Source: Aurantiochytrium sp. KH105 (Eukaryota; Sar; Bigyra; Thraustochytrida; Thraustochytriidae). Taken from it: DNA of 64,000 nt. Within the stretch, counting starts at the first letter, position 1. Each line of letters opens with the position of its first letter. The notes beneath the pieces were generated by a model. It saw only the letters and a list, made by a program, of their open reading frames with translations, was not told the origin of the DNA and ran no database searches. Where the stretch lies: contig BGKB01000016.1 in the NCBI GenBank assembly GCA_003116975.1, positions 313,127-377,126 on the forward strand, written 5' to 3'. Shown here piece by piece: positions 1 to 64,000 of this stretch. Both the position numbers and the translations under genes were made by a program.

Positions 1-2543
1 TTGTACGACTTTTTGTATGTGTTGACGACGTAAACAGCCTTGGCCGGACGACTGCCACGCAGGTAAAGGTCGATGGCCTCCACATAGTCGCCTTCACGTT
101 CGCGAATCGCACCCGCGCGCGCCTCTTGACCGGATGAAACAAGGTAATCAAAGTAGCTTGCACGCATGTCCTCTGCTTCCGGGTGATTGCGCTCTTCGGC
201 GACACGAATGGCCTCGTCCCACTGATGGAGAGTCTGGTACATTTCGACGGCTTCGTCACTCTGGCCTTGCTCCAGATAGATGAGCTCGGCATCGCGAAAA
301 TCACCTTGCAGCAAAGCGAGACGAGCGCGCACAATCCAGTGGCTATCACCGTCGGTACCGGTGGCCTTGCGCACCTGCATGCGCGTTTTGTTCACCTTGC
401 GCATGTACCTGGCCATGGACACGTCGCCTACAGCAGCATAGCTGCGCTCTGCAAGGTCAAGACGGCCGGCTGCCCGGGCGACCTCGCTGAGTTGCTTCCA
501 CATGGTCTCTGTCTCGGGTCGAAATTCGCCATTGACGGATTGCAGTTCGAGCACACGCATGGCCTTGTCCAGGTCATTGTCTTCGACAGCGCTGCCGAAG
601 CCGATGAGTGCTTCGTCAAGGCAATACACGGCCGTGTTGATGCCCTCGTCGACGCGGACCTCTGTTTTCCCCTCAACGCGCTCGATCTCTTCGACTTCAC
701 CCTGAATCGGGATGATGGTCACCTTTTCGGGGGCCTCAATGTTATACCAGACGCAGAGGTTGCCACGATTCTGGGCCACGACGACATCGCTGCCGGGAAC
801 CCATTGCACGTAGTTGCAGTATGTGAGCAGCGTGTTGCGCGACTGCTTGTGCACATTGTAGAGATGCAACTGGCGACGCTTGTCGCGATAAAGCAAAAGG
901 TCGGCACGGGCGTTGAGCTCGAGCCAATCGATCTTGCTGTTGTGGTTGATGGTCGCATCTGCGTATCCTGTGGCGAGGTCCATGACACGAATGGTGAGCT
1001 GATCCAAAAGGTAGGCAATTTTTTTGTTGGCTTCATGGGAGGTTCCCCCTGCCGCAGAAGAGGCTTCAGCCCCGACCTTGGACTCGCCAAAACGAGTCGA
1101 CATCATAGGGATTGCGCCACCAAGTCCCGCTCGTGCGCGAGGGGGTCGCTCGTTGATGCGGACCGAGACGAGCGTGTTGCGCACGTGCTCGGTGCGGCAG
1201 CTCGAGAGAATCTCGTTGTGCCCGTACTCGATCATGGCGAGCTCGCCGGAAGCGTAGACCATGCAGACATTTGGGTTATCAAAGACGTACTTTTCTGTGC
1301 CGACAAAGTTCCACGGGACTTCACTCATTTTGGCGGTTTCAATGTCGCCGCAAATGAGCGTTTCCGAGGTGTGCGCGACCAGGTAGCGGTCTTCCGCGTA
1401 AACGTTGATGCGTGTAATTTCGCACTCAAAGGCACTTTTGATCATGACCCGCCGTCCCGAGCTAACGTGCTTGACAATAACCTGGGACGGAGAGACATAG
1501 GTGAACTCGAAGGTGTTGTTGTAGCGTGTGCGGCGGATGCAGGCATCGAAGACATCGACCGCCCCGCAGAGCGTGCCGACGGCAAGACGGGATCCATCTT
1601 GCTTCCAGGCCAGAGAGGTCACGGTGTAATAATTGGGAATGACCTTGGGAGCCATTTCTTCCCATGACTCTCGCGCCGCGCTGTATGTAAACACATAAAA
1701 GGAGTCAAAGTTGCCGACGACAATGCTCTGGCCGCTAGGATTGCTGGCGGCGACGGTAAACTCTTTGGCTGGGGGTGTTCCTGTTTCGCCATTGTCTTTG
1801 TCAGCATTTGTCCCGTCGCCGGCGTTTTCCAGGGCGTAGTCAAAAGTACGCCGTTCGCTTCCATGATCATCGTAAAAGACAACTCGGCGATCGGAGCCGG
1901 CGGCCATGACAGAGGTGCCCCACGCAAGAGCATAGGGTGGGCATGGATGGTGAGCAAACTTGCGGTAGGCAGCGCCGCTTCCACCCGCGACTTCGTCGAA
2001 ATTGAAGCAGTAGATGGCGCCATCGAGGTGACCACTGAGGATAGACTTGCCATCGGTCGAAGCACAGCAGGCCACTGTGTAGGACTCGGTCGAGTAGAGC
2101 GTGGCCGGTTTGTTGGAGCGAAGCTGGCCCACTTTGACCTTGCCATCGGCGAGACCAAAGACGAGCTCGTTGGGCTGACCGCTGGGCCACGTCAGGCACG
2201 TTACGGTGCTCGACTGTGCAAACTTGTGGCGAATGGATTTTTTGTCGGTCCACTCGAGGCCCAGCTTGTACACAAAGACGATGTTGTCAGTTTGCGCGAC
2301 GGCGAGCTTGCTTGAGTCGGGGGACCATGCAAGCGCACGGACGAGATACTCCTTGTCTCCTTTTGTCGCGGCCTTGGTCGCGAACTTGTCCTTGCGTTCG
2401 CCCTGCTCGTCGTAGAGGTAGACGACGCGGTCGACGGTGACGACGGCAAGTCTCTTGTTGTTTGGAGACCAGGACATGGCCGTCACCTTTTTCATGCCCT
2501 GCTTCGACGGCTCTAGCAGCGACTGCATCAGTGTGAGCTGCAT
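1..2543 (-). CDS. IFT172: Intraflagellar transport protein IFT172, N-terminal part (runs off the left edge)
   Basis: The minus-strand frame is open from ATG at 2543 to the window edge, giving 847 codons of a protein normally about 1,750 residues long. It starts MQLTLMQSLLEPSKQGMKKV and then shows the family's WD40 region: AMSWSPNNKRLAVV, VDRVVYLYDEQGERKDKF, AWSPDSSKLAVAQTDNIVFV, HPCPPYALAWGTS, and QWVPGSDVVVAQNRGNLCVW followed by YNIEAPEKVTIIPI. The last part in the window begins the TPR-like alpha-solenoid (RARLALLQGDFRDAELIYLE). IFT172 is a peripheral subunit of the IFT-B complex that moves cargo along ciliary axonemes, so this organism most likely makes cilia. No intron is needed. The start is chosen by alignment to the family N terminus. 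The opposite strand carries a long shadow frame over the same bases. Confidence 0.96.
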   Translation of the reverse strand, partial: MQLTLMQSLLEPSKQGMKKVTAMSWSPNNKRLAVVTVDRVVYLYDEQGERKDKFATKAATKGDKEYLVRALAWSPDSSKLAVAQTDNIVFVYKLGLEWTDKKSIRHKFAQSSTVTCLTWPSGQPNELVFGLADGKVKVGQLRSNKPATLYSTESYTVACCASTDGKSILSGHLDGAIYCFNFDEVAGGSGAAYRKFAHHPCPPYALAWGTSVMAAGSDRRVVFYDDHGSERRTFDYALENAGDGTNADKDNGETGTPPAKEFTVAASNPSGQSIVVGNFDSFYVFTYSAARESWEEMAPKVIPNYYTVTSLAWKQDGSRLAVGTLCGAVDVFDACIRRTRYNNTFEFTYVSPSQVIVKHVSSGRRVMIKSAFECEITRINVYAEDRYLVAHTSETLICGDIETAKMSEVPWNFVGTEKYVFDNPNVCMVYASGELAMIEYGHNEILSSCRTEHVRNTLVSVRINERPPRARAGLGGAIPMMSTRFGESKVGAEASSAAGGTSHEANKKIAYLLDQLTIRVMDLATGYADATINHNSKIDWLELNARADLLLYRDKRRQLHLYNVHKQSRNTLLTYCNYVQWVPGSDVVVAQNRGNLCVWYNIEAPEKVTIIPIQGEVEEIERVEGKTEVRVDEGINTAVYCLDEALIGFGSAVEDNDLDKAMRVLELQSVNGEFRPETETMWKQLSEVARAAGRLDLAERSYAAVGDVSMARYMRKVNKTRMQVRKATGTDGDSHWIVRARLALLQGDFRDAELIYLEQGQSDEAVEMYQTLHQWDEAIRVAEERNHPEAEDMRASYFDYLVSSGQEARAGAIREREGDYVEAIDLYLRGSRPAKAVYVVNTYKKSY

Positions 2544-3213
2544 GGTGCTGACTGGTGACGCGCCCCTTCGCTCGCGCCGGGGCTCGTGCTTGCGTCCTCA
2601 ACTATTGATGGCTTCCGCGCGCTCGCGTGCGCCTTGACCGGCGCTCGCTCCCTCACCTTAGAGCTAGCTGCCAGGTTGCGCTTCTGGCGAGAGACTCTGG
2701 TCGAGTCGCAACGAGCTGCTCATGTGACCGTTGAGATGCCCTTGGCAGTCGCTGTAACTAACTTCGAAGTAGGCAAGGCAAGGCAAGGCAAGGCAAGGCA
2801 AGGCAAGGCAAGGCAAGGCAAGGCAAGCCAAGGCCCAGCCTGTCCGCGCTCTCGCCCCGCCCCGAGGCCAGCCACGAGCGGCAGGAAGGAAGCCCGCGCT
2901 CCCGCACGTCTTGGAGTTCCTGGTTCTTGGTTCTGAGCGCTCGCTCTGCGCGATCAAGTCTTTCTCGCAAAGCCTGCCTGGCGTCGGGCAGTTCGCTCGC
3001 CGCCGAGAGCGCCCGCCGCCCGCGCGCAGCCCGGCTGGCTGGCGGCCAGAGCGGCGGCGACGGCGAGGACGTCCTTCGCCGGCTGGCGTCGCGGGGCCGA
3101 TCGAGGAGGCACGGGCGGATGGATGATGCCAAGCGAGGCGATGATGAACGCAGACGAAGAGAAGAAGACGCGCGAGGTCGTGGCAAACCGGCTTGGAGAA
3201 GGCGGCGGCGACG
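2544..3213. promoter_or_regulatory. Divergent intergenic region between IFT172 and the LarE-like gene
   Basis: This 670-bp GC-rich spacer separates two divergently transcribed genes and so must hold both promoters and 5' leaders. It contains a pentanucleotide repeat at 2771-2826. Several ATGs lie in other frames shortly before 3214. No TATA box is obvious. The frames open here on both strands translate to low-complexity Arg/Ala/Pro sequence and are not credible genes. Confidence 0.6.
2771..2826. repeat. (AGGCA)n pentanucleotide microsatellite
   Basis: About 11 uninterrupted copies of AGGCA lie between two divergent gene starts. The same unit recurs at 26828-26857. Confidence 0.97.
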
Positions 3214-4239
3214 ATGGCGGCGCTCCTGGAGCGCGTGCTCGCGCGCGTGCGGGCTGGGGGCGCGGGGCCGTCCGGCGTGAACGTGGTGGCGTACTCGGGC
3301 GGCGTGGACTCGAGCGTCGTGGCGGCGTGCGTGCACCGCGTCTTCCCGGAGCGCGCCGTGGCGGCGCTCGGGGTCTCGGCGTCGCTGCCGCGCAGGCAGC
3401 TCGAGCAGGCGCGCGAGGTGGCGCGCGAGGACATTGGCATTCCGCTGGTTGAGGTGCACACGTCCGAGGGCAGTCGGCCAGCGTACGTGGCCAATGAGGG
3501 GGAGAGCTGCTACCATTGCAAGGTGTCGTTGTACGGCGACGTCCTCGAGGATATTCGGCACCACTTTGGCGCCTCCTCTCGCCCGCACGAGATTCGACTT
3601 TTCAATGGCACGAACGCAGACGATCTCGAGGATCCCACGCGTTTGGGACTCATTGTGAGTTGAAAAAAGTCATGAGGCGAGAGCGCGAGAGGGGAAAAAG
3701 GTTCTTTCTATGGAAACACTCTAACCAACCTTGTACAAGGCATCTGCCTGTTTGCGTGCGTGATTACGTGCATTTGGGACTCAACATTCTAGGCTGCGCG
3801 CGAGTTCAAGGTCCTTTCGCCACTCGACTCGCTGACGAAAGCACAAGTACGATCCGTGGCCGCAGAACTGGGACTTCGAACGGCGAGGATTGCAGCCTCG
3901 CCGTGTCTTCGCTCCCGTCTCGCGCCAGGTGTACGCGCACTCGAAGAACACCTCGCAACAGTAGAGCACGCGGAAGAGCTTGTTCGCAGTCGACTGCGGC
4001 TGCAAGAGAGCGAGAATCTGCGTTTTCGAATGCTGCGAGGTGGCCGCTTTTGCGTCGAAGTCGACGCGGAACGCCTCGATGACGCACAGGGAATACTGAA
4101 GGACCTGAGCGAGACACTCCAAATCTCCAAAGCGGCCATCGAGGCGCGAACCTTTCGCTCGGGAAGTGTGAGTCAGTCTCCCAGGTCATCTAGGTTCGCT
4201 CGAGAAAGTGTACCCATCGTTCATACTCGGGGGCGTTGA
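3214..4239 (+). CDS. LarE-like PP-loop ATP pyrophosphatase / sulfur transferase family protein (2 exons)
   Basis: Exons 3214-3654 and 3793-4239 are joined over a 138-nt phase-0 GT-AG intron (donor GTGAGT) and give 295 residues, close to the usual LarE length. The PP-loop SGGVDSS is at residues 28-34, a CYHCK motif at 99-103, NGTNADDLED at about 131-140, SPCLRSRL with Cys185, and a C-terminal FRSGS motif, all in LarE order. In bacteria LarE adenylates and sulfurates the nickel-pincer cofactor precursor of lactate racemase, in some cases sacrificing its own cysteine. The eukaryotic role is unknown, and other PP-loop sulfur-transfer jobs are possible. ATG 3214 is the first ATG in frame after an upstream stop; the protein begins MAALLERVLARV. 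The last 50 nt overlap the end of the convergent PUF gene. The family is mainly bacterial, so acquisition by transfer is plausible, followed by gain of an intron. Confidence 0.85.
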
Positions 4240-6526
4240 TTAGAGGCTGACATGCAGGCAAGAGGTCCCAAATAAGTTGCACGTGGCGCGCACGAACATC
4301 TGCGTCTTGCTGCAGTCGAATAGCTCGTTTCAAGAGCGTCGATGCTTCAGGGTTGCTCATGAGCGCGAGTGAAATTTGGCCCATTTGCGTCTGGGGGTCC
4401 GCGGTGACGGGGAAAATGCGCTCGGTGATTTTGTCGCGAACCGAAGCGCTTTGGGAAAGCGCCGTGAGGAATACTTTGACGCCAAAGGAGTCTGTGGCGA
4501 CCCGCAAAAGCGTCTGATCAGGAAAGCAAAGCGCCTCTGTGATGATAAAGGCGGCGCTGGCATGATGCTCTGAAGTACAGGCTCGCTCGAGTGCCTTTTG
4601 AACCACGTAGTTGCCGTATTGGTCGCAGGCAGCGTCGACGAGATTTGGTTTCATAATGTGGACGAGAAGACCAAAGCAGGTCTCTGGACAGTTTCGGATA
4701 AATGCCGTGAGCAGCATGGCTCCGTGCTTGTTTAGACAGGCTTGGCGGAAATAATCGATATCTTCCTGCGTGATTTGTTCCACGAGACTTTCTTGCGTTC
4801 CGCGTGGTTCGGTATGCAGCAAGAGAAGCGCGAGAGAAAAACTTTTGAGATCGCCCCGGAGAGGGGAAGACAAAAGCTTTTGCAGTGTAAAGGTGGCGTG
4901 TCGGTCGAGGGCGAGGCTTCGCACCTCGAAGCGCAGACCTTCTTGGACAATTTTGAGATGTTCGGGGTCGTGAAGGGCGGAAATAATCTTTTGCAGAGCA
5001 AAGGTTCCTTGAGGATGCTGCGCAATGCGACTGAGTCTGTTTTTGATCTCCTTGAGAAATTCGAGACGGTCGCGCGCATCGAGGACCTCGAAGAGCTTGG
5101 ATACGGCGTAATTAGCCGTGCGATGCATGAGGAGGCGGCCCAGCTGGCCCTGTGCCGACACGAAGACCTCGAGTGCACGGTGCATGAGGTTGTCGTACTC
5201 GCTGTCGCGGACGCGCAAGCTGGTCAGACTGTCGAGATCTCGTTGAACGGCTTGACTGCCTGCTACGGTCCGAATCGAAGCAACAATTTCCTCGCGCCGG
5301 GCCGCGGGCAAGAAAATTTCGCTCGAGGTCCCGCTATAGCCGGGCGCGCCCGACGAATACTCGGTGAGACCTTCTCCTCCTCTGGCGGGCGATACGCTTC
5401 GCGATCCTGGCGCTGACTGCCCGGTTGCATTTGAGCCCGTGCCCGCGCCAGCATTCGCCCCGGTGAGTGCGTGTAGAGGCTGTCGGTTGGTGACAAGATC
5501 CAGCAATTCGTCGACATCCAGATTTCCAACGGGTTCGTTTGGGGTCCTGTATTTGCCCTCGAGACGCCTGAGCTCTGCATCGACATCGAAATCTCCCGAT
5601 CGAGATTTGGTTTTCTTGGATGAAGTCAACAGGTCCTCCGCTTGCGTACGCATCTTGCGCTGACGCGACACGAGTTTCAGTCGAAGATCATCAATGTCAT
5701 CCTCGAGCGTTTTGGCAACGGATCCGCCAGAGGTTGGAGCTTTGTTAGATCGTCTCGTTTGCGAACTGGGCACTGACGTATTGCCGCTGCTGGCTCCACT
5801 TGCAGAGCCGGGCTCAAGCATTGATGTTCCAGCTGTCGGGGGCGAAATACTTTGCGAAGTGTAGTCGAAAATGTGAAGTGAGGCGAGAGATTCGGAGGGA
5901 ACTGCCGCGAACCCCTTGTGCGTCCCGAGTCCTGAACCCAAGCCCTCACTTTGGGCGAGATTAGACGTAGAGCCGTGACTTAAACGTGAGTCAAGCCCTG
6001 GTGGGGAGACAAGCGAAGAAGGCATTCCGGACGAAGTCGAAGACGCGCCAAGCATGCCTTGCTGGGGCGCTGGCATTCCAAAGGCGGTGGAGGACAAACC
6101 TGGATCAGGAGTCGAGGCGGCGCCCCAGACGCTGCTTGATGATGGCATAGTACTCCACATGTTTGTTTGCGTTGTTGTGCTATCTCCAAGCATGTGCATT
6201 AGCCCTGGAAGCTCGTCTGCGTGGCTTGGCGCGGCAGAAGTCGCTGCTAGCGGCATTGTATCGTTGTGCTGCAAGCCTGGCGGTGGCCTTGGTGGAGCGG
6301 GCGGCACGCTCATGTGCAGTTCGTGTGCCCCGGCGTTGCCTGGCGCCCCCGCGCCAAACATCGCGAACCCGTCTGGCTGCTGTTGGAGCTGTTGCAGATG
6401 TTGCTGCTGAGCCTGCTGGTGTTGCTCATGTTGGTGCTGCTGGTGCTGCTGCGGCGACGAGGCCACGGAGGCGAACGGGTCGCTGCTTGCGCTCGGAGGC
6501 GTCCAGCGCCCCCAGCCATCCGACAT
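4190..6526 (-). CDS. Pumilio/PUF-repeat RNA-binding protein
   Basis: A single-exon frame of 778 residues from ATG 6526. The N-terminal half is low complexity (Gln/His-rich near residues 25-50, then Ser/Pro/Gly-rich) and probably disordered. The C-terminal part, roughly residues 430-770, is an array of PUF-type helical repeats: NYAVSKLFEVL (about residue 470), GTFALQKIISAL, ATFTLQKLLSS, GAMLLTAFIRN, GNYVVQKALERA and FGVKVFLTALS. PUF proteins bind 3'-UTR motifs through one three-residue code per repeat and repress or localise mRNAs. The repeats here are divergent: only some keep the N/S-Y-x-x-Q pattern, so base specificity cannot be read with confidence. A nucleolar Puf-like role is an alternative. 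Its stop lies inside the 3' coding end of the convergent LarE-like gene. Confidence 0.9.
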   Translation of the reverse strand: MSDGWGRWTPPSASSDPFASVASSPQQHQQHQHEQHQQAQQQHLQQLQQQPDGFAMFGAGAPGNAGAHELHMSVPPAPPRPPPGLQHNDTMPLAATSAAPSHADELPGLMHMLGDSTTTQTNMWSTMPSSSSVWGAASTPDPGLSSTAFGMPAPQQGMLGASSTSSGMPSSLVSPPGLDSRLSHGSTSNLAQSEGLGSGLGTHKGFAAVPSESLASLHIFDYTSQSISPPTAGTSMLEPGSASGASSGNTSVPSSQTRRSNKAPTSGGSVAKTLEDDIDDLRLKLVSRQRKMRTQAEDLLTSSKKTKSRSGDFDVDAELRRLEGKYRTPNEPVGNLDVDELLDLVTNRQPLHALTGANAGAGTGSNATGQSAPGSRSVSPARGGEGLTEYSSGAPGYSGTSSEIFLPAARREEIVASIRTVAGSQAVQRDLDSLTSLRVRDSEYDNLMHRALEVFVSAQGQLGRLLMHRTANYAVSKLFEVLDARDRLEFLKEIKNRLSRIAQHPQGTFALQKIISALHDPEHLKIVQEGLRFEVRSLALDRHATFTLQKLLSSPLRGDLKSFSLALLLLHTEPRGTQESLVEQITQEDIDYFRQACLNKHGAMLLTAFIRNCPETCFGLLVHIMKPNLVDAACDQYGNYVVQKALERACTSEHHASAAFIITEALCFPDQTLLRVATDSFGVKVFLTALSQSASVRDKITERIFPVTADPQTQMGQISLALMSNPEASTLLKRAIRLQQDADVRARHVQLIWDLLPACQPLINAPEYERWVHFLERT

Positions 6527-6879
6527 GATCTTCGTACGCTGTGGCGTCGCCCGTGGCTTTTTGCCGATCTGGTCGGATCTGGCCGAAAGTATTGTTGACG
6601 CGGAAAGATTCTACAATCAATTCAACTAGGCCTGTTATAACCGCGAGAAACCACAGTATGACTACTTGCGTGGACTCGCTAACCTTGAAGATTTCGGTCA
6701 AGGTTTTTTGTTTGGCTGGTCCCGTTGGGCCCGGGTGGTGAACAAGATCAAACAGTCAAGTCGATCTTCGCTGGTACTACCGAAAGACGCAAAATTTTAG
6801 AGTTTATTCGAATTGCAATGCCCCAGCTCCTTTCAAAGCCTGACAAGGAGCTCCATATTTTCAGAAGAACCAGAAACGT
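6527..6879. other. Intergenic region, PUF gene to unknown 932-residue gene
   Basis: This 353-bp AT-richer spacer should contain the promoter of the PUF gene and the 3' end of the next minus-strand gene. I see no gene or RNA in it. Confidence 0.5.
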
Positions 6880-9678
6880 TTATTCGCTCTCGGACTCGGA
6901 CTCGGACTCGGGAACGGAAAGGCCCATGGCAGAGCCTTCAAATGAACTTGGACCTCCCGCAATATCAATGCTGTTCGTCCCTCTGTTCAAGGGGACCTCG
7001 TCGTTGATTGATTCGAGCAACTTCTCAGACCTGTGAACCGCTCTCGTAAGGATCGACGACGCCAATTCGCTAGCGGGAGCGAATCGACTATCGTCAGACC
7101 TGTCCATTATCTGGATGCATAGCTGTGTAACACCTATGACCGCATTCAACTCAGAGACTTGCATGTGGCGTCTTGACATCTCCAATTGGCCAGCACTCGA
7201 GGGCGTAATTGAGAGGGACCGCTGCGAAATCTCGTTCATCGCTCTGCACGCCTGCTGGACTGCCTCGCTGAGGTCAGTTTCGGATCTATCACGTGGCTGC
7301 CTGGGCCGTGGAAAATCTTTTCGGCGACTGGACGAACGACGAGGAAAGACGAGAGCAAAAATTTGTCGAGTGAGCGCCTGTCGAGATGGCTCGCCAGGGT
7401 CGAAAGCGATCTGTAGAATATACGATATGAGATCAGAACGAAATTCGGGCCCATTGAACTTGGTGCTCCTTTGAAAAGCAGCTACATTTTCAGTCCTTCT
7501 ACTTGACGTCGTTTCCTTCCATTCTCCATCGCCACTGCCAGCGGATTGAGAATGTATACAGACATCTGCCCCATTGAGACCACCTCTTGCGTCCAAGCCT
7601 TCTTCATCGTCGGACACCTTCTCTGCAAAGAAAAGTGCAGAATCCCGGGAATGCTGGCCGCTCCTCACCACGTGTCGATACGCAACGGACACTCGGGACT
7701 TCAAGTAGCGGAGTGTACTTCTCACGAGAAGGTTGTCCACCCGAATTGAAGAAGGCGGCAATGCCGATGGGTCAATATCAGGAAAGTCGTCCTTGTATAT
7801 ATTGTCTGGACGAAAGGGAGTCTTCTGCATAGAATTATCGATGGGCACAAAAGAGGGTCTTGTTCCTCCAGTACCAGGTAGCTCACGTCTTTCCACGAGC
7901 AGGTCTCCGTTGATGATTGCAGCTAGCTTGTGAAAGGAGCCTTGTCGATCCATGCGCAGTCCCTTCGCCGCTTGTTGGCCATCCCTTCGATTTCTGGATT
8001 CAAAGATGTCTTCTCGAAGCTCCTTGTGTTCGGGCGCTAGGACTGCCTCAACGAGTCGTGCCGCGAAATTTGTCATATCCTTACCTTTCCACTTCCTGCC
8101 GCGACGATCGACGCCTTCAGATGCCCTGCCCTCAGACGCGTGGTCATCTGCTTTCTCAATTGCACGAGTTAATGCTGCAGCCTTGTCACACCATGCCTCT
8201 GCACGTTTTTGCACCGTCTCGCTCTCGCTTTCTGCAAAGAGTAATCGGCCAGTGTCACCCGCCAGGAGAAATGGAGCAATGCAACAAAGGTATGCAGCGT
8301 AGTCACTGCCTGCTTGGGTCACGAGCAGACGCGCTTTGTTCTCATAAAATCCAGGGAAAAGGTTGGGGTGGACTGCTTTTGCATTACCTTGGCCGAATGC
8401 CTTTTGAGCTGACTCCAGAAAAGAACGTCTCTGAGGAGTTGACGCAGTGTCTTCTTGCGAATCTGCACCCTCTGAGACACTGGTGAAAATGGCATGGAGG
8501 CCGCTCCGCAGCTTTCCGCGAAACTGAAGCTGCAGAGAGTCATCAGTGTTTTCCAGTATATTGGCCTCCGTAAATAATGCTGCCAAGGCTTGTCTGTAGT
8601 CTTTAACCACGTTTCCTTGCCGCTTCAATATACGAGCCATGCAAGTCTTCAGACTCTTTAAGTCTGGAAAGTCACGCTTTGTTCGCTCTTTTAACCAGAT
8701 TCTCGCATTCTTAAGTATTGCGGATGTGAAGCGCTGCATAAGGTCTGCTCCATCCCCCTCTTCAAGATCTGATCCCACGGAGTTGCTTTCCAAAGCAGAA
8801 GAGAACTCATTGGTTTTGGCCACAAAGCGGAGCACTTCAACAGAGCCAACTTTTTCAAATACTAGAGTGGGCGTGAGCTTCTTGTTCTTGTGCTCCCAGT
8901 GCTTCGTGATTACCTTTAAACATCCGAATACATTCTCGTCAAGTCCTGCAGCTTGGCAACAGAGATTGTGCACCGGCACTTTACAACAGTGGCATTTGTG
9001 TGCAGGTCTCAAGTTGAAGGTCTCGTCGTGCAAGTTCAAGCAGAACTCAGCGGCCCCACATGGCTCTCTTTCTCTGCGATCTTCTTTTCCGTGTGAGACA
9101 GAAGAAGTGTTCTCTTTCTTCCCTCTGGATGCATCTCTGTTTGAGCTTGTACCTGGATTCTTTCTCGCAGCAGTCTGGGCACTTGTCACTGACCGTTTGC
9201 GCTTCTTTTTCACGGAAGCAGCTCTGAGACTAGAAAGAGGCTGCTCCTGGTCATCGCTATTATAACCGCACGAGATCTTGTCGAGCTCAACATGACGCCT
9301 TTTTGAACGAGACTCCTGCTCCGGAGCAGCAGGGGATTTGAATGGATGGGCGCCAAACTTACTCTCAGGAGCATCAGGGCCCGTCGAAGGGCGAGATAAA
9401 TCTTTGCTTTTGGTAACTTTGGCGGGGCTGTCTCTACTCGTCTGCCTTTTGCTCGGAGCTTTGGGTTTCAACGCAGGCGAGCGCTGTCTCTGGTTCTTTC
9501 CTGCCGGTGACGGTCTCCCACCCCCACCTCTTCGCCGGGGCATCTTCACTTGCTTGCACCTCAAAGCAGCAAGTCGTAGCGCTGGATCACCAAGTCGAAG
9601 CACCGGTGCCTCCGCACTGATTCCTTGTCGAGACGAGTACCCCTCCGCCCTTGCAGCTCCGCGTCCTCTCGCCTCCAT
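6880..9678 (-). CDS. Unrecognised 932-residue protein with a Cys/His cluster
   Basis: A single-exon frame from ATG 9678; another in-frame ATG at 9543 would begin MPRRRGGGGRPSPAGKN. Residues 50-200 are basic and Ser/Lys-rich with nuclear-localisation-like stretches. Around residues 210-250 lies a compact Cys/His cluster (FCLNLHDETF, then HKCHCCKVPVHNLCCQAAG, then a further Cys) that could bind zinc and resembles PHD-like or transposase-type zinc knuckles without matching either clearly. The rest is helical, with no family I recognise, and the protein ends in an alternating Ser/Glu tail (PESESESESESE). The absence of introns and the Cys/His cluster leave open a domesticated transposon protein. 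Nuclear localisation is inference only. Confidence 0.75.
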   Translation of the reverse strand: MEARGRGAARAEGYSSRQGISAEAPVLRLGDPALRLAALRCKQVKMPRRRGGGGRPSPAGKNQRQRSPALKPKAPSKRQTSRDSPAKVTKSKDLSRPSTGPDAPESKFGAHPFKSPAAPEQESRSKRRHVELDKISCGYNSDDQEQPLSSLRAASVKKKRKRSVTSAQTAARKNPGTSSNRDASRGKKENTSSVSHGKEDRREREPCGAAEFCLNLHDETFNLRPAHKCHCCKVPVHNLCCQAAGLDENVFGCLKVITKHWEHKNKKLTPTLVFEKVGSVEVLRFVAKTNEFSSALESNSVGSDLEEGDGADLMQRFTSAILKNARIWLKERTKRDFPDLKSLKTCMARILKRQGNVVKDYRQALAALFTEANILENTDDSLQLQFRGKLRSGLHAIFTSVSEGADSQEDTASTPQRRSFLESAQKAFGQGNAKAVHPNLFPGFYENKARLLVTQAGSDYAAYLCCIAPFLLAGDTGRLLFAESESETVQKRAEAWCDKAAALTRAIEKADDHASEGRASEGVDRRGRKWKGKDMTNFAARLVEAVLAPEHKELREDIFESRNRRDGQQAAKGLRMDRQGSFHKLAAIINGDLLVERRELPGTGGTRPSFVPIDNSMQKTPFRPDNIYKDDFPDIDPSALPPSSIRVDNLLVRSTLRYLKSRVSVAYRHVVRSGQHSRDSALFFAEKVSDDEEGLDARGGLNGADVCIHSQSAGSGDGEWKETTSSRRTENVAAFQRSTKFNGPEFRSDLISYILQIAFDPGEPSRQALTRQIFALVFPRRSSSRRKDFPRPRQPRDRSETDLSEAVQQACRAMNEISQRSLSITPSSAGQLEMSRRHMQVSELNAVIGVTQLCIQIMDRSDDSRFAPASELASSILTRAVHRSEKLLESINDEVPLNRGTNSIDIAGGPSSFEGSAMGLSVPESESESESE

Positions 9679-9845
9679 CGCGCGCGAGCTTGCAGCTCTG
9701 GCCAATCACCTCATCCCGGAATTCAAAAAAAAAAAAAAGTGATTTTTCCGCCTTACTACATGTTACGTAGGATAAGACGATCTTGAAAGAAAAACGATCT
9801 GCAGATTTTCCAAGCCCCTCTGCGCAATTATGGCCGAGAACTGAG

Positions 9846-10892
9846 CTAGCTGTAGCTCAAATTGGTAAAGAGGATCACCCACACTAGCACATCAATAATG
9901 ATGCCGGAGGCGTTGAGAATTCTTGTCGAATCTATCGCTGCCACGGGACGGTCACCGCCAATGAGCATGAGAGAGCCGGGGCCTTCAAGTGCTAGATTCA
10001 ATCCGACTAAGCTACATTGGTTGGGCAAGCTCACAACTGAGAAAGCAATCTCCACAAAATCTACTCGTTCTCCACTGATGATGTCCAGAATGTAGAAAAT
10101 CGGAAGGAGACAGGAAAAGACCATGACAAGGAGCACTGCGCACCATGCGATGAGAGTTCCTACTACTACAAAGACCGGAGCAGCAATGAATTCGAGACCT
10201 AGATAAAGAAGCGGCGAGATTTTCGTCATTGGAAAGGTATAAGCGCCCTTTTCGTGTACCCTGAACGTAGCTTTGGCTCCTGCTGTGTAGTTCACCACGC
10301 TTGTGAAGGTTCCCATCGCGAGAAACAAGAGGTGGGAAGGGTCCTGAATAATCTTTATCTTGACTTCTTGCACGGCAAAAATGAAGGTTCCGGTAAGAAG
10401 AACTGATCCGGCTCGTGAATAATCCAAGCTTTGCCGAGCTCTTAGTTTGAAAATCCCAGATGATGCGCTAAATTTCCACCAGAGACAAAAGCACTGTAAT
10501 AACCAAAAGACGCTCGCTGTGATCAGGATTGTGGCAAGGAACGTAATGTCGGATGGGGTAAAAGTTTGATCTACAGTCTCGACCTCCGACAGCTCGTGAG
10601 ATACTTCTTGAAGCTGGAGGCCGACGAGGGCCATGAAGATCGATTCGAAACAGCTGTTCAGAGCACCGTGAACAAACGACCTAGCCTTGTCCGCTTCAGT
10701 GATGGCGTCTTCGCAGATAGCTTTCACATTCTCATCTCGCTCGACGTCCGTTCCCGTCGCAGCAGCTCCGGATGCCGCCTCGAGGTCATCCTCACCAGCA
10801 TTCGATGCTACCACCTGCTGCTCGCGTGCATGCTCCACTCCTGAACCTTCGTCCTTTCCAGGCATCGTGCTCGACGCCCAAGCTGCGCCCAT
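9846..10892 (-). CDS. Multi-pass membrane protein of unknown function
   Basis: 348 residues from ATG 10892, single exon. The first about 80 residues are acidic and soluble. Then come hydrophobic segments: FLATILITASVFWLLQCFCL, AGSVLLTGTFIFAV, LLFLAMGTFTSVV, an extended pair around FIAAPVFVVVGTLIAWCAV and VLLVMVFSCLLPIFYILDII, and a C-terminal IIIDVLVWVILFTNL. I estimate six or seven transmembrane helices. No signature of a known transporter or channel family is visible. It lies 167 bp from the start of the preceding gene on the same strand. Confidence 0.78.
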   Translation of the reverse strand: MGAAWASSTMPGKDEGSGVEHAREQQVVASNAGEDDLEAASGAAATGTDVERDENVKAICEDAITEADKARSFVHGALNSCFESIFMALVGLQLQEVSHELSEVETVDQTFTPSDITFLATILITASVFWLLQCFCLWWKFSASSGIFKLRARQSLDYSRAGSVLLTGTFIFAVQEVKIKIIQDPSHLLFLAMGTFTSVVNYTAGAKATFRVHEKGAYTFPMTKISPLLYLGLEFIAAPVFVVVGTLIAWCAVLLVMVFSCLLPIFYILDIISGERVDFVEIAFSVVSLPNQCSLVGLNLALEGPGSLMLIGGDRPVAAIDSTRILNASGIIIDVLVWVILFTNLSYS

Positions 10893-11637
10893 CTTCTCCC
10901 TGACCTTGCACGCGCCGTTTCGAGTTTGCTTTTCCGTCCACTGCCGTGCTTACGGCACGTGCGGAGCGAACTTGAAAGAGATCAGTAGAGGGAGGAGACA
11001 CGGAGACTGGGCCGAGATTGTGGATTAGTTGATGGCTCTGGGGGCTGCCACATTCGGCAGTGGGTCGCAGCCCGGAAAGAAGCACGGGGAGATAGCGTTA
11101 TGGGATAGTCAAGACTTTCTTGGCGGTCAAACACGCAATGCACTAGTCGTGCTCCTCCTACTACGAGTGGGGCCAGGCCTCCTAAAACAGTAGGCCGCAA
11201 GGGTTTCGCGGAGGCGTGATGCGCTGGCTCGCGGCGCCACGGCGAACGCACACACTCACCATGAGAGAGAAAGAGGGACAATGAGAGAGAGAGAGAGAGA
11301 GGAAACAAAAAGAAAAACTGCTTCAAATGACGAACGAATGAATGAATGAGTGGGAAGTAAGAAGAAAAGAAAAGGAAAAAATCCAGCTTGGAGGTGGGCC
11401 GACACTTTTGCCGTGAAAGGGTAGCCGTGAGGCGCTGCTCTGCGCTCACTGCTCCCATCCCATCCACTTACTGTTATTCATTTCTTCATTTCGGCGAGGC
11501 CCAGTTTGCAAGAGAGGACTGTTTCCATTCGTCGCCCGCAAACTCAGGCTTTTTGAAAAGCGCAGGCAGTTCATGACTACTGACTCTGAGTAAAAAGAGA
11601 AGAAAGTAAAAATAGAAGGGGACATGCATGATCAAGG
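10893..11637. other. Intergenic region with (GA)n repeat
   Basis: This spacer lies between two minus-strand genes and holds the promoter and leader of the membrane protein gene on its left and the 3' end of the RCC1-BTB gene on its right. A dinucleotide (GA)n run lies at 11283-11301. Nothing else recognisable. Confidence 0.5.
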
Positions 11638-13353
11638 TTATCTTGCTTTGAGAATGTCAAAGATAAGGTCACGCTCGAGAACCGTGAACTCTTGCATTTT
11701 AGAAATGACCTCAAAGTGGCGCACAATGTAGTTGATGCAAATTTGCTTGAGCTCATGTGCTTGGTGCTGGTCGGCAATGCGGAGAAGCTCTGGGGCATTG
11801 CTCTGGCAAAGCTTGGCGCAAGAAATGGCCTCACACTCGCACTTGAGACGATCAAGCGCATACAAGTCGGCGAGAACATAGAGCTCAATGGCCACCTCTG
11901 CAGCAACATCGACGCAGTCCGTGTAGAGAAAATACAGGAGCGCAAGGAAGACGTCGTGACGCGTGTCGCTAATGACAATGTCTTTCTCATGCGACTCCTT
12001 CATGCCGGAACTAAACATGGCGCGAAAATGGGCACAGCGTGCTGCGACAATGACCCGGTGTGCGTAGATGCGACGGCCCTCGACGATAAAGCAAACATCC
12101 GAGAATTCGCGCTGATTGACTGCGGCGCGATAATCTTGCACAAGTGTGGAATTAGGGATGTCCTTGCGCTCCTGGTCAATGGGCACGGCCAGGGCAGCAG
12201 TATGCTCGTTGTACGAGGCGACACGGACGATGCGTTTGTTCGAGAGCCCGTCGACCTTTTGCGGGACAATCACCTTTTCCGTGTCCCCATGGCCAAGCTT
12301 GCCATGGTCACCGTTGCCAAAAGTCCACACGCAGCCTTCTTCGTCGAGGACGACTGTGTGCGACCACCCGCAGGTGACTTGCTGGATGGGCATCTTCGTC
12401 ATGGCTTTGACGCGCGTGGGGCGCGGATAATTTTCCTTGTTGCCGTGGCCAAGCTGGCCGTGCTCACCACCGCCCCAAGTAAAAAGCTCGCCCTTGTCTG
12501 TGATAGCGGCCGTGTGGAAGCCACCGCAGGCGATCTGTACAACGCGGCGGTCCTTGATTTTGTCACATTCAATGAGCCGGGGTTCGAGTTGGTTGCTTTC
12601 CGTGCCATGGCCGAGGCGACCGAATTTGCCCTCGCCCCACGTAAAGACTTGGCCCTCTTGTGTTACGGCGCCCGTGTGGAAGCCGCAGGCAGCAATTTGA
12701 CACACGTTGCGTCTCTCGAGCGCTTTGAGTTTGCGCGGAAAGTACTGATGGCCCTCGATGTCGCCATGACCCGAGACGCCATTGTCGCGATCGCCCCATG
12801 CATACACGTCCGTGCCCTCTTTGTCGCCGTGGCCAGCGTGCTGAGAGTTTTTGTTATCGACGAGAACAACCGTGTGCCGACTTCCGCAGGCAACCTGCAC
12901 GACACATTTGTCTTTGAGAGACTCCACCTTGCGCGGAATAGAGTGCCCGTTTTCGTTGCCGTGGCCGAGCTTGCCGTACATGCCGCCGCCCCAAGTGTAC
13001 AGCTCGCCGGCGTCGGTGACCGCGGCGGTGTGATAACTTCCGCATGTGACCTGGGCCACGATTTTGGTCTTGATGGCCGCAACGAGACGGGGTTCGTGTT
13101 TCCAGCCTTGATCTCCGTGTCCGAGGCGCCCATCGTCGCCCCGGCCCCAGGTGAAGACCTCTCCGTCGCGGCTGAGCACGACCGTGTGTCCGGATCCGCA
13201 CACCACGCTGCTCACCTTCTTTTCGCTCAGGGACTCAATGAGGCGAGGCTTATACTGGTCGCATGCGTCTCCGAGGCCCAGCTGGCCGTCCTCGCCGCGG
13301 CCCCAAGCGTACACCTGCATCGCGTGCAGCGCCTCGTTCCCGCCTGCGATCAT
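11638..13353 (-). CDS. RCC1-repeat and BTB domain protein (RCBTB-like)
   Basis: 571 residues from ATG 13353 (MIAGGNEALHAMQVYAWGRG). A TAA stop closes the frame just upstream, so this is the first usable ATG. Residues about 12-390 form an RCC1-type seven-bladed propeller, with repeated units such as VYAWGRGEDGQLGLGD, VFTWGRGDDGRLGHGD, LYTWGGGMYGKLGHGN and VFTWGEGKFGRLGHGT, each followed by a V.CG..HT motif. A BTB/POZ domain starts at about residue 415 (FSDVCFIVEGRRIYAHRVIV) and is followed by a short BACK-like helical tail to 571. Proteins of this layout (RCBTB1/2 and plant or protist relatives) commonly act as CUL3 E3 adaptors, with the propeller binding a substrate. The substrate here is unknown. 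Confidence 0.93.
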   Translation of the reverse strand: MIAGGNEALHAMQVYAWGRGEDGQLGLGDACDQYKPRLIESLSEKKVSSVVCGSGHTVVLSRDGEVFTWGRGDDGRLGHGDQGWKHEPRLVAAIKTKIVAQVTCGSYHTAAVTDAGELYTWGGGMYGKLGHGNENGHSIPRKVESLKDKCVVQVACGSRHTVVLVDNKNSQHAGHGDKEGTDVYAWGDRDNGVSGHGDIEGHQYFPRKLKALERRNVCQIAACGFHTGAVTQEGQVFTWGEGKFGRLGHGTESNQLEPRLIECDKIKDRRVVQIACGGFHTAAITDKGELFTWGGGEHGQLGHGNKENYPRPTRVKAMTKMPIQQVTCGWSHTVVLDEEGCVWTFGNGDHGKLGHGDTEKVIVPQKVDGLSNKRIVRVASYNEHTAALAVPIDQERKDIPNSTLVQDYRAAVNQREFSDVCFIVEGRRIYAHRVIVAARCAHFRAMFSSGMKESHEKDIVISDTRHDVFLALLYFLYTDCVDVAAEVAIELYVLADLYALDRLKCECEAISCAKLCQSNAPELLRIADQHQAHELKQICINYIVRHFEVISKMQEFTVLERDLIFDILKAR

Positions 13354-14719
13354 CCCGGGCTGCCCGAGCAGCAGCTGCAGCAACTGCACCAGCTCCGCGT
13401 CTCTTTACACGGCAAGCGAGCAAGGCGAGTCGGTCGGCCTCGCTCCGAGTCGCCGCCCTCGGCGCGGGGAGCCGCGGGGCGCCGCGACGCGCGGCCGCAG
13501 CGGCGCGAAGCCAGTCGGGCTCCTGCCGCGGCGAGGCGGCGCGGCGCGGCGCGCGGGGCTCTCCGATCGGAGAGACGGATGGATAGACGGATGGATCGAG
13601 GAATGGCAAAATGGCGCCTCCGCTCCGCGATCAACGGCCGCTCGCGGCGCGGGCGGGCCGGCGAGCGCTCGCGCGGGCGCGGGCGAGCGCGCGGCAGGCG
13701 CGGCGGCCGGGCGCGGCCGAGGCAGACGAGGCGGCCGTCTCCGCGCGGCGTCCCGGGGCGCTCGCGGGCGGCGGCGCGTCTCGAGCTCGAAGCGGATCTG
13801 CCGCTGCTTCTTCTTCTGCAGCTTCTGCATCTTTCTGTCTCTCTTGCTGCTGCTGATGCCGCTGCCGCAATTCCGGAGCTCCGGCCTCGCCAGGCGTCGG
13901 AGGCGCGGCCCCGCGGCCTTGGCGAGGCGGCTTGGCCGAGCGGAGTTTTTTCTCGGGGGGGAGGTGGGCTGGGATGCGAGGAGATGGATCGTCTGGGCTG
14001 GAATGGATGGATGCAAAGGAACGGGTCAGCATGGGAACCCCGCCTGCGAGACCCCGGGCGCGCAAGACCCCGGGGTCTCGCGCGCGAGGAGGGCTGCGCG
14101 TAGAGCGCGGGGAGACGGAGACCCGCGCGGCAGCAGGTCGCGCACGCGGAAGGCCAGCGCCGCCGCGAGCGGCGGCGACGGCGGCGCAGACTGAATCCGG
14201 GCTGAGCGCGAGACATAACGCTCTCGGCGACAGGGCCGCCCTTTTAGGTTGATTTTTTTTTTTTTTTTTTCGTTTCGTCGCGTGAGATCCTCGCCTTCCT
14301 CAGGTCGCTCTCAGTCGCGAGCGTGGACCGCCCTGACCCCACCCAGGAATGTCAGATGCTTTTGCCGGCCCGCGCGGGACGCGCCAGTCGCAGCGACCCC
14401 GTCGCCGGAATGGGCGCGAGGCGGCTTCGCACGCCGCGGCCGCCATAAACGTTGCGTCAAGTCCGATGTTATGCGCACATAGACAAAAAATATGGGACAA
14501 CCGCACCGGACCCGGCGTCGCGCGGGCGAGAAGCCGACGATCGTGGCGCGTCAAAGTCGGTATCTTGGAGCTCGCGCGCGACGGCGGCGAGGACTGCGGC
14601 GCGGCGCGGCGCGGCGCGGACGCGGGACCGGGCAGCGGGAGGAAGGGCGGCAGGAGGCCCGCGGCGGTCCGCGGCGAGGCGGCGAGGCCCGCGGCGCGGC
14701 GAGGCGAACACCGGGGAAG
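13354..14719. promoter_or_regulatory. Divergent GC-rich spacer between RCC1-BTB and COPI-associated genes
   Basis: This 1.4-kb spacer must hold both promoters. It is extremely GC-rich except for a run of 18 T at 14253-14270. A GCGGC-type low-complexity stretch sits just before the plus-strand start. On the minus strand a segment around 13750-13900 translates to a charged coiled-coil-like peptide (QQQQERQKDAEAAEEEAA), which could be an upstream exon of the RCC1-BTB gene, but no convincing splice pair was found. Confidence 0.45.
14253..14270. repeat. Poly-T run
   Basis: 18 consecutive T on the plus strand within a GC-rich divergent spacer. Confidence 0.95.
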
Positions 14720-15466
14720 ATGGCCATGTCCGGCGACCAGACGCAGCAGCAGACCGGCGCCTTTGACCGCGCGACGAACGTGATCAAGGAGACGGCGCCG
14801 GAGAAGCTGACGGCGTGCATGCGCATCACGAATATCATTAATGGAGGCTTGCTCATCGCTTCGGGAGTCATCACGTTCACGATGCTCGCGAGCTGCAGCG
14901 ACAACTGCAGCATCCTCATCGTGCTGGCATTTTACACCATCCTCTTCGGTCTGCTCTTGCTGGTGTTTGAAATGAGGTCAGGCCCCAAGAGCGCCAATTT
15001 TATTCTCAACAACTGTGGATTCATGTACTCGAATCGCGGCAAGGCCACCTTCATCCTTTTCCTCGCGACGCTGTGCTTTTCGGTTACAGACAAGGACCTC
15101 GGCGGCCTCTGGTGGTTTTGCCTCTTGGTTGGCATTTACACTGCCATCAACGGCATCTTTTCATGTGCTGTGGTGCTACTCAACCCGGGCTACGACGCTT
15201 ACACCCAGACGCACCACCCTGACGCGGTTCCTGTTCAGGGAAGTGGCTTTGGAACGGCCCCGATGGGTGGCGCTCCTGATCCGGGTCTTCCACCGTCCGA
15301 TTACCGCTACGGCGATGCGCACGCGGGCGTGGGCGGCGCTGGCGGATACAACAGCTACGAGCTTCAGGACACGCAGCCGCAGCCGGCCTACGGACAGTCC
15401 AGCACCCCCTTTGCCGACAATGGCGCCTACAGCCAGAACGATGACAACCCCTTCTCGCATGTGTAG
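14720..15466 (+). CDS. COPI-associated / TVP15-like four-helix membrane protein
   Basis: 248 residues from ATG 14720 (MAMSGDQTQQQ), single exon. Four hydrophobic segments are visible: INGGLLIASGVITFTMLA, ILIVLAFYTILFGLLLLVFE, KATFILFLATLCFSV and WWFCLLVGIYTAINGIFSC. The FYTILFGLLLLVFE segment and the following short loop to GKATFILFL are typical of the COPI-associated protein family (PF08507, including yeast Tvp15), which cycles in Golgi/COPI membranes. The C-terminal about 85 residues are a soluble Gly/Pro/Tyr/Gln-rich tail, longer than in yeast Tvp15, and could be a sorting or interaction tail. The start has an A at -3. Confidence 0.85.
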   Translation: MAMSGDQTQQQTGAFDRATNVIKETAPEKLTACMRITNIINGGLLIASGVITFTMLASCSDNCSILIVLAFYTILFGLLLLVFEMRSGPKSANFILNNCGFMYSNRGKATFILFLATLCFSVTDKDLGGLWWFCLLVGIYTAINGIFSCAVVLLNPGYDAYTQTHHPDAVPVQGSGFGTAPMGGAPDPGLPPSDYRYGDAHAGVGGAGGYNSYELQDTQPQPAYGQSSTPFADNGAYSQNDDNPFSHV

Positions 15467-15665
15467 TTTATGTCAACCAAAACAAGAATTTGCTTGAGCT
15501 TTTTCCTTCTCTCCTTCTCCTGCTGTTCACGCCTATCTCGCAACGTCGTGCCGGCTGTGCGGCGATCAACAGCAATGCTGTTCGTTCTTTTCGCAACTCT
15601 CTTCGCAACTCTCTTGAACTTGAAGCTGGCGCGAGCAGGTGTTCCATTTTAATTAACTTTTTTAA

Positions 15666-15735
15666 GACCGTCTTTTTATAAGAGCAGGAGCAAAAATATA
15701 CGGAGATTTGACAGACCCGAAAATCCGCACTTGCG
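15666..15735 (+). repeat. Left terminal inverted repeat
   Basis: About 70 bp whose blocks GACCGTCT, CAGGAG, TACGGAGATTTG and TCCGCACTT recur in order on the opposite strand at 17300-17381. Confidence 0.75.
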
Positions 15736-16530
15736 TTTCGCAGACCGCGGCGAGGACGCCCGGCTTCGGCTCGGCCTGGAGAGCACGAATCTGGTCTTTT
15801 TGAGCCGCGAAATTTCGTAGACGAAAAGTTATCGCGTTTGCGGGCCGCGTGGGGTGGTGGTAATAGGCGCTAATATGGGCAGAGAGTACCAAGTCGTAAT
15901 AGGGGGCAAAGGTTGACGCAAAAGCGCCTAATAAGGTACCAATGACTGTTGAAACTCCCAGCATCCTGAACAAGCTCCTGGTGTGGTAAGCGATGACATT
16001 TGGTTCGAGGGACCGCTTTGGGGAGTACACTTGCTAAATGTGTTTCGTTGTGGCACAGTTCGTGGTCCTCGTCGGCCTGGGCGTCATGCTTCGCCGGGCG
16101 GTGCAACAAACGAATGCTCCGACAGCTTGTCAGACCAACATCGATCGCAGCAGCAAGCACAGCAGCAACGACCGGCATCCTTTGTCGATTCCGAGCGGCA
16201 AGATGTCGCTGCATACGCAGTTCGTTTTTCGTCGCATGGTGGAATCGATGGACCAGAGTGGGGACTTGCTCATGCAAGCCACGACCTCGGCTGGGATGAC
16301 TTGCGTGATGAAGCCCACAATGACGAGGATACAATTGAGCAAGCGTGCGAGACGATCGGCGAAGACAACGCAACGCAAATAGCAAGCAATGACTAGCAAG
16401 CGACGATCAGCCTACGAGACGGGAGAAGCGATATGCCAGAGTATGCGCTCGCGGTCACAATGTTCTTCCAGCGAAACCTCAAGTTTGGGCGCGGCGGCCT
16501 CATCACGGCTCGACTTACGGTAGCGACTAC

Positions 16531-16887
16531 ATGGGCTCTTACAGGGAGCGAGTCGAAGAGCTTTTGGACTTAGGCGTCGAGAACTCGTCGCACAAGATGG
16601 GGCCAGGTGCGATGCGCGCGCATCTCGAGAAGGAGTTCCCAGGACGATTGTGTCTTCCTTCTGAGGAACGCATCAAGTTGCTCATCGGGCAGCTCAGCAC
16701 TCAACAGAAGGCTCGAGCGCAAGCTGAAAGAATGGCAAGGGCAGCAGAGCTTGCACCAAAGGACGCAGCAGCTGCAGCAGTTATGCAGTCTGGGTCACCA
16801 GGAAGGGGGCGAAAAGGCATGGAAGCCAAATTTGCCAACGAGATTCAACTTCTTACGGTCACGAACCCAAGCAAGACACCCAAGTAA
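16531..16887 (+). pseudogene. Possible transposase-derived fragment inside the transposon
   Basis: A 118-codon frame from ATG 16531 starts MGSYRERVEELLDLGVENSS and contains AMRAHLEKEFPGRLCLPSEE followed by RIKLLIGQL. This resembles the short helical segment seen ahead of Mutator-type transposase cores, but no DDE catalytic region follows. It lies wholly inside the inverted-repeat element, so I treat it as a relic of the element's own protein. A small host gene cannot be ruled out. Confidence 0.35.
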
Positions 16888-17299
16888 ATCATGAAGACCT
16901 TTCTTGATCAACACGTTGGGCCCAAGCCAGCTAGCTTCCTTACAGAGACCCAGATCAAGGCAAAGATTGCCAACGTGAAGACCAAATATCGCAAAATGCA
17001 AGCAAAACCGACCAACAACGATATATAGCAGCGAATTTGTTTTCTCCACGCGTTTCCTTGTCTGTGCCTGCCATCTAGCCCAGCTGCGCGGCAGTCTCCT
17101 CCACGAACACGGTCGCAAAGCCCGCGCAAAGTCGCCCTTTCGCGCAGTTCTGCGCTGGTCCATCGTCGATGATTAGACGCATGAGGTGAAAAAAGGGGGG
17201 TGACACAACTTTACAACGAAGGCTTGCACGGGCGTGCCGCCGGGTGTTCTGAGCAGCCAGAGGGCGGCGGAGCGAGCCTGCGCGTCGGCGAGGCGATTG

Positions 17300-17381
17300 G
17301 CTGAAGTGCGGAATATCGCGAGTGCCAAATCTCCGTACACCAATATGGGAAATCGTCTCCTGGTCTTACGTGGAGACGGTC
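17300..17381 (-). repeat. Right terminal inverted repeat
   Basis: Inverted partner of 15666-15735. It carries about 12 extra bases between the CAGGAG and TACGGAGATTTG blocks. Confidence 0.75.
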
Positions 17382-17633
17382 TTAAAATAAATCGATCCGT
17401 GGCGTTCCATCCATGGTTAGCAAGGCAGCAGAACTCGATCTAGGCCTAGTATCACAAACTGCAGCGCGGCGCGCGGCCGTGCTACTGCTGTCGCGACTGC
17501 CGTGTCTCGAGAATAAGAGCGCAGCAAGACTATTGCAGCAAGACCCGCAGCCTCCTGGAGCGCGTGCGCCTGCAGGCCCTGCAAGCTAGATTTGTTTTTC
17601 TTTCTGATTTTTGAAGCTCGCACAAGCCCAGCC

Positions 17634-20600
17634 ATGCCAACAACACGACGAGCGTCGCGGCGACTCAAAGCCGGGCGCAACAACACATCAGATGCCAAGG
17701 AAGAGAAGGACACGAAAAGCTCTGCTCCTGTCTCTCGTCGAACGCGTGGAAAAGCATCCGAGAAAGACCAAGAAACAGGAGAGGATCATGACGTCGACGT
17801 CGTCAGCCTTGACAATGAAGATGATGACGAAAACGATGAGGGAGATGAAGAATTCCAAGAAGAAGAAGAAGAAGAAGACCCGAAAAGCAAAGTCGCAACA
17901 ACTCGGGGCGTAACGAGGCGCTCCTCACGCAGAAAGGCGTGCAAGAGCACATCAAAACAGAAACAACCAACGCGGACAAGCACGAGGGCAACTCGAGCTG
18001 GAAAGGTAGCCAAGACCAGTGAAAAAGACAAATGTGCCGAGAAGAAGGACGACGACGACGAAGAAGAAGAGGAGGAAGAGGAAGACTTTGATTATGTCGT
18101 CGAAGACGAAGAAAGCGAGGCCTACGACCCCGAAGAGGATGGCGAGAAAGATGACGACGACGATGATGACGACGACGAGCTGGCCGCAAACACAAACGTG
18201 ATCGATGTCGAAAGCGATGACGAGGCCTCTGTGGGATCCGCGACGCCAAGTCGTCGGACCCGAGAGCGCGAAGTGACTCCACGCAAACCACGACCGATTC
18301 GTACAGGAGATCACGACGACGGCGAATACGAGTTCGACCCCCCATCGGGATCGGAGGATGCCGAAGATGCCGAAAAGGATCTGCGTCGTGAATCTCCACG
18401 AAACGTGTTGTCGAAGAAAAAGCTCCGCAAACGAAGGTCCTTGCTCAAACCTCTGAGCCTGTCGCTCGGCTCCAATAACAGTAGCGGCTCCGAAGAAGAA
18501 GAAGAATTACGAGAAACAAAAGGAAGAGGTTCCGAAACGAAAAGAAAAACAAAGACGAAGCGGACGCTGCAGCGCCCGGGAGCTCGACCAACATCCCCCG
18601 CATCATCATCGTCTTCGGCGTCTTCGGCGTCGGCGTCGGCGTCGCCATCTTCGCCTGCATCGCCTGCATCGCCTTCGCGAATGTCTCCTGGAAAGCTTAC
18701 GCGGGCATATCACGCAAAACATCGCGACGAGCCCGAAACAAAGCCGTTCAACCTCGACGCGCTCAAACACACATGCTCCAAGATCGATATCGTCACGTAC
18801 GAACCTCTTGAAAACAAGCACGTCGTTTGGCGATCCGAGACTGGCAAAGTCGCACATTGCTATAATCTGGATACCCTGCGACAAATTGCCCTGAGCAAGA
18901 ACAAAACGTGGATGGAACCTCCGACATTTCTGACGCCCATGACTTCAACGATGAAGTCACAAATTTTGGCGCTCTTTGGAGAAGATGCACTCTCGCTCGA
19001 GTCGGTGACGGAAAGCACCGAAAAGCGACTCTTGAACCAAGTTTGGGAGCTCCAAGTGCGCCAACTGGGAACGAGAGAACTTCACATGTGTCCCATTTGC
19101 TACGAGCTCGCTGTCGAGGAGCTGCTTGCAGATCGGGAAATGAAACGAAAACAAGAAAAATCGAAAAGGAAAGAGACCACGGAGGTCGTCGTTGTTGATG
19201 AGGAGGAAGATGATGATTTCGACGAGAGCAACGGAGAGGACAGCGAGGATGAGGGAGACGATGGAAACGCGAAGAAGAGTGCCGAAAGCGATGCTGTCAA
19301 TCCTCTTCACGTTCTGGACCATTACCACGTAAGTTCTTTTCTTGTTTTGAAAACTTTCTGTCACCCGAAACAAGAGAGAGAGAAGCCGCGCACGCTCGTC
19401 GGGCTCCTGGCTTGACTTTCGACTGAATGGGACATCTAACATTGCACACAGGACTGGGACGGCGCGGCAGACATGGCCTTCTTCTCTTACATGGATGTCA
19501 AGAAGCACTTGCAACAAGATCACGATATCGATGTCAAGGGTCGCGAAGAAAAAGATCTCGTACGGGACTATCGCGTAAGTTACTTTTTTTTTTCATGGCC
19601 TCTATTGACGCGTTTCTGAAAAGAAACATTAGAAAGAAAGGCTGACAGATAAGGGAGGGCTTGCTTGCGCGTTTTGGGTCTAATTGGCGTCACAGCTGAG
19701 GGCGACGGATGGTCTGGTGCAGAAATACGTTTCACGAAGCCCCAAATTTCGTGACGAGGGAAATTGGGCAGCCATATTCTGGCGCTCGAACCGTGCCTAT
19801 GCCGGGATCTTTAACATGATCATGGACAAGGTAGACTCGCGAGAAATGGGCGTCCGCAAAGGTGGGACGATTTTCCCCAGAACAGTTTTTCAGCGGCGCT
19901 CGAGGGCCATTTGGGATGATCTCACAGGAAATCTTGGCACAAATGATCGCGCAGAGATGGACGCCTTTTTGGTGGACGACGATCTTACCTCGAGCGAAGA
20001 CGAGTTTCCATCTCGTGCAGGCAGAAAACGACCTCGCAATCGTGCCGTGGGACGTCGGCGTGATGCTGGTACGGCTGACAAAGACGAAACCACCGCCGCT
20101 GCCGAGGGTGGCCCATCTCTTGTCGACGAGGACGAGATTGAGCAAATACGCATCCTCAAAGAGTATTATTCCAAGTACGACGAGGAGATGGGAGACGACG
20201 AAGACGATGATCTTGTCATTGGAAATGGGAAGAATTCTCGAAGAAAAGAGAGTGAGGATAGCGACGACGATGACGATGACGCATCCCATTACGGAAAGGA
20301 TGCGCAAAAGCAGAGATCGAAGAAAAAGATGAAAATCAAGAAATCAAAAAAGAAAAAAATGAAGAGGATCGTAACACCGAGCAAGCGCCGTCGTATGAGC
20401 GCGGATGCGTCAGCTTCGTCAGCGTCGTCATCTCCGGATTCCGATGAGGAAGACCTGGATGACGGGCAACGAAAGCTTACTTTCGGAGGCAAGCTTTTAG
20501 CATCTAAAAAGGCAAGAAAGGGGAAACGGCAAAGTGGAAGCGAAGATGAGAATGAAAAAGACGAAGAAGCGAACATGTACAATGCAAAAGGCGCAAGCAA

Positions 20601-20667
20601 ATCAATGACGAAGCGTAGACGCGTACTTGGCTCTCCCGACGACAACGACGATGACGACGACTATTGA
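17634..20667 (+). CDS. Highly acidic/basic nuclear-type protein with a split C2H2-like zinc site (3 exons)
   Basis: Exons 17634-19328, 19452-19574 and 19696-20667 are joined by two phase-0 GT-AG introns of 123 and 121 nt (both donors GTAAGT) and give 929 residues. Residues 1-380 alternate Lys/Arg/Ser-rich and long Asp/Glu runs, as in histone-binding or chromatin proteins. A structured core follows (about 385-700). It contains CPIC at Cys486/Cys489 and, past a roughly 94-residue acidic loop and the first intron, HLQQDH with His584/His589, together a plausible C2H2 zinc site. KFRDEGNWAAIFWRSNRAY and GGTIFPRTVFQRRSRAIWDD mark a conserved-looking segment. The tail is again acidic/Lys-rich. I do not recognise the family; nuclear chromatin function is inference. 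The stop codon overlaps the 3' end of the opposing phosphatase gene. Confidence 0.85.
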
Positions 20668-21882
20668 ACGTCCAATCCAGCGTCTACGTTGTGCGATGAC
20701 GTTGACGCCGGTGTTGAGGCCTCGTCGGAATCCTGATCAGATTTTGACGCATGGCCTCTCGACTTCTTCGTTGTAGCGATACTCGTCTTGGACGTGGAGC
20801 ATTGCAAATCTGCGACGGGAGGTCGCGGCGCTGCGGAAGCCACATAGGTTGGATCGATCATAATGTTTTCTCGTACCTTGTCGATGGTTGCAGATGGGAC
20901 GCGCATATGCTTTTGGAGATAGCGTCGAATCGAGCCGTAACGATCTTCAACGCGCTTGAGAGCACGGCCGAGCGCTTCGGGCGGGCTCTTGATGGCGTTG
21001 GGATTGAGAAGCTCCTTGTTGCCGCGAACATCTTCAGATTCAAGAACCGCGGCAAGATAGCCCTCGGAACGGGCATAGTCGGCCACGACGGCTTCGTGAG
21101 AGACACCGCAGACGCGCAAAAGCAGAGCGACAATGATGCCGGTACGATCTTTGCCTGCAACGCAGTGGATCATGACGGGGTAGTTGTTTGGTTCGGCGAG
21201 CTCGGCGAAGATCGTCTGTATCGGCTTTTTGGCATTGTCGAGGATAATGTTGTAGAGATTATTCAGGGTCGACGCATCCTTGAAGAGTCTCTCGCCAACT
21301 TGTTTGGAGAATCCGCGGACCGGCCAGGTGAACGCGAGTTCGAGTTTGAACGCAAGTGGGAAGCTCTTGAGCAGCGCGATTCCCGCTTCGCTATCAACGA
21401 GTGGTTCATATACACGCTTGACATTTTGCATCTCCACGATCGGCGGCTTATTCTTTCTGCGCAGATCGATGAGCGTCTTGATGCCGAGCGATTTCATCAC
21501 GTCCTCTGCAGCAGCAGCAGTAGCAGCAGCAGCGATGCAAGACGCAATCCACGCAAGACATGTCAAAGAAAATACAAAGCATCGTATGATGTGTTTGTTT
21601 GTTCGTTTGTTTGTTTGTTCCGTCACAAGTCAGAATTCGGACCAACCAACACAGGCATCAGGTGATGCCCCGTGACTACTCCTCCAACTACTACTACTAT
21701 AACTACAGCTCCAACTTACCATCGAAGAGACAGCTGCAGCGGTACAGCTTGGCCGGCAGCACAAGGTCGGGCGCCACGTCCGCGACATCGCGCAAGTTTG
21801 CGACGCCCGCGAGGCCCTCTCCGGCAGGCGCCAGCTCCGCCTCGTCACGGTCCGTCGCGTTCGTCTCGGGCTCCGCCTCCAT
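20661..21882 (-). CDS. Tyrosine phosphatase family protein (Y_phosphatase3-like), 2 exons
   Basis: Exon 1 is 21720-21882 and exon 2 is 20661-21505, with a 214-nt phase-1 intron (GTAAGT...CAG). The product is 335 residues. Exon 1 gives GVANLRDVADVAPDLVLPAK and exon 2 continues SLGIKTLIDLR, the standard opening of bacterial-type protein tyrosine/lipid phosphatases (PF13350). The CX5R catalytic loop HCVAGKDRTG has Cys169 and Arg175. The Lys and Asp inside the loop match the MptpB/LipA-like dual-substrate group, so phosphoinositides as well as phosphotyrosine are possible substrates. The Ser/Thr-rich last about 60 residues look disordered. The intron holds a (GTTT)n repeat and GCA repeats next to the acceptor. 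The coding end overlaps the convergent gene by 7 nt. Confidence 0.88.
21591..21620. repeat. (GTTT)n microsatellite in phosphatase intron
   Basis: Tetranucleotide run with one TTCG interruption, inside the intron of the phosphatase gene. Confidence 0.85.
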
Positions 21883-22986
21883 GGTCTGTCCTGATGATCT
21901 GCTCTCTCTTTGCGCTCTCTGCCCGCGTTCGTGCGCCGCGGACCCGGCCGAGCGAGCCCGCTCGCGCTCGAGCGCACGGGGAAAGGGGCCGCGGGAGGCG
22001 CGAAGGCGCGGAAGGGGGCAGCGCGCAGGCCCGCGAGCTCGCCGGACCCGGCGTCTGTTTGGGTCTTGCGATTCCTTTTTGGCGTCCCTTCGGTCTCCTC
22101 GATTTCCCAAACTTGGCGAGGGCGCGTCGAATTGCGTTGCGAACAGGGTGAACGAAGAACGCTGGCTGCCTGAGCTCAGTGAGAACGTTGGAGGAACAGA
22201 ATAAGCTTTTGGTATGAGCTGGACCAGCAGGGCAGTGGCACCGGGACGAGGAAGAGGTGAAGAAAGGGGTTGCTCAGCAGAAGCGGCATCTCTGGAGGAA
22301 GACTCGGACTTGATAGATGGGTTGAAGACGTAAGATTATCATTTTACTTTGCCATCTCGAGGACGCGAGTGAAACTGTGCGATAGGATTCTACTACCATT
22401 TCTCCTTCCACCGACCAAAGACGCCAAAGCTTGCAGTTCTTTTTCTCTAAAAATCACAATGGAATATTTTATGATCTTTGGCCCGAAAAATGACGAATTT
22501 GTTTGTGCGACAGGGGGAGGTTTACACGCGTCCAGCATTTCCTGGCTTCGTGAAGAGCCCATGTAACGTCTTCATATTTCGTGGTGTCAGTACTGTAGAG
22601 CCAACGATGTGGTGCAGAGCTCTTGGTGTCTTTACGCCACGCAGGTGTAATTTCTAATCTATCAACGCGCCCTTCGCCAAAAAAATTCAAAAAACCTCCT
22701 GGACCTTTCGTTCCCTGACGAGTAGCACGCTACCCTTGTCGATGCGGTCCGGCACCGCATGCTTACCATACACCCGAAGTGAATTGTTTTGATCGCTTCG
22801 TGGATCGACATTCGCTCCTCGAAGTGAGCTTTTCTCCTTTTTGGATGCGACCTGCAGTGTCACATTGTACAGCATTGTAGAAGCTCAAAACGCTGCACTC
22901 CATTGTCCACATCAACATGCAGCCATTAATAAATATCACGCGGTTCTCGCGCACCAAAGTCTCCCTCCACCTCGGCACAGACCAAG
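21883..22986. promoter_or_regulatory. Divergent spacer, no gene seen
   Basis: 1.1 kb between the phosphatase start (minus) and the next plus-strand gene. The left part is GC-rich and the right part AT-richer. Short frames on both strands show no family features. Confidence 0.4.
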
Positions 22987-23845
22987 ATGGTTGGTTCGCT
23001 TCCGGAACGCCATCGTTTTTTCCGAGGATTCGTCGGGATTCGTGCACGGCAAGCAGCACAGCTGCAGCTGCAGCTGGCAGAGCACGATTTGATCCATCGA
23101 AGAAACGAGGACGCGAGAATGCTGCGCGCGCGAAGAGGCGAGGGTGCAGGCGCGGGCGCGGAGCATGCGCGGCAGAACGCAGAGGTGCTTGACGAGGAGG
23201 CGCAAGAGCGCAGGATGCAGGCGCTGCGCGTTGAGCTGGACGCGAGCACACGGTTCTGGGCCCTAGCGACCGGTACGTTCGATCGAGGTGGAGAGATCTC
23301 GCGCGAGAGCGTCTGCGCTCTCCGCCAAAGAGTAGAGGCAAAGACTGACAGCGACGAGCGAGCGATGCGCGACGGGTGCGACACGGGTCTTACTTGAATG
23401 ATCTTCTTCGTGGCACGAAACGATGTCGATTCCCCAAAACAACGATGACGACGACGACGACGACGACGACAATGCAGCCATCGTAGGCGGTGCGCTGGCC
23501 GTGGTGCAGTTTGCATTACAAGCCACGTGGTTGCCAGGGCTTGTTCCGTGGTGGCTCGCTGCGCTGGCCGCTGTGCAACATTTGGCGGTGGCGGCAGCTG
23601 GCCTTCACGACGCCCGGGCGCTGGCGACAAGACCTCTTGCACCGCAAATGTGGGCGCTTCTGATCCTGACGTTAGCACCCCTCGCGCTCAGCTTTTCGCT
23701 ACGTAGCGCAGACCTTGTGGCGCCAGTTTTTGTGCTCAATCTTGCGCACGCTGCGCTCGCTTGGTATGTGGGTGTAGCCGCGCGTGAAGGTGACGCCGAC
23801 CTCGAGGCGCTCGCACGTCTCCGGTACAACGCCAAGTCCGCGTAG
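22987..23845 (+). CDS. Coiled-coil plus multi-pass membrane protein (2 exons), unknown function
   Basis: I join exon 1 (22987-23272) to exon 2 (23478-23845) over a 205-nt phase-1 intron with donor GTACGT and acceptor ATGCAG, giving 217 residues. Exon 1 is a charged amphipathic helix rich in Arg/Gln/Glu, reading into TRFWALAT. Exon 2 begins the hydrophobic AIVGGALAVVQFALQATWLP and carries two or three more membrane segments (PQMWALLILTLAPLALSF and VAPVFVLNLAHAALAWYVGV). The phase match and the continuity of the helix across the junction support the model. The alternative is two separate small genes of 136 and 140 residues, the second starting at 23423 with an Asp run, which I think is an intronic (GAC)n microsatellite. 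The family is not recognised. Confidence 0.6.
23447..23470. repeat. (GAC)8 microsatellite, probably intronic
   Basis: Eight GAC copies end 7 bp before the proposed 3' splice site. They would be read as an Asp tract if this were coding. Confidence 0.9.
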
Positions 23846-24352
23846 ATGAATGACCTCCTTGCCATTTTATCGTCTGCAATGGTTGTCTTGGAAACGTGGC
23901 GAGCAAAGCAAGCAACGAGTGACGTTACGGTGAGTCATATCAAATCCACGTAGTTCTCGCCGTTCTCGAAAGCAACAACTCCACTTTTCAAAGGATGACT
24001 GACTTTCGGCGAGCCGGGTCGAGTGGTATAAACACCAAGTGAGAACGTTGTACGACGAGATCCACAACTTGGCGCAAGTCCGCCCAGCCAAGCCGGATGC
24101 GCCCACTGTCATTCAGCGTCTGGATTGGATGGGAAAAGGCACCTCACCTCACCTCACCTCACCTCATCTCACGTCATACATTCATTCCCTTGCAGAACGG
24201 AGCCGCGGGAAGCCAAAACGCCAAAGCGAGGCGAGGCGTGGCGCAGGTGGACGTGGCGAGGAGCAGAGGGTCAAGGAGCGGATAGACAAGACGAGGCGGC
24301 GAGGCGAGGCGGGGAGAGACAGGACGCATCGTGAGTGAGGACCGTCGCGGCC
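23846..24352. promoter_or_regulatory. Spacer before the carrier gene with (CACCT)n repeat
   Basis: 507 bp between two plus-strand genes, expected to hold the carrier promoter. A pentanucleotide repeat lies at 24140-24172. No other feature seen. Confidence 0.45.
24140..24172. repeat. (CACCT)n pentanucleotide microsatellite
   Basis: Five perfect copies plus a degenerate one about 190 bp upstream of the carrier start. Confidence 0.93.
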
Positions 24353-25423
24353 ATGAACGACTTCCTCGCCGGCGGCGCAGCGGCGCTCGTCTCCATCACG
24401 ATCATGCACCCTGTGGACGTAGTCAAGACGCGACTGCAGTTTCAAGGCGAGGCGGCAAGCGCCGGTGCTGCTGCTGCTGCAAAAGGGTCGGCGCAGCCTC
24501 CGCAATACCGCGGTGTCTTTTCGTCGCTCGTCAAGATTGCGCGCCTGGAAGGCGTACCAGGGTTGTATCGTGGCATCATGCCGGCCTATGGCTTGCAATT
24601 CACGGTGACCGCCGTGCGCTTTGGAATTTACGGCCTAAGCAAGACCTGGTTTGCGGAGCAGGACCGCGCGGGCGGGAAAGACAAGGACTCGGGCGGCGCA
24701 AAGACGGCTCGAAACTTTGTTCTTGCGGCGTTATCCGGTGCGTGTGGAGGTCTTTTAGGCGCGCCATTTTTCGCGCTCAAAACACGCGCGCAGGTGTACT
24801 CTACAGCATCTGAATTGGCAGTCGGCACGCAGCACGCACCGCAATCGTCTGTGCGCGCTGCCTTGGCTGAAATTTATCGAGAAGAAGGCATGCGCGGTTT
24901 CTTTCGAGGCGCTGATGCATTTGTTCCGCGCGTTGTCGTTTATGGTGCTGCGCAGCTAGGCGTCTACGATTTGGTCAAGCGCTTGTTCATGGACAATTTT
25001 GGCCTCAAAGAAGGTCCCTTGCTTCATTTTTCTACAGCTGCTGTGGCTGCGTCTGCAGCGGTCACGGCGATTCAACCTTTTGACTTTTTGTCTGCGCGTC
25101 TCATGAACCAACCTGTCGATCCTGTCACTGGCCGCGGCGCGCTCTATAATGGGTTTCTCGATTGTGCTGTCAAATCCGTCAGAGCTGAGGGCCCGCAATG
25201 TCTGCTCAAAGGTGGCTGGGCGAATATGTGTAGAATGGTACGTTTTTCTCTTGTGACGAATCTTGCCTTGCGTGCGCGATTCACTGACTGACTGACTTAC
25301 TGACTGATTGAATCGCTCGCTGGACGAATGACGATTGATATCGATGTTGTGATTGCACAGGCCCCTTACACTGTAATTGTGCTTTTTCTTTTCGAGCAGT
25401 TCAAGCCGGCGTTTAATTTTTAA
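24353..25423 (+). CDS. Mitochondrial carrier, SLC25A34/35 / OAC1-like (2 exons)
   Basis: Exon 1 is 24353-25237 and exon 2 is 25361-25423, with a 123-nt phase-0 intron (GTACGT...ACAG), giving 315 residues. Three tandem repeats carry the carrier signatures: PVDVVKTR (residues 20-27); PFFALKTR, lacking the usual acidic residue as in this subfamily; and PFDFLSARLMNQPVD followed by GRGALYNGF. That third block, with NQPVD and a Gly-rich stretch, is characteristic of the OAC1/SLC25A34/35 group, which transports oxaloacetate, sulfate or related anions across the inner mitochondrial membrane. The last exon supplies the sixth helix, APYTVIVLFLFEQFKPAF. ATG 24353 puts the first helix at the very N terminus, normal for the family. 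Substrate is inferred from subfamily only. Confidence 0.93.
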
Positions 25424-26033
25424 AAAGAGTAGTTGTTTTGATTTGTGGCAAAGGCGCATTTTCATCTTGCTTTTTCTTTCTGTTTGAGCAGTCCAAGCCG
25501 GCGCAGTTGTCTTTTTCGTAGCTAAAGCGTATTGTCGTCTTTTTACGTTGCTTCGTATCTGTGTATTTTGCGCGCAACGACGACGTCATCATCATCACCA
25601 TCGTCATCGTCGTCATCATCATCATCGTCGTCATCATCGATTGATCTCTCTCGTAAGTAGAATGATTGATCTCTCGTCGTGGTCGCAAGTTCTTCGTGCA
25701 AGGTGACCTCGATGACCCAAGCCAAGTCGTGCAGGTAATGAATAAATTGCTGCTCTTTGGTTCACTTCTTCGCAGAAAGAAAGAAGATTCATGATTCATG
25801 GTCTCTACATCGAATACTGCGCCAGGGGCAAAGAAAAGACAGTCGAGAAGGCGTGCAGGCACAGACAGGTGGAGACAAAGAGGTTCCGGGCACTACTGCG
25901 ACAGCATCGCTTCTCTGAAAGAGAGTGAGAGAGACAGAGAGAGAGCATTGCTGCCATGGCGAGTGCGAACAGAAAGAGGCTTCGGCCAAAGGTGTGTAAA
26001 GCGCAATGAAGTTATTGTCGGGAACACAGTCAC
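25424..26033. other. Convergent intergenic region with simple repeats
   Basis: 610 bp between the ends of the carrier gene and the minus-strand small helical gene. It contains a near copy of the carrier's last-exon end at about 25469-25511, a (TCA/TCG)n trinucleotide stretch at 25581-25640, and a (GA)-rich stretch at 25921-25946. No gene seen. Confidence 0.5.
25581..25640. repeat. (TCA/TCG)n trinucleotide repeat
   Basis: Imperfect mixture of TCA and TCG units over about 60 bp. Confidence 0.88.
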
Positions 26034-26294
26034 TTACTCCTCCTCGTCGGTGGTCTCCTTGAGCTCCGAGATACCAAGCTTCTCGGCCATCTCGGGGCCG
26101 AGGGCCTTGGCGACGGCGCTCTTGAGCTGGTCGATGGCATCGTAGGCCTTGGCCGTGGCGGCGCTGCCCATCTCCTGGACTGTCTCGAGCTTCTCGAGCG
26201 CCTTGCTGACGGCCTCCGAGTCCTTGGTCTTGACGTACGCCTTGTTCATCTCCTCGCGGACGCGGTCCATGACCTCGTAAACCTTGTCCGTCAT
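26034..26294 (-). CDS. Small helical acidic protein, unknown
   Basis: 86 residues from ATG 26294, single exon. The sequence is almost wholly predicted amphipathic helix: MTDKVYEVMDRVREEMNKAY, a middle EKLETVQEMGSAATAKAYDA, and the end GISELKETTDEEE. It has no signal peptide or membrane segment. Codon use is strongly biased to C/G-ending codons, as expected of a highly expressed gene. The family is not recognised; a small four-helix or coiled-coil partner protein is plausible. An upstream exon cannot be excluded because the leader is GC-rich. Confidence 0.65.
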   Translation of the reverse strand: MTDKVYEVMDRVREEMNKAYVKTKDSEAVSKALEKLETVQEMGSAATAKAYDAIDQLKSAVAKALGPEMAEKLGISELKETTDEEE

Positions 26295-26726
26295 CTTGGC
26301 TGGTGGGGCGGGTGGCTCGGTGGCTCGGTAGGTAAGCTTGGCTGCTTTTTTTCTGCTGCGTTGGATGTTTACGAGACTGCTGCTTGGTGCATGCCGCGAG
26401 TTAGTTTTCCTCTCCTTGCTTGCTGTGCCCCTCCCTCTTTCCCTCCGCGCTCCTTCTTCCCTCCAAACAAGACCCGGCCAGACCAGGCCAGACCAGGCCC
26501 AAAAAAGGAGAGAGCGACGCCCGGCCCCGTGTTTTCGATGTGCACGCGCGGCACGCGCCGAGCAGCCTGCGACATCATCCTTGATTACCTTGAATATACT
26601 GCCTTGATTACAAGGGGCGCTGCACGTGCGTCTGTCGCCTCGGACATGTCGCCTCGCCGGATGTCGGGGCGACTCGTCTCTCTCCGCCGGCGCCCGCTGC
26701 CGCGGTGCCGCGGGGCCGCAGGACGC

Positions 26727-26753
26727 GCCCCGCCCCGCCCCGCCCCGCCCCGC
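26727..26753. repeat. (CCCCG)n microsatellite
   Basis: About five copies of a GC-box-like pentamer about 430 bp upstream of the small helical gene start. Confidence 0.9.
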
Positions 26754-26827
26754 TACGCGCGAGCTCGCGAGCGCAGCGTGTTCGGGCCACGCAGGGTCGG
26801 CCGAGGCGGCCATGCACGGCGTGGCAT

Positions 26828-26857
26828 GGCAAGGCAAGGCAAGCAAGGCAAGGCAAG
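26828..26857. repeat. (GGCAA)n microsatellite
   Basis: Same unit as the repeat at 2771-2826, here with one interruption. Confidence 0.9.
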
Positions 26858-27602
26858 ATGAGACCTGTCGATGCCTCATCCCTCATCGTGCCCCGGACCT
26901 GCGCGCGTGCGTCACGCCACGCGTGGGCGCCGCCGCGCGGCGGCTGCGCGTCGGCTGCTGCAGCGGGCGTCTTCGCGCTGTCCCCCGCGCGTCTCCGCGC
27001 TCGCCCGCCCTTCCCACCCCTGCGTAGTACGTACCTGTCTTGCGTTCTGGCTTTGCCCGCGGCCGCGCGACTTTCCTTCCTTGCCTCGGCGAGGCGAGCG
27101 TCATATCATCGCATGCACGCCCCCCAGGACCAAAGTTTACGCACCAGAAAACTTGCATCTGCAGCTGCAGACAGAAAGTAAAGCACGAGGCGGCGCCGCC
27201 TCGCGAGGCGGCGTCGAAGGCCGCAGCCAGCTATAGCTGCTACGGCCCTCGCGGGGGGGCGACGCTTCGTGATTCTGTGCGAGGAGGCGGAGTTCTTGCG
27301 ACCCTTTATTTAGGTGTCCGGAAAAGGAGGTGTGCGCGTGTGTTGTTCAACAAAAGGAAAGAGCTCTTTGGAGCTTGGAAAAGAAAAGGGGGTGTGCGCT
27401 ACCTTCCGCGGCGACAACAACAGGTTCAACTTGGGAAGGTATCCGACGCGAGGCTTGCGACGGCCGAGCCATCCCGCCGACGCAGCTACTGCTACAGTTT
27501 GCAGCTGTATACAGTCTGCAGCTGCAGAGCGGCGGGCCACTGGAAAGCGAGCTTCGCAGGCCTGCGGAGAAAGCGTGATGGAATGACAGTGAATACCTTC
27601 CA

Positions 27603-27630
27603 CGACGCGACGCGACGCGATGCGACGCGA
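27603..27630. repeat. (GACGC)n microsatellite
   Basis: About five pentamer copies with one substitution. Confidence 0.85.
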
Positions 27631-27953
27631 AGGTAATGAAAGCTTTTTTGGGCTGTAACGTGAGAATCGGTGAAAAAAGAATAATCTAGTGCTCGCTCGC
27701 ACGGCGAAATTAATTTTTACTACCCCCCCCCCATTTATTTATTCAAAGCTCGTTGCCCGGAGACGGCTGACAGCGAATGCAATCAACCGAACGATTGGTA
27801 AAGGCACGATATCTGAACACGTCACATTTCGAGTATACATATATCGTCTCGTACAGACAAAAACGAATTCCAACTTGTTGTAGGATACTGAAAATCAACT
27901 TTACAAAACTTAGGTTCTTCTTGTTCTTGATCTTACTCTTGGGTTTATATTCA

Positions 27954-28949
27954 TCAACGCCCCAAGGCAAGAGGAGGCGTCTCACCGAAAAGAGTGCCGC
28001 GAACAACACTCGTCCTCTTTGAAGACATTCGCAAATCATCGACGTCCACATCAAGGTACCGCCGGTTTTCTCCTCGCCCAAACATGACTTTGCACACGGA
28101 TCCATCCTTGCGCGTCACCATTCCCAATTCTCGATCTTGGACGCGATAATGGGATCCATGGTAGCGAACAAAGTCGCCAGTCTCCAATTCGGAGGAACTG
28201 CTCTTACTCTGACTGGAGGACTGCATTCGAGGAAGGCTTTCCCGGAGTCTTTGCATCGGTCGTCTGCGAGAAAGCCGAAGGTCGCTGGTGTCGACTTCAA
28301 ATGACGCCTTTGGTTTGCCAAACTCGACGGTGCAAACAGAGCCTTCCTTTTCCGTGACGACACCCAAATCTTGCTCGTGCACGCGCGTCAATGTGCGACC
28401 GACGTAGCGCACGTGCGATCCGGACTCAATGACATTCGGCTTTCTAGAGATGCTCCTCCGCGATGTTGCGTCCGAAGGCGAGTTCTGCTCTGCCGCCGCG
28501 TCTTCGTCTTCTTTTTGCGTCGAGCCCCAGAGATATCTTCCAAACGAGTACAGGGTGGCTTGCCAGCTGTTCTCCGCTTGCGTGTCCGTGGCGTCAGCCT
28601 CTGTGGCTGTCTCTGTGGCTTCGACTTCGGCCGTGAACTCTTGCGGCGGCTTCTCCCGGCGCTCCCTGGCAAGACTGCGCCGGGCTCGAGACGCGAGCGA
28701 GAGGCGTTTGGTCGAGGTATCCTGCGTCGCCATCCTCTTCACGTCCCTGACAATGCCTCGCACCACCTTTTTCTCCCACGGACGGAGCTCCTCGTCATTG
28801 GCTTGCTCAATGTCCTCAACGGTGACGTCTTTGAGCGCCTCAAAGGAAAGCAAGCCGGCGTCGTCGAGCACGCCCACGAGTTTGCCCAGGTACCGCGTCT
28901 CGAAGAGCCTGGCGATGATCGCCGCCTCGTCCCCCATCGCCGCCTCCAT
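27954..28949 (-). CDS. SAM-like domain plus two SH3/Tudor-like modules; small member of the giant SAM-repeat family
   Basis: 331 residues from ATG 28949, single exon. Residues about 10-70 form a SAM-like helical domain (FETRYLGKLVGVLDDAGLLS, then FEALKDVTVEDIEQ). A disordered charged linker follows. Then come two copies of a beta-rich module of about 50 residues: HVRYVGRTLTRVHEQDLGVV...CTVEFGKPKASFEVDTSDLRLS and FVRYHGSHYRVQDRELGMVT...CKVMFGRGENRRYLDVDVDDLRMS. The same module closes the two giant proteins at 48349 and 56208 (VVKFRGKHPRVSHHEIGVVV...YLVRFGQGRNERRIICKEIDLL). The shared combination of SAM-like and terminal module makes the three a family. The fold of the module (SH3, Tudor or KOW-like) and any function are inference. 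Confidence 0.82.
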   Translation of the reverse strand: MEAAMGDEAAIIARLFETRYLGKLVGVLDDAGLLSFEALKDVTVEDIEQANDEELRPWEKKVVRGIVRDVKRMATQDTSTKRLSLASRARRSLARERREKPPQEFTAEVEATETATEADATDTQAENSWQATLYSFGRYLWGSTQKEDEDAAAEQNSPSDATSRRSISRKPNVIESGSHVRYVGRTLTRVHEQDLGVVTEKEGSVCTVEFGKPKASFEVDTSDLRLSRRRPMQRLRESLPRMQSSSQSKSSSSELETGDFVRYHGSHYRVQDRELGMVTRKDGSVCKVMFGRGENRRYLDVDVDDLRMSSKRTSVVRGTLFGETPPLALGR

Positions 28950-29981
28950 CCTCCAGCCTCGCCTGCAGCTCCAAGCGCGCCGCGGACTCCAGACTTACCC
29001 GCCAGCTGCACGCGCTTTCCGAGCGCGGGCTGCCAACGGCGCTTTCCAGGTCTGCTCTGCCATGCTCGCCCAGCCCTGGTCTGCAGTTCCTGCTCCCCAC
29101 CGGGCTGTGCCAATGCCGCTGCAGCTGCTGCTACCTACCTACTGAACGGCCAACGCCGCTTGCACTGGGATCCTGGGTCTGGATACCAGCTACGCACACA
29201 CTGTCGCTGCTAGCTGGGCCTACCCGTTTTCTACCAACGCCCGCCCGTCCGTCCGATGATCGCGCGAGCTTGCGCACAATCGAGCCTCAGCTTCCTCGAA
29301 GGCAAACGAGCCGCCCCTCCATCTTCGAACTTGACTGTGAGTTCCAGCTCGAGCTGCCTGGCCGGCAGGGAGAGGGAAAATAAAACAGGGGAGGAAAGCA
29401 TCCTTGGAGGCTGGACTCCAGCTCGAGTCGAGCATGAGTTTAGGCAAGTTAGGGGTCGTCGACAGCGACGCGAGACACACGGGCCCGGTTTGGATTTTGT
29501 CACGCGTATTCATACTATACAGTATCGTAGCGGCTGCGGCACCAATGAAACGACGTTACGAGGATGGCGAGAAGAACGATCTCGAACCCCGCGAGATTCG
29601 GTCTCCGAGTCGATCGATCTTGGTGTGCGAAGAGTTGCCTTGCCTGTATACGTAGCTCGCGTGAGGCTTGTCATTCTTTGGCGGCTGGCGGCGGTGCAGA
29701 CAGTTCGAGGCGTGGTCGAAGGCAAAGAAAAGGTATATAGTTTGCCAACGAGACAATGAGTGCGACTTTTACTCTCTGAATCGGAGACGCTCAGGTCGCA
29801 CTGAGACATTGTGCCACGATACTTGCGCTCAGGAAGAGCCTCATGGTCATGAAGAGACGTTGCACGCACAGTACCGGCACGTTTTCTCGTGAAAGTCGCG
29901 TGAGCAGCAAGCCCAAGTCCACTTTATGGATAAACAGATGTAAAAGATTTTTACAGAAATGCACCAAGGTCTGGTAAAAAC
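28950..29981. other. Spacer between the SAM/SH3-like gene and sphingosine kinase
   Basis: 1.03 kb between two minus-strand genes. Short frames on both strands have no recognisable motif. A TATA-like TATATAG occurs near 29732-29738 but is not placed before a known start. I see no gene. Confidence 0.4.
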
Positions 29982-31640
29982 TCAAGTCGATTCGCCAGCG
30001 CTATAAACTCGCATAAAGGCGCGCATATTCTGCATCTGAAGTGCAGAATACTCGATCCGCTCGCCATCAATGGCGATAATCCCCTTTTGTCTTCCACCCC
30101 GGCGGTCGGGCATTGGCTCAAGACGATACGCCTGAGTCGGCGTCATCTCGCAATAGGCGGGATGTCGGCCGGAATCGAGACCCAGAAGGAAGCGAACAAA
30201 CTTGAAGCGCGACATTTTGCCCTGCGGCCCTTCATCACGGATATAGTTCAGCTGAATGAGGCCGTCCGAAACACGCGAGTCCCGGGCAACAAGCTGATCT
30301 CCACTCATCCATGGCACGTTGCAGTTCCACATGCTCCAAAAGTTTCCTTCGCATGTTTCCCAATGAGCTGGCAATGGCGATCCCGGAGGAGGCACCAAGC
30401 TGAGGTGCGGGGTCTCTGCAGCCGCGTTTGCAATGAGCTCTGCATGCTCGTCCCAATACGGCTCGCCGGCAGTTCTCGAGGCCGCGTCGAGGTCTTGCGG
30501 TGTGCGCGGTATAGGGTGTGCTGTCGTGCAAGGCAAATACGAGAGGCGGCCCTTGTACTTGCGCGTGAAAATAACTCGTTTCAGACCCTCAAGCTGGAAT
30601 CTAAAGTCGCCGAGGAAACGCATGTACTCGGAGTCAATGTCGATGTCCGCAATCATCGCCCACTCGAGAGAGAGAAAGGAATAGACGCGACGCACAGTGA
30701 CGTTCTGAACGGCACCTTCCAACGCGGTGTCAGCGTCGGTATTGTAAATGTCGACAGCAGCCACATCAAGTGACTCGGTATTACCTTGGGCGATGAGAAA
30801 AGCAGATGATTCCGCGTTGTGCGCCAATTTTGCCTCGTCATTGAGTGACTTGGCTAGCCCATTGCCTGAGCCCCCGGGCAGAATGCCAATTGTGAGAGTT
30901 TGCATGCAGCGCGCCCAGTCAGACCGTTGCATCAAGCCTTGCAGCACCTCATACACGAGGCCATCTCCACTGACCGCAACAATGCCCTTGTACGCTGCAC
31001 AAAGGTCTTGATGGTCTCGTGTGAGCTCAAAGGCATGATTGGCGCGCTCTGTCACGACCACATCGACCTTGTGGCCTGCGTCTTTGCATATAATGGTCAT
31101 ACCATGCTTGCGCCAAATGGATTTCGCAAGTCCAGGTCCAGAATGCGGATTGATCAACACCAGCAAAGGGAGATCATCTCGGGGATCTGTCCGTCCCAGC
31201 AAACGCATGGCGGCCGCGTGCCATTCGCTTGCAAGCGCTTGATTTTTAGCTTCAAGTTTTACCTCTTTTCTGCGCAGTTTTCGATTCTTTGCAACATTTC
31301 CGGAACCAAGTTGGTTTCGACCTTTTTTCCGCAGCGTCGTGAGCCGAGAGCCAGGAGTGCGGGCCTCATAGCCTACAAATCGCAGCACAAGTCCGCTTTT
31401 ATGGACGCCCACGAGAGCTTTTGCAGGAATGCAAAGTTCCGCGTGCTCGTACGAGTACAAACCTTTCCTTGCGTCCAGCGCAAGGTCTCGAACACGATGC
31501 TGCTTCTGTGCATGCCATATCCACTCGCCCGAGTTCACGTCTGCGACTCCATCTTGATCCGAACCGCAAAGCTTTACATCGCTCCCAGGCGACAACGCGC
31601 ACGCGACGTCCTCGACTCCCGAGTTTGCCTGCCACTGCAT
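29982..31640 (-). CDS. Sphingosine kinase / diacylglycerol-kinase-catalytic family lipid kinase
   Basis: 552 residues from ATG 31640, single exon. The catalytic DAGK domain begins at about residue 158 (LPLLVLINPHSGPGLAK). The nucleotide-binding loop SGDGLVYEVLQGL is at 224-236 and the Gly-rich GILPGGSGNGLAKSL at 252-266. The C-terminal lobe has FLSLEWAMIADIDIDSEYMR and FLGDFRFQLEGL, the pattern typical of eukaryotic sphingosine kinases rather than ceramide kinase. The reaction is ATP-dependent phosphorylation of sphingoid bases to the 1-phosphate signal lipid. An N-terminal extension of about 150 residues has a PH-like or basic region, as in several SphK proteins. The near-absence of an acidic residue in SGDGL-V compared with canonical SGDGL-x-E still leaves Asp226 and Glu231. 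Confidence 0.92.
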   Translation of the reverse strand: MQWQANSGVEDVACALSPGSDVKLCGSDQDGVADVNSGEWIWHAQKQHRVRDLALDARKGLYSYEHAELCIPAKALVGVHKSGLVLRFVGYEARTPGSRLTTLRKKGRNQLGSGNVAKNRKLRRKEVKLEAKNQALASEWHAAAMRLLGRTDPRDDLPLLVLINPHSGPGLAKSIWRKHGMTIICKDAGHKVDVVVTERANHAFELTRDHQDLCAAYKGIVAVSGDGLVYEVLQGLMQRSDWARCMQTLTIGILPGGSGNGLAKSLNDEAKLAHNAESSAFLIAQGNTESLDVAAVDIYNTDADTALEGAVQNVTVRRVYSFLSLEWAMIADIDIDSEYMRFLGDFRFQLEGLKRVIFTRKYKGRLSYLPCTTAHPIPRTPQDLDAASRTAGEPYWDEHAELIANAAAETPHLSLVPPPGSPLPAHWETCEGNFWSMWNCNVPWMSGDQLVARDSRVSDGLIQLNYIRDEGPQGKMSRFKFVRFLLGLDSGRHPAYCEMTPTQAYRLEPMPDRRGGRQKGIIAIDGERIEYSALQMQNMRAFMRVYSAGEST

Positions 31641-32405
31641 CGTAATAGGACCTTGCCTTCCTTAACCAAAGCGAGAGCGTGCTTGTTGTCCAGACGCGCT
31701 GACGTTAAGCTTGAACGCAAGACAGCAAGCAAGCGAGCAAGCCAGCAAAAATGTCGCCACCGCCTCCGCCACCGCCGCCGCCGCCGCTGCCGCCTTGGCC
31801 TCGGGACCGCGTTACGTGCCAGGTTTGCTGGGGCGAGGAAGTACCTATTGACGCAGATTGACGCAGAAAAGAAGGTGACGATGACAAGCTTGGACCACCC
31901 GCGCGTCTACGCGAAACGACGCGTGGCACTAGCACGGCAAAAGAGACGGACGTTTCCTCGCTCCTTTATCCCAATGAGCGCAGGCTTTCCTTGACTTCGA
32001 GCTAGACTAGCTCCTCGTACGTCGCGAGAGGCCATAGCACTTATTGTGAGAGAACACAACGGTGCTTTTCGTCGTAGGGCCTAGACTATACTGCTTTGGA
32101 CAGTAGACTCTCACATATGCGAGCAGCAGTCAGAAACATTGTCCTCTCGCTGCGATCCACGAAGACGAAAGCATTGCAAGGCGTAATGAGGGTCAAATGA
32201 TGGAGAAGAAGCGCAACCGCGCCGCTCAGAAAATGAGCCTTGGTTGCGCTTGGTTGTCAAAAGGTGGATTTGCTCTCTATTTCACAGGTGGCAAGGCAAG
32301 GCAGACATTTTGGCAAGCAGACCCAAACCAGACAGACAGCGCGACCCAGCGAGCAAGGTCCGCATTCGGCAGCAGCACGCGCAAAGCGGCCAAGGGCCGA
32401 GGAAC
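31641..32405. promoter_or_regulatory. Divergent spacer between sphingosine kinase and the anchored unknown protein
   Basis: 765 bp expected to hold both promoters. It contains a short plus-strand proline-rich frame at 31751-31861, described separately, and a direct 10-bp duplication ATTGACGCAG around 31847-31867. Confidence 0.4.
31751..31861 (+). other. 36-codon Pro-rich ORF ending in a CQVCWGEE motif, possible gene relic
   Basis: ATG 31751 opens MSPP followed by a polyproline run, then WPRDRVTCQVCWGEEVPIDA and a stop. The CxxC followed by acidic residues looks like the first half of a RING1 domain in RBR ubiquitin ligases. No continuation was found downstream with a clear splice signal. This may be a first exon, a relic or chance. 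Confidence 0.25.
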
Positions 32406-33332
32406 ATGATGGAGGCCGCGATTGCGCGGCTCGAGACATGGTCGAGGACAGTCTTTGGCCTGGACCAGGACCAACCTGGACGGACAGGCATGACCACGCT
32501 GGCACTCGGTCTCCTGGGGCTCGTTGTGCTTGGAGCGCTTGCGAGGAGCGCGTGGACGCGCGGTTCGGGCGCGAGCCAATCCCTGAAGGGCAGCGCAGAC
32601 GTCTCGCAGCAGAATACTGCGAAACGGACGCCGGGCAAGCCAATCGCGCAAGGCAGCGTCTCGAGTGAGGTTGCTGGACACGTGCCCTCCAACGAAGCTG
32701 CGAGCGACTTCTTACGCAATGTGCGTGCGGGAGCTATTCATATCGTCTCGGCCCAAAGCGGCGCGAGACAGCTAGGCCAAGTTTCTGCTGCCATGAAAGC
32801 GCTCGTGAACGAGCCAGGCCCCGTCAGCATTGATACTGCGATCCGTGTCGCCGCCGCCATGCAGGATCTCGTGCTCAAGGCCTGGCAGGAATACGAGCCC
32901 GACACGAGCAGTCTCCCCCAAACGCTGGGAGCACAAGTCGTAGAGCTCTTGACGGTCTCGCCAACAATGGACGTGCTTCTCGACGCGCACATCATGCCTC
33001 CCTCCATGAGTCAGCCAACTTACACGCTTGTCGTCGCACGTGGCGAAGTGCGTTGTATCACAGAAGGTTTCGTCGGGAGCCCTTTGCTCGGGCCTGCGAA
33101 CCCGAATCAAAAGTACACTACGCAGCGCCTGCGACTCCTGTCATCAAACGTGCTCGACGTCACCTCCTCGAGCACATCTCGCGAATTAAGGCTCGAATAC
33201 TGTATCATGGCCACCCAAGCAAAGAGATCCACAGACATTCTCCCGGGTACGCACGCCTCTCTGCGCGAACTGAGCGGGATCCAACACGCCATCACAGCAT
33301 CGACCTGGCAAGACTTTCTGCTCTCCTCCTAG
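32406..33332 (+). CDS. Single-pass membrane-anchored protein of unknown function
   Basis: 308 residues from ATG 32406 (a second ATG follows directly). A short N-terminal segment is followed by one hydrophobic helix at about residues 29-50 (MTTLALGLLGLVVLGALA), then a soluble domain. That domain is helical in its first part (SIDTAIRVAAAMQDLVLKAW) and beta-rich later (YTLVVARGEVRCITEGF). The topology suggests a tail facing one side of an organelle or ER membrane. The family is not recognised. The frame stays open upstream of 32406, so a longer N terminus is possible. Confidence 0.68.
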   Translation: MMEAAIARLETWSRTVFGLDQDQPGRTGMTTLALGLLGLVVLGALARSAWTRGSGASQSLKGSADVSQQNTAKRTPGKPIAQGSVSSEVAGHVPSNEAASDFLRNVRAGAIHIVSAQSGARQLGQVSAAMKALVNEPGPVSIDTAIRVAAAMQDLVLKAWQEYEPDTSSLPQTLGAQVVELLTVSPTMDVLLDAHIMPPSMSQPTYTLVVARGEVRCITEGFVGSPLLGPANPNQKYTTQRLRLLSSNVLDVTSSSTSRELRLEYCIMATQAKRSTDILPGTHASLRELSGIQHAITASTWQDFLLSS

Positions 33333-34041
33333 ATTCGAGCAATTCAGCCACCACCACCGCCGCCACCTCCACCACCAAGGTTCGAACTCTCTCTCTCTCT
33401 CTCTCTCTCTCTTCGCCAGCGAGCAAGCCAGCCAGCTAGCCACCCAGTGCATCGTCATCATTATCATCATCGTCACAACGCCATCAACATCATCATCATC
33501 TGCTGCTGCGTATGTATACATAACCACGATCTTTTGCCTCGAAATCGTTGCAGTCCATGAACTCCTGTCGCCCGCAACACTTAAGGCGGGTGTTCCGGCG
33601 TCGAAGGCGGGATGGAATTTCCTGCGCGCGGCGCGAGGCTGCGGCGCGTTAAGGTGGGCGCGGGGGGCGCGGCGAGGCGGCAAAAACCGAGGGCGGCCGT
33701 TTGGCCGACTTGCGGCGCGCGGATAGGCGACTTGCGGCGCGGCCTGCGCAAGTGCGCGCGCGGCGGCGCAAGTGCGGCCAGGGCGGCGGAGCGCTGCCGC
33801 GGATGCACCAAAATCCTGACGACGAGAAGCGCCGCGCTCGCAGCGCGCGCGCGGGAGCGATGTACGGGCAGGGCGCGGGCGCGGGCGCGCGCGGGGGCGG
33901 CGGCGCGGGCGGATCGGGCGGCGGCGCAGGCGGCGCAGGCGGCGCGCAGGGCGCGGGAAGCGGCGGCGGCGCGGGATCGGGCGGCGGGCAGCAGCAGCAG
34001 CAGGATGGCGCGCGAACGACGGCGCCGCTGCCGCCGCCNAT
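33333..34041. other. 5' region of the corepressor gene, with (TC)n repeat and an assembly N
   Basis: The stretch starts with a (TC)n run at 33387-33412 and ATC/CAT trinucleotides, then becomes extremely GC-rich from about 33600. The undetermined base at 34039 sits two bases before the start used for the next gene. From ATG 33803 or 33860 a frame encodes a Gly/Ala-rich peptide running up to the N. Confidence 0.6.
33387..33412. repeat. (TC)n microsatellite
   Basis: About 13 CT dinucleotides downstream of the anchored-protein gene. Confidence 0.95.
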
Positions 34042-37000
34042 ATGCCGCATGCACGCGGCGCCGCGGGCTTCGGCGCGCGCGGCCTGGCGCCGGCGGCGGC
34101 GGCGCTCGCGAGGCCCGGCCTGGCGGCCGGCGCGCGGGCGCCTTCAACCACCGCGGGCGGCGGCGGCGGCTGGCACAGGCCCTGGGGCGCGGCGGGCGGC
34201 GGCGGCGCGGGCGGCGGCGGCGGCAGCGGCGGCGGCAGCGGCAGCCGCGAGCGGTTCCGCGAGCGCAAGTTCTCCGCCAGCAGCACCGGCAGCGGCACGA
34301 GCGCCAGCAACAACATCAGCAACAATAATATCAATAACAACAACAATGCCAACCATGAGCGCGGCGGGGGCGCGGGGCCCGGCGCGCCTGCAGGAAGCAT
34401 GCCGGCCCCGCTCCGCAGAGACGCCAGCGTGGGATCAAGCGGCAGCGGAGCTGCACACGGGCACCGTGCAGGCATGGGAAGTCCGCGCAAGCCCTGGGAC
34501 AGCGCCCCCCGACACGATCCGTGGGCCGGCCACGCGCCTAGGTATGGCGGACGCAGCTTCTCCACGGGGTCCTCTAGCGCAGAAAAGAAGACTGAGGATG
34601 CTGAGAAACACAAAGACGAAGACCTGGTTGAAGGAGGCGTGCCCAAACTCATGCGACGCATCTCTGCTGTCGACGAACTTCTCGGCGAGGGTCCGTCTTT
34701 GGAACCCGCCGGGCCGACCAGTCTCTTCACGCCGCATGGTTTGTTGCAGCGCCAAAACTCAGAGAGTTCCGTAGGCAGCGCGCGGAGTCCGCAAGGTTCA
34801 GGAACCTTTGGATGGGGCAAAGGCCTTGCAGCCCGCACAAACTCAGGCAGCGACAAAAAGGCCGACGGCAAGAAGTCCAAAGAGTCTTTCTTTGCTTCCG
34901 CGACGGCTGGTCAGACCTCTTCATCCGAAGAAAAGCGCACGATTGATTCGAGTCCTCCGAGCGGTGAGTCGCTCTTCAAACCGAAAAAGACGTCGGCATC
35001 CTCTTCAGGAACAGCAGCATCAGCAGCACCCGCCTCGCTACTTCCCAAGACTGATGCGGGCAGAACGGCAGCAGCAGAACCAACAGCCAAGTTGCCGCCG
35101 TCATCCAGCGTAGAAACGGCGAATGCAGCCGCGGAGATTGCCAATAAAACGTCTTCTAGCACGACTGATCAAGATACAGCCAAGACAGCGACTGCTGCGA
35201 GCAAATCCGACGAGGTGAGCGACATTTCCGACGTTTCTGATGAGGAGCATGCTGGCGTCGGGCATCTGTCGAAATTGGAAGGTTCAGAAAAGGACAGGAA
35301 AAAGAAGAAGAAGAAGAAGGGCAAGGAGAAGCACGCGGAGGGCACGAGCGAGGCCGTTGTTGGCGCTGAGAAAACCAGCAGCGCGACAAAGGAGTCGCAT
35401 GACTCGACGTCACCAGCAGTCGCATCGCCGCCGCTGCCACCTCCGACATCGTCAACGACTGGCACAGCAGAGTCTTCTTTTTCGTCGTCGTCGTCATCGG
35501 CTGTTACCGCTTCTGCTACTGGTTTATCGGCGAGTGGTCCTCTTCCTCCGCCGCCGCCTTCTCCACCTCCGTCGCTGGGAACAACAGCAGCAGCTACTAC
35601 CTCTACTGCGAGTGCATTGCCTCTGGCCGCTTCCAAGTCCGAGGCGTCTGCAGTGCCAGAGAAGGCAAACCCAGGTGCGGATGATGCGAGGTCGGTCGAC
35701 ACGAAGAGCCCGCCGCGCAAGGACAACACGCGAGAGGCCGCTTCCGCGACGAGTAGCCCTGCAGACAAAAAGAGCAAGAAGAATTACAGTAACAAGGCGG
35801 ACGCACGTCGTGCAAGCGGAGCTGAGGCAGATCATGCAGACAAGGAAAAGGTCGCCGTTACTCGCGACGAAATGGGACCTGAGGACGAGGACGAAGAGGC
35901 GCGCTTGAATCGCAGGAAGGAGCGCAAGCTCAAGAAGAAAAAGAAGCGCAAGCGTGACAAGCACAAGGATGAAATGCGCAAGAGGAGGAGCCGTGAGGGC
36001 AGCGAGGATGAGGCCGCTCCTGCACACATTGCAAAGGAAGGTGATGGCGGATCGACTGCGCACACCCCTGAGAAACCGGCCACATCTGCCGTCGCAGCAG
36101 CGTCTCCGTCAGTGTCTGCATCAGAACTCGCTTCGGCATCCGCAGCATCAGAATCGCACGACCCTGCAGAAGATGAAGATTCACAGTCTCATTCTAGCAA
36201 GCACCACAAGAAAAAGAAAAAGTCCAAGAAGCGTAAGCTAGGGCGCCGCTCAAGCAAAGATAGTATCGGATCAATGTCTGAGCGAGACGAGGAAGCGCCT
36301 TCCGAGGCGGGTCCTGCTTCCGGCATTACAACCGCCGTTGGCGATGCTCTTGAATCCAAGCCCGAAGCAATGGGTGATAAAGCCAAGGATGCTGCAGAAA
36401 ATGCTGAAACGAAGCAAGAAGCACCCTTGGCCTCGACGGCGTCCCCTCTCCCTCCACCGCCGCCCCCTCCGCCGCCTACGCCGCCACCAGCAGCATCCTT
36501 TTTGGAGGCTGCGAAGCCGGCAAGCACGGAGGAGCAAACCTCCGGTGCAGCGAGCATGGATGTCGACGAGGAAAGTGCAGACAGGAAGCTCGCCAAAAAG
36601 AGAAAGAAGAAGAGTCGCTCACTTTCAGAGACTAACCCGCCTGCTTCTCTCGATGCCTCAGTGTCTGCATCGACGGTTTCTGCCGCTCTACCGTCAGAAA
36701 CTTCCGATGAGGCCAAGGTCAAGACTGGCGCCAGTGAAAATCAAGGCGATGTTGGCATGGGTGAGGCGGAGAGCGAAAGCCTGAACAAGCCCATTGTCAC
36801 GTCGTCCGACTCAAGCAAGCCCTCCAAGATCAAGACCTCCAGCGTCGCTGTCAAGGAGCCCATCAAGAGCAACGCTTCCGCGCCTGAAACCAATGCTGAG
36901 CGCGCTGCCGAGAAAGGAATCGAAAAGGAGGCGCAACCTGGGTCGCCACCACCCCCGCCTCCTACCCCTCCTCCTCCTCCGCCGCCGCCACCTCCTTCTT

Positions 37001-40000
37001 CTGCTCCGCCATCAGCAAAAGAGGAGCCCACTGAATCCAAAGAATCAGCCACTTTGGCGACCAAGACAGTCGCAGCCAAGAGCAAAGACGAAGTCGATGA
37101 AATCAAGGCCCAGGAAGAGTCCGAGGCCAAGGCCAAGGCCGACGCTGAGGCCACTGCGGCTGCAGCCGCCGCAGCCGCCGCCAAGGAGGAGGCAGAGGCG
37201 AAGAAACGAGAGGCCGAAAAGGCAGCCCGTGCGCGAGTGCGTGAGGAAGAACGAGAACGCGAACGTGAAGCAGAGACTGCCCGGGAGCGCGAGCTCGAGC
37301 GCCGCAAGCGCAAGCGCAAGCTTCCGTCGAAAGAAGTTGTCACAGAATCTCTGCGTCTTCTCGAAATGGAAATTGACAGCACACGCAAGGCTCTCGAACG
37401 GGTCGTCTCACAGAAACACAAGCTTGACGAGTCAGATGCCACGGATCGTGACGAGGATGAAGACATTGGGGCGCACCCCTCTCCCGTTGTACCGCCAATG
37501 AGCGGAAGTCCCGAATTCGATGAACTGTGTGTGCAGCTTGCAAGCGAAAACGCCAAGCGTGCGCGCGCGGCGCATAAGCCTCTGGAGCGTCTCAACTTTG
37601 ATCCGTCCAAGGTGCGGCCTGAAAGCAATGCGGCACTTGCCATCCGTAAACTGAATGCGCTGCAAGAACTGTATTCGAAACACAACTTTCCCGGTAGTCT
37701 CCCTCTCTACAGCAGCCCTGACGAGGCGCCCTGCTGGGAGGAGAATGCGCAAAGCTTTGCGCGCAAGCTTCCGCAGCTGAAGGCACGGATTGCCGTAGAC
37801 TTGGCTATGCAAAAGAGGTACCAGGGTGAGCTTCTTGTGAAATATCGGAATCTGCAGACGGCGTATGACGGTAAACGTTCAAGCCAAACGCGTGCCGCTT
37901 CGGAAGGCGCTGCCTCAACGGGACCGGGCGCCGGCGGACCAAACCGAGCAGCATCTGGCGCTGGCAACAAGACAAATATCATGAACGCCGAGACGGATCG
38001 CGATGCCTCGACGTCGAAACGCACGCGCAATGGCAACCCGGCCCACCGGTACCCTTCTCGCGGTACAACGACGATTCACGGTGACTTTGTTGGAAGTGAT
38101 TACGAAGCGCAGGCTCGCCTCAAGGAGCTGGAAGAGGCTGAGGCACGCGAAAAGACGCGGCAAATCAATGCCGCCACGCTGCCAGACATGATTGTCTCAG
38201 AGCGTTCGCAGCGACTTGCTCGGTTCGAGACGCAGACGACGCGGCTCACAACGGACGGCATGCCCGCGCGTTGCGCAGATTTACCTGGCCACGTGCCTTG
38301 TTCCGCCGTGGGCGCCGTGTACAAGGCTGAGAAAATGCAAGCCGGGCGGGAGACTCTTTCTGGTGACGCTGCAGAGCAGCCGACGCTGTCTGGCTGCAAC
38401 TGCGCTCGTGCCGTGGCAATGCAGAACACTTTGGTCAATCCCTGGACAGACCTCGAAAAGCTTATTTACGTGGACAAGTTTCTACAGTATCCCAAGGACT
38501 TTTACAAGATCTCTACGTTTTTGCGCAACAAGTCGACCCGCGACTGCGTGGAGTTCTATTACCGTGTGAAGAAGATGGGCTCGTTCAACTTCAAGATTCT
38601 GTTGCAAGAGCAATTTATGCATCGCAAGACGCAGCGCAAGCCGCAATGGACGCTTACGGAGGTGGCTGCGCGCGCGTTGGGGATTGAACTTCCCGCATCC
38701 GTGGAAGCCGAAGTGCGGCGGCAACAGAGCGACGAGGAGCAAAAGCGTCCGGCGGTGCCACCGTCTCCGAGCCTTTCCGAAGATACGCCGCTGGTTAACA
38801 AGACCAAAAAGGGCAAGAAACGCGGCAAGCGGGGTGATCACGACCAAGACGACGAGGACGAAGTTGTGCAGGTGGGCGTGAACCCCCCGCTTGGTCGTCT
38901 TTTGGGTGAAAACCGGTACAGCAGCATCGATATTCGTTCGCGTCACAAGGTTCCCGAGGTGCGTCCTCCTCGTCTACTCGTTGCCGCCGAGGCTACTGCT
39001 GGGGCATCATCGCCGGCCATGGCCTCTGCGACGACGAGCGGCGAGGTTCCCGCAGTGGTTGGGACTGGAGCTAGTGTGGCGGTGCCTCGGCGCGCTGCTG
39101 CAAATGCTGCAGGCATGAGTGTGGCAAGGACTGCGTCTGGTCCCAGCGCCACTTCTGGCGCCGGCCCTGTTCATTCAAGTGTCAAAGCTGGTGCAGGACT
39201 GGGAGCAGGGCCCGGAGCGGGGGCGAACGCCCGTGTGGCGACAGCGACATCATCATCATCATCAACGACAACACCAGCCGCGACAAGTAGCGGGACGAAA
39301 CGCGGGACGTGGACGTCCAGCGAGAGCGAGGTCTACATTGACTGCCTGCGCAAGTATGGCAAGGACTGGAAGATGCTGCAGGAGCTCGTCCCGACCAAAA
39401 CGATTCAACAGCTCAAGAATTATTACCAAAATTACAAGGCTCGGCACGGTTTTGACGAGATTGTCGCGCAACACGCTGCAAACGCGGCGGCCACCGGAGG
39501 CACAGCGGCCGGCGTTCCCTCAAGGCAGCCTTCAGGTCCTAGCTCGGCACAGAATAGTGCTCCTGCCGGGGCGGCAGCCGCCGCGGCAGGCGGGGCAGCG
39601 GCCACTGCAGGCTTTCAGTTCGAGAGTCTTTTGCATGCCTTTTTTGAAGCTGCAAAGACTGCATCGGCAAATCGTGATGCGAAGTCGTTGCAGCAGCTGC
39701 ACACGCAGATTCAGCAGGCGGCCACGAAGATGAATCTGGACCAATATCAGGCTCGCCAAATTTCTGATTTCCTGCATCAGATTGAGGCCGCAGTGGAGCA
39801 GCTTTTGATGCATGAGCGGACAGCAGCCGGATCTGACGCCGGCGCAAGTGCCGGTGCCGGTCATGATGTAGCACAGTCTCAAAAGGGATCAGCGTCGGCG
39901 GAGTCACATGATTTCCAGAACACGACTCTTCTCCAGTTCCAAAAGATTGGGCACGAGTTCCAAGTTGCGATGCACGAGACTACTGTGAATCCTTCTTTGA

Positions 40001-40725
40001 AGAATCTGATGATGCTTCGCGACAAGGTGGAGGAACTTATACGTTCGCAAGCGCTATCGCATGAAGTTCAGGTGAAGCGTCTTCAGCTCGTATTTGAACA
40101 GCGCATTGCAGAGCAAAAACAGGCAAACTTCCGGCCGGAGGAGATTAAAAAGTTAGAGGCGGAACATCAGAATCACCTCAGGGAGTTGAGAACCGTGCAG
40201 AATGCAGAGCGCGAAGAACTCAATGAGAACCGACGAGCGATTGAGACGGCCTTGGGGAATATGGTCAATGCTGGGAATGTCAAGGACGCAGAGGCAAATG
40301 CTGCTGCTACTGGGACTGCCTCTGCGGGTTCAGTGAATGTAAAGACGCAGCAACAGCAGAAGCAAAAACAAAAGCAACAGCCACAGCAACCGCAACAGCA
40401 ACAAGTGGGGGTTTTAAAGAAGGAGCCATCTGTAGGAGTCGGCCAACCCACGATGTCGCAGCAAGGTCAAGCGCAACAGCAGCAGCAAGCGTCCTCCAAC
40501 TCTACCTCTTCGTCTCAGTCGAACGAAGAACTCTTATCTCCTGAGGTGCTGCAGAAGTTCGTTGAATACTACCGAGCTGGCCAAATCACTCAGACGGATA
40601 TTGATAAGATGGTTCAGGATAAACATCTCAGCGAGGCGCACCTGAAGCAATTTGCTGAAGCAGTGCGAAAGGATGAGGAAGTGAGGCGACGCGACCAAGG
40701 CACCGCGCAACGTCAGCCAGCGGCT

Positions 40726-40756
<31 letters not shown>

Positions 40757-41127
40757 CTCAAATGACTTCTGCGCAGCTGGAAGAGGAGGTCATTCGTCTC
40801 GGCAACAACCCTCCAGCCTTGTACGAGTTACTCTCGAGCCATGGATTTTCCACCAACGATATCAAGAACATTATCGAGCGTCTTATCCAAGAGCAAGCTA
40901 ATGCGGAGCGCTCACGGCAGATTGACGAGGTGCTGAAGGAGTTCGGTCAATTGATTGGGGATGAGGACAAGGTCGCTCAGGTGGCCAAGCATTTGCGCGA
41001 AGGAGAGCTAAGCTTGGAGGATGTAAAGTCTCTCATTCAGCATTTGAGGCAGCAGCAACAACAACAACAGCAACAGCAACAGCAGCAACAATATCTCCAG
41101 CAACAACAGCAACTGCAGCAGCAACAG

Positions 41128-41158
<31 letters not shown>

Positions 41159-41760
41159 TGCAGCAACAACAGCGGCAGCAGCAGCAGCAGCAAAGTCAAA
41201 CTACTCAACGTGATGATCATCGCATTATCAACTCTTTGACAGAGGCGATGAAATTGAACATCGTCACCCACACCCAAGCAGAACAGCTTCTGTCCTCAGT
41301 GAATCCGTCCAATATTGCTGAAATTGCAGACAGCTTAGAAAAGCTTGTCCAAGAGCAGCAATTACAGAACGGCAACCAGCAGCAGCAGCAGCAACAACAA
41401 CAACAACGGCAGCAGCCTCTGTCCCAAGCAGGGCTCGTTCAGCACCCGTCCCTCTCTGTACAGCCACAGCAACAGCCTCATCAGGCGCAGCAGCAACAGA
41501 TGCATGCCATGATGGCTGCTCAACGACTGCAGCAGCCGCAGCAGCAGCAGCAACAGCAACAACAACAATCTCAACAACAGCAGCAGCAGCAGCAGCAGCA
41601 GCAACAGCAACAACAACAACAACAACAAACACAGATTCCACCGCAGCTATCGCAAGCGGATTTGGACCGACTTCTTCAAGATCCTCAAATTCTAATGCAG
41701 CTTCAACAGCTCCAGCAACAGCAACAACGGCAGCAACAGCAACAACAACAACACCGCTAG
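34042..41760 (+). CDS. N-CoR/SMRT/SMRTER-like corepressor with two SANT domains and polyQ C terminus
   Basis: 2,572 residues from ATG 34042 in one uninterrupted frame. Residues 1-1130 are disordered: Gly/Ser-rich, then Lys-rich blocks and proline runs. A basic coiled coil (EEEREREREAETARERELER) leads to SANT1 at about 1466-1520 (NPWTDLEKLIYVDKFLQYPK, FYKISTFLRNKSTRDCVEFY, YRVKKM) and SANT2 at about 1753-1800 (RGTWTSSESEVYIDCLRKYG, IQQLKNYYQNYKA). Two SANTs with this spacing and the LQYPK/DCVEFYYxxKK signature are those of N-CoR/SMRT and yeast Snt1. In those proteins SANT1 activates class I HDACs and SANT2 contacts histone tails. The last 440 residues are dominated by CAG/CAA-coded polyQ blocks with short helical segments (YRAGQITQTDIDKMVQDKHL). 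The N terminus is uncertain: the base N at 34039 probably hides a frame join to an upstream extension. Confidence 0.88.
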
Positions 41761-41985
41761 CCCTGTAGCAATACGCGAACTATATTTCACTGAAAGAACT
41801 TGATAGAAAACACGAAGTGCAAGGTGTCCGCATATCAGCAGACCAAGCTAGCTGCAAGAGGGCAGGCAACAGGGTCGCACGTTTTTCATGCAAGGAAATC
41901 TGGGAAGATTTGGGCCCGTTTGGCCCGTGAAAAAGAATGAAATCGTTTTCTGATTCATTTTTTTTTTGAAGTACAAGGTCACTAA
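41761..41985. other. Convergent 3' spacer
   Basis: About 225 bp between the corepressor stop and the stop of the roadblock-like gene on the other strand. AT-rich with a T run at about 41958-41967. No feature beyond 3' ends. Confidence 0.4.
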
Positions 41986-42734
41986 CTACAATTGGACGTT
42001 TTGAAGAGCAAGCTCGAGGTCGTCAAGGATAGGCTGAATGGCTGTGTCGAGCTTGGTTGTATCAAAGTGCGAAACAGTGCCGGACTTGGGGCTACTGTAA
42101 AGAGCCAAAATCTAATGTGTGCAAGCAAAATCATGAGTAAATCCGAGACCTGGAGACAAGTGAAGGAGTGACGAAGAAACTCACCTGATTGTCGGCTACC
42201 GCATAGCACGAGAAGACAATGCGGTCGCCTTTGACATGCAAAACAGGGCACTCTGAGACCTGGAGTGTGTTGGCTTTATTGGTCGAAGCGATGTGAGTGT
42301 CACTAAGGCTCTCGATGCGCATGTTTTCTGAGCCCAAGTAAAATGCAATGCGACGTACCAAAGCGGATGGACGCTAGCTGCAGGGCACCAAGAACGTGCA
42401 GGAAAGAGTTGGTGTCATCCGGCTCGGTTTTTGCCGGTTTCTTTCGTTTTTTCTTGTCCCTGCTGGCAACGCTCGTGCCGGGGGCTGCCGAGGCGCCGGG
42501 ATGACGCTGATGCTCGCGTTGGCGTGCAGCGGCCTCTCGCGACTGCAGCAGGTCGTCTGCCTCGCCGAGGTCCTCCCGCGCCCAGTACGCGAGGAGGCGA
42601 CCGTCGGCCGCGGCGAGGCTGATCATGGAGGCGCAGGCCGGCAGTTTGGTCGTGGCCGCGGCGAGCTTTTCGTCCAGGAGCGCGCGCACGGCGGGCGCCA
42701 GCAGCCCGCGCCGCTGGCAGCACGAGGAGCTCAT
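41986..42734 (-). CDS. Roadblock/LC7-like (LAMTOR-type) small protein, multi-exon, one junction doubtful
   Basis: Exon A starts at ATG 42734. The middle exon ends at 42185, and the last exon is 41986-42111 after a clear 73-nt GTGAGT...TTAG intron. The parts read ASMISLAAADGRLLAYWA, a Lys-rich insert, SFLHVLGALQLAS, then ENMRIESLSDTHIAST, VSECPVLHVKGDRIVFSCYA and ILALYSSPKSG, ending LDDLELALQNVQL. The pattern strand-DGRLLA-long helix-strand-strand-helix fits the roadblock fold of Ragulator LAMTOR2-type subunits, though identity is weak. Between exon A and the middle exon either a 31-nt GTACGT...CAG intron (42328-42358) is removed, giving 214 residues, or one base is inserted or missing near 42366, which would instead read SALVRRIAFYLGSENMRIES and give a more natural helix. 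Confidence 0.55.
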
Positions 42735-43605
42735 CGCGACCCGCGGCCGTTGCCAGCAGGCGCTTCGTTTTCGCCTCTGTCTGGCTGGTCACCCTGCGCC
42801 GCAGTGCTCGGCGTCGCGGCGGCGGACCATGGCATGTCGTAGGCCTACTCTGCCAGTGTTATTAGTTGTGTTGTTACTACACGTTGTTATGCGTTATGGC
42901 TCGCTTATGATGATACGTCACGGTCGTGGTGTCTCTCCCTTCGTGCAGCGCGCAGCGAGCAGGCAGGCAAGCAAGACCAACCCCAAGTCCGTGTCCAGCT
43001 TTCCCAGCCTGACATGCCTCGCCTCCGTCGCGTCGATGCCAGGCGCCCAAAGCATCTATTCGTTTGGTGAGCCACCTCATCCCGTCGGCCCTCCGTCACC
43101 ACGTGAGAACGTAGAACCCACGCGCACACCCACCCCCGTGCGCGCCCCGCGCACCCCCGAAGGTAGCCGTCCGCGCGCGCACTGGGGTGTGCGCCCGGTC
43201 GCGGATGACGGCAACCTGGCTCTGCGCGAAAGAAAAGTCGAAGCGAGGCCGGCAAGGAAAGAGCAGGAGAGAGAGAACGCGAGCAAGATTGCAAAGAGAG
43301 CAAGAGAGCAAATGCCGCCCGCCCGAGTCGGCTCGTCTTGCGCGCGCGCGCCTTGCCTGCTCGCCTCCTTCACCCCCCTCCTCCCTGCCTGCCTCCCTCC
43401 CCCCGCCCGCGTCGCCGTCCGCGGCGTGCAGACGCGCAGCGCAGGCCGAGGGCTCCGCAGACGAGGCGCGGGCGGGGAAAGCGGAAGACAGCAGCAGAGA
43501 GAGAGGGACTGCCTGCTGGGGACGGAGAGAAGATAGCCGAGGAGGCGGGAAGCGTCGCCGTGGTCCGCGCGAACTTCTTCCGGAGGCCGCTCTCGGCCGC
43601 GGCTG

Positions 43606-43671
43606 TGCTTGCTTGCCTGCTTGCTTGCTTGCTTGCTTGCTTGCGTGCGTGCGTGCGTGCGTGCGTGCTTG
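43606..43671. repeat. (TGCT)n(TGCG)n tetranucleotide repeat
   Basis: Compound repeat: about seven TGCT-type units then about seven TGCG units. Confidence 0.93.
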
Positions 43672-43811
43672 GCGCTGCTGGGCTTGCTGGCAGGAGGCAG
43701 GGACCCGCTGCAGTTGCGCCGCGAGGAGAAGAGCAGAAGAGCAGCGGCGAGCTGGCTGCGCGGAGCTCGCGAAAGCAAACCCGGAGCGCAGCGGCGGCAG
43801 GCAGCAGAGGA

Positions 43812-43836
43812 GAGCGAGCGAGCGAGCGAGCGAGCG
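43812..43836. repeat. (GAGC)n tetranucleotide repeat
   Basis: Six GAGC units about 40 bp before the reductase ATG. Confidence 0.92.
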
Positions 43837-43876
43837 CAGGGCAGGGCAGCGCAGGGCGAGGCAGGCGAGAGGCAGG

Positions 43877-45265
43877 ATGGCGCTCCGGTTTTGCGTGGTG
43901 GGGTCCGGCCCCGGAGGCATGTACACGGCCAAGTACTTGCTCAAGGCGCTGGGAGACAGGCTGAGCGTGGACGTGGTGGACAAGCTGCCGACGGCGTACG
44001 GACTCGTGCGCTACGGCGTGGCGCCCGACCACCCGGAGGTGAAGTCGGTGAGCAATGACTTTGACGAGGTCATGGCGGACGAGCGCGTGCGGTTCTTCGG
44101 CAACGTGCACGTGGGCAAGGACGTGAGCGTGGACGACCTGCGCGAGGCCTACGACGGCGTCATCTTCGCCTACGGCGCGACCTCGGACAGGCCCCTCGGC
44201 GTGAAAAACGAGGAGGGCACCAAGAACGTCTGGGGCGCGCGCGCCTTTGTCAACTGGTACAATGGCCATCCCGAGATGGCCGAAGTGGCGCCGCCCATGC
44301 TCGATCACGAGTCCGCCGTCATCATCGGTCAGGGCAACGTCGCGCTTGACTGCGCGCGCGTGCTCACCAAGAGCGTCGACGAGCTCGCCAAGACCGACAT
44401 CTCCCGCGCCGCCCTCGAGCTCCTCGCCGAGAGCAAGGTGCGCCGCGTCTCGGTCATTGGCCGAAGGGGCACCGCGCAGGCTGCCTTCACCATCAAGGAA
44501 CTCCGTGAGCAGACCAAGCTCGACGGCGTCGGCTGCGTTATCGACAAGGAAGAGCTCGCGCGGGGCCTCACCGCGGCCTCCCTCGAGGAGATCGCCGGCG
44601 CTCGCGCCACCAAGCGCATCAACGACCTGATCCAGAAGATCGCTGCCGATTCCGAAAAGGCCAAGAAGAAGGAGCGTAACACCTTCCTGCGCTTCCTCCT
44701 CTCCCCCACGGAGATCCTTCGCGACGACACCGATCGTGTCTCGGGCATCGTGCTCCAGCACAACCGCCTCGAAGGCGAGGCCAACGCGCAGCGCGCCGTC
44801 CCGCTCGAGGGCGCCGACCTTGAAACCCTCGATTGCGGCCTGCTTATCCGCTCCATCGGGTACAGGTCAGAGCCCATCCCGGGCGTCCCCTTCAACGACC
44901 GCAAGGCCACGGTCGACAACGACCACGGCCGCGTCGAGGGCGTCAAGGGCCTGTACACGGCTGGCTGGGTCAAGCGCGGACCTTCGGGCATTATTGGCAC
45001 CAACATTACCTGCGCCAAGGACACCGTCGACTCCATTGTGCAGGACGTGGAGAGTGGTACTGTCACGGGCACGGGCCAGCGCACGGGGATTGAGCCCCTG
45101 CTTAAGTCAGAGTCCCCCATTGTGTCTTGGAGCGACTACGAGCGTCTTGACGCGCTCGAGCGCCAGCGCGGCGAGAGCGCAAACCCGCCTGCGGTTCGCG
45201 AGAAGCTTCTCTCCGTATCGTCCATGCTCGAGGCCATGGGCCTGCCTGTCAAACAGTCTCAGTAG
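43877..45265 (+). CDS. FDXR: NADPH:adrenodoxin (ferredoxin) oxidoreductase
   Basis: 462 residues from ATG 43877, single exon. The FAD-binding GSGPGG is at residues 9-14, followed by PTAYGLVRYGVAPDHPEVKS, the family's defining stretch. The NADPH-binding VIIGQGNVALDCARVL is at about 149-164, RRGTAQAAFTIKELRE supplies the 2'-phosphate arginines, and GWVKRGPSGIIGTN is the C-terminal FAD contact. The enzyme passes electrons from NADPH to a mitochondrial [2Fe-2S] ferredoxin for Fe-S cluster, heme A and sterol chemistry. Length equals that of the mature human or yeast (Arh1) enzyme, so the frame from 43877 has no mitochondrial presequence. Either an upstream exon or start supplies one, or targeting is unusual. 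Codons are strongly C/G-ending. Confidence 0.96.
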   Translation: MALRFCVVGSGPGGMYTAKYLLKALGDRLSVDVVDKLPTAYGLVRYGVAPDHPEVKSVSNDFDEVMADERVRFFGNVHVGKDVSVDDLREAYDGVIFAYGATSDRPLGVKNEEGTKNVWGARAFVNWYNGHPEMAEVAPPMLDHESAVIIGQGNVALDCARVLTKSVDELAKTDISRAALELLAESKVRRVSVIGRRGTAQAAFTIKELREQTKLDGVGCVIDKEELARGLTAASLEEIAGARATKRINDLIQKIAADSEKAKKKERNTFLRFLLSPTEILRDDTDRVSGIVLQHNRLEGEANAQRAVPLEGADLETLDCGLLIRSIGYRSEPIPGVPFNDRKATVDNDHGRVEGVKGLYTAGWVKRGPSGIIGTNITCAKDTVDSIVQDVESGTVTGTGQRTGIEPLLKSESPIVSWSDYERLDALERQRGESANPPAVREKLLSVSSMLEAMGLPVKQSQ

Positions 45266-45850
45266 ACGAGATGCTGCTGACGTTTTACACCCTGATTGAT
45301 TTAGCGTTTTTTTTTGTGATAAATTGTCGGCAACGACCAGATCAATACTGTTTGGCTGTTTCGCCCGCCGAGGCCTCCTGTATACACATACAAGCTTGGC
45401 GCCAGGGAGTTGGGACTGCTCTCTTTGCGCAAATACGACAAGTACGAGTACGGGCAGTTGTTATACAGCAAGGGAGACAAAATTCATAAATCTGGGTTCT
45501 GCTCCAGTAACGCCTGCCCTGGGAGTCGCTTGTGCTGGTAGAGCGGGCCGGCGGCGACGACACCACCATCATAACACCGACATCATGAAGATGGAAAATA
45601 GAAAGTAGAAACGTTTGTTCAGGAATAAGGACTGCAAACAAAAATACGAATACGATCGCATAACCTCGGGGCAATTCAGTCAGACGGTTGGGTGAAAGGA
45701 AGACTCTTACCAATCAACCAACGAACTTGAGCCAAGACCAGCTTTCAGAGCGCGTATCACCACCCGCAACAAATGCGTTCATGCGTCAATGTTTGCAGAC
45801 CATGCATTGCATACATTGCATTAGAACATGCATCCACCAACAGGAGCTCA

Positions 45851-45894
<44 letters not shown>

Positions 45895-45959
45895 GCTGTC
45901 AAAGAGACCACACGTACACTAAGACAGCAACACAACGACTAGACAGTAGAGGCGCGTCG
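45266..45959. other. Convergent spacer with (AGC)n repeat
   Basis: 694 bp between the reductase stop and the ARL2BP stop. It contains a trinucleotide run at 45850-45892. No gene or RNA seen. Confidence 0.5.
45850..45892. repeat. (AGC)n microsatellite
   Basis: About 14 AGC units with one TAG interruption. Confidence 0.94.
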
Positions 45960-46523
45960 TCAGCGCATCATGGGCATGGCGCAAAGAATATCCGGGTTTG
46001 ATGCGACGTCCGCAAACGCTGCGTGATGGCTCGACGGCCTGTGAGAAACCATGAGGTCCTTGAACTCGTCAAAGTCTCCGAGACTTAGGAGAATATCAAA
46101 AACATCACCGCAGACCTCATCCTTGCGCTTCTCGCAGGCGATGGCAAACTTATCAAGACGGAAGCCAGGCATGCGGCGCTGTAGACGTGACTCCAAATAG
46201 CCTTCAATGAGGTCAGTGTACTCGTGAAAGAGAGTTGTATACTCGAGTTTGTTTTCTTCCTCATCGGGATCGAAAAGTTCGCAATGATCCTGGCAAAACC
46301 TGGTCTGCATCTCAGCGAAACCGGGCTCCATGATGATGTCCTCGAGAGCACCAACGACTTCGTCAAAGGCATTCTCCTCGGCCGTTCCTCCGCGACCTCG
46401 GCAAATCAAGTGCTCGTCTTCTTCCGCAGTGCCAAACGCGCGGTCGATTTTGCCCTCGTACAATCGCTCATCCTCGACGCGCTCGTCGAGGCTCACGCCT
46501 TTGAATTCGCGGCTCAAGTCCAT
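45960..46523 (-). CDS. ARL2BP: ADP-ribosylation factor-like 2-binding protein (BART domain)
   Basis: 187 residues from ATG 46523 (MDLSREFKG), single exon. The BART domain runs from about residue 52 to 162: FDEVVGALEDIIMEPGFAEM, ENKLEYTTLFHEYTDLIEGY and KDEVCGDVFDILLSLGDFDE, closely following human ARL2BP in order and spacing. The protein binds GTP-loaded ARL2/ARL3 and is needed for ciliary and axonemal structure. It fits with IFT172 in the same window as evidence of cilia. The acidic N-terminal 50 residues are extra compared with the human protein. Confidence 0.94.
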   Translation of the reverse strand: MDLSREFKGVSLDERVEDERLYEGKIDRAFGTAEEDEHLICRGRGGTAEENAFDEVVGALEDIIMEPGFAEMQTRFCQDHCELFDPDEEENKLEYTTLFHEYTDLIEGYLESRLQRRMPGFRLDKFAIACEKRKDEVCGDVFDILLSLGDFDEFKDLMVSHRPSSHHAAFADVASNPDILCAMPMMR

Positions 46524-47106
46524 TTCTCCTTGCAAAATTCGCTCGCTCCTCGCTTAGTTGCTCGCTTGCTCGCTTGCCCGCTTGCCCGCTTGCCCGCTTG
46601 CCCGCTTGCCCGCTTGCTTGCTCCTTTGCTTGCTTGCTTGCTTGTCTACGTCGGTGCTCGTCCGCGTGCTCGGGCTTCGTGCGACTTCTGCTCCTGAGAC
46701 GCACTGGGACAATTTGAGAATGAAGCCTGGGTCATTCTGCAAACTTTGCGGCGTTCATAAGTCCTGCACGCGCGAAACCGTCTCCGCTGGGCAATGTATT
46801 CGTTGTGAGACCTATACAAGAAAACACAGGCAAAGACCAGCTCTCGAGTTCTGACCCTGTTCAGGTCGCCAATACTTGTGACCGTTGAAAGGAAAGAAAA
46901 AATAATTGAACTCGAAAAAAAGAAATGTTGGAGTGCCGTACTCCCAGTCGGACACTCAAACAAAGCTTCTTTCTGCCCGCTTGAGGTATGCTTGCGCAGA
47001 TCGAAGCCTGTTGTCGATTGCATTAGTGGCAATCTCACTGACAAGGCCATTTGAAAAGCACGCAATCATAGCAAACCTGCAAAAGGAAAGAAAAAAAAAA
47101 AGGGAG
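46524..47106. promoter_or_regulatory. Upstream region of ARL2BP with tetranucleotide repeats
   Basis: The GCTT/GCCC repeat block at 46559-46644 lies directly upstream of the ARL2BP start. The rest is AT-richer with no recognisable gene, up to the tRNA. Confidence 0.5.
46559..46644. repeat. (GCTT/GCCC)n tetranucleotide repeat
   Basis: Alternating CGCT, TGCC and TGCT units over about 86 bp immediately upstream of ARL2BP. Confidence 0.9.
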
Positions 47107-47200
47107 TGGACACGAGGGGAATCGAACCCCTGACATCCTGCATGTTGTAGTGTCGGTACACAAATGCGAAGCAGGCGATCTACCACTGATCTACGCGCCC
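47107..47200 (-). tRNA. tRNA-Ala (anticodon CGC) with a 22-nt intron
   Basis: Read on the minus strand from 47200: acceptor GGGCGCG pairing with CGTGTCC (two G-U pairs), D stem GATC/GATC, anticodon stem CCTGC/GCAGG, loop TTCGCAT giving anticodon CGC, T stem AGGGG/CCCCT with loop TTCGATT, discriminator A. The mature length is 72 nt. A 22-nt intron sits at the canonical site one base 3' of the anticodon and contains a GTGT/ACAC hairpin. The box-B sequence GGTTCGATTCC is perfect. Confidence 0.93.
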
Positions 47201-47973
47201 TTGATTGCCGGAATGGCTTCGTTCCTTATAAACCAAGAGGCACCTTGGAAGAGAGTTGTCATTCTTCTTACCTGGAAGAGAGAAATGTGAAGATGGCGCG
47301 AAAAGCATGAGACGGTGTCAGAGTATGCAGTGGAAGCTGTGCAGCGTACTGCATGACGCGGTTTACGTTTATTCCAGATGGGCTGCCTGCTTCTTCGCTC
47401 AATCTTCTCAGAGAGGGAAGGAGCTCGTCTGGCTTGTAATCCGAATTGGCTGGCAAGTACGAACAGTATGACTATAGCTGCTTTACAGGCAGCCGTTCTG
47501 TGAGATTTAGGCAGTCGCAAAGGTATAGATCTTTGTGGTCAAGGCAAGAACTTTTAGTCTTCAAGCGAAGCGCTTCGGATTTAGATCAGCACCTCAGCTG
47601 ATTTTTTGCAGAGAACGTACGAAGTAATTTATGCAATGTTAGAGCACGAGAAGACAACCTACGTACCCGAGACAGACCTCCTCATGGGAGTATACTCTTG
47701 AGCGCATCTACGCTATGCGAATCAATCTGTGTGGGCGCCGAAGTGATTCACTGTCATGTCTGTGAAGGCTCGCGCACTTCCAAAATGAAAGCAAAAGAGC
47801 CCCGACATGTGAATCTAAAACAAAGCATTGAGCTGTTTCGTTTCCTGAAGATCGAGTCATCTGGCTGCGCCATGGATACGGGACAAGATAAAGCTTTGCA
47901 ATAGAGTTGGAATGTGCTCCGAAAGAAGTCCAGTCTCTTATGAATGACTAATGGCCCACCTCATTTCGGTCAA
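47201..47973. other. Spacer between the two inverted tRNA genes
   Basis: 773 bp, AT-rich. The short frames here show no conserved features. I see no gene. Confidence 0.4.
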
Positions 47974-48067
47974 GGGCGCGTAGATCAGTGGTAGATCGCC
48001 TGCTTCGCATTCGTGTTACGACACTACAATATGCAGGATGTCAGGGGTTCGATTCCCCTCGTGTCCA
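47974..48067 (+). tRNA. tRNA-Ala (anticodon CGC) with a 22-nt intron, second copy
   Basis: Mature sequence identical in all arms to the copy at 47107-47200 but on the opposite strand. The 22-nt intron differs at several positions, yet its GTGT/ACAC hairpin is kept. A T-rich stretch begins about 10 nt after the end and would serve as RNA polymerase III terminator. Confidence 0.93.
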
Positions 48068-48348
48068 TTCTCTTTTTTTTGGAAAAAGTTTCAATGTCTT
48101 TTTTTACCCTTTTTTTTTTACTCTTTCTTTTCTTTTTTGGCCACACGCACAGAAACGTGGCCTGGACGGCATGAAATCAGAACAAGGTTTTACTCTAACG
48201 ACATGAAACCTGAACAAGTCTACTACCACTCAAACAACGGGGAATCTAAACAGGTCTACAAGTAGCCTACCGTGAATCAAAGAAGCCTCACAACTCATAT
48301 AGGCCTTGATTGAAAGGCACGGATTTTCGTTAAAAAAATACGTTTCGA
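48068..48348. other. T-rich spacer and start of the duplicated 3' flank
   Basis: T runs follow the tRNA. From about 48241 the sequence (GGAATCTAAACAGG...) matches 56103 onward, marking one edge of the large duplication. It is the 3' flank of the giant gene on the minus strand. Confidence 0.7.
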
Positions 48349-51300
48349 CTAGAATATGCCAAAGATCTTCTTCTTCGTCTTCTTCGGCGGAGGTCTTACG
48401 GAAGCGAGAAGATCGATCTCCTTGCAAATGATTCTGCGTTCATTACGTCCTTGGCCAAAGCGAACCAAATACTTTTGAGCACCTTGCACGCTCACCACGA
48501 CGCCAATCTCATGATGCGAGACGCGAGGGTGCTTTCCTCTGAATTTGACAACCGAGTTAGGCGAGAACTTGTTCGTGCGCGCGAGAGCGCTCGTGGTACG
48601 GGTGGTAGCGCGATAGCGTGAATCCCCTAACGGCGTCTTTTGAGCATTGAGGTGTTTCACAATCTTCATCCGCTCCTCGTACGGTGTCACAATGGATCGC
48701 AAGTCAGCAGCCGTGATGCCCTTGCACTTGCTTACAGTGTCGAAGCCTTTGCTGCACATCTGTCTGTAGTACTTTTGCATGCCAATTTCAGCGAGGCAGT
48801 CAACCAGATCCTCATCATCAGATGGGCTTCCGCCACGAGACCTACTTCGAGACCTGCTTCGAGACTTATACTTCGTGAACGCCTTGATGTACCTGTCGCG
48901 CTCAGCATAACTAAGGCCGATACCAGCAAGGCGGAGGTCTTGTTGCGTGGCATTGGCGCACGCTCGAAGTGTCTTGAATCTCTTCGCCATTGCTGCCATA
49001 TTCTTTTCGGTGGCCCCGGCCCTGCGCATGACCTTGCGGATCTCGGACTCCTCATCGGACGAAGACCCACTACTACTACTGCTAAAGCTACTGCCTCTGC
49101 TCCTGCGCCGCGAACCCTTGGAACGAGAGCGCGACCGGCTCTTCGACTTTGACTTTCGTTTGCTGGCGTGCTCCTGGATATACTTGTTGATCGCGAAGCG
49201 GTCGGTTTGAAAGATGCCCGTGACCTTTTTAAGGGCCAGCATATCTCCTCTGATTCCCTTCTCCACCGTGTACCCGGCGGCGAGGACTTGCTTCAGCTTT
49301 GCGTCCTGCTTGCACGACTTGAGGGCCTTGCGAATGAGTTCCTCGTCGCTCGAGGCACCATCCGATGAGGAGGAGGACCCTCCGCGAGATCGGCCCCGAC
49401 TGCGACTGCGGCTCTTCGACTTGCTTCGACTCGAGGACTTTGCATCCCTGAAGGCAGACAAAATCTTTTCCCGCTGAGAGAACGTGCCAACGCCCATGGT
49501 GCGCAAGTTAGCATGGTTCAAACCCTTGCACTTTTTAATAGTGGTGAAACCCGCCTTGGTAATCGGACCATAGAAGTCCGATTGACCGGCCTTGCGCAGG
49601 ATCGACCTGATCTCGCCCTTATCGTCGCCGCCGTCCGAGGCGCTCGATCCAGACGACGACCCAGACGACACTGACCGTTTACTTCCTCGGGATCGACCAC
49701 GATTTCGGCTCCTGCTGCGACTGCTCTTTTTCGCCTTGTAGCCTTCGAAGGCCTTCACCACGCGCGTACGCTCGGAAAAGGTTCCCTCGCGAACGGCCTC
49801 ACGCACATTCGCGTTAGTGAGTTTCTGACACTTTTTCACAGTATCATACCCATTTTTGATCAGGGGCTTCGCATACTTTTTCAAATTTGCGTCGGCCAGA
49901 ATCTTCTTGATAATCGCGCTTTCGTCGTCTGACGAATCGCTGCCCGACGAGTCCGAAGCCGATGATTCACTGCTGCTCGATGACCCTCTCTTCTTCTTCG
50001 AAGACTTGCTGCTGCTTCGGCTCTTGCTACGGCTCTTGCTGCGGCTCTTCTTCTTCTTCTTCTTCTTCTTTTCCTCGGCCTCTTTGAAGGCTGCCATGAG
50101 CTTAGTCCGGTGACCAAAGAGATTCACGCCAAGACCACGCAGATCCTGATGCTCCAATGCCGCGGCTTTGCGCAGGGTCGTAATCCTTTTCTTCTTGAAT
50201 TCGCTGGACGCCGCTGTTTGATTATTCTCTTTGAGAACGCTCTTAATCTTGTCCCAGTCGTCATCATCTCCACTGCCACTGCTGCTGCTGCTGCTGCTGC
50301 CACTCTCGCTGCTGCTTTCGCTCTTGCTGCTACTGCTGCTGCTGCTGCTGCTGTTGCTGCTGCTGGAGCCAGAGCGTCCTCGCTTGCTACTCTTGCTCTT
50401 GCTCCGCTTCCGGCTGCGGCTGCGACTCTTTGATGTCGACTTCGACTTGCTGCGGCTCTTGCTGCGGCTCTTGCTGCGGCTCTTCTCTGGGAGCTTGACG
50501 TTTCGAAAGCCTTCAATGATCGAGTCCCGCTGTCGAAATTTATCCAAACCCGCCGCCCGGAGATCCGAGTGCGTGACAGACTTGAGCTTTTTCAGCGACA
50601 TCAGCTTGGCCTTCTCAAGAGACTTCCGGGCACCTTCCTGGCCCACCTTCCTCAAAACCTTCTTGATCTTGGCCTTTTCGTCTTCATCTTCCGAGCCGCT
50701 GGAAGAACTCTCGGAAGAAGAGGATCCAGAGCTCGAAGATGACGACGAGGAGGAGGAGGAACGCTTCTTCTTGGACGATTTTGAAGACTTGGACGACCTC
50801 GAGCTCTTGCTCTTGCTACGGCTCTTGCTCCGCTTTTTGGACCCGGGCGGGGGGAGCGACCCGAACGCGTACTTGAGCTTCTCGCGCTCGCTAAATTGCC
50901 AGACACCCAGATCCTTCCACTCGCGATGGTCCATATCCTGGACCTTCTTCAAGGTTGTGAAACCGTCACTCAAGAGCTTCCTGGTGTGCGAATCGGCATC
51001 ATTTTCTTTCATCACCCTTTTAATCGTTGCCACGTCGTCCTCGCTACCTGTCCCACTCGAACTTCCCGACGATGAACTGCTGCTGCCCCCGCGAGACCGT
51101 CCACGCTTGCTGCTCTTCGACTTGCTACGGCTGCGGCTGCGGCGTTTCGACTTGCTGGCCTCCTGAAAGGCCGCGATCAATCGATCACGACTCGAGTAGA
51201 GAGTGATGCCAGCATCGCGCAGATCGGCGTGAGTGAGCTTCTGAAGTTTCTTTAGCGACTTGAAGCCTTTCTTTTCCAATTTCTTCCGCACACTGTCCGC

Positions 51301-52467
51301 CACTTTTTCTCCTTTGTAGACTTTCTTGATCTTTGCTGCCTCGTCATCGGATCCAGAGTCAGAGCTGCTGCTGCTTGCGCTGCTGCTACTGCTGCTCTTG
51401 CTCTTGCTCCGTTTCTTCGACTTGCTGCGACTCCGACTGCGACTCTTGCTTCGCTTCTCCGACATCTTGTCTCGAAGAGCATTCATAATCCGATCGCGCT
51501 CCGAAAACAGATTGATGCCCATGGCGCGCAGCTCGCCATGCGAAAGCTCCTTGCACTTCTTGAACGTTTTGTAGCCCTTCTTGAACAACACCTTGCAATG
51601 CTTCTCGAGACCAAGGTCCGTCAACGCCTTCTTGATCGCGCTCTTGTCATCCCCGCCATCACTGTCGCTGCTCGACGACGAGGAGGAGGACGCTTTCGAT
51701 GACGAACGCTTCTTGGACTTGCTGCGACTCTTACTGCGGCTCTTGCTGCGGCTCTTACTGCGGCTACGGCCAGAACTAGACTTGGCCCCGCCCTTCGATT
51801 CTTTGCACGCAGTATGGACCTTGAAACGGGTGAGCATGGGAATCCCGGCACTCCTCAACTCAAGGTGGCTATTCGCCTTACCTTTGGCCACCGTGAATCC
51901 CTCCTTCAAGGCAGCCTTGAGCTTGTCACTGATGCCCAAGTCCTTGAAGATGCCCTTCAGTATTTCCTCGTCGTTTCCCTCGTCACTACTGCTGCTGTCG
52001 TCCTTGGACGACTTCTTCTTCTTCTTCTTGGATGATGTGGACTTCTTGTCGTCTTCGCTGCTGCTGCTGCCGCTGCTGCTGCTATCGCTGTCGGAGGAGT
52101 CGTCTTTGCTCTTCTTGGAGTCCTTGTACTTTTTCGGATCGGCCTGTTTAAATGCCAGATGAATCTTCGTGCATGCTCCTCGAGGAATGCCCGCTTTGAG
52201 CAGATCGTCGAGGGGTACGTCCCGGCCCTGCTTGATCGTCTTTACCTTGGCCTTTTGCGTCACAGCCTTGTAATGGTCCATTAGTTCATTGTCCTTGAAG
52301 AGAGCCTTGACCGCGTCGCCGCCGCTCGAGCTCTTTTTGCCCTTCTTTTTCGATTTTCGGCTGCTCTTGCTCTTTTTCGACTTTTTCAACGCGTCACTGT
52401 TGCTCGAGCTCGAGCTCGAGCCAGAGCTCGAGCCATCATCTGAGCTGTCGCTTGAGTTATCGTCTGA
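48241..52467. repeat. Segmental duplication copy 1 (partner 56103-60326)
   Basis: About 4.2 kb nearly identical to 56103-60326 at a constant net offset of 7,859 bp near both ends. It covers 3' flank plus the last 12 SAM-like domains and the terminal module of the giant gene. Differences are scattered substitutions and small codon-number changes in Ser or Lys runs. Confidence 0.93.
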
Positions 52468-53437
52468 CGCAGGGATCAGGCTCTCGGCCTCAACAGCCTC
52501 GGCCTTTTCCTTGTCCTTCTTCTTCTTCTTCTTCTTCGATTTTCTCCGACTCAAAGACTTTGCATTCCTAAAGGCAGACTCAATCTTTACTCGCTGCGTG
52601 AACGTGCCAACGCCAATTCTGCGCAAGTCAGCTTGAGTCTTAACCTTGCACTTTTCAATAGTGGTGGAACCCGCCTTGGTAACCGGGCTATAAAAGTGCG
52701 ATAGACCGGCGTTTCGCAGGATCGACCTGATCTCGGCCGTATCGTCGTCACCATCCGAGGCGCTCGATCCAGACGACGACCCGGACGACACTGACCGTTT
52801 ACTTCCTCGGGATCGACCACGACTTCGGCTTCTGCTGCGACTGCTCTTTTTCGCCTTGTAGCCTTCGAAGGCCTTCACAACGCGCGTACGCTCGGAAAAG
52901 GTTCCCCCGCGAACGCTACGCAAATCCGCATACCTAAGTTTCTGACACTTTTTCACGGTATCGAAACCCTTTTCGATCAGGGGCTTCGCATACTTTTTCA
53001 AACCCGCGTCGGCCAGAATCTTCTTGATAATCGCAATTTCGTCATCTGACGAATCGCTACTCGATGAGTCCGAAGCTGAGGATTCACCGCTGCTCGACGA
53101 CCCTCTCTTCTTTTTCTTATCCGAAAACTTGCTGCTGCTTCGGCTCTTGCCTCGGCTCTTGGCACGGCTATTCTTCTTCTTTTCTTGGGCCTCTTTGAAG
53201 TCTTCCATGAGCTTAGTCCGATGACCAAAGAGATTCACGCCAAGATTTCGCAGATCCTGATGCTCCAATGCCGCGGCTTTGCGCAGGGTCGTAATCTTTT
53301 TCTTCTTGAATTCGCTGGACACCGCTGTTTGATTATTCTCTTTGAGGACGCTCTTGATCTTGTCCCAGTCGTCATCATCTCCTCTTTCACTGCTGCTACT
53401 GCTGCCACTCTCGCTGCTGTTACCGTTGTTGCTGTTG

Positions 53438-53497
<60 letters not shown>

Positions 53498-54087
53498 GAG
53501 CCAGAGCGTCCTCGCTTGCTACTCTTGCTCTTGCTCCGCTTGCGGCTGCGGCTGCGACTCTTTGATTTCGACTTCGACCTGCTGCGGCTCTTGCTGCGGA
53601 TCTTCGACTTGCGAGATTTGGAGCTGGCTTCCTGAAGGGCCTCGATCAATCTTTCGCGATTCGAGTCGAGCGTGATGCCAGCTGCGCGCAGCTCGCTGAG
53701 AGTGAGGTTCAGTATTTTCTTTACCTCAATGAGCATCCAGTTGCCCTGGGGCGCCATGCCCACGAGAAGTAGAGCGAAATCAGCATTCTCGGCCTCCTCT
53801 TGAGCCTCATCAGCTCCGCTTGCGGTGCGTACGGATAAGCTGGTGCGGGCCTGGATCGCTTCAACCGCCTGCTCGGCCACGGTCTCGTCCGCGGGATCGT
53901 GTACGATAAGGACGGAAAGGTCGTCGAGCACCTCAGGGGCCTCGAGGTCTGCAACGGCCTCTGCCTGGTCCACCGCAACAGTTTGTAGCTCTGCCTGCTC
54001 CTGCGCGGCTTCGTTCACCTCAACCTCAGTGTGCGATCCGCCGACGCGACCCCCGTTAAAGCGCGCAATCAAGTCCTGCACGCCCAT
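48349..54087 (-). CDS. Giant SAM-like repeat protein with SR-rich linkers and terminal SH3-like module (copy A)
   Basis: 1,912 residues from ATG 54087 (MGVQDLIARFNGG, in good context); in-frame ATG 54447 would add 120. Residues 57-126 look like an alpha/beta domain (LSVLIVHDPADETVAEQAVE, NADFALLLVGMAPQG). They run straight into the second half of a SAM-like unit (LTLSELRAAGITLDSNRERL). Then about 15 complete SAM-like domains follow, each roughly 55 residues of the form I+..L...G......KKGF.T..K...LTH.DLR..GI..FS.R.+I..AF, separated by linkers of RSRSKS, KKK and long Ser or Ser/Asp runs. The last about 60 residues are the beta-rich module VVKFRGKHPRVSHHEIGVVV ... RRIICKEIDLL. SAM domains polymerise or bind RNA or proteins, and SR linkers suggest nuclear phosphoregulated scaffolding; both roles are inference. 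The gene is single exon. Confidence 0.85.
52546..53640. repeat. Diverged internal duplication within copy A (partner about 49440-50520)
   Basis: Three consecutive SAM-like domains here (SVLKENNQTAVSSEFKKKK, ILADAGLKKYAKPLIEKGFD, ILRNAGLSHFYSPVTKAGST) are second copies of domains near the C terminus (SVLKENNQTAASSEFKKKR, ILADANLKKYAKPLIKNGYD, ILRKAGQSDFYGPITKAGFT) together with their linkers. They are more diverged than the 4.2-kb duplication and therefore older. Confidence 0.8.
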
Positions 54088-55232
54088 GGTCGTCAGAGAC
54101 AGGCCCGGGCCAGGACTCGCCGAGGCCCTCTTCTTTCCTTCGACCGCGATCCCCTTCTCGCGCGCGGCTGCGCCCTCCCGAGCGCCTTCTCTCCCCCCTC
54201 CCCCCGGCGGCTGCGCGTCCTCGATCTCGCCCTCCGCCCTTCTCGGGCAAATCGGTTCTGCTGCACGCGCTGCAAGCGCTGCTGCTGCGCTGCACGCGCT
54301 GCACGCGCTGCACGCGCTGCACGCGCTGGACACGCTACACGTGCGTGCTGCTGCGCCTGCCGCCTCAGGTGTGGCTGCACCACAGCTGGTGCGAAGGGAA
54401 ATTGCGTGCAAAAATTTCTGCATCGTCCAGTGCAGAATACCCCCCATTACCACGTGAACGATCGATGTTTTTCTGTTGGAGGGGGTAAAACAAGAATTGT
54501 ATGCGGCACGTGCTGCGCATTTCTCCGAAGCCCTTCTTCTCTCCCCATGTAATCGAGGGGGCGGGGGTGTGCGTGCGTGCGTGGACAACGCAGGTGGTCG
54601 CAGCCGCGCCGCTGCCAAGCATCATGATGGCTGGCGGCCGTGCTCCTGCGTGCGCGCGTAAAGGCGTGCACCTGCTATGGAGCAACTTGAAGTCGTACCC
54701 GCAGCCGCCCAGCGTGAATTTGGCCGAGCCTATGCAGCATGACGACGTAGAGCGCGCTTTAACGAGCTCGAGGGCGCGTGCTTTGCCGGCCCGGAGGGGA
54801 AGGTTGCACCCTGCTGCTGGGAGGTCTCGGCGTTTTTTTTATGGTGAGCGATGCTGAACTTCTGTGAATAGGAGATTGGTAGAAACGAACTTTACCTGGT
54901 GATTGAAAAGAAAAGGAAGAGTGAAGCAACAGAGAAGGAAGAGCTGCGAGGCATTGTGCAACGCCACAATCCAGATAAGAGACGAAATCAGTAGAAACAG
55001 ATGGACAATACATTTTGCGTCAACGAACTCGTAGCATTGAATGAGTTGCGTCAGCAAGCCCCATACTCTTCTGGCTCGTGCAGACGCGAGGGGGAACGCT
55101 CCGTCTTCCAAAGTGTCAACATTCAACAAAAGGGCTCATGGTGAACGTTGCCTCGAGTGCGAAAAGGCATGTATCGAAGTGAGAAGCCGATGAGCCAATC
55201 GTCGTGCGCTATTACTTCAAGAGCGAGATTGC
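54088..55232. promoter_or_regulatory. Upstream region of copy A, with nonamer repeat
   Basis: 1.1 kb. The first 530 bp remain open in the giant gene's frame and include a CTGCACGCG-type nonamer repeat at about 54260-54335, which would code for Ser-Ala-Cys repeats if the start at 54447 is used. The remainder has no credible gene; a hydrophobic minus-strand frame at 54839-55129 lacks an ATG. Confidence 0.5.
54260..54335. repeat. Nonamer repeat (CTGCACGCG-like)
   Basis: About five near-perfect copies of a 9-base unit in the leader or N-terminal coding region of copy A. Confidence 0.85.
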
Positions 55233-56127
55233 TTGCATGATATTCTTAGTAGTGTTAGCTGCGTGCCGAATTCTCCAAGTGATGAACGTGAAAGAATTGG
55301 TCACGCATACGACTTCGATAGCGGAACTTCTCACGTCCAAAGAGAAGATTTTGGCACCACAAAGGACAGAATCAGCCCACTTGATGATAAGTACAGCTTG
55401 AGTTCAAGTGAACTTCTTGCATTGGGGCACGAAGCAGCGCTTAGCACCCTGTTGCCGCAGATACAGGCCACGTGCGTTATCGAACCCCGAGCACGTCGAC
55501 ACTTTTCCGACGAATGAATAGTATATCAAAGAGTGGCAAGAATGGCGCTTTGGGAGTTCGTGCTGAATGATGCATCCCGGAATTGGGGACAAGGTCTTTC
55601 CGCAGAGAGTCCTTTGCGTGCGATGCGATTGTTCTACCACATGAATGTTCATCGGAAGAACAATTTCTGCAACCATTCTCTCAGAGCTTCTGACAAAGAT
55701 CAAAGAAGAGCGGAGCATGCGACACAATTGCAAACGCGCGACGCGCGGAGAGCAAAAGAGTTCTGGGCTTTCCTGCTAGAGACACGGAGACTAATCTTCG
55801 TGCTCTTCGAAGTTTCCTTGATCGGGACCCAAAAGTGCCACGTACTCGCCCAAGCACACCAACGATCCTCAGCCAGGACGAGGTGGTGTTTTTGTCGTTG
55901 CCAAGCGAAACCCCGTGCATGTGCCTCATACCAACAGGCTCGCCGGCCTTGTCTTCCACCTCGGGTGCTGACGACGCTGCAACCGCAAACACAACCCAGG
56001 GCGAGTTCACGCACGCGTCTACGTCCAGAGTGTCATTGCCACTCGCGACGCAGGGATTGCACCCTTCGGCAAGTTTGTTGCTTGCATGTACTCACACGAC
56101 AAGGAATCTAAACAGGTCTACAAGTAG
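55233..56127 (+). pseudogene. Probable broken protein-coding gene at the duplication edge
   Basis: Coding-like segments lie in order on the plus strand in different frames: about 55233-55517 (SPLDDKYSLSSSELLALGHE), 55730-56020 (LRALRSFLDRDPKVPRTRPS, ILSQDEVVFLSLPSETPCMC), and about 56010-56127 (VYVQSVIATRDAGIAPFGKF, then VACMYSHDKESKQVYK and a stop). No splice sites link them convincingly, and the last step looks like a one-base frameshift. The final ESKQVYK-stop is also present at 48241-48265, so the duplication break lies inside this gene's last codons. Function not recognised. An intact multi-exon gene is the alternative. Confidence 0.35.
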
Positions 56128-59100
56128 CCTACCGTGAATCAAAAAGCCTCACAACTCATATAGGCCTTGATTGAAAGGCACGGATTTTCGTTAAAAATAC
56201 GTTTCGACTAGAATATGCCAAGAATCTTCTTCTTCTTCTTCTTCGGCGGAGGTCTTACGGAAGCGAGAAGATCGATCTCCTTGCAAATGATTCTGCGTTC
56301 ATTACGTCCTTGGCCAAAGCGAACCAAATACTTTTGAGCACCTTGCACGCTCACCACGACGCCAATCTCATAATGCGAGACGCGAGGGTGCTTTCCTCTG
56401 AACTTGACAACAGAATTGGGCGAGAACTTGTTCGTGCGCGCGAGAGCGCTCGTGGTACGGGTGTTAGCGCGATAGCGTGAATCCCCTAACGGCGTCTTTT
56501 GAGCATTGAGGTGTTTCACAATCTTCATCCGCTCCTCGTACGGTGTCACAATGGATCGCAAGTCAGCAGCCGTGATGCCCTTGCACTTGCTTACAGTGTC
56601 GAAGCCTTTGCTGCACATCTGTCTGTAGTACTTCTGCATGCCAATTTCAGCGAGGCAGTCGACCAGATCCTCATCATCAGATGAGCTTCCGCCACGAGAC
56701 CTGCTTCGAGACCTGCTTCGAGACTTATACTTCGTGAACGCCTTGATGTACCTGTCGCGCTCAGCATAAGTAACGCCGATACCAGCAACGCGGAGGTCTT
56801 GTTGCGTGGCATTGGCGCACGCTCGAAGTGTCTTGAATTTCTTCGCCATTGCTGCCATATTCTTTTCGGTGGCCCCGGCCCTGCGCATGACCTTGCGGAT
56901 CTCGGACTCCTCATCGGACGAAGACCCACTACTACTACTGCTAAAGCTACTGCCTCTGCTCCTGCGCCGCGAACCCTTGGAACGAGAGCGCGACCGGCTC
57001 TTCGACTTTGACTTTCGTTTGCTGGCGTGCTCCTGGATATACTTGTTGATCGCGAAGCGGTCGGTTTGAAAGATGCCCGGGACCTTTTTAAGGGCCAGCA
57101 TATCTCCTCTGATACCCTTCTCCACCGTGTACCCGGCGGCGAGGACTTGCTTCAGCTTTGCGTCCTGCTTGCACGACTTGAGGGCCTTGCGAATGAGTTC
57201 CTCGTCGCTCGAGGCACCATCCGATGAGGAGGAGGACCCTCCGCGAGATCGGCCCCGGCTGCGACTGCGGCTCTTCGACTTGCTTCGACTCGAGGACTTT
57301 GCATCCCTTAAGGCAGTCAAAATCTTTTCCCGCTGAGAGAACGTGCCAACGCCCATGGTGCGCAAGTTAGCATGGTTCAAACCCTTGCACTTTTTAATAG
57401 TGGTGAAACCCGCCTTGGTAATCGGACCATAGAAGTCCGATTGACCGGCCTTGCGCAGGATCGACCTGATCTCGCCCTTATCGTCGCCGCCGTCCGAGGA
57501 GCTCGACCCAGACGACGACCCAGACGACACTGACCGTTTACTTCCTCGGGATCGACCACGACTTCGGCTCCTGCTGCGACTGCTCTTTTTCGCCTTGTAG
57601 CCTTCGAAGGCCTTCACCACGCGCGTACGCTCGGAAAAGGTTCCCTCGCGAACGGCCTCACGCACATTCGCGTTAGTGAGTTTCTGACACTTTTTCACAG
57701 TATCATACCCATTTTTGATCAGGGGCTTCGCATACTTTTTCAAATTTGCGTCGGCCAGAATCTTCTTGATAATCGCAATTTCGTCGTCTGACGAATCGCT
57801 GCCCGACGAGTCCGAAGCCGATGATTCACTGCTGCTCGATGACCCTCTCTTCTTCTTCGAAGACTTGCTGCTGCTTCGGCTCTTGCTACGGCTCTTGCTG
57901 CGGCTCTTCTTCTTCTTCTTCTTTTCCTCGGCCTCTTTGAAGGCTGCCATGAGCTTAGTCCGGTGACCAAAGAGATTCACGCCAAGACCACGCAGATCCT
58001 GATGCTCCAATGCCGCGGCTTTGCGCAGGGTCGTAATCCTTTTCTTCTTGAATTCGCTGGACGCCGCTGTTTGATTATTCTCTTTGAGAACGCTCTTAAT
58101 CTTGTCCCAGTCGTCATCATCTCCACTGCCACTGCTGCTGCTGCTGCCACTCTCGCTGCTGCTTTCGCTCTTGCTGCTACTGCTGCTGCTGCTGCTGCTG
58201 TTGCTGCTGCTGGAGCCAGAGCGTCCTCGCTTGCTACTCTTGCTCTTGCTCCGCTTCCGGCTGCGGCTGCGACTCTTTGATGTCGACTTCGACTTGCTGC
58301 GGCTCTTGCTGCGGCTCTTGCTGCGGCTCTTCTCTGGGAGCTTGACGTTTCGAAAGCCTTCAATGATCGAGTCCCGCTGTCGAAATTTATCCAAACCCGC
58401 CGCCCGGAGATCCGAGTGCGTGACAGACTTGAGCTTTTTCAGCGACATCAGCTTGGCCTTCTCAAGAGACTTCCGGGCACCTTCCTGGCCCACCTTCCTC
58501 AAAACCTTCTTGATCTTGGCCTTTTCGTCTTCATCTTCCGAGCCGCTGGAAGAACTCTCGGAAGAAGAGGATCCAGAGCTCGAAGATGACGACGAGGAGG
58601 AGGAGGAACGCTTCTTCTTGGACGATTTTGAAGACTTGGACGACCTCGAGCTCTTGCTCTTGCTACGGCTCTTGCTCCGCTTTTTGGACCCGGGCGGGGG
58701 GAGCGACCCGAACGCGTCCTTGAGCTTCTCGCGCTCGCTAAATTGCCAGACACCCAGATCCTTCCACTCGCGATGGTCCATATCCTGGACCTTCTTCAAG
58801 GTTTTGAAACCGTCACTCAAGAGCTTCTTGGTGTGCGAATCGGCGTTATTTTCTTTCATCACCCTTTTAATCGTTGCCACGTCGTCCTCGCTACCTGTCC
58901 CACTCGAACTTCCCGACGACGAACTGCTGCTGCCCCCGCGAGACCGTCCACGCTTGCTGCTCTTCGACTTGCTACGGCTGCGGCTGCGGCGTTTCGACTT
59001 GCTGGCCTCCTGAAAGGCCGTGATCAATCGATCACGACTCGAGTAGAGAGTGATGCCAGCATCGCGCAGATCGGGGTGAGTGAGCTTCTGAAGTTTCTTT

Positions 59101-60326
59101 AGCGACTTGAAGCCTTTCTTTTCCAATTTCTTCCGCACACTGTCCGCCACTTTTTCTCCTTTGTAGACTTTCTTGATCTTTGCTGCCTCGTCATCGGATC
59201 CAGAGTCAGAGCTGCTGCTGCTTGCGCTGCTGCTACTGCTGCTCTTGCTCTTGCTCCGTTTCTTCGACTTGCTGCGACTCCGACTGCGACTCTTGCTTCG
59301 CTTCTCCGACGTCTTGTCTCGAAGAGCATTCATAATCCGATCGCGCTCCGAAAACAGATTGATGTCCATGGCGCGCAGCTCGCCATGCGAAAGCTCCTTG
59401 CACTTCTTGAACGTTTTGTAGCCCTTCTTGAACAACACCTTGCAATGCTTCTCGAGACCAAGGTCCGTCAACGCCTTCTTGATCGCGCTCTTGTCATCCC
59501 CGCCATCACTGTCGCTGCTCGATGACGAGGAGGAGGACGCTTTCGATGACGAACGCTTCTTGGACTTACTGCGACTCTTACTGCGGCTCTTACTGCGGCT
59601 CTTGCTGCGGCTCTTACTGCGGCTACGGCCAGAACTAGACTTGGCCCCGCCCTTCGATTCTTTGCACGCAGTATGGACCTTGAAACGGGTGGCCATGGGA
59701 ATCCCGGCACTCCTCAACTCAAGGTGGCTATTCGCCTTACCTTTGGCCACCGTGAATCCCTCCTTCAGGGCAGCCTTGAGCTTGTCGCTGATGTCCAAGT
59801 CCTTGAAGATGCCCTTCAGTATTTCCTCGTCGTTTCCCTCGTCACTACTGCTGCTGTCGTCCTTGGACGACTTCTTCTTCTTCTTCTTGGATGATGTGGA
59901 CTTCTTGTCGTCTTCGCTGCTGCTGCTGCCGCTGCTGCTGCTATCGCTGTCGGAGGAGTCGTCTTTGCTCTTCTTGGAGTCCTTGTACTTTTTCGGATCG
60001 GCCTGTTTAAATGCCAGAAGAACCTTCGTGCATGCTCCTCGAGGAATGCCCGCTTTGAGCAGATCGTCGAGGGGTACGTCCCGGCCCTGCTTGATCGTCT
60101 TTACCTTGGCCTTTTGCGTCACAGCCTTGTAATGGTCCATTAGTTCATTGTCCTTGAAGAGAGCCTTGACCGCGTCGCCGCCGCTCGAGCTCTTTTTGCC
60201 CTTCTTTTTCGATTTTCGGCTGCTCTTGCTCTTTTTCGACTTTTTCGACGCGTCACTGTCGCTCGAGCTCGAGCTCGAGCCAGAGCTCGAGCCATCATCT
60301 GAGCTGTCGCTTGAGCTATCGTCTGA
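56103..60326. repeat. Segmental duplication copy 2 (partner 48241-52467)
   Basis: Partner of copy 1, same orientation, about 7.86 kb away. After 60326 the two sequences part. Copy A skips 60327-60817 of copy B and resumes similarity at 60818-60890 (bases encoding KEKAEADEAESLIPA). Confidence 0.93.
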
Positions 60327-63300
60327 GCTCTCGCTCGTGCTCTCGCTCGAACTGCTCTCGCTCGAAGAGTCGTCCGAGCTGTCCTCCGAGCTACTGTCAT
60401 CACCCTTCTTCGACTTCTTCTTCTTGGTCTTCTTGCTACCCTTCTTTTTGTCGCCCTTCTTCTTGCGACCCTTCTTGGAGGAAGACGACTTCTTTTTCGA
60501 GGAAGACTTCTTCTTCTTCTTGCTTCCCTTCTTGTCGGATTTCTTAGAAACCTTGACGAGCTTACCAGACTTGATGGCCTTTTGCAGTTCCTTCTTCCTG
60601 TTGTCAAGCTTCACCGCAGCCTCCGACGGGGTATAAGACGAGAACACATTGAGTAGCCGTACGCGCAAAGCAGGAACACCTATGCCAAGATTCTTCCAGC
60701 CCTCGTCCGTCAGCTCCTTGCACGACGCTGCATTGGCTAAGCCCCCGCTCTTGATCATATCAAAGTATCCCTGGGCGCCTTCGCTCTGCAGAATCTTCTT
60801 CAACTCATCTTCGACCGCAGGGATCAGGCTCTCGGCCTCATCAGCCTCGGCCTTTTCCTTGTCCTTCTTCTTCTTCTTCTTCTTTGAAGATTTTTCCGCC
60901 TCCTTCGCAGCACCTTCGCTGGGCATAGCCGTGGGCTCCGGGGCCGGATTTTGGCCCAACTCTTTCATTTTGGTGAGAAGAATGTCGATGAGGGCGAGGT
61001 CCTCGATGCCGGCACGCTTGATGTGCGCGTGCGTCACGCCATCAAAGTCGCGCAGCGTACGATATCCGCCAAGCGCTAGCTTTTCCTTGAACTGGCTCAT
61101 CGCCAAGCTGTCGAGCGCATCATTGAGAGCTTGGTCCATTTGCACCACGGAACTGCTTGACTCCCCGGGAGAAGAGGCGTCGCCTACCTTGACGTCCGGC
61201 ATGACTACCGTCGCTTCCTTGATCCTGTCCAGGATCTTGCGTCGCGCAACGTAGCTGTCGATGCCAATGTCTTCAAGCTCAGGCATGGCCATGTCGCGCA
61301 CCGCCTCCAGCGTCGTCTTTCCGCTGATTTGAAAGTTCGGAATATAGTGATCGAGCTTCGCTGCGCGCAACAAGGTCTCCAGGCCAAACTCCAGCTTTTT
61401 CAGCTGCACGCGCGCATTGTTCGAGGCGTCGGCCTGCTGGGCGGCCGCGGCCGTGGCTGCTGCAGCAGCAGCGATGGAAACCCCGACTGAGGTTGAGGGG
61501 CTGCGCGCACGCACCACCGACGTGGAACGGGTCGCCGGACCTGACGGGAGAGGGGCCGAAAACTTGACCTTGTCCAGGATGATATCGGCGTGCGTAAGAT
61601 TCCTCACGCCAGCCTTGCGTAGATCGCGGTTCGTGACCATATCAAAGTCACGCAGCGTCCGGAACCCGGCGCGCGCGAGACATTCCTTGTATTGAGCCAT
61701 CTGAAGACGGTCCAGAGCAAAGTCGAGTTCTTCATCAATCTCCAAATGTGACTCTTCCGAGTCGGAGCCGGCGCCACCAGCGACAACGACCACATCCGTC
61801 GCGCTTGCCCCGTCCGAGGTGTCTTCAATGGCCATGTGTACCTTGTCAAGAATTTGCCGTCGGTCGTCATAGCTCGACACGCCAATCTCTTCCAGCTGAG
61901 GCATACTCATATCGCGAACGGATTTGAGCGAGTACCTGCCTGCAAGCAGAAAGTGCTGCAAGTACTTCTTCATGTTGATGGCGCGCAAGAGCGACTCTAG
62001 CTCTGGATCCAATCTGCGCACCCGTACGCGCGATTGGGAGCGCGCGCGAGACTGCCCGCGAACGCGCGTCACAACCACAGATTTACCTCGCGTTCGCGAC
62101 CTGCTCGACGTGTTGTAGTCGCGGTCGTTGCGCTCGAGCGAGCGGGCCCTGCGGCTCGACGCCGGTGGAATGCCTTGAAAGACACCCGGTCGGAACCCAT
62201 TACGCTGCAGGACACGGCGCTCGAACTCTTGCGCTCTCGAAGCCACGCTCGTCGACTGAGCCTGCATGCGCCGCTGCGCATCTTTCAAAGCGGCAGCCTT
62301 GAAAGCTTCCATCAGACGCTCTCGTTGCGAGGCTACGTTGAGGCCCTTTTCGCGCAGGACCTGGTGCGTGAGCGATTTGGCGCGAGCAAGCGTGTAGTTT
62401 TCAAACAGTGGCTTCATGTGCCCGTATCCGAGCTCGTCCAGAACGGCCTCGACCGGGTCCACGGATCCATCGGAGGAGCCCTCATCGCTTTCGGATCCGC
62501 CGGCGGCATCATCAAAGTCCTCGCCCGAGCCTGCGATTGAGCCTCCGGACTCTGATGGCGTTTCGTAGTTGATGAACGCGTGCAAGATAGCAGCACGATC
62601 CTTGAACTCATTGATGCCCCAGCTCGTCATGTCATGGTGCGTCAGCGCTTGCGCATCCTCGATCGTCACGCAATTATTTTTGTCAAAGATGGGCATGTAC
62701 TTTTGCAGTCCGAGACGACGCAGCACGATCTGAATGTCGCGGTACTCATCGCGCTCGGACCCGCTCATGGACATGGTGTCGTCTTCGTCGCTGATGACAA
62801 TGTTGCGATCCCGCGGTCGCCGCGACGGTCCGCGTGACGCTGCACGCACGGCGGGCCTTGGACCGCGGGAAGAAGATCTTCTCCTCCGAGAGGCTGACCG
62901 CGTGCCGTTGCGCTGAGGCTTGGAGGACGACGAGGATCGTCGCTGGCCGGAGCGACCTTTACTCGAGCTCCGTTTGGCGGAAGAGCCCCTCATTCGACGT
63001 GGCGAGGCGCGCGAACTAGATCTCATGCGCGCTGCTTGGCGCGCGTACAGCTCATCCTCGTCTGTTTCAGAGGATTCGATATCGGAATCGAGCTCTGACA
63101 CGAACAACAAATCGTCCATGCGCTTGCGAAAGTCGAAGCCGACCTTTTCATGGGCCCTATCGTCCACAACGGAGGCGAGGATTTCTGTGCGTAGAGGCAG
63201 AGCGTTTGTAGTCCGTTTCGCTTTTCCTGACGACGAGCTTCGGCCGGAGGCACCGCGCGACGCGCTCCGCGTGCGTGAGGGCCCGCGTGAGGACTCACGG

Positions 63301-63431
63301 ACCTTGGAGACCGACCTTGCCCTTCTCGACGACGACCCGCTCCCCGCGGACGCCGCGATGTCTCCGCGGCTTCTGCTCCGCACACGCATGATATCCATGT
63401 GCCGCGAGTGCGACCGCGTGCGAGCACTCAT
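56208..63431 (-). CDS. Giant SAM-like repeat protein with SR-rich N terminus and terminal SH3-like module (copy B)
   Basis: 2,407 residues from ATG 63431 (MSARTRSHSRHMD), one exon. Residues 1-210 are Ser/Arg-rich with SRGPSR-type repeats, interrupted by one acidic segment. About 19 SAM-like domains follow by my count. The first is the clearest canonical SAM (LGLQKYMPIFDKNNCVTIED, HHDMTSWGINEFKDRAAILH). Domains 3/5 and 4/6 are paired duplicates (SLKSVRDMSMPQLEEIGVSS with TLEAVRDMAMPELEDIGIDS). Domains 8-19 match copy A almost exactly. Linkers change from ordinary disordered sequence early on to Lys-rich and Ser-run linkers later. The C-terminal module reads VVKFRGKHPRVSHYEIGVVV ... RRIICKEIDLL. 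The longer, more canonical N-terminal array suggests copy B is closer to the ancestral gene. A nuclear or cytoskeletal scaffold role is inference. Confidence 0.87.
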   Translation of the reverse strand: MSARTRSHSRHMDIMRVRSRSRGDIAASAGSGSSSRRARSVSKVRESSRGPSRTRSASRGASGRSSSSGKAKRTTNALPLRTEILASVVDDRAHEKVGFDFRKRMDDLLFVSELDSDIESSETDEDELYARQAARMRSSSRASPRRMRGSSAKRSSSKGRSGQRRSSSSSKPQRNGTRSASRRRRSSSRGPRPAVRAASRGPSRRPRDRNIVISDEDDTMSMSGSERDEYRDIQIVLRRLGLQKYMPIFDKNNCVTIEDAQALTHHDMTSWGINEFKDRAAILHAFINYETPSESGGSIAGSGEDFDDAAGGSESDEGSSDGSVDPVEAVLDELGYGHMKPLFENYTLARAKSLTHQVLREKGLNVASQRERLMEAFKAAALKDAQRRMQAQSTSVASRAQEFERRVLQRNGFRPGVFQGIPPASSRRARSLERNDRDYNTSSRSRTRGKSVVVTRVRGQSRARSQSRVRVRRLDPELESLLRAINMKKYLQHFLLAGRYSLKSVRDMSMPQLEEIGVSSYDDRRQILDKVHMAIEDTSDGASATDVVVVAGGAGSDSEESHLEIDEELDFALDRLQMAQYKECLARAGFRTLRDFDMVTNRDLRKAGVRNLTHADIILDKVKFSAPLPSGPATRSTSVVRARSPSTSVGVSIAAAAAATAAAAQQADASNNARVQLKKLEFGLETLLRAAKLDHYIPNFQISGKTTLEAVRDMAMPELEDIGIDSYVARRKILDRIKEATVVMPDVKVGDASSPGESSSSVVQMDQALNDALDSLAMSQFKEKLALGGYRTLRDFDGVTHAHIKRAGIEDLALIDILLTKMKELGQNPAPEPTAMPSEGAAKEAEKSSKKKKKKKDKEKAEADEAESLIPAVEDELKKILQSEGAQGYFDMIKSGGLANAASCKELTDEGWKNLGIGVPALRVRLLNVFSSYTPSEAAVKLDNRKKELQKAIKSGKLVKVSKKSDKKGSKKKKKSSSKKKSSSSKKGRKKKGDKKKGSKKTKKKKSKKGDDSSSEDSSDDSSSESSSSESTSESSDDSSSDSSDDGSSSGSSSSSSDSDASKKSKKSKSSRKSKKKGKKSSSGGDAVKALFKDNELMDHYKAVTQKAKVKTIKQGRDVPLDDLLKAGIPRGACTKVLLAFKQADPKKYKDSKKSKDDSSDSDSSSSGSSSSEDDKKSTSSKKKKKKSSKDDSSSSDEGNDEEILKGIFKDLDISDKLKAALKEGFTVAKGKANSHLELRSAGIPMATRFKVHTACKESKGGAKSSSGRSRSKSRSKSRSKSRSKSRSKSKKRSSSKASSSSSSSSDSDGGDDKSAIKKALTDLGLEKHCKVLFKKGYKTFKKCKELSHGELRAMDINLFSERDRIMNALRDKTSEKRSKSRSRSRSKSKKRSKSKSSSSSSASSSSSDSGSDDEAAKIKKVYKGEKVADSVRKKLEKKGFKSLKKLQKLTHPDLRDAGITLYSSRDRLITAFQEASKSKRRSRSRSKSKSSKRGRSRGGSSSSSSGSSSGTGSEDDVATIKRVMKENNADSHTKKLLSDGFKTLKKVQDMDHREWKDLGVWQFSEREKLKDAFGSLPPPGSKKRSKSRSKSKSSRSSKSSKSSKKKRSSSSSSSSSSSGSSSSESSSSGSEDEDEKAKIKKVLRKVGQEGARKSLEKAKLMSLKKLKSVTHSDLRAAGLDKFRQRDSIIEGFRNVKLPEKSRSKSRSKSRSKSKSTSKSRSRSRKRSKSKSSKRGRSGSSSSNSSSSSSSSSKSESSSESGSSSSSGSGDDDDWDKIKSVLKENNQTAASSEFKKKRITTLRKAAALEHQDLRGLGVNLFGHRTKLMAAFKEAEEKKKKKKSRSKSRSKSRSSSKSSKKKRGSSSSSESSASDSSGSDSSDDEIAIIKKILADANLKKYAKPLIKNGYDTVKKCQKLTNANVREAVREGTFSERTRVVKAFEGYKAKKSSRSRSRSRGRSRGSKRSVSSGSSSGSSSSDGGDDKGEIRSILRKAGQSDFYGPITKAGFTTIKKCKGLNHANLRTMGVGTFSQREKILTALRDAKSSSRSKSKSRSRSRGRSRGGSSSSSDGASSDEELIRKALKSCKQDAKLKQVLAAGYTVEKGIRGDMLALKKVPGIFQTDRFAINKYIQEHASKRKSKSKSRSRSRSKGSRRRSRGSSFSSSSSGSSSDEESEIRKVMRRAGATEKNMAAMAKKFKTLRACANATQQDLRVAGIGVTYAERDRYIKAFTKYKSRSRSRSRSRGGSSSDDEDLVDCLAEIGMQKYYRQMCSKGFDTVSKCKGITAADLRSIVTPYEERMKIVKHLNAQKTPLGDSRYRANTRTTSALARTNKFSPNSVVKFRGKHPRVSHYEIGVVVSVQGAQKYLVRFGQGRNERRIICKEIDLLASVRPPPKKKKKKILGIF

Positions 63432-64000
63432 CCTCCTGCTTTATTGTTCTTCCGCGCGCAAGCAACAAGGTCTATTTCCTTCGGGCCGTACGGGACGTGC
63501 CGTGCGGGACCAAGGTCGCGCTCCCGGTCGCGAGCCGACTACTTTCAAGTCCTCCTCCTCCTGCTTCTGCTGCTTCTTCGTCGTCGTCGTCCGAAGCGAG
63601 TCTGCCGCGCACTCCCGGGCGCGTGCGTACTCCGCCACGAACGGGATGCAAAGCGGGCCCGGCACTTGCACGAGCGCGAGCGCGCGTGAGGCCTCGGGGA
63701 GGCCTAGTGGACTCTTGATAATATGGTTTTCTGGTCGCGTGCAGCGCGTGCACCTGCGTGCGTGCCTGCCTGCTGCCTGCCTGCCTCCGCCCAGCGCAGG
63801 GGTCCGCTCAACCGATCGAGCGGGCCGAACGACCGCGACCGAGCAGCCGGCTCCGCAACCTCCAAAGTCTACGTACCCGCGCGGCCTCGGGGCGCGTGCT
63901 CGCGAGCTCGATCGAGCACGAGCTTAGGATGGACGAATGGATGAAGGTCTCGGAGTCCGAGTTCAAATCGCGCGGACCTCCCGCTCGCCCCGGTCCGCGA
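63432..64000. other. Upstream region of copy B to window end
   Basis: 569 bp. Contains short CTT/CTCC-type pyrimidine-rich stretches near 63550-63590 and TGCC repeats near 63754-63786. Expected to hold the promoter of copy B. Frames are low complexity; no gene supported. Confidence 0.45.

Follow-up and report, generated by a model that had tools for sequence, protein, structure and literature searches.

What do two adjacent giant genes of a thraustochytrid encode when most of their length is a repeat of one SAM-like unit, and how did such arrays come about? The window analysed here is a stretch of 64,000 nucleotides of Aurantiochytrium sp. KH105. The first-pass annotation had described two adjoining minus-strand frames of 1,912 and 2,407 codons, and both were present in the window. 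They are termed gene A and gene B and are treated as putative single-exon genes because their frames stay open. Their parts, all on the minus strand, are as follows.

56208 to 63431, minus strand: gene B, a single open frame of 2407 aa from an ATG with about 19 SAM units
60636 to 62735, minus strand: gene B SAM 1-7, near-neutral SAMs with a net charge of -1 to +3
56505 to 60179, minus strand: gene B SAM 8-19, basic SAMs with a net charge of +3 to +11 and linkers ordered RS/KS, poly-Ser, acidic
56208 to 56504, minus strand: gene B C-terminal module (98 aa), with low-confidence predicted strands
56090 to 60326, minus strand: gene B 3' segment, homogenised with its gene A counterpart
48349 to 54087, minus strand: gene A, a single open frame of 1912 aa with its ATG at 54087 and about 16 SAM units
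54088 to 54652, minus strand: gene A 5' flank, with piecewise homology to the DNA upstream of 7 of 10 sampled STAND loci
53725 to 54087, minus strand: gene A codons 1-121, a truncated N-terminal domain common to a TIR-NACHT-WD40 STAND family
53626 to 53724, minus strand: half SAM (gene A residues 122-154), the C-terminal half of a SAM unit directly after the fusion junction 53725/53724
52533 to 53604, minus strand: gene A extra 1.1-kb block, which duplicates 49413-50472 of gene A at 86%
48228 to 52467, minus strand: gene A 3' segment, matching gene B 56090-60326 at 98.1% identity over 4.25 kb
48349 to 48645, minus strand: gene A C-terminal module (98 aa)

The gene A frame also stays open to 54618 with TTG as the start.

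SAM identity and the number of units

Scored against the Pfam SAM_1 and SAM_2 profiles (cut-offs 23 and 20.5 bits), gene A reached 127 and 97 bits and gene B 182 and 164 bits. Tested singly at a loose E<=1, all four SAM stretches of gene A and 7 of the 8 in gene B passed, and a six-frame Pfam search of the genome (E<=0.001) marked at least 7 distinct places in gene B and at least 4 in gene A. A profile built from 16 gene B units matched 46 distinct PDB sequences (E<=0.01), among them Eph, ANKS, SHIP2, Caskin, SASH, tankyrase, ARAP, Bicaudal-C and similar proteins; the named matches we take to be SAM proteins except for one 'putative 47 kDa protein'. AlphaFold2 modelled the SAM regions at block pLDDT 74-93 and gave the first SAM of the two five helices. 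By curated cut-off and five-helix fold together, both proteins belong to the SAM domain families PF00536/PF07647, and the SAM identity of the repeats is firm.

Units were counted with a SAM HMM built for this analysis (E<=1), which gave 19 in gene B, 15 of which match by construction because they served as seeds, and 16 in gene A. The four unseeded gene B units comprised one clear match, SAM7 (7.9e-6), and three weak ones (0.0021, 0.019 and 0.26). SAM membership applies to the proteins as wholes; units 8, 9 and 17 of gene B are individually weak. Gene A has three weak units (0.00057, 0.017 and 0.18), and its first unit is the C-terminal half of a SAM only. Among 200 shuffled proteins the seed HMM had no match at i-E<=0.01. 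The arrays of about 15 and about 19 SAM-like repeats originally proposed were borne out, their identity by Pfam and the PDB profile and their size by HMM counts of about 16 and about 19.

Searches of a protein database with gene B residues 200-2407 (7946 candidates scored), 228-840 (7984 candidates) and 2250-2407 (194 candidates) returned nothing at threshold; these negatives apply to the searched set, which may be without close relatives, and not to nature at large, and linker words may have crowded out other candidates in the first two. A literature search joining thraustochytrid or labyrinthulomycetes with SAM domain found nothing. Outside the locus, the most closely related region of the genome (E 1.7e-12) is a further multi-SAM gene on contigs C82/C94 with LRR and an NEL E3 ligase. 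The SAM HMM, whose training set included some of its stretches, counts 11 SAM-like ones there at E<=0.001, and Pfam passes two stretches singly. This gene differs from genes A and B in its NEL C-terminus (97 bits) and, by eye, its few RS linkers. A SAM tree of 46 rows and 59 columns, whose bootstrap had not settled, gave firm support to 7 of 43 inner branches and left 27 open. SAM4 and SAM6 of gene B form a well-supported duplicate pair and SAM3 and SAM5 lie close together. The tree does not show one origin of the gene B units, since they group no more than shuffled labels (11 changes against a shuffled mean of 11.0).

Two regimes in gene B and the order of charge in its linkers

Against the allelic contig C41 the first 968 codons of gene B have a dN/dS of 0.116, and this low value supports the predicted translation of the gene. 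Constraint is uneven along the protein. SAM dN/dS is 0.05 in the N-half compared with 0.49 in SAM 11-19, and the value from SAM 11 to the end is 0.44. Gene B is built in two regimes, seven strongly conserved near-neutral SAMs followed by twelve basic SAMs, the final nine evolving faster. All six pairs gave a dN/dS below 0.5 for the 3' part as a whole; single SAMs exceeded 1 on small counts (SAM 13, 1.04 and 1.77; SAM 19 of gene A, 1.79). The SAMs of gene A compared with gene B on the contig of the window (C16) gave 0.96 on 17 changes, and the N-terminal 117 codons of gene A gave 0.20 on 15 changes.

The RS/KS/poly-Ser linkers reported between the units were confirmed in both proteins, with 58 to 67 of each of the dipeptides RS, SR, KS and SK per protein and KS pairs as frequent as RS pairs. 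Linkers run from basic to acidic in 10 of 11 cases across gene B SAM 8-19, the SAM 8-9 linker departing from the order, in 13 of 15 gene A linkers and in none of the six between gene B SAM 1-7. From SAM 9 to SAM 19 of gene B the order held in 10 of 10 linkers compared with a shuffled mean of 0.5 and a maximum of 4 (2000 trials), a control that covered these ten linkers; the SAM 7-8 and SAM 8-9 linkers do not follow the order, and the ten are not independent observations because the linkers are related by duplication. By crude residue-range charges, the helix 2-4 side is net basic in all twelve of SAM 8-19 and mixed in SAM 1-7. In classical SAM polymers an acidic mid-loop face is set against a basic end-helix face. 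The basic helix 2-4 side of gene B SAM 8-19 is unlike that acidic mid-loop face. Polymerising SAMs are described as having complementary mid-loop and end-helix faces in a review of multi-SAM proteins (PMC10252437).

The small terminal module had been called beta-rich. AlphaFold2 did place four strands in it, yet at pLDDT 30-42, leaving the description plausible and not firm. No Pfam family scored above cut-off, and the last 73 aa of the module (gene A query, E<=0.1) matched four places only, genes A and B on C16 and C41.

Fusion and concerted evolution of gene A

Codons 1-121 of gene A and the 5' flank are matched at dozens of loci, a family whose sampled members carry TIR, NACHT and WD40. Identity to a family member is 70% for the protein and up to 80% for the DNA. 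The coding-DNA matches end at 53724-53726 in four of eight loci and earlier in the others (53731, 53757 twice and 53804), and the longest end where the half SAM unit starts. The fusion is common to both contigs. These matches show the predicted gene A to be a chimera, with its N-terminus and flank from the TIR-NACHT-WD40 STAND family and the SAM array behind. A GT at 53724-53723, exactly at the junction, is a possible intron start; splicing would not be needed, since the frame continues and the downstream DNA codes for SAM like gene B SAM 11.

The likeness to STAND/NLR-like NACHT-WD40 receptors (cf. fungal NLRs, PMC4986451) lies in these 121 codons and the 5' flank. The STAND domain architecture is not found in gene A, which had no TIR, NACHT or WD40 match in Pfam, and tblastn with residues 186-900 of a STAND member (its TIR2 to NACHT part) found nothing at E<=0.01 across the C16 and C41 regions. 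AlphaFold2 gave the N-terminal domain a beta-alpha-beta order at low confidence. A 'TIR-like' label for this domain was rejected, with no Pfam TIR match and an hhalign probability of 0.3% against the family's TIR_2. A subtelomeric position of the family, suspected from contig ends, was also dropped, as TTAGGG was absent from eight contig ends of the family and CCCTAA occurred once at most; the contigs may simply break at repeats. By title, the literature on thraustochytrid NACHT held nothing on such genes.

The identity of the A and B 3' segments runs about 120 bp beyond the stop. Of the informative sites between SAM 11 and the stop, 164 unite A with B within a contig, 2 unite A with A and B with B, and 1 follows the third pattern, showing that the 3' arrays have been homogenised within each contig by concerted evolution. 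C16 and C41 are probably two haplotypes and not homoeologues. The gene A array has 16 units on C16 and 11 in the C41 copy, which carries a TAG stop at codon 4; downstream of that codon the frame stays open through each of the four arrays. Gene A is a chimeric and possibly decaying copy.

Candidate roles of the arrays

A multivalent scaffold is the natural reading of the predicted gene B protein. We put at about 0.5 the probability that gene B is a multivalent, charge-patterned SAM scaffold and gene A a later chimeric copy of the array; binding, assembly, regulation and the direction of copying are inferred. The seven conserved near-neutral SAMs would make specific contacts, as their strong constraint suggests. 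The twelve basic SAMs and their patterned linkers would form a multivalent chain capped by the C-terminal module. In this chain the ligands of the basic SAMs and RS tracts would be Ser/Asp tracts of adjacent copies, either acidic or phosphorylated, or else other polyanions, and phosphorylation of linker serines may thereby tune assembly. Gene A would have arisen later, as a tandem duplicate of the array half that acquired the flank and first 121 codons of a STAND gene; the fusion would predate the split of the two haplotypes. After the split, gene conversion or unequal exchange would have kept the A and B arrays alike in each haplotype while gene A changed in length.

Several other roles were weighed. 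A scaffold of nuclear bodies, with RS linkers phosphorylated by SR-protein-type kinases and polymerising SAMs, agrees with the RS-type dipeptide counts and the strongly basic array. SR proteins combine an RRM with an RS domain. Genes A and B share the RS dipeptide tracts with them, but here the tracts are linkers between SAMs, and the Pfam scan found no RRM, which leaves them outside the SR family, or any other RNA-processing family (E<=1). The equal abundance of KS pairs also tells against this role, as does an adjacent myosin with a related SAM that suggests a cytoskeletal context equally, and we regard it as rather unlikely. That neighbour, gene C, adjoins beyond the window end in the same order and orientation on both contigs and is a divergent SAM-bearing myosin. 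In the C41 copy a myosin head scores 204 bits, alongside two SAM stretches (SAM_1 45.5 bits, cut-off 23) and an IQ match that stays under its cut-off. The gene C SAM1 groups with gene B SAM1 at 94/86, slightly below the firm-support mark of the tree. A cortical or cytoskeletal scaffold working with this myosin, for example in a motility or secretion structure, would fit; however, eukaryotic neighbours need not share a pathway, the SAM kinship may be local duplication only in a tree with so many open branches, and such a scaffold seems quite unlikely. The basic SAMs and RS linkers would also suit an array built of RNA-binding SAMs like those of Smaug and Vts1, but none of the 46 PDB matches bears either name and we consider this very unlikely.

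The dN/dS of 0.44-0.49 in the array may reflect weak constraint instead of function. The 3' arrays would then be expansions kept alike by recombination, with only the N-half of gene B of importance and gene A a decaying by-product. The contrast with the N-half, the different unit numbers of the gene A copies and the early TAG are in keeping with this. The open arrays, the values below 0.5 in all pairs, the constrained gene A N-terminus and the charge order kept in gene A linkers speak against it, making it rather improbable. As a long shot, the locus could code for a rapidly changing scaffold in recognition or signalling; the product would then act as an immune or self/non-self adaptor of a protist, with a charge-patterned SAM polymer as its base. 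The array would vary in number and sequence between haplotypes with gene conversion keeping register, and in gene A the promoter and N-terminus heading the array would come from an immune-receptor-like STAND family.

Taken as a multivalent scaffold, the gene B product resembles the animal proteins liprins, CASKIN, ANKS1, SASH1 and SARM1 in having several SAMs per scaffold, and its PDB profile matches include Caskin-1/2, ANKS1A/B and SASH1. Unlike these, the A and B proteins have about 11-19 SAMs on RS/poly-Ser/acidic linkers and no ankyrin or SH3 in the Pfam scan. According to the multi-SAM review, three SAMs are reached by liprins alone, all other groups having two (PMC10252437). With nearly twenty units on charged, patterned linkers, the arrays would take SAM scaffolds beyond the few units of animals, and may offer a natural test case for multivalency and charge order driving assembly. 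Gene A also captures the birth of a gene, in which the upstream region and N-terminus of a receptor family became joined to a repeat array and concerted evolution came afterwards, and two haplotypes allow comparison.

Identity and composition of the SAM arrays

The two large frames reported in the first-pass annotation were recovered as described, gene B (56208-63431, minus strand) with 2407 aa and gene A (48349-54087, minus strand) with 1912 aa, and the assignment of their repeats as SAM-like was borne out. Pfam SAM_1 and SAM_2 matched far above their cut-offs, and the PDB matches to a profile built from 16 gene B units included the SAMs of Eph, ANKS1, SHIP2 and Caskin. AlphaFold2 modelling of gene B residues 2170-2407 from a four-row alignment produced a first SAM of five helices, with block pLDDT values of 74-93 in the SAM regions and 30-42 in the end module (the C-terminal 98 aa of A and B). 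Units were counted using our own HMM at E<=1 with half and weak units included and 15 of the units serving as seeds. This resulted in 19 units for gene B on both C16 (the contig holding the window) and C41 (its putative allelic counterpart), and in 16 (C16) versus 11 (C41) for gene A. The seed HMM produced no SAM matches at i-E<=0.01 on 200 shuffled proteins. Genome-wide Pfam searches at E<=0.001 gave lower bounds of at least seven distinct SAM places in gene B and at least four in gene A.

Gene B was composed of two halves, with near-neutral SAM 1-7 (net charge -1 to +3) and basic SAM 8-19 (net charge +3 to +11). All ten linkers joining the units from SAM 9 to SAM 19 started with basic RS/KS, continued as poly-Ser and ended acidic, against a mean of 0.5 and a maximum of 4 in 2000 shuffle trials; as array linkers descend from one another, this represents a kept pattern and not ten inventions. 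The order was seen in none of the six SAM 1-7 linkers and was absent from the SAM 7-8 and SAM 8-9 linkers, both outside the shuffle control. In gene A, 13 of 15 linkers had the basic-to-acidic order. Where a unit was weak, its boundaries were placed by eye.

Divergence between contigs and homogenisation of A and B

In the assembly (76 Mb, 367 contigs; window at G000:C16:313127-377126), C41 matched the window at 93.8% identity across a 27.5-kb stretch including gene B, the start of A and the neighbouring gene C. We took the two contigs as haplotypes; they may instead be homoeologous copies. Gene B dN/dS between them rose along the gene, with 0.116 over the first 968 codons, 0.234 over the following 449 codons and 0.44 for SAM 11 through the C-terminus. 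For SAMs only it was 0.05 in the N-half versus 0.49 in SAM 11-19, with array linkers at 0.28, the C-terminal module at 0.48 and single SAMs, for which counts are small, spread from 0.11 to 1.79. Judged by its low dN/dS, the N-half is under strong purifying selection, which supports translation. The faster change in the array could reflect either weaker constraint or diversification, as the dN/dS data fit both.

Among informative sites between SAM 11 and the stop codon, 164 paired the A and B copies of a single contig, two paired each gene with its counterpart on the other contig, and one supported the third arrangement. The dS between A and B was 0.021 (C16) and 0.037 (C41), as compared to about 0.13 between contigs. 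On C16 the homogenised block spanned 4.25 kb (98.1% identity) and on C41 it spanned 3.24 kb (96.1%), extending beyond the stop codons; gene A on C16 also contained an extra internal block of 1.1 kb. Codon 4 of gene A was CAG on C16 versus TAG on C41, so the C41 copy may be silent or use a later start, unless the TAG is itself an assembly error, as it may be.

The N-terminus of gene A and the STAND family

A genome search with gene A residues 1-146 returned 61 matches at E<=10. Outside both A copies there were 57 at E<=0.001, a count that takes in both haplotypes and in which some matches are pieces of one gene. Ten loci were sampled (open frames 1266-2016 aa):

L031-L038, L042 and L043: STAND family members, N-terminal domain - TIR_2 - NACHT - WD40

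NPHP3_N is a NACHT-type NTPase. Among the best 25 Pfam families listed for each of five whole frames, WD40 was found in 5/5 and NPHP3_N in at least 4/5. TIR_2 was above cut-off in the N-terminal parts of three of four loci and just under it in the fourth, where the scanned stretch ended inside the match. These genes form a large family of NLR-like receptors of a protist. The truncated N-terminal domain of gene A was considered as a TIR and rejected, as it is not recognisable as one.

DNA of the gene A 5' flank was homologous in 7/10 loci, and at one locus the homology stretched 565 bases upstream. Homology in the coding sequence was present at 8/10 loci; four of these matches stopped at 53724-53726 and the other four before that point. 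The 53724-53726 end is the residue 121/122 boundary of gene A, where a half SAM unit starts. The junction is common to both contigs and the fusion therefore predates their split. A query covering only the part of a family member from TIR2 to NACHT detected no remnant of it in the fetched C16 and C41 regions.

Other SAM genes, the window and a possible role

Two further SAM genes were examined:

L027:118-9291 and L030: gene C, divergent myosin with two SAM domains, adjoining gene B on both contigs
C82:172210-182847, minus strand (L039 with L052): multi-SAM gene, 3546-aa frame, allele in L040 (the C82/C94 gene)

Gene C is a frame of ~3080 aa directly past the window end, in the same orientation on C16 and C41. 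Its C41 copy matched the Pfam myosin head (204 bits) and had two SAM stretches above cut-off, with PH, IQ and zinc-ribbon matches under it. By eye only, its C-terminal stretch resembled the end module. The C82/C94 gene had 11 SAM-like stretches (own HMM, E<=0.001, some in the training set), two passing singly in Pfam, with a NEL E3 ligase domain (PF14496, 97 bits) at its C-terminus; the C82 copy also matched LRR_EndoS (29.4 bits, cut-off 27.9). In a SAM tree with 27 of 43 inner branches open, the first SAM of gene C grouped with gene B SAM1 (94/86), a well-supported branch (98/92) placed ten other SAMs of the genome and one C82 SAM on one side, and gene B SAMs formed no single group.

Other frames noted in the window were:

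3-2597, minus strand: WD40 and IFT80/172-type TPR matches, ciliary-transport-like protein
11638-13389, minus strand: RCC1 repeats, BTB and BACK domains, ordinary eukaryotic gene
34042-41760, plus strand: 2572-aa open frame, no Pfam family for the first 839 residues at E<=0.001

The IFT80/172-type gene suggests a flagellated stage.

The most SAMs per protein named in a multi-SAM review is three, in liprins (PMC10252437), whereas genes A and B have 11-19 units by our own HMM. Literature searches returned nothing on a SAM domain in thraustochytrids or labyrinthulomycetes and, by title, no such arrays. The SAM domain itself is known; within the scope of these searches, neither arrays of this scale nor their linker order have been described. 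We infer that gene B encodes a multivalent scaffold, in which the conserved SAMs would make specific contacts and the charge-patterned array would assemble tunably with polyanions or with phosphorylated tracts. Gene A is a chimeric satellite carrying a borrowed STAND-family upstream region, from which it would be expressed.
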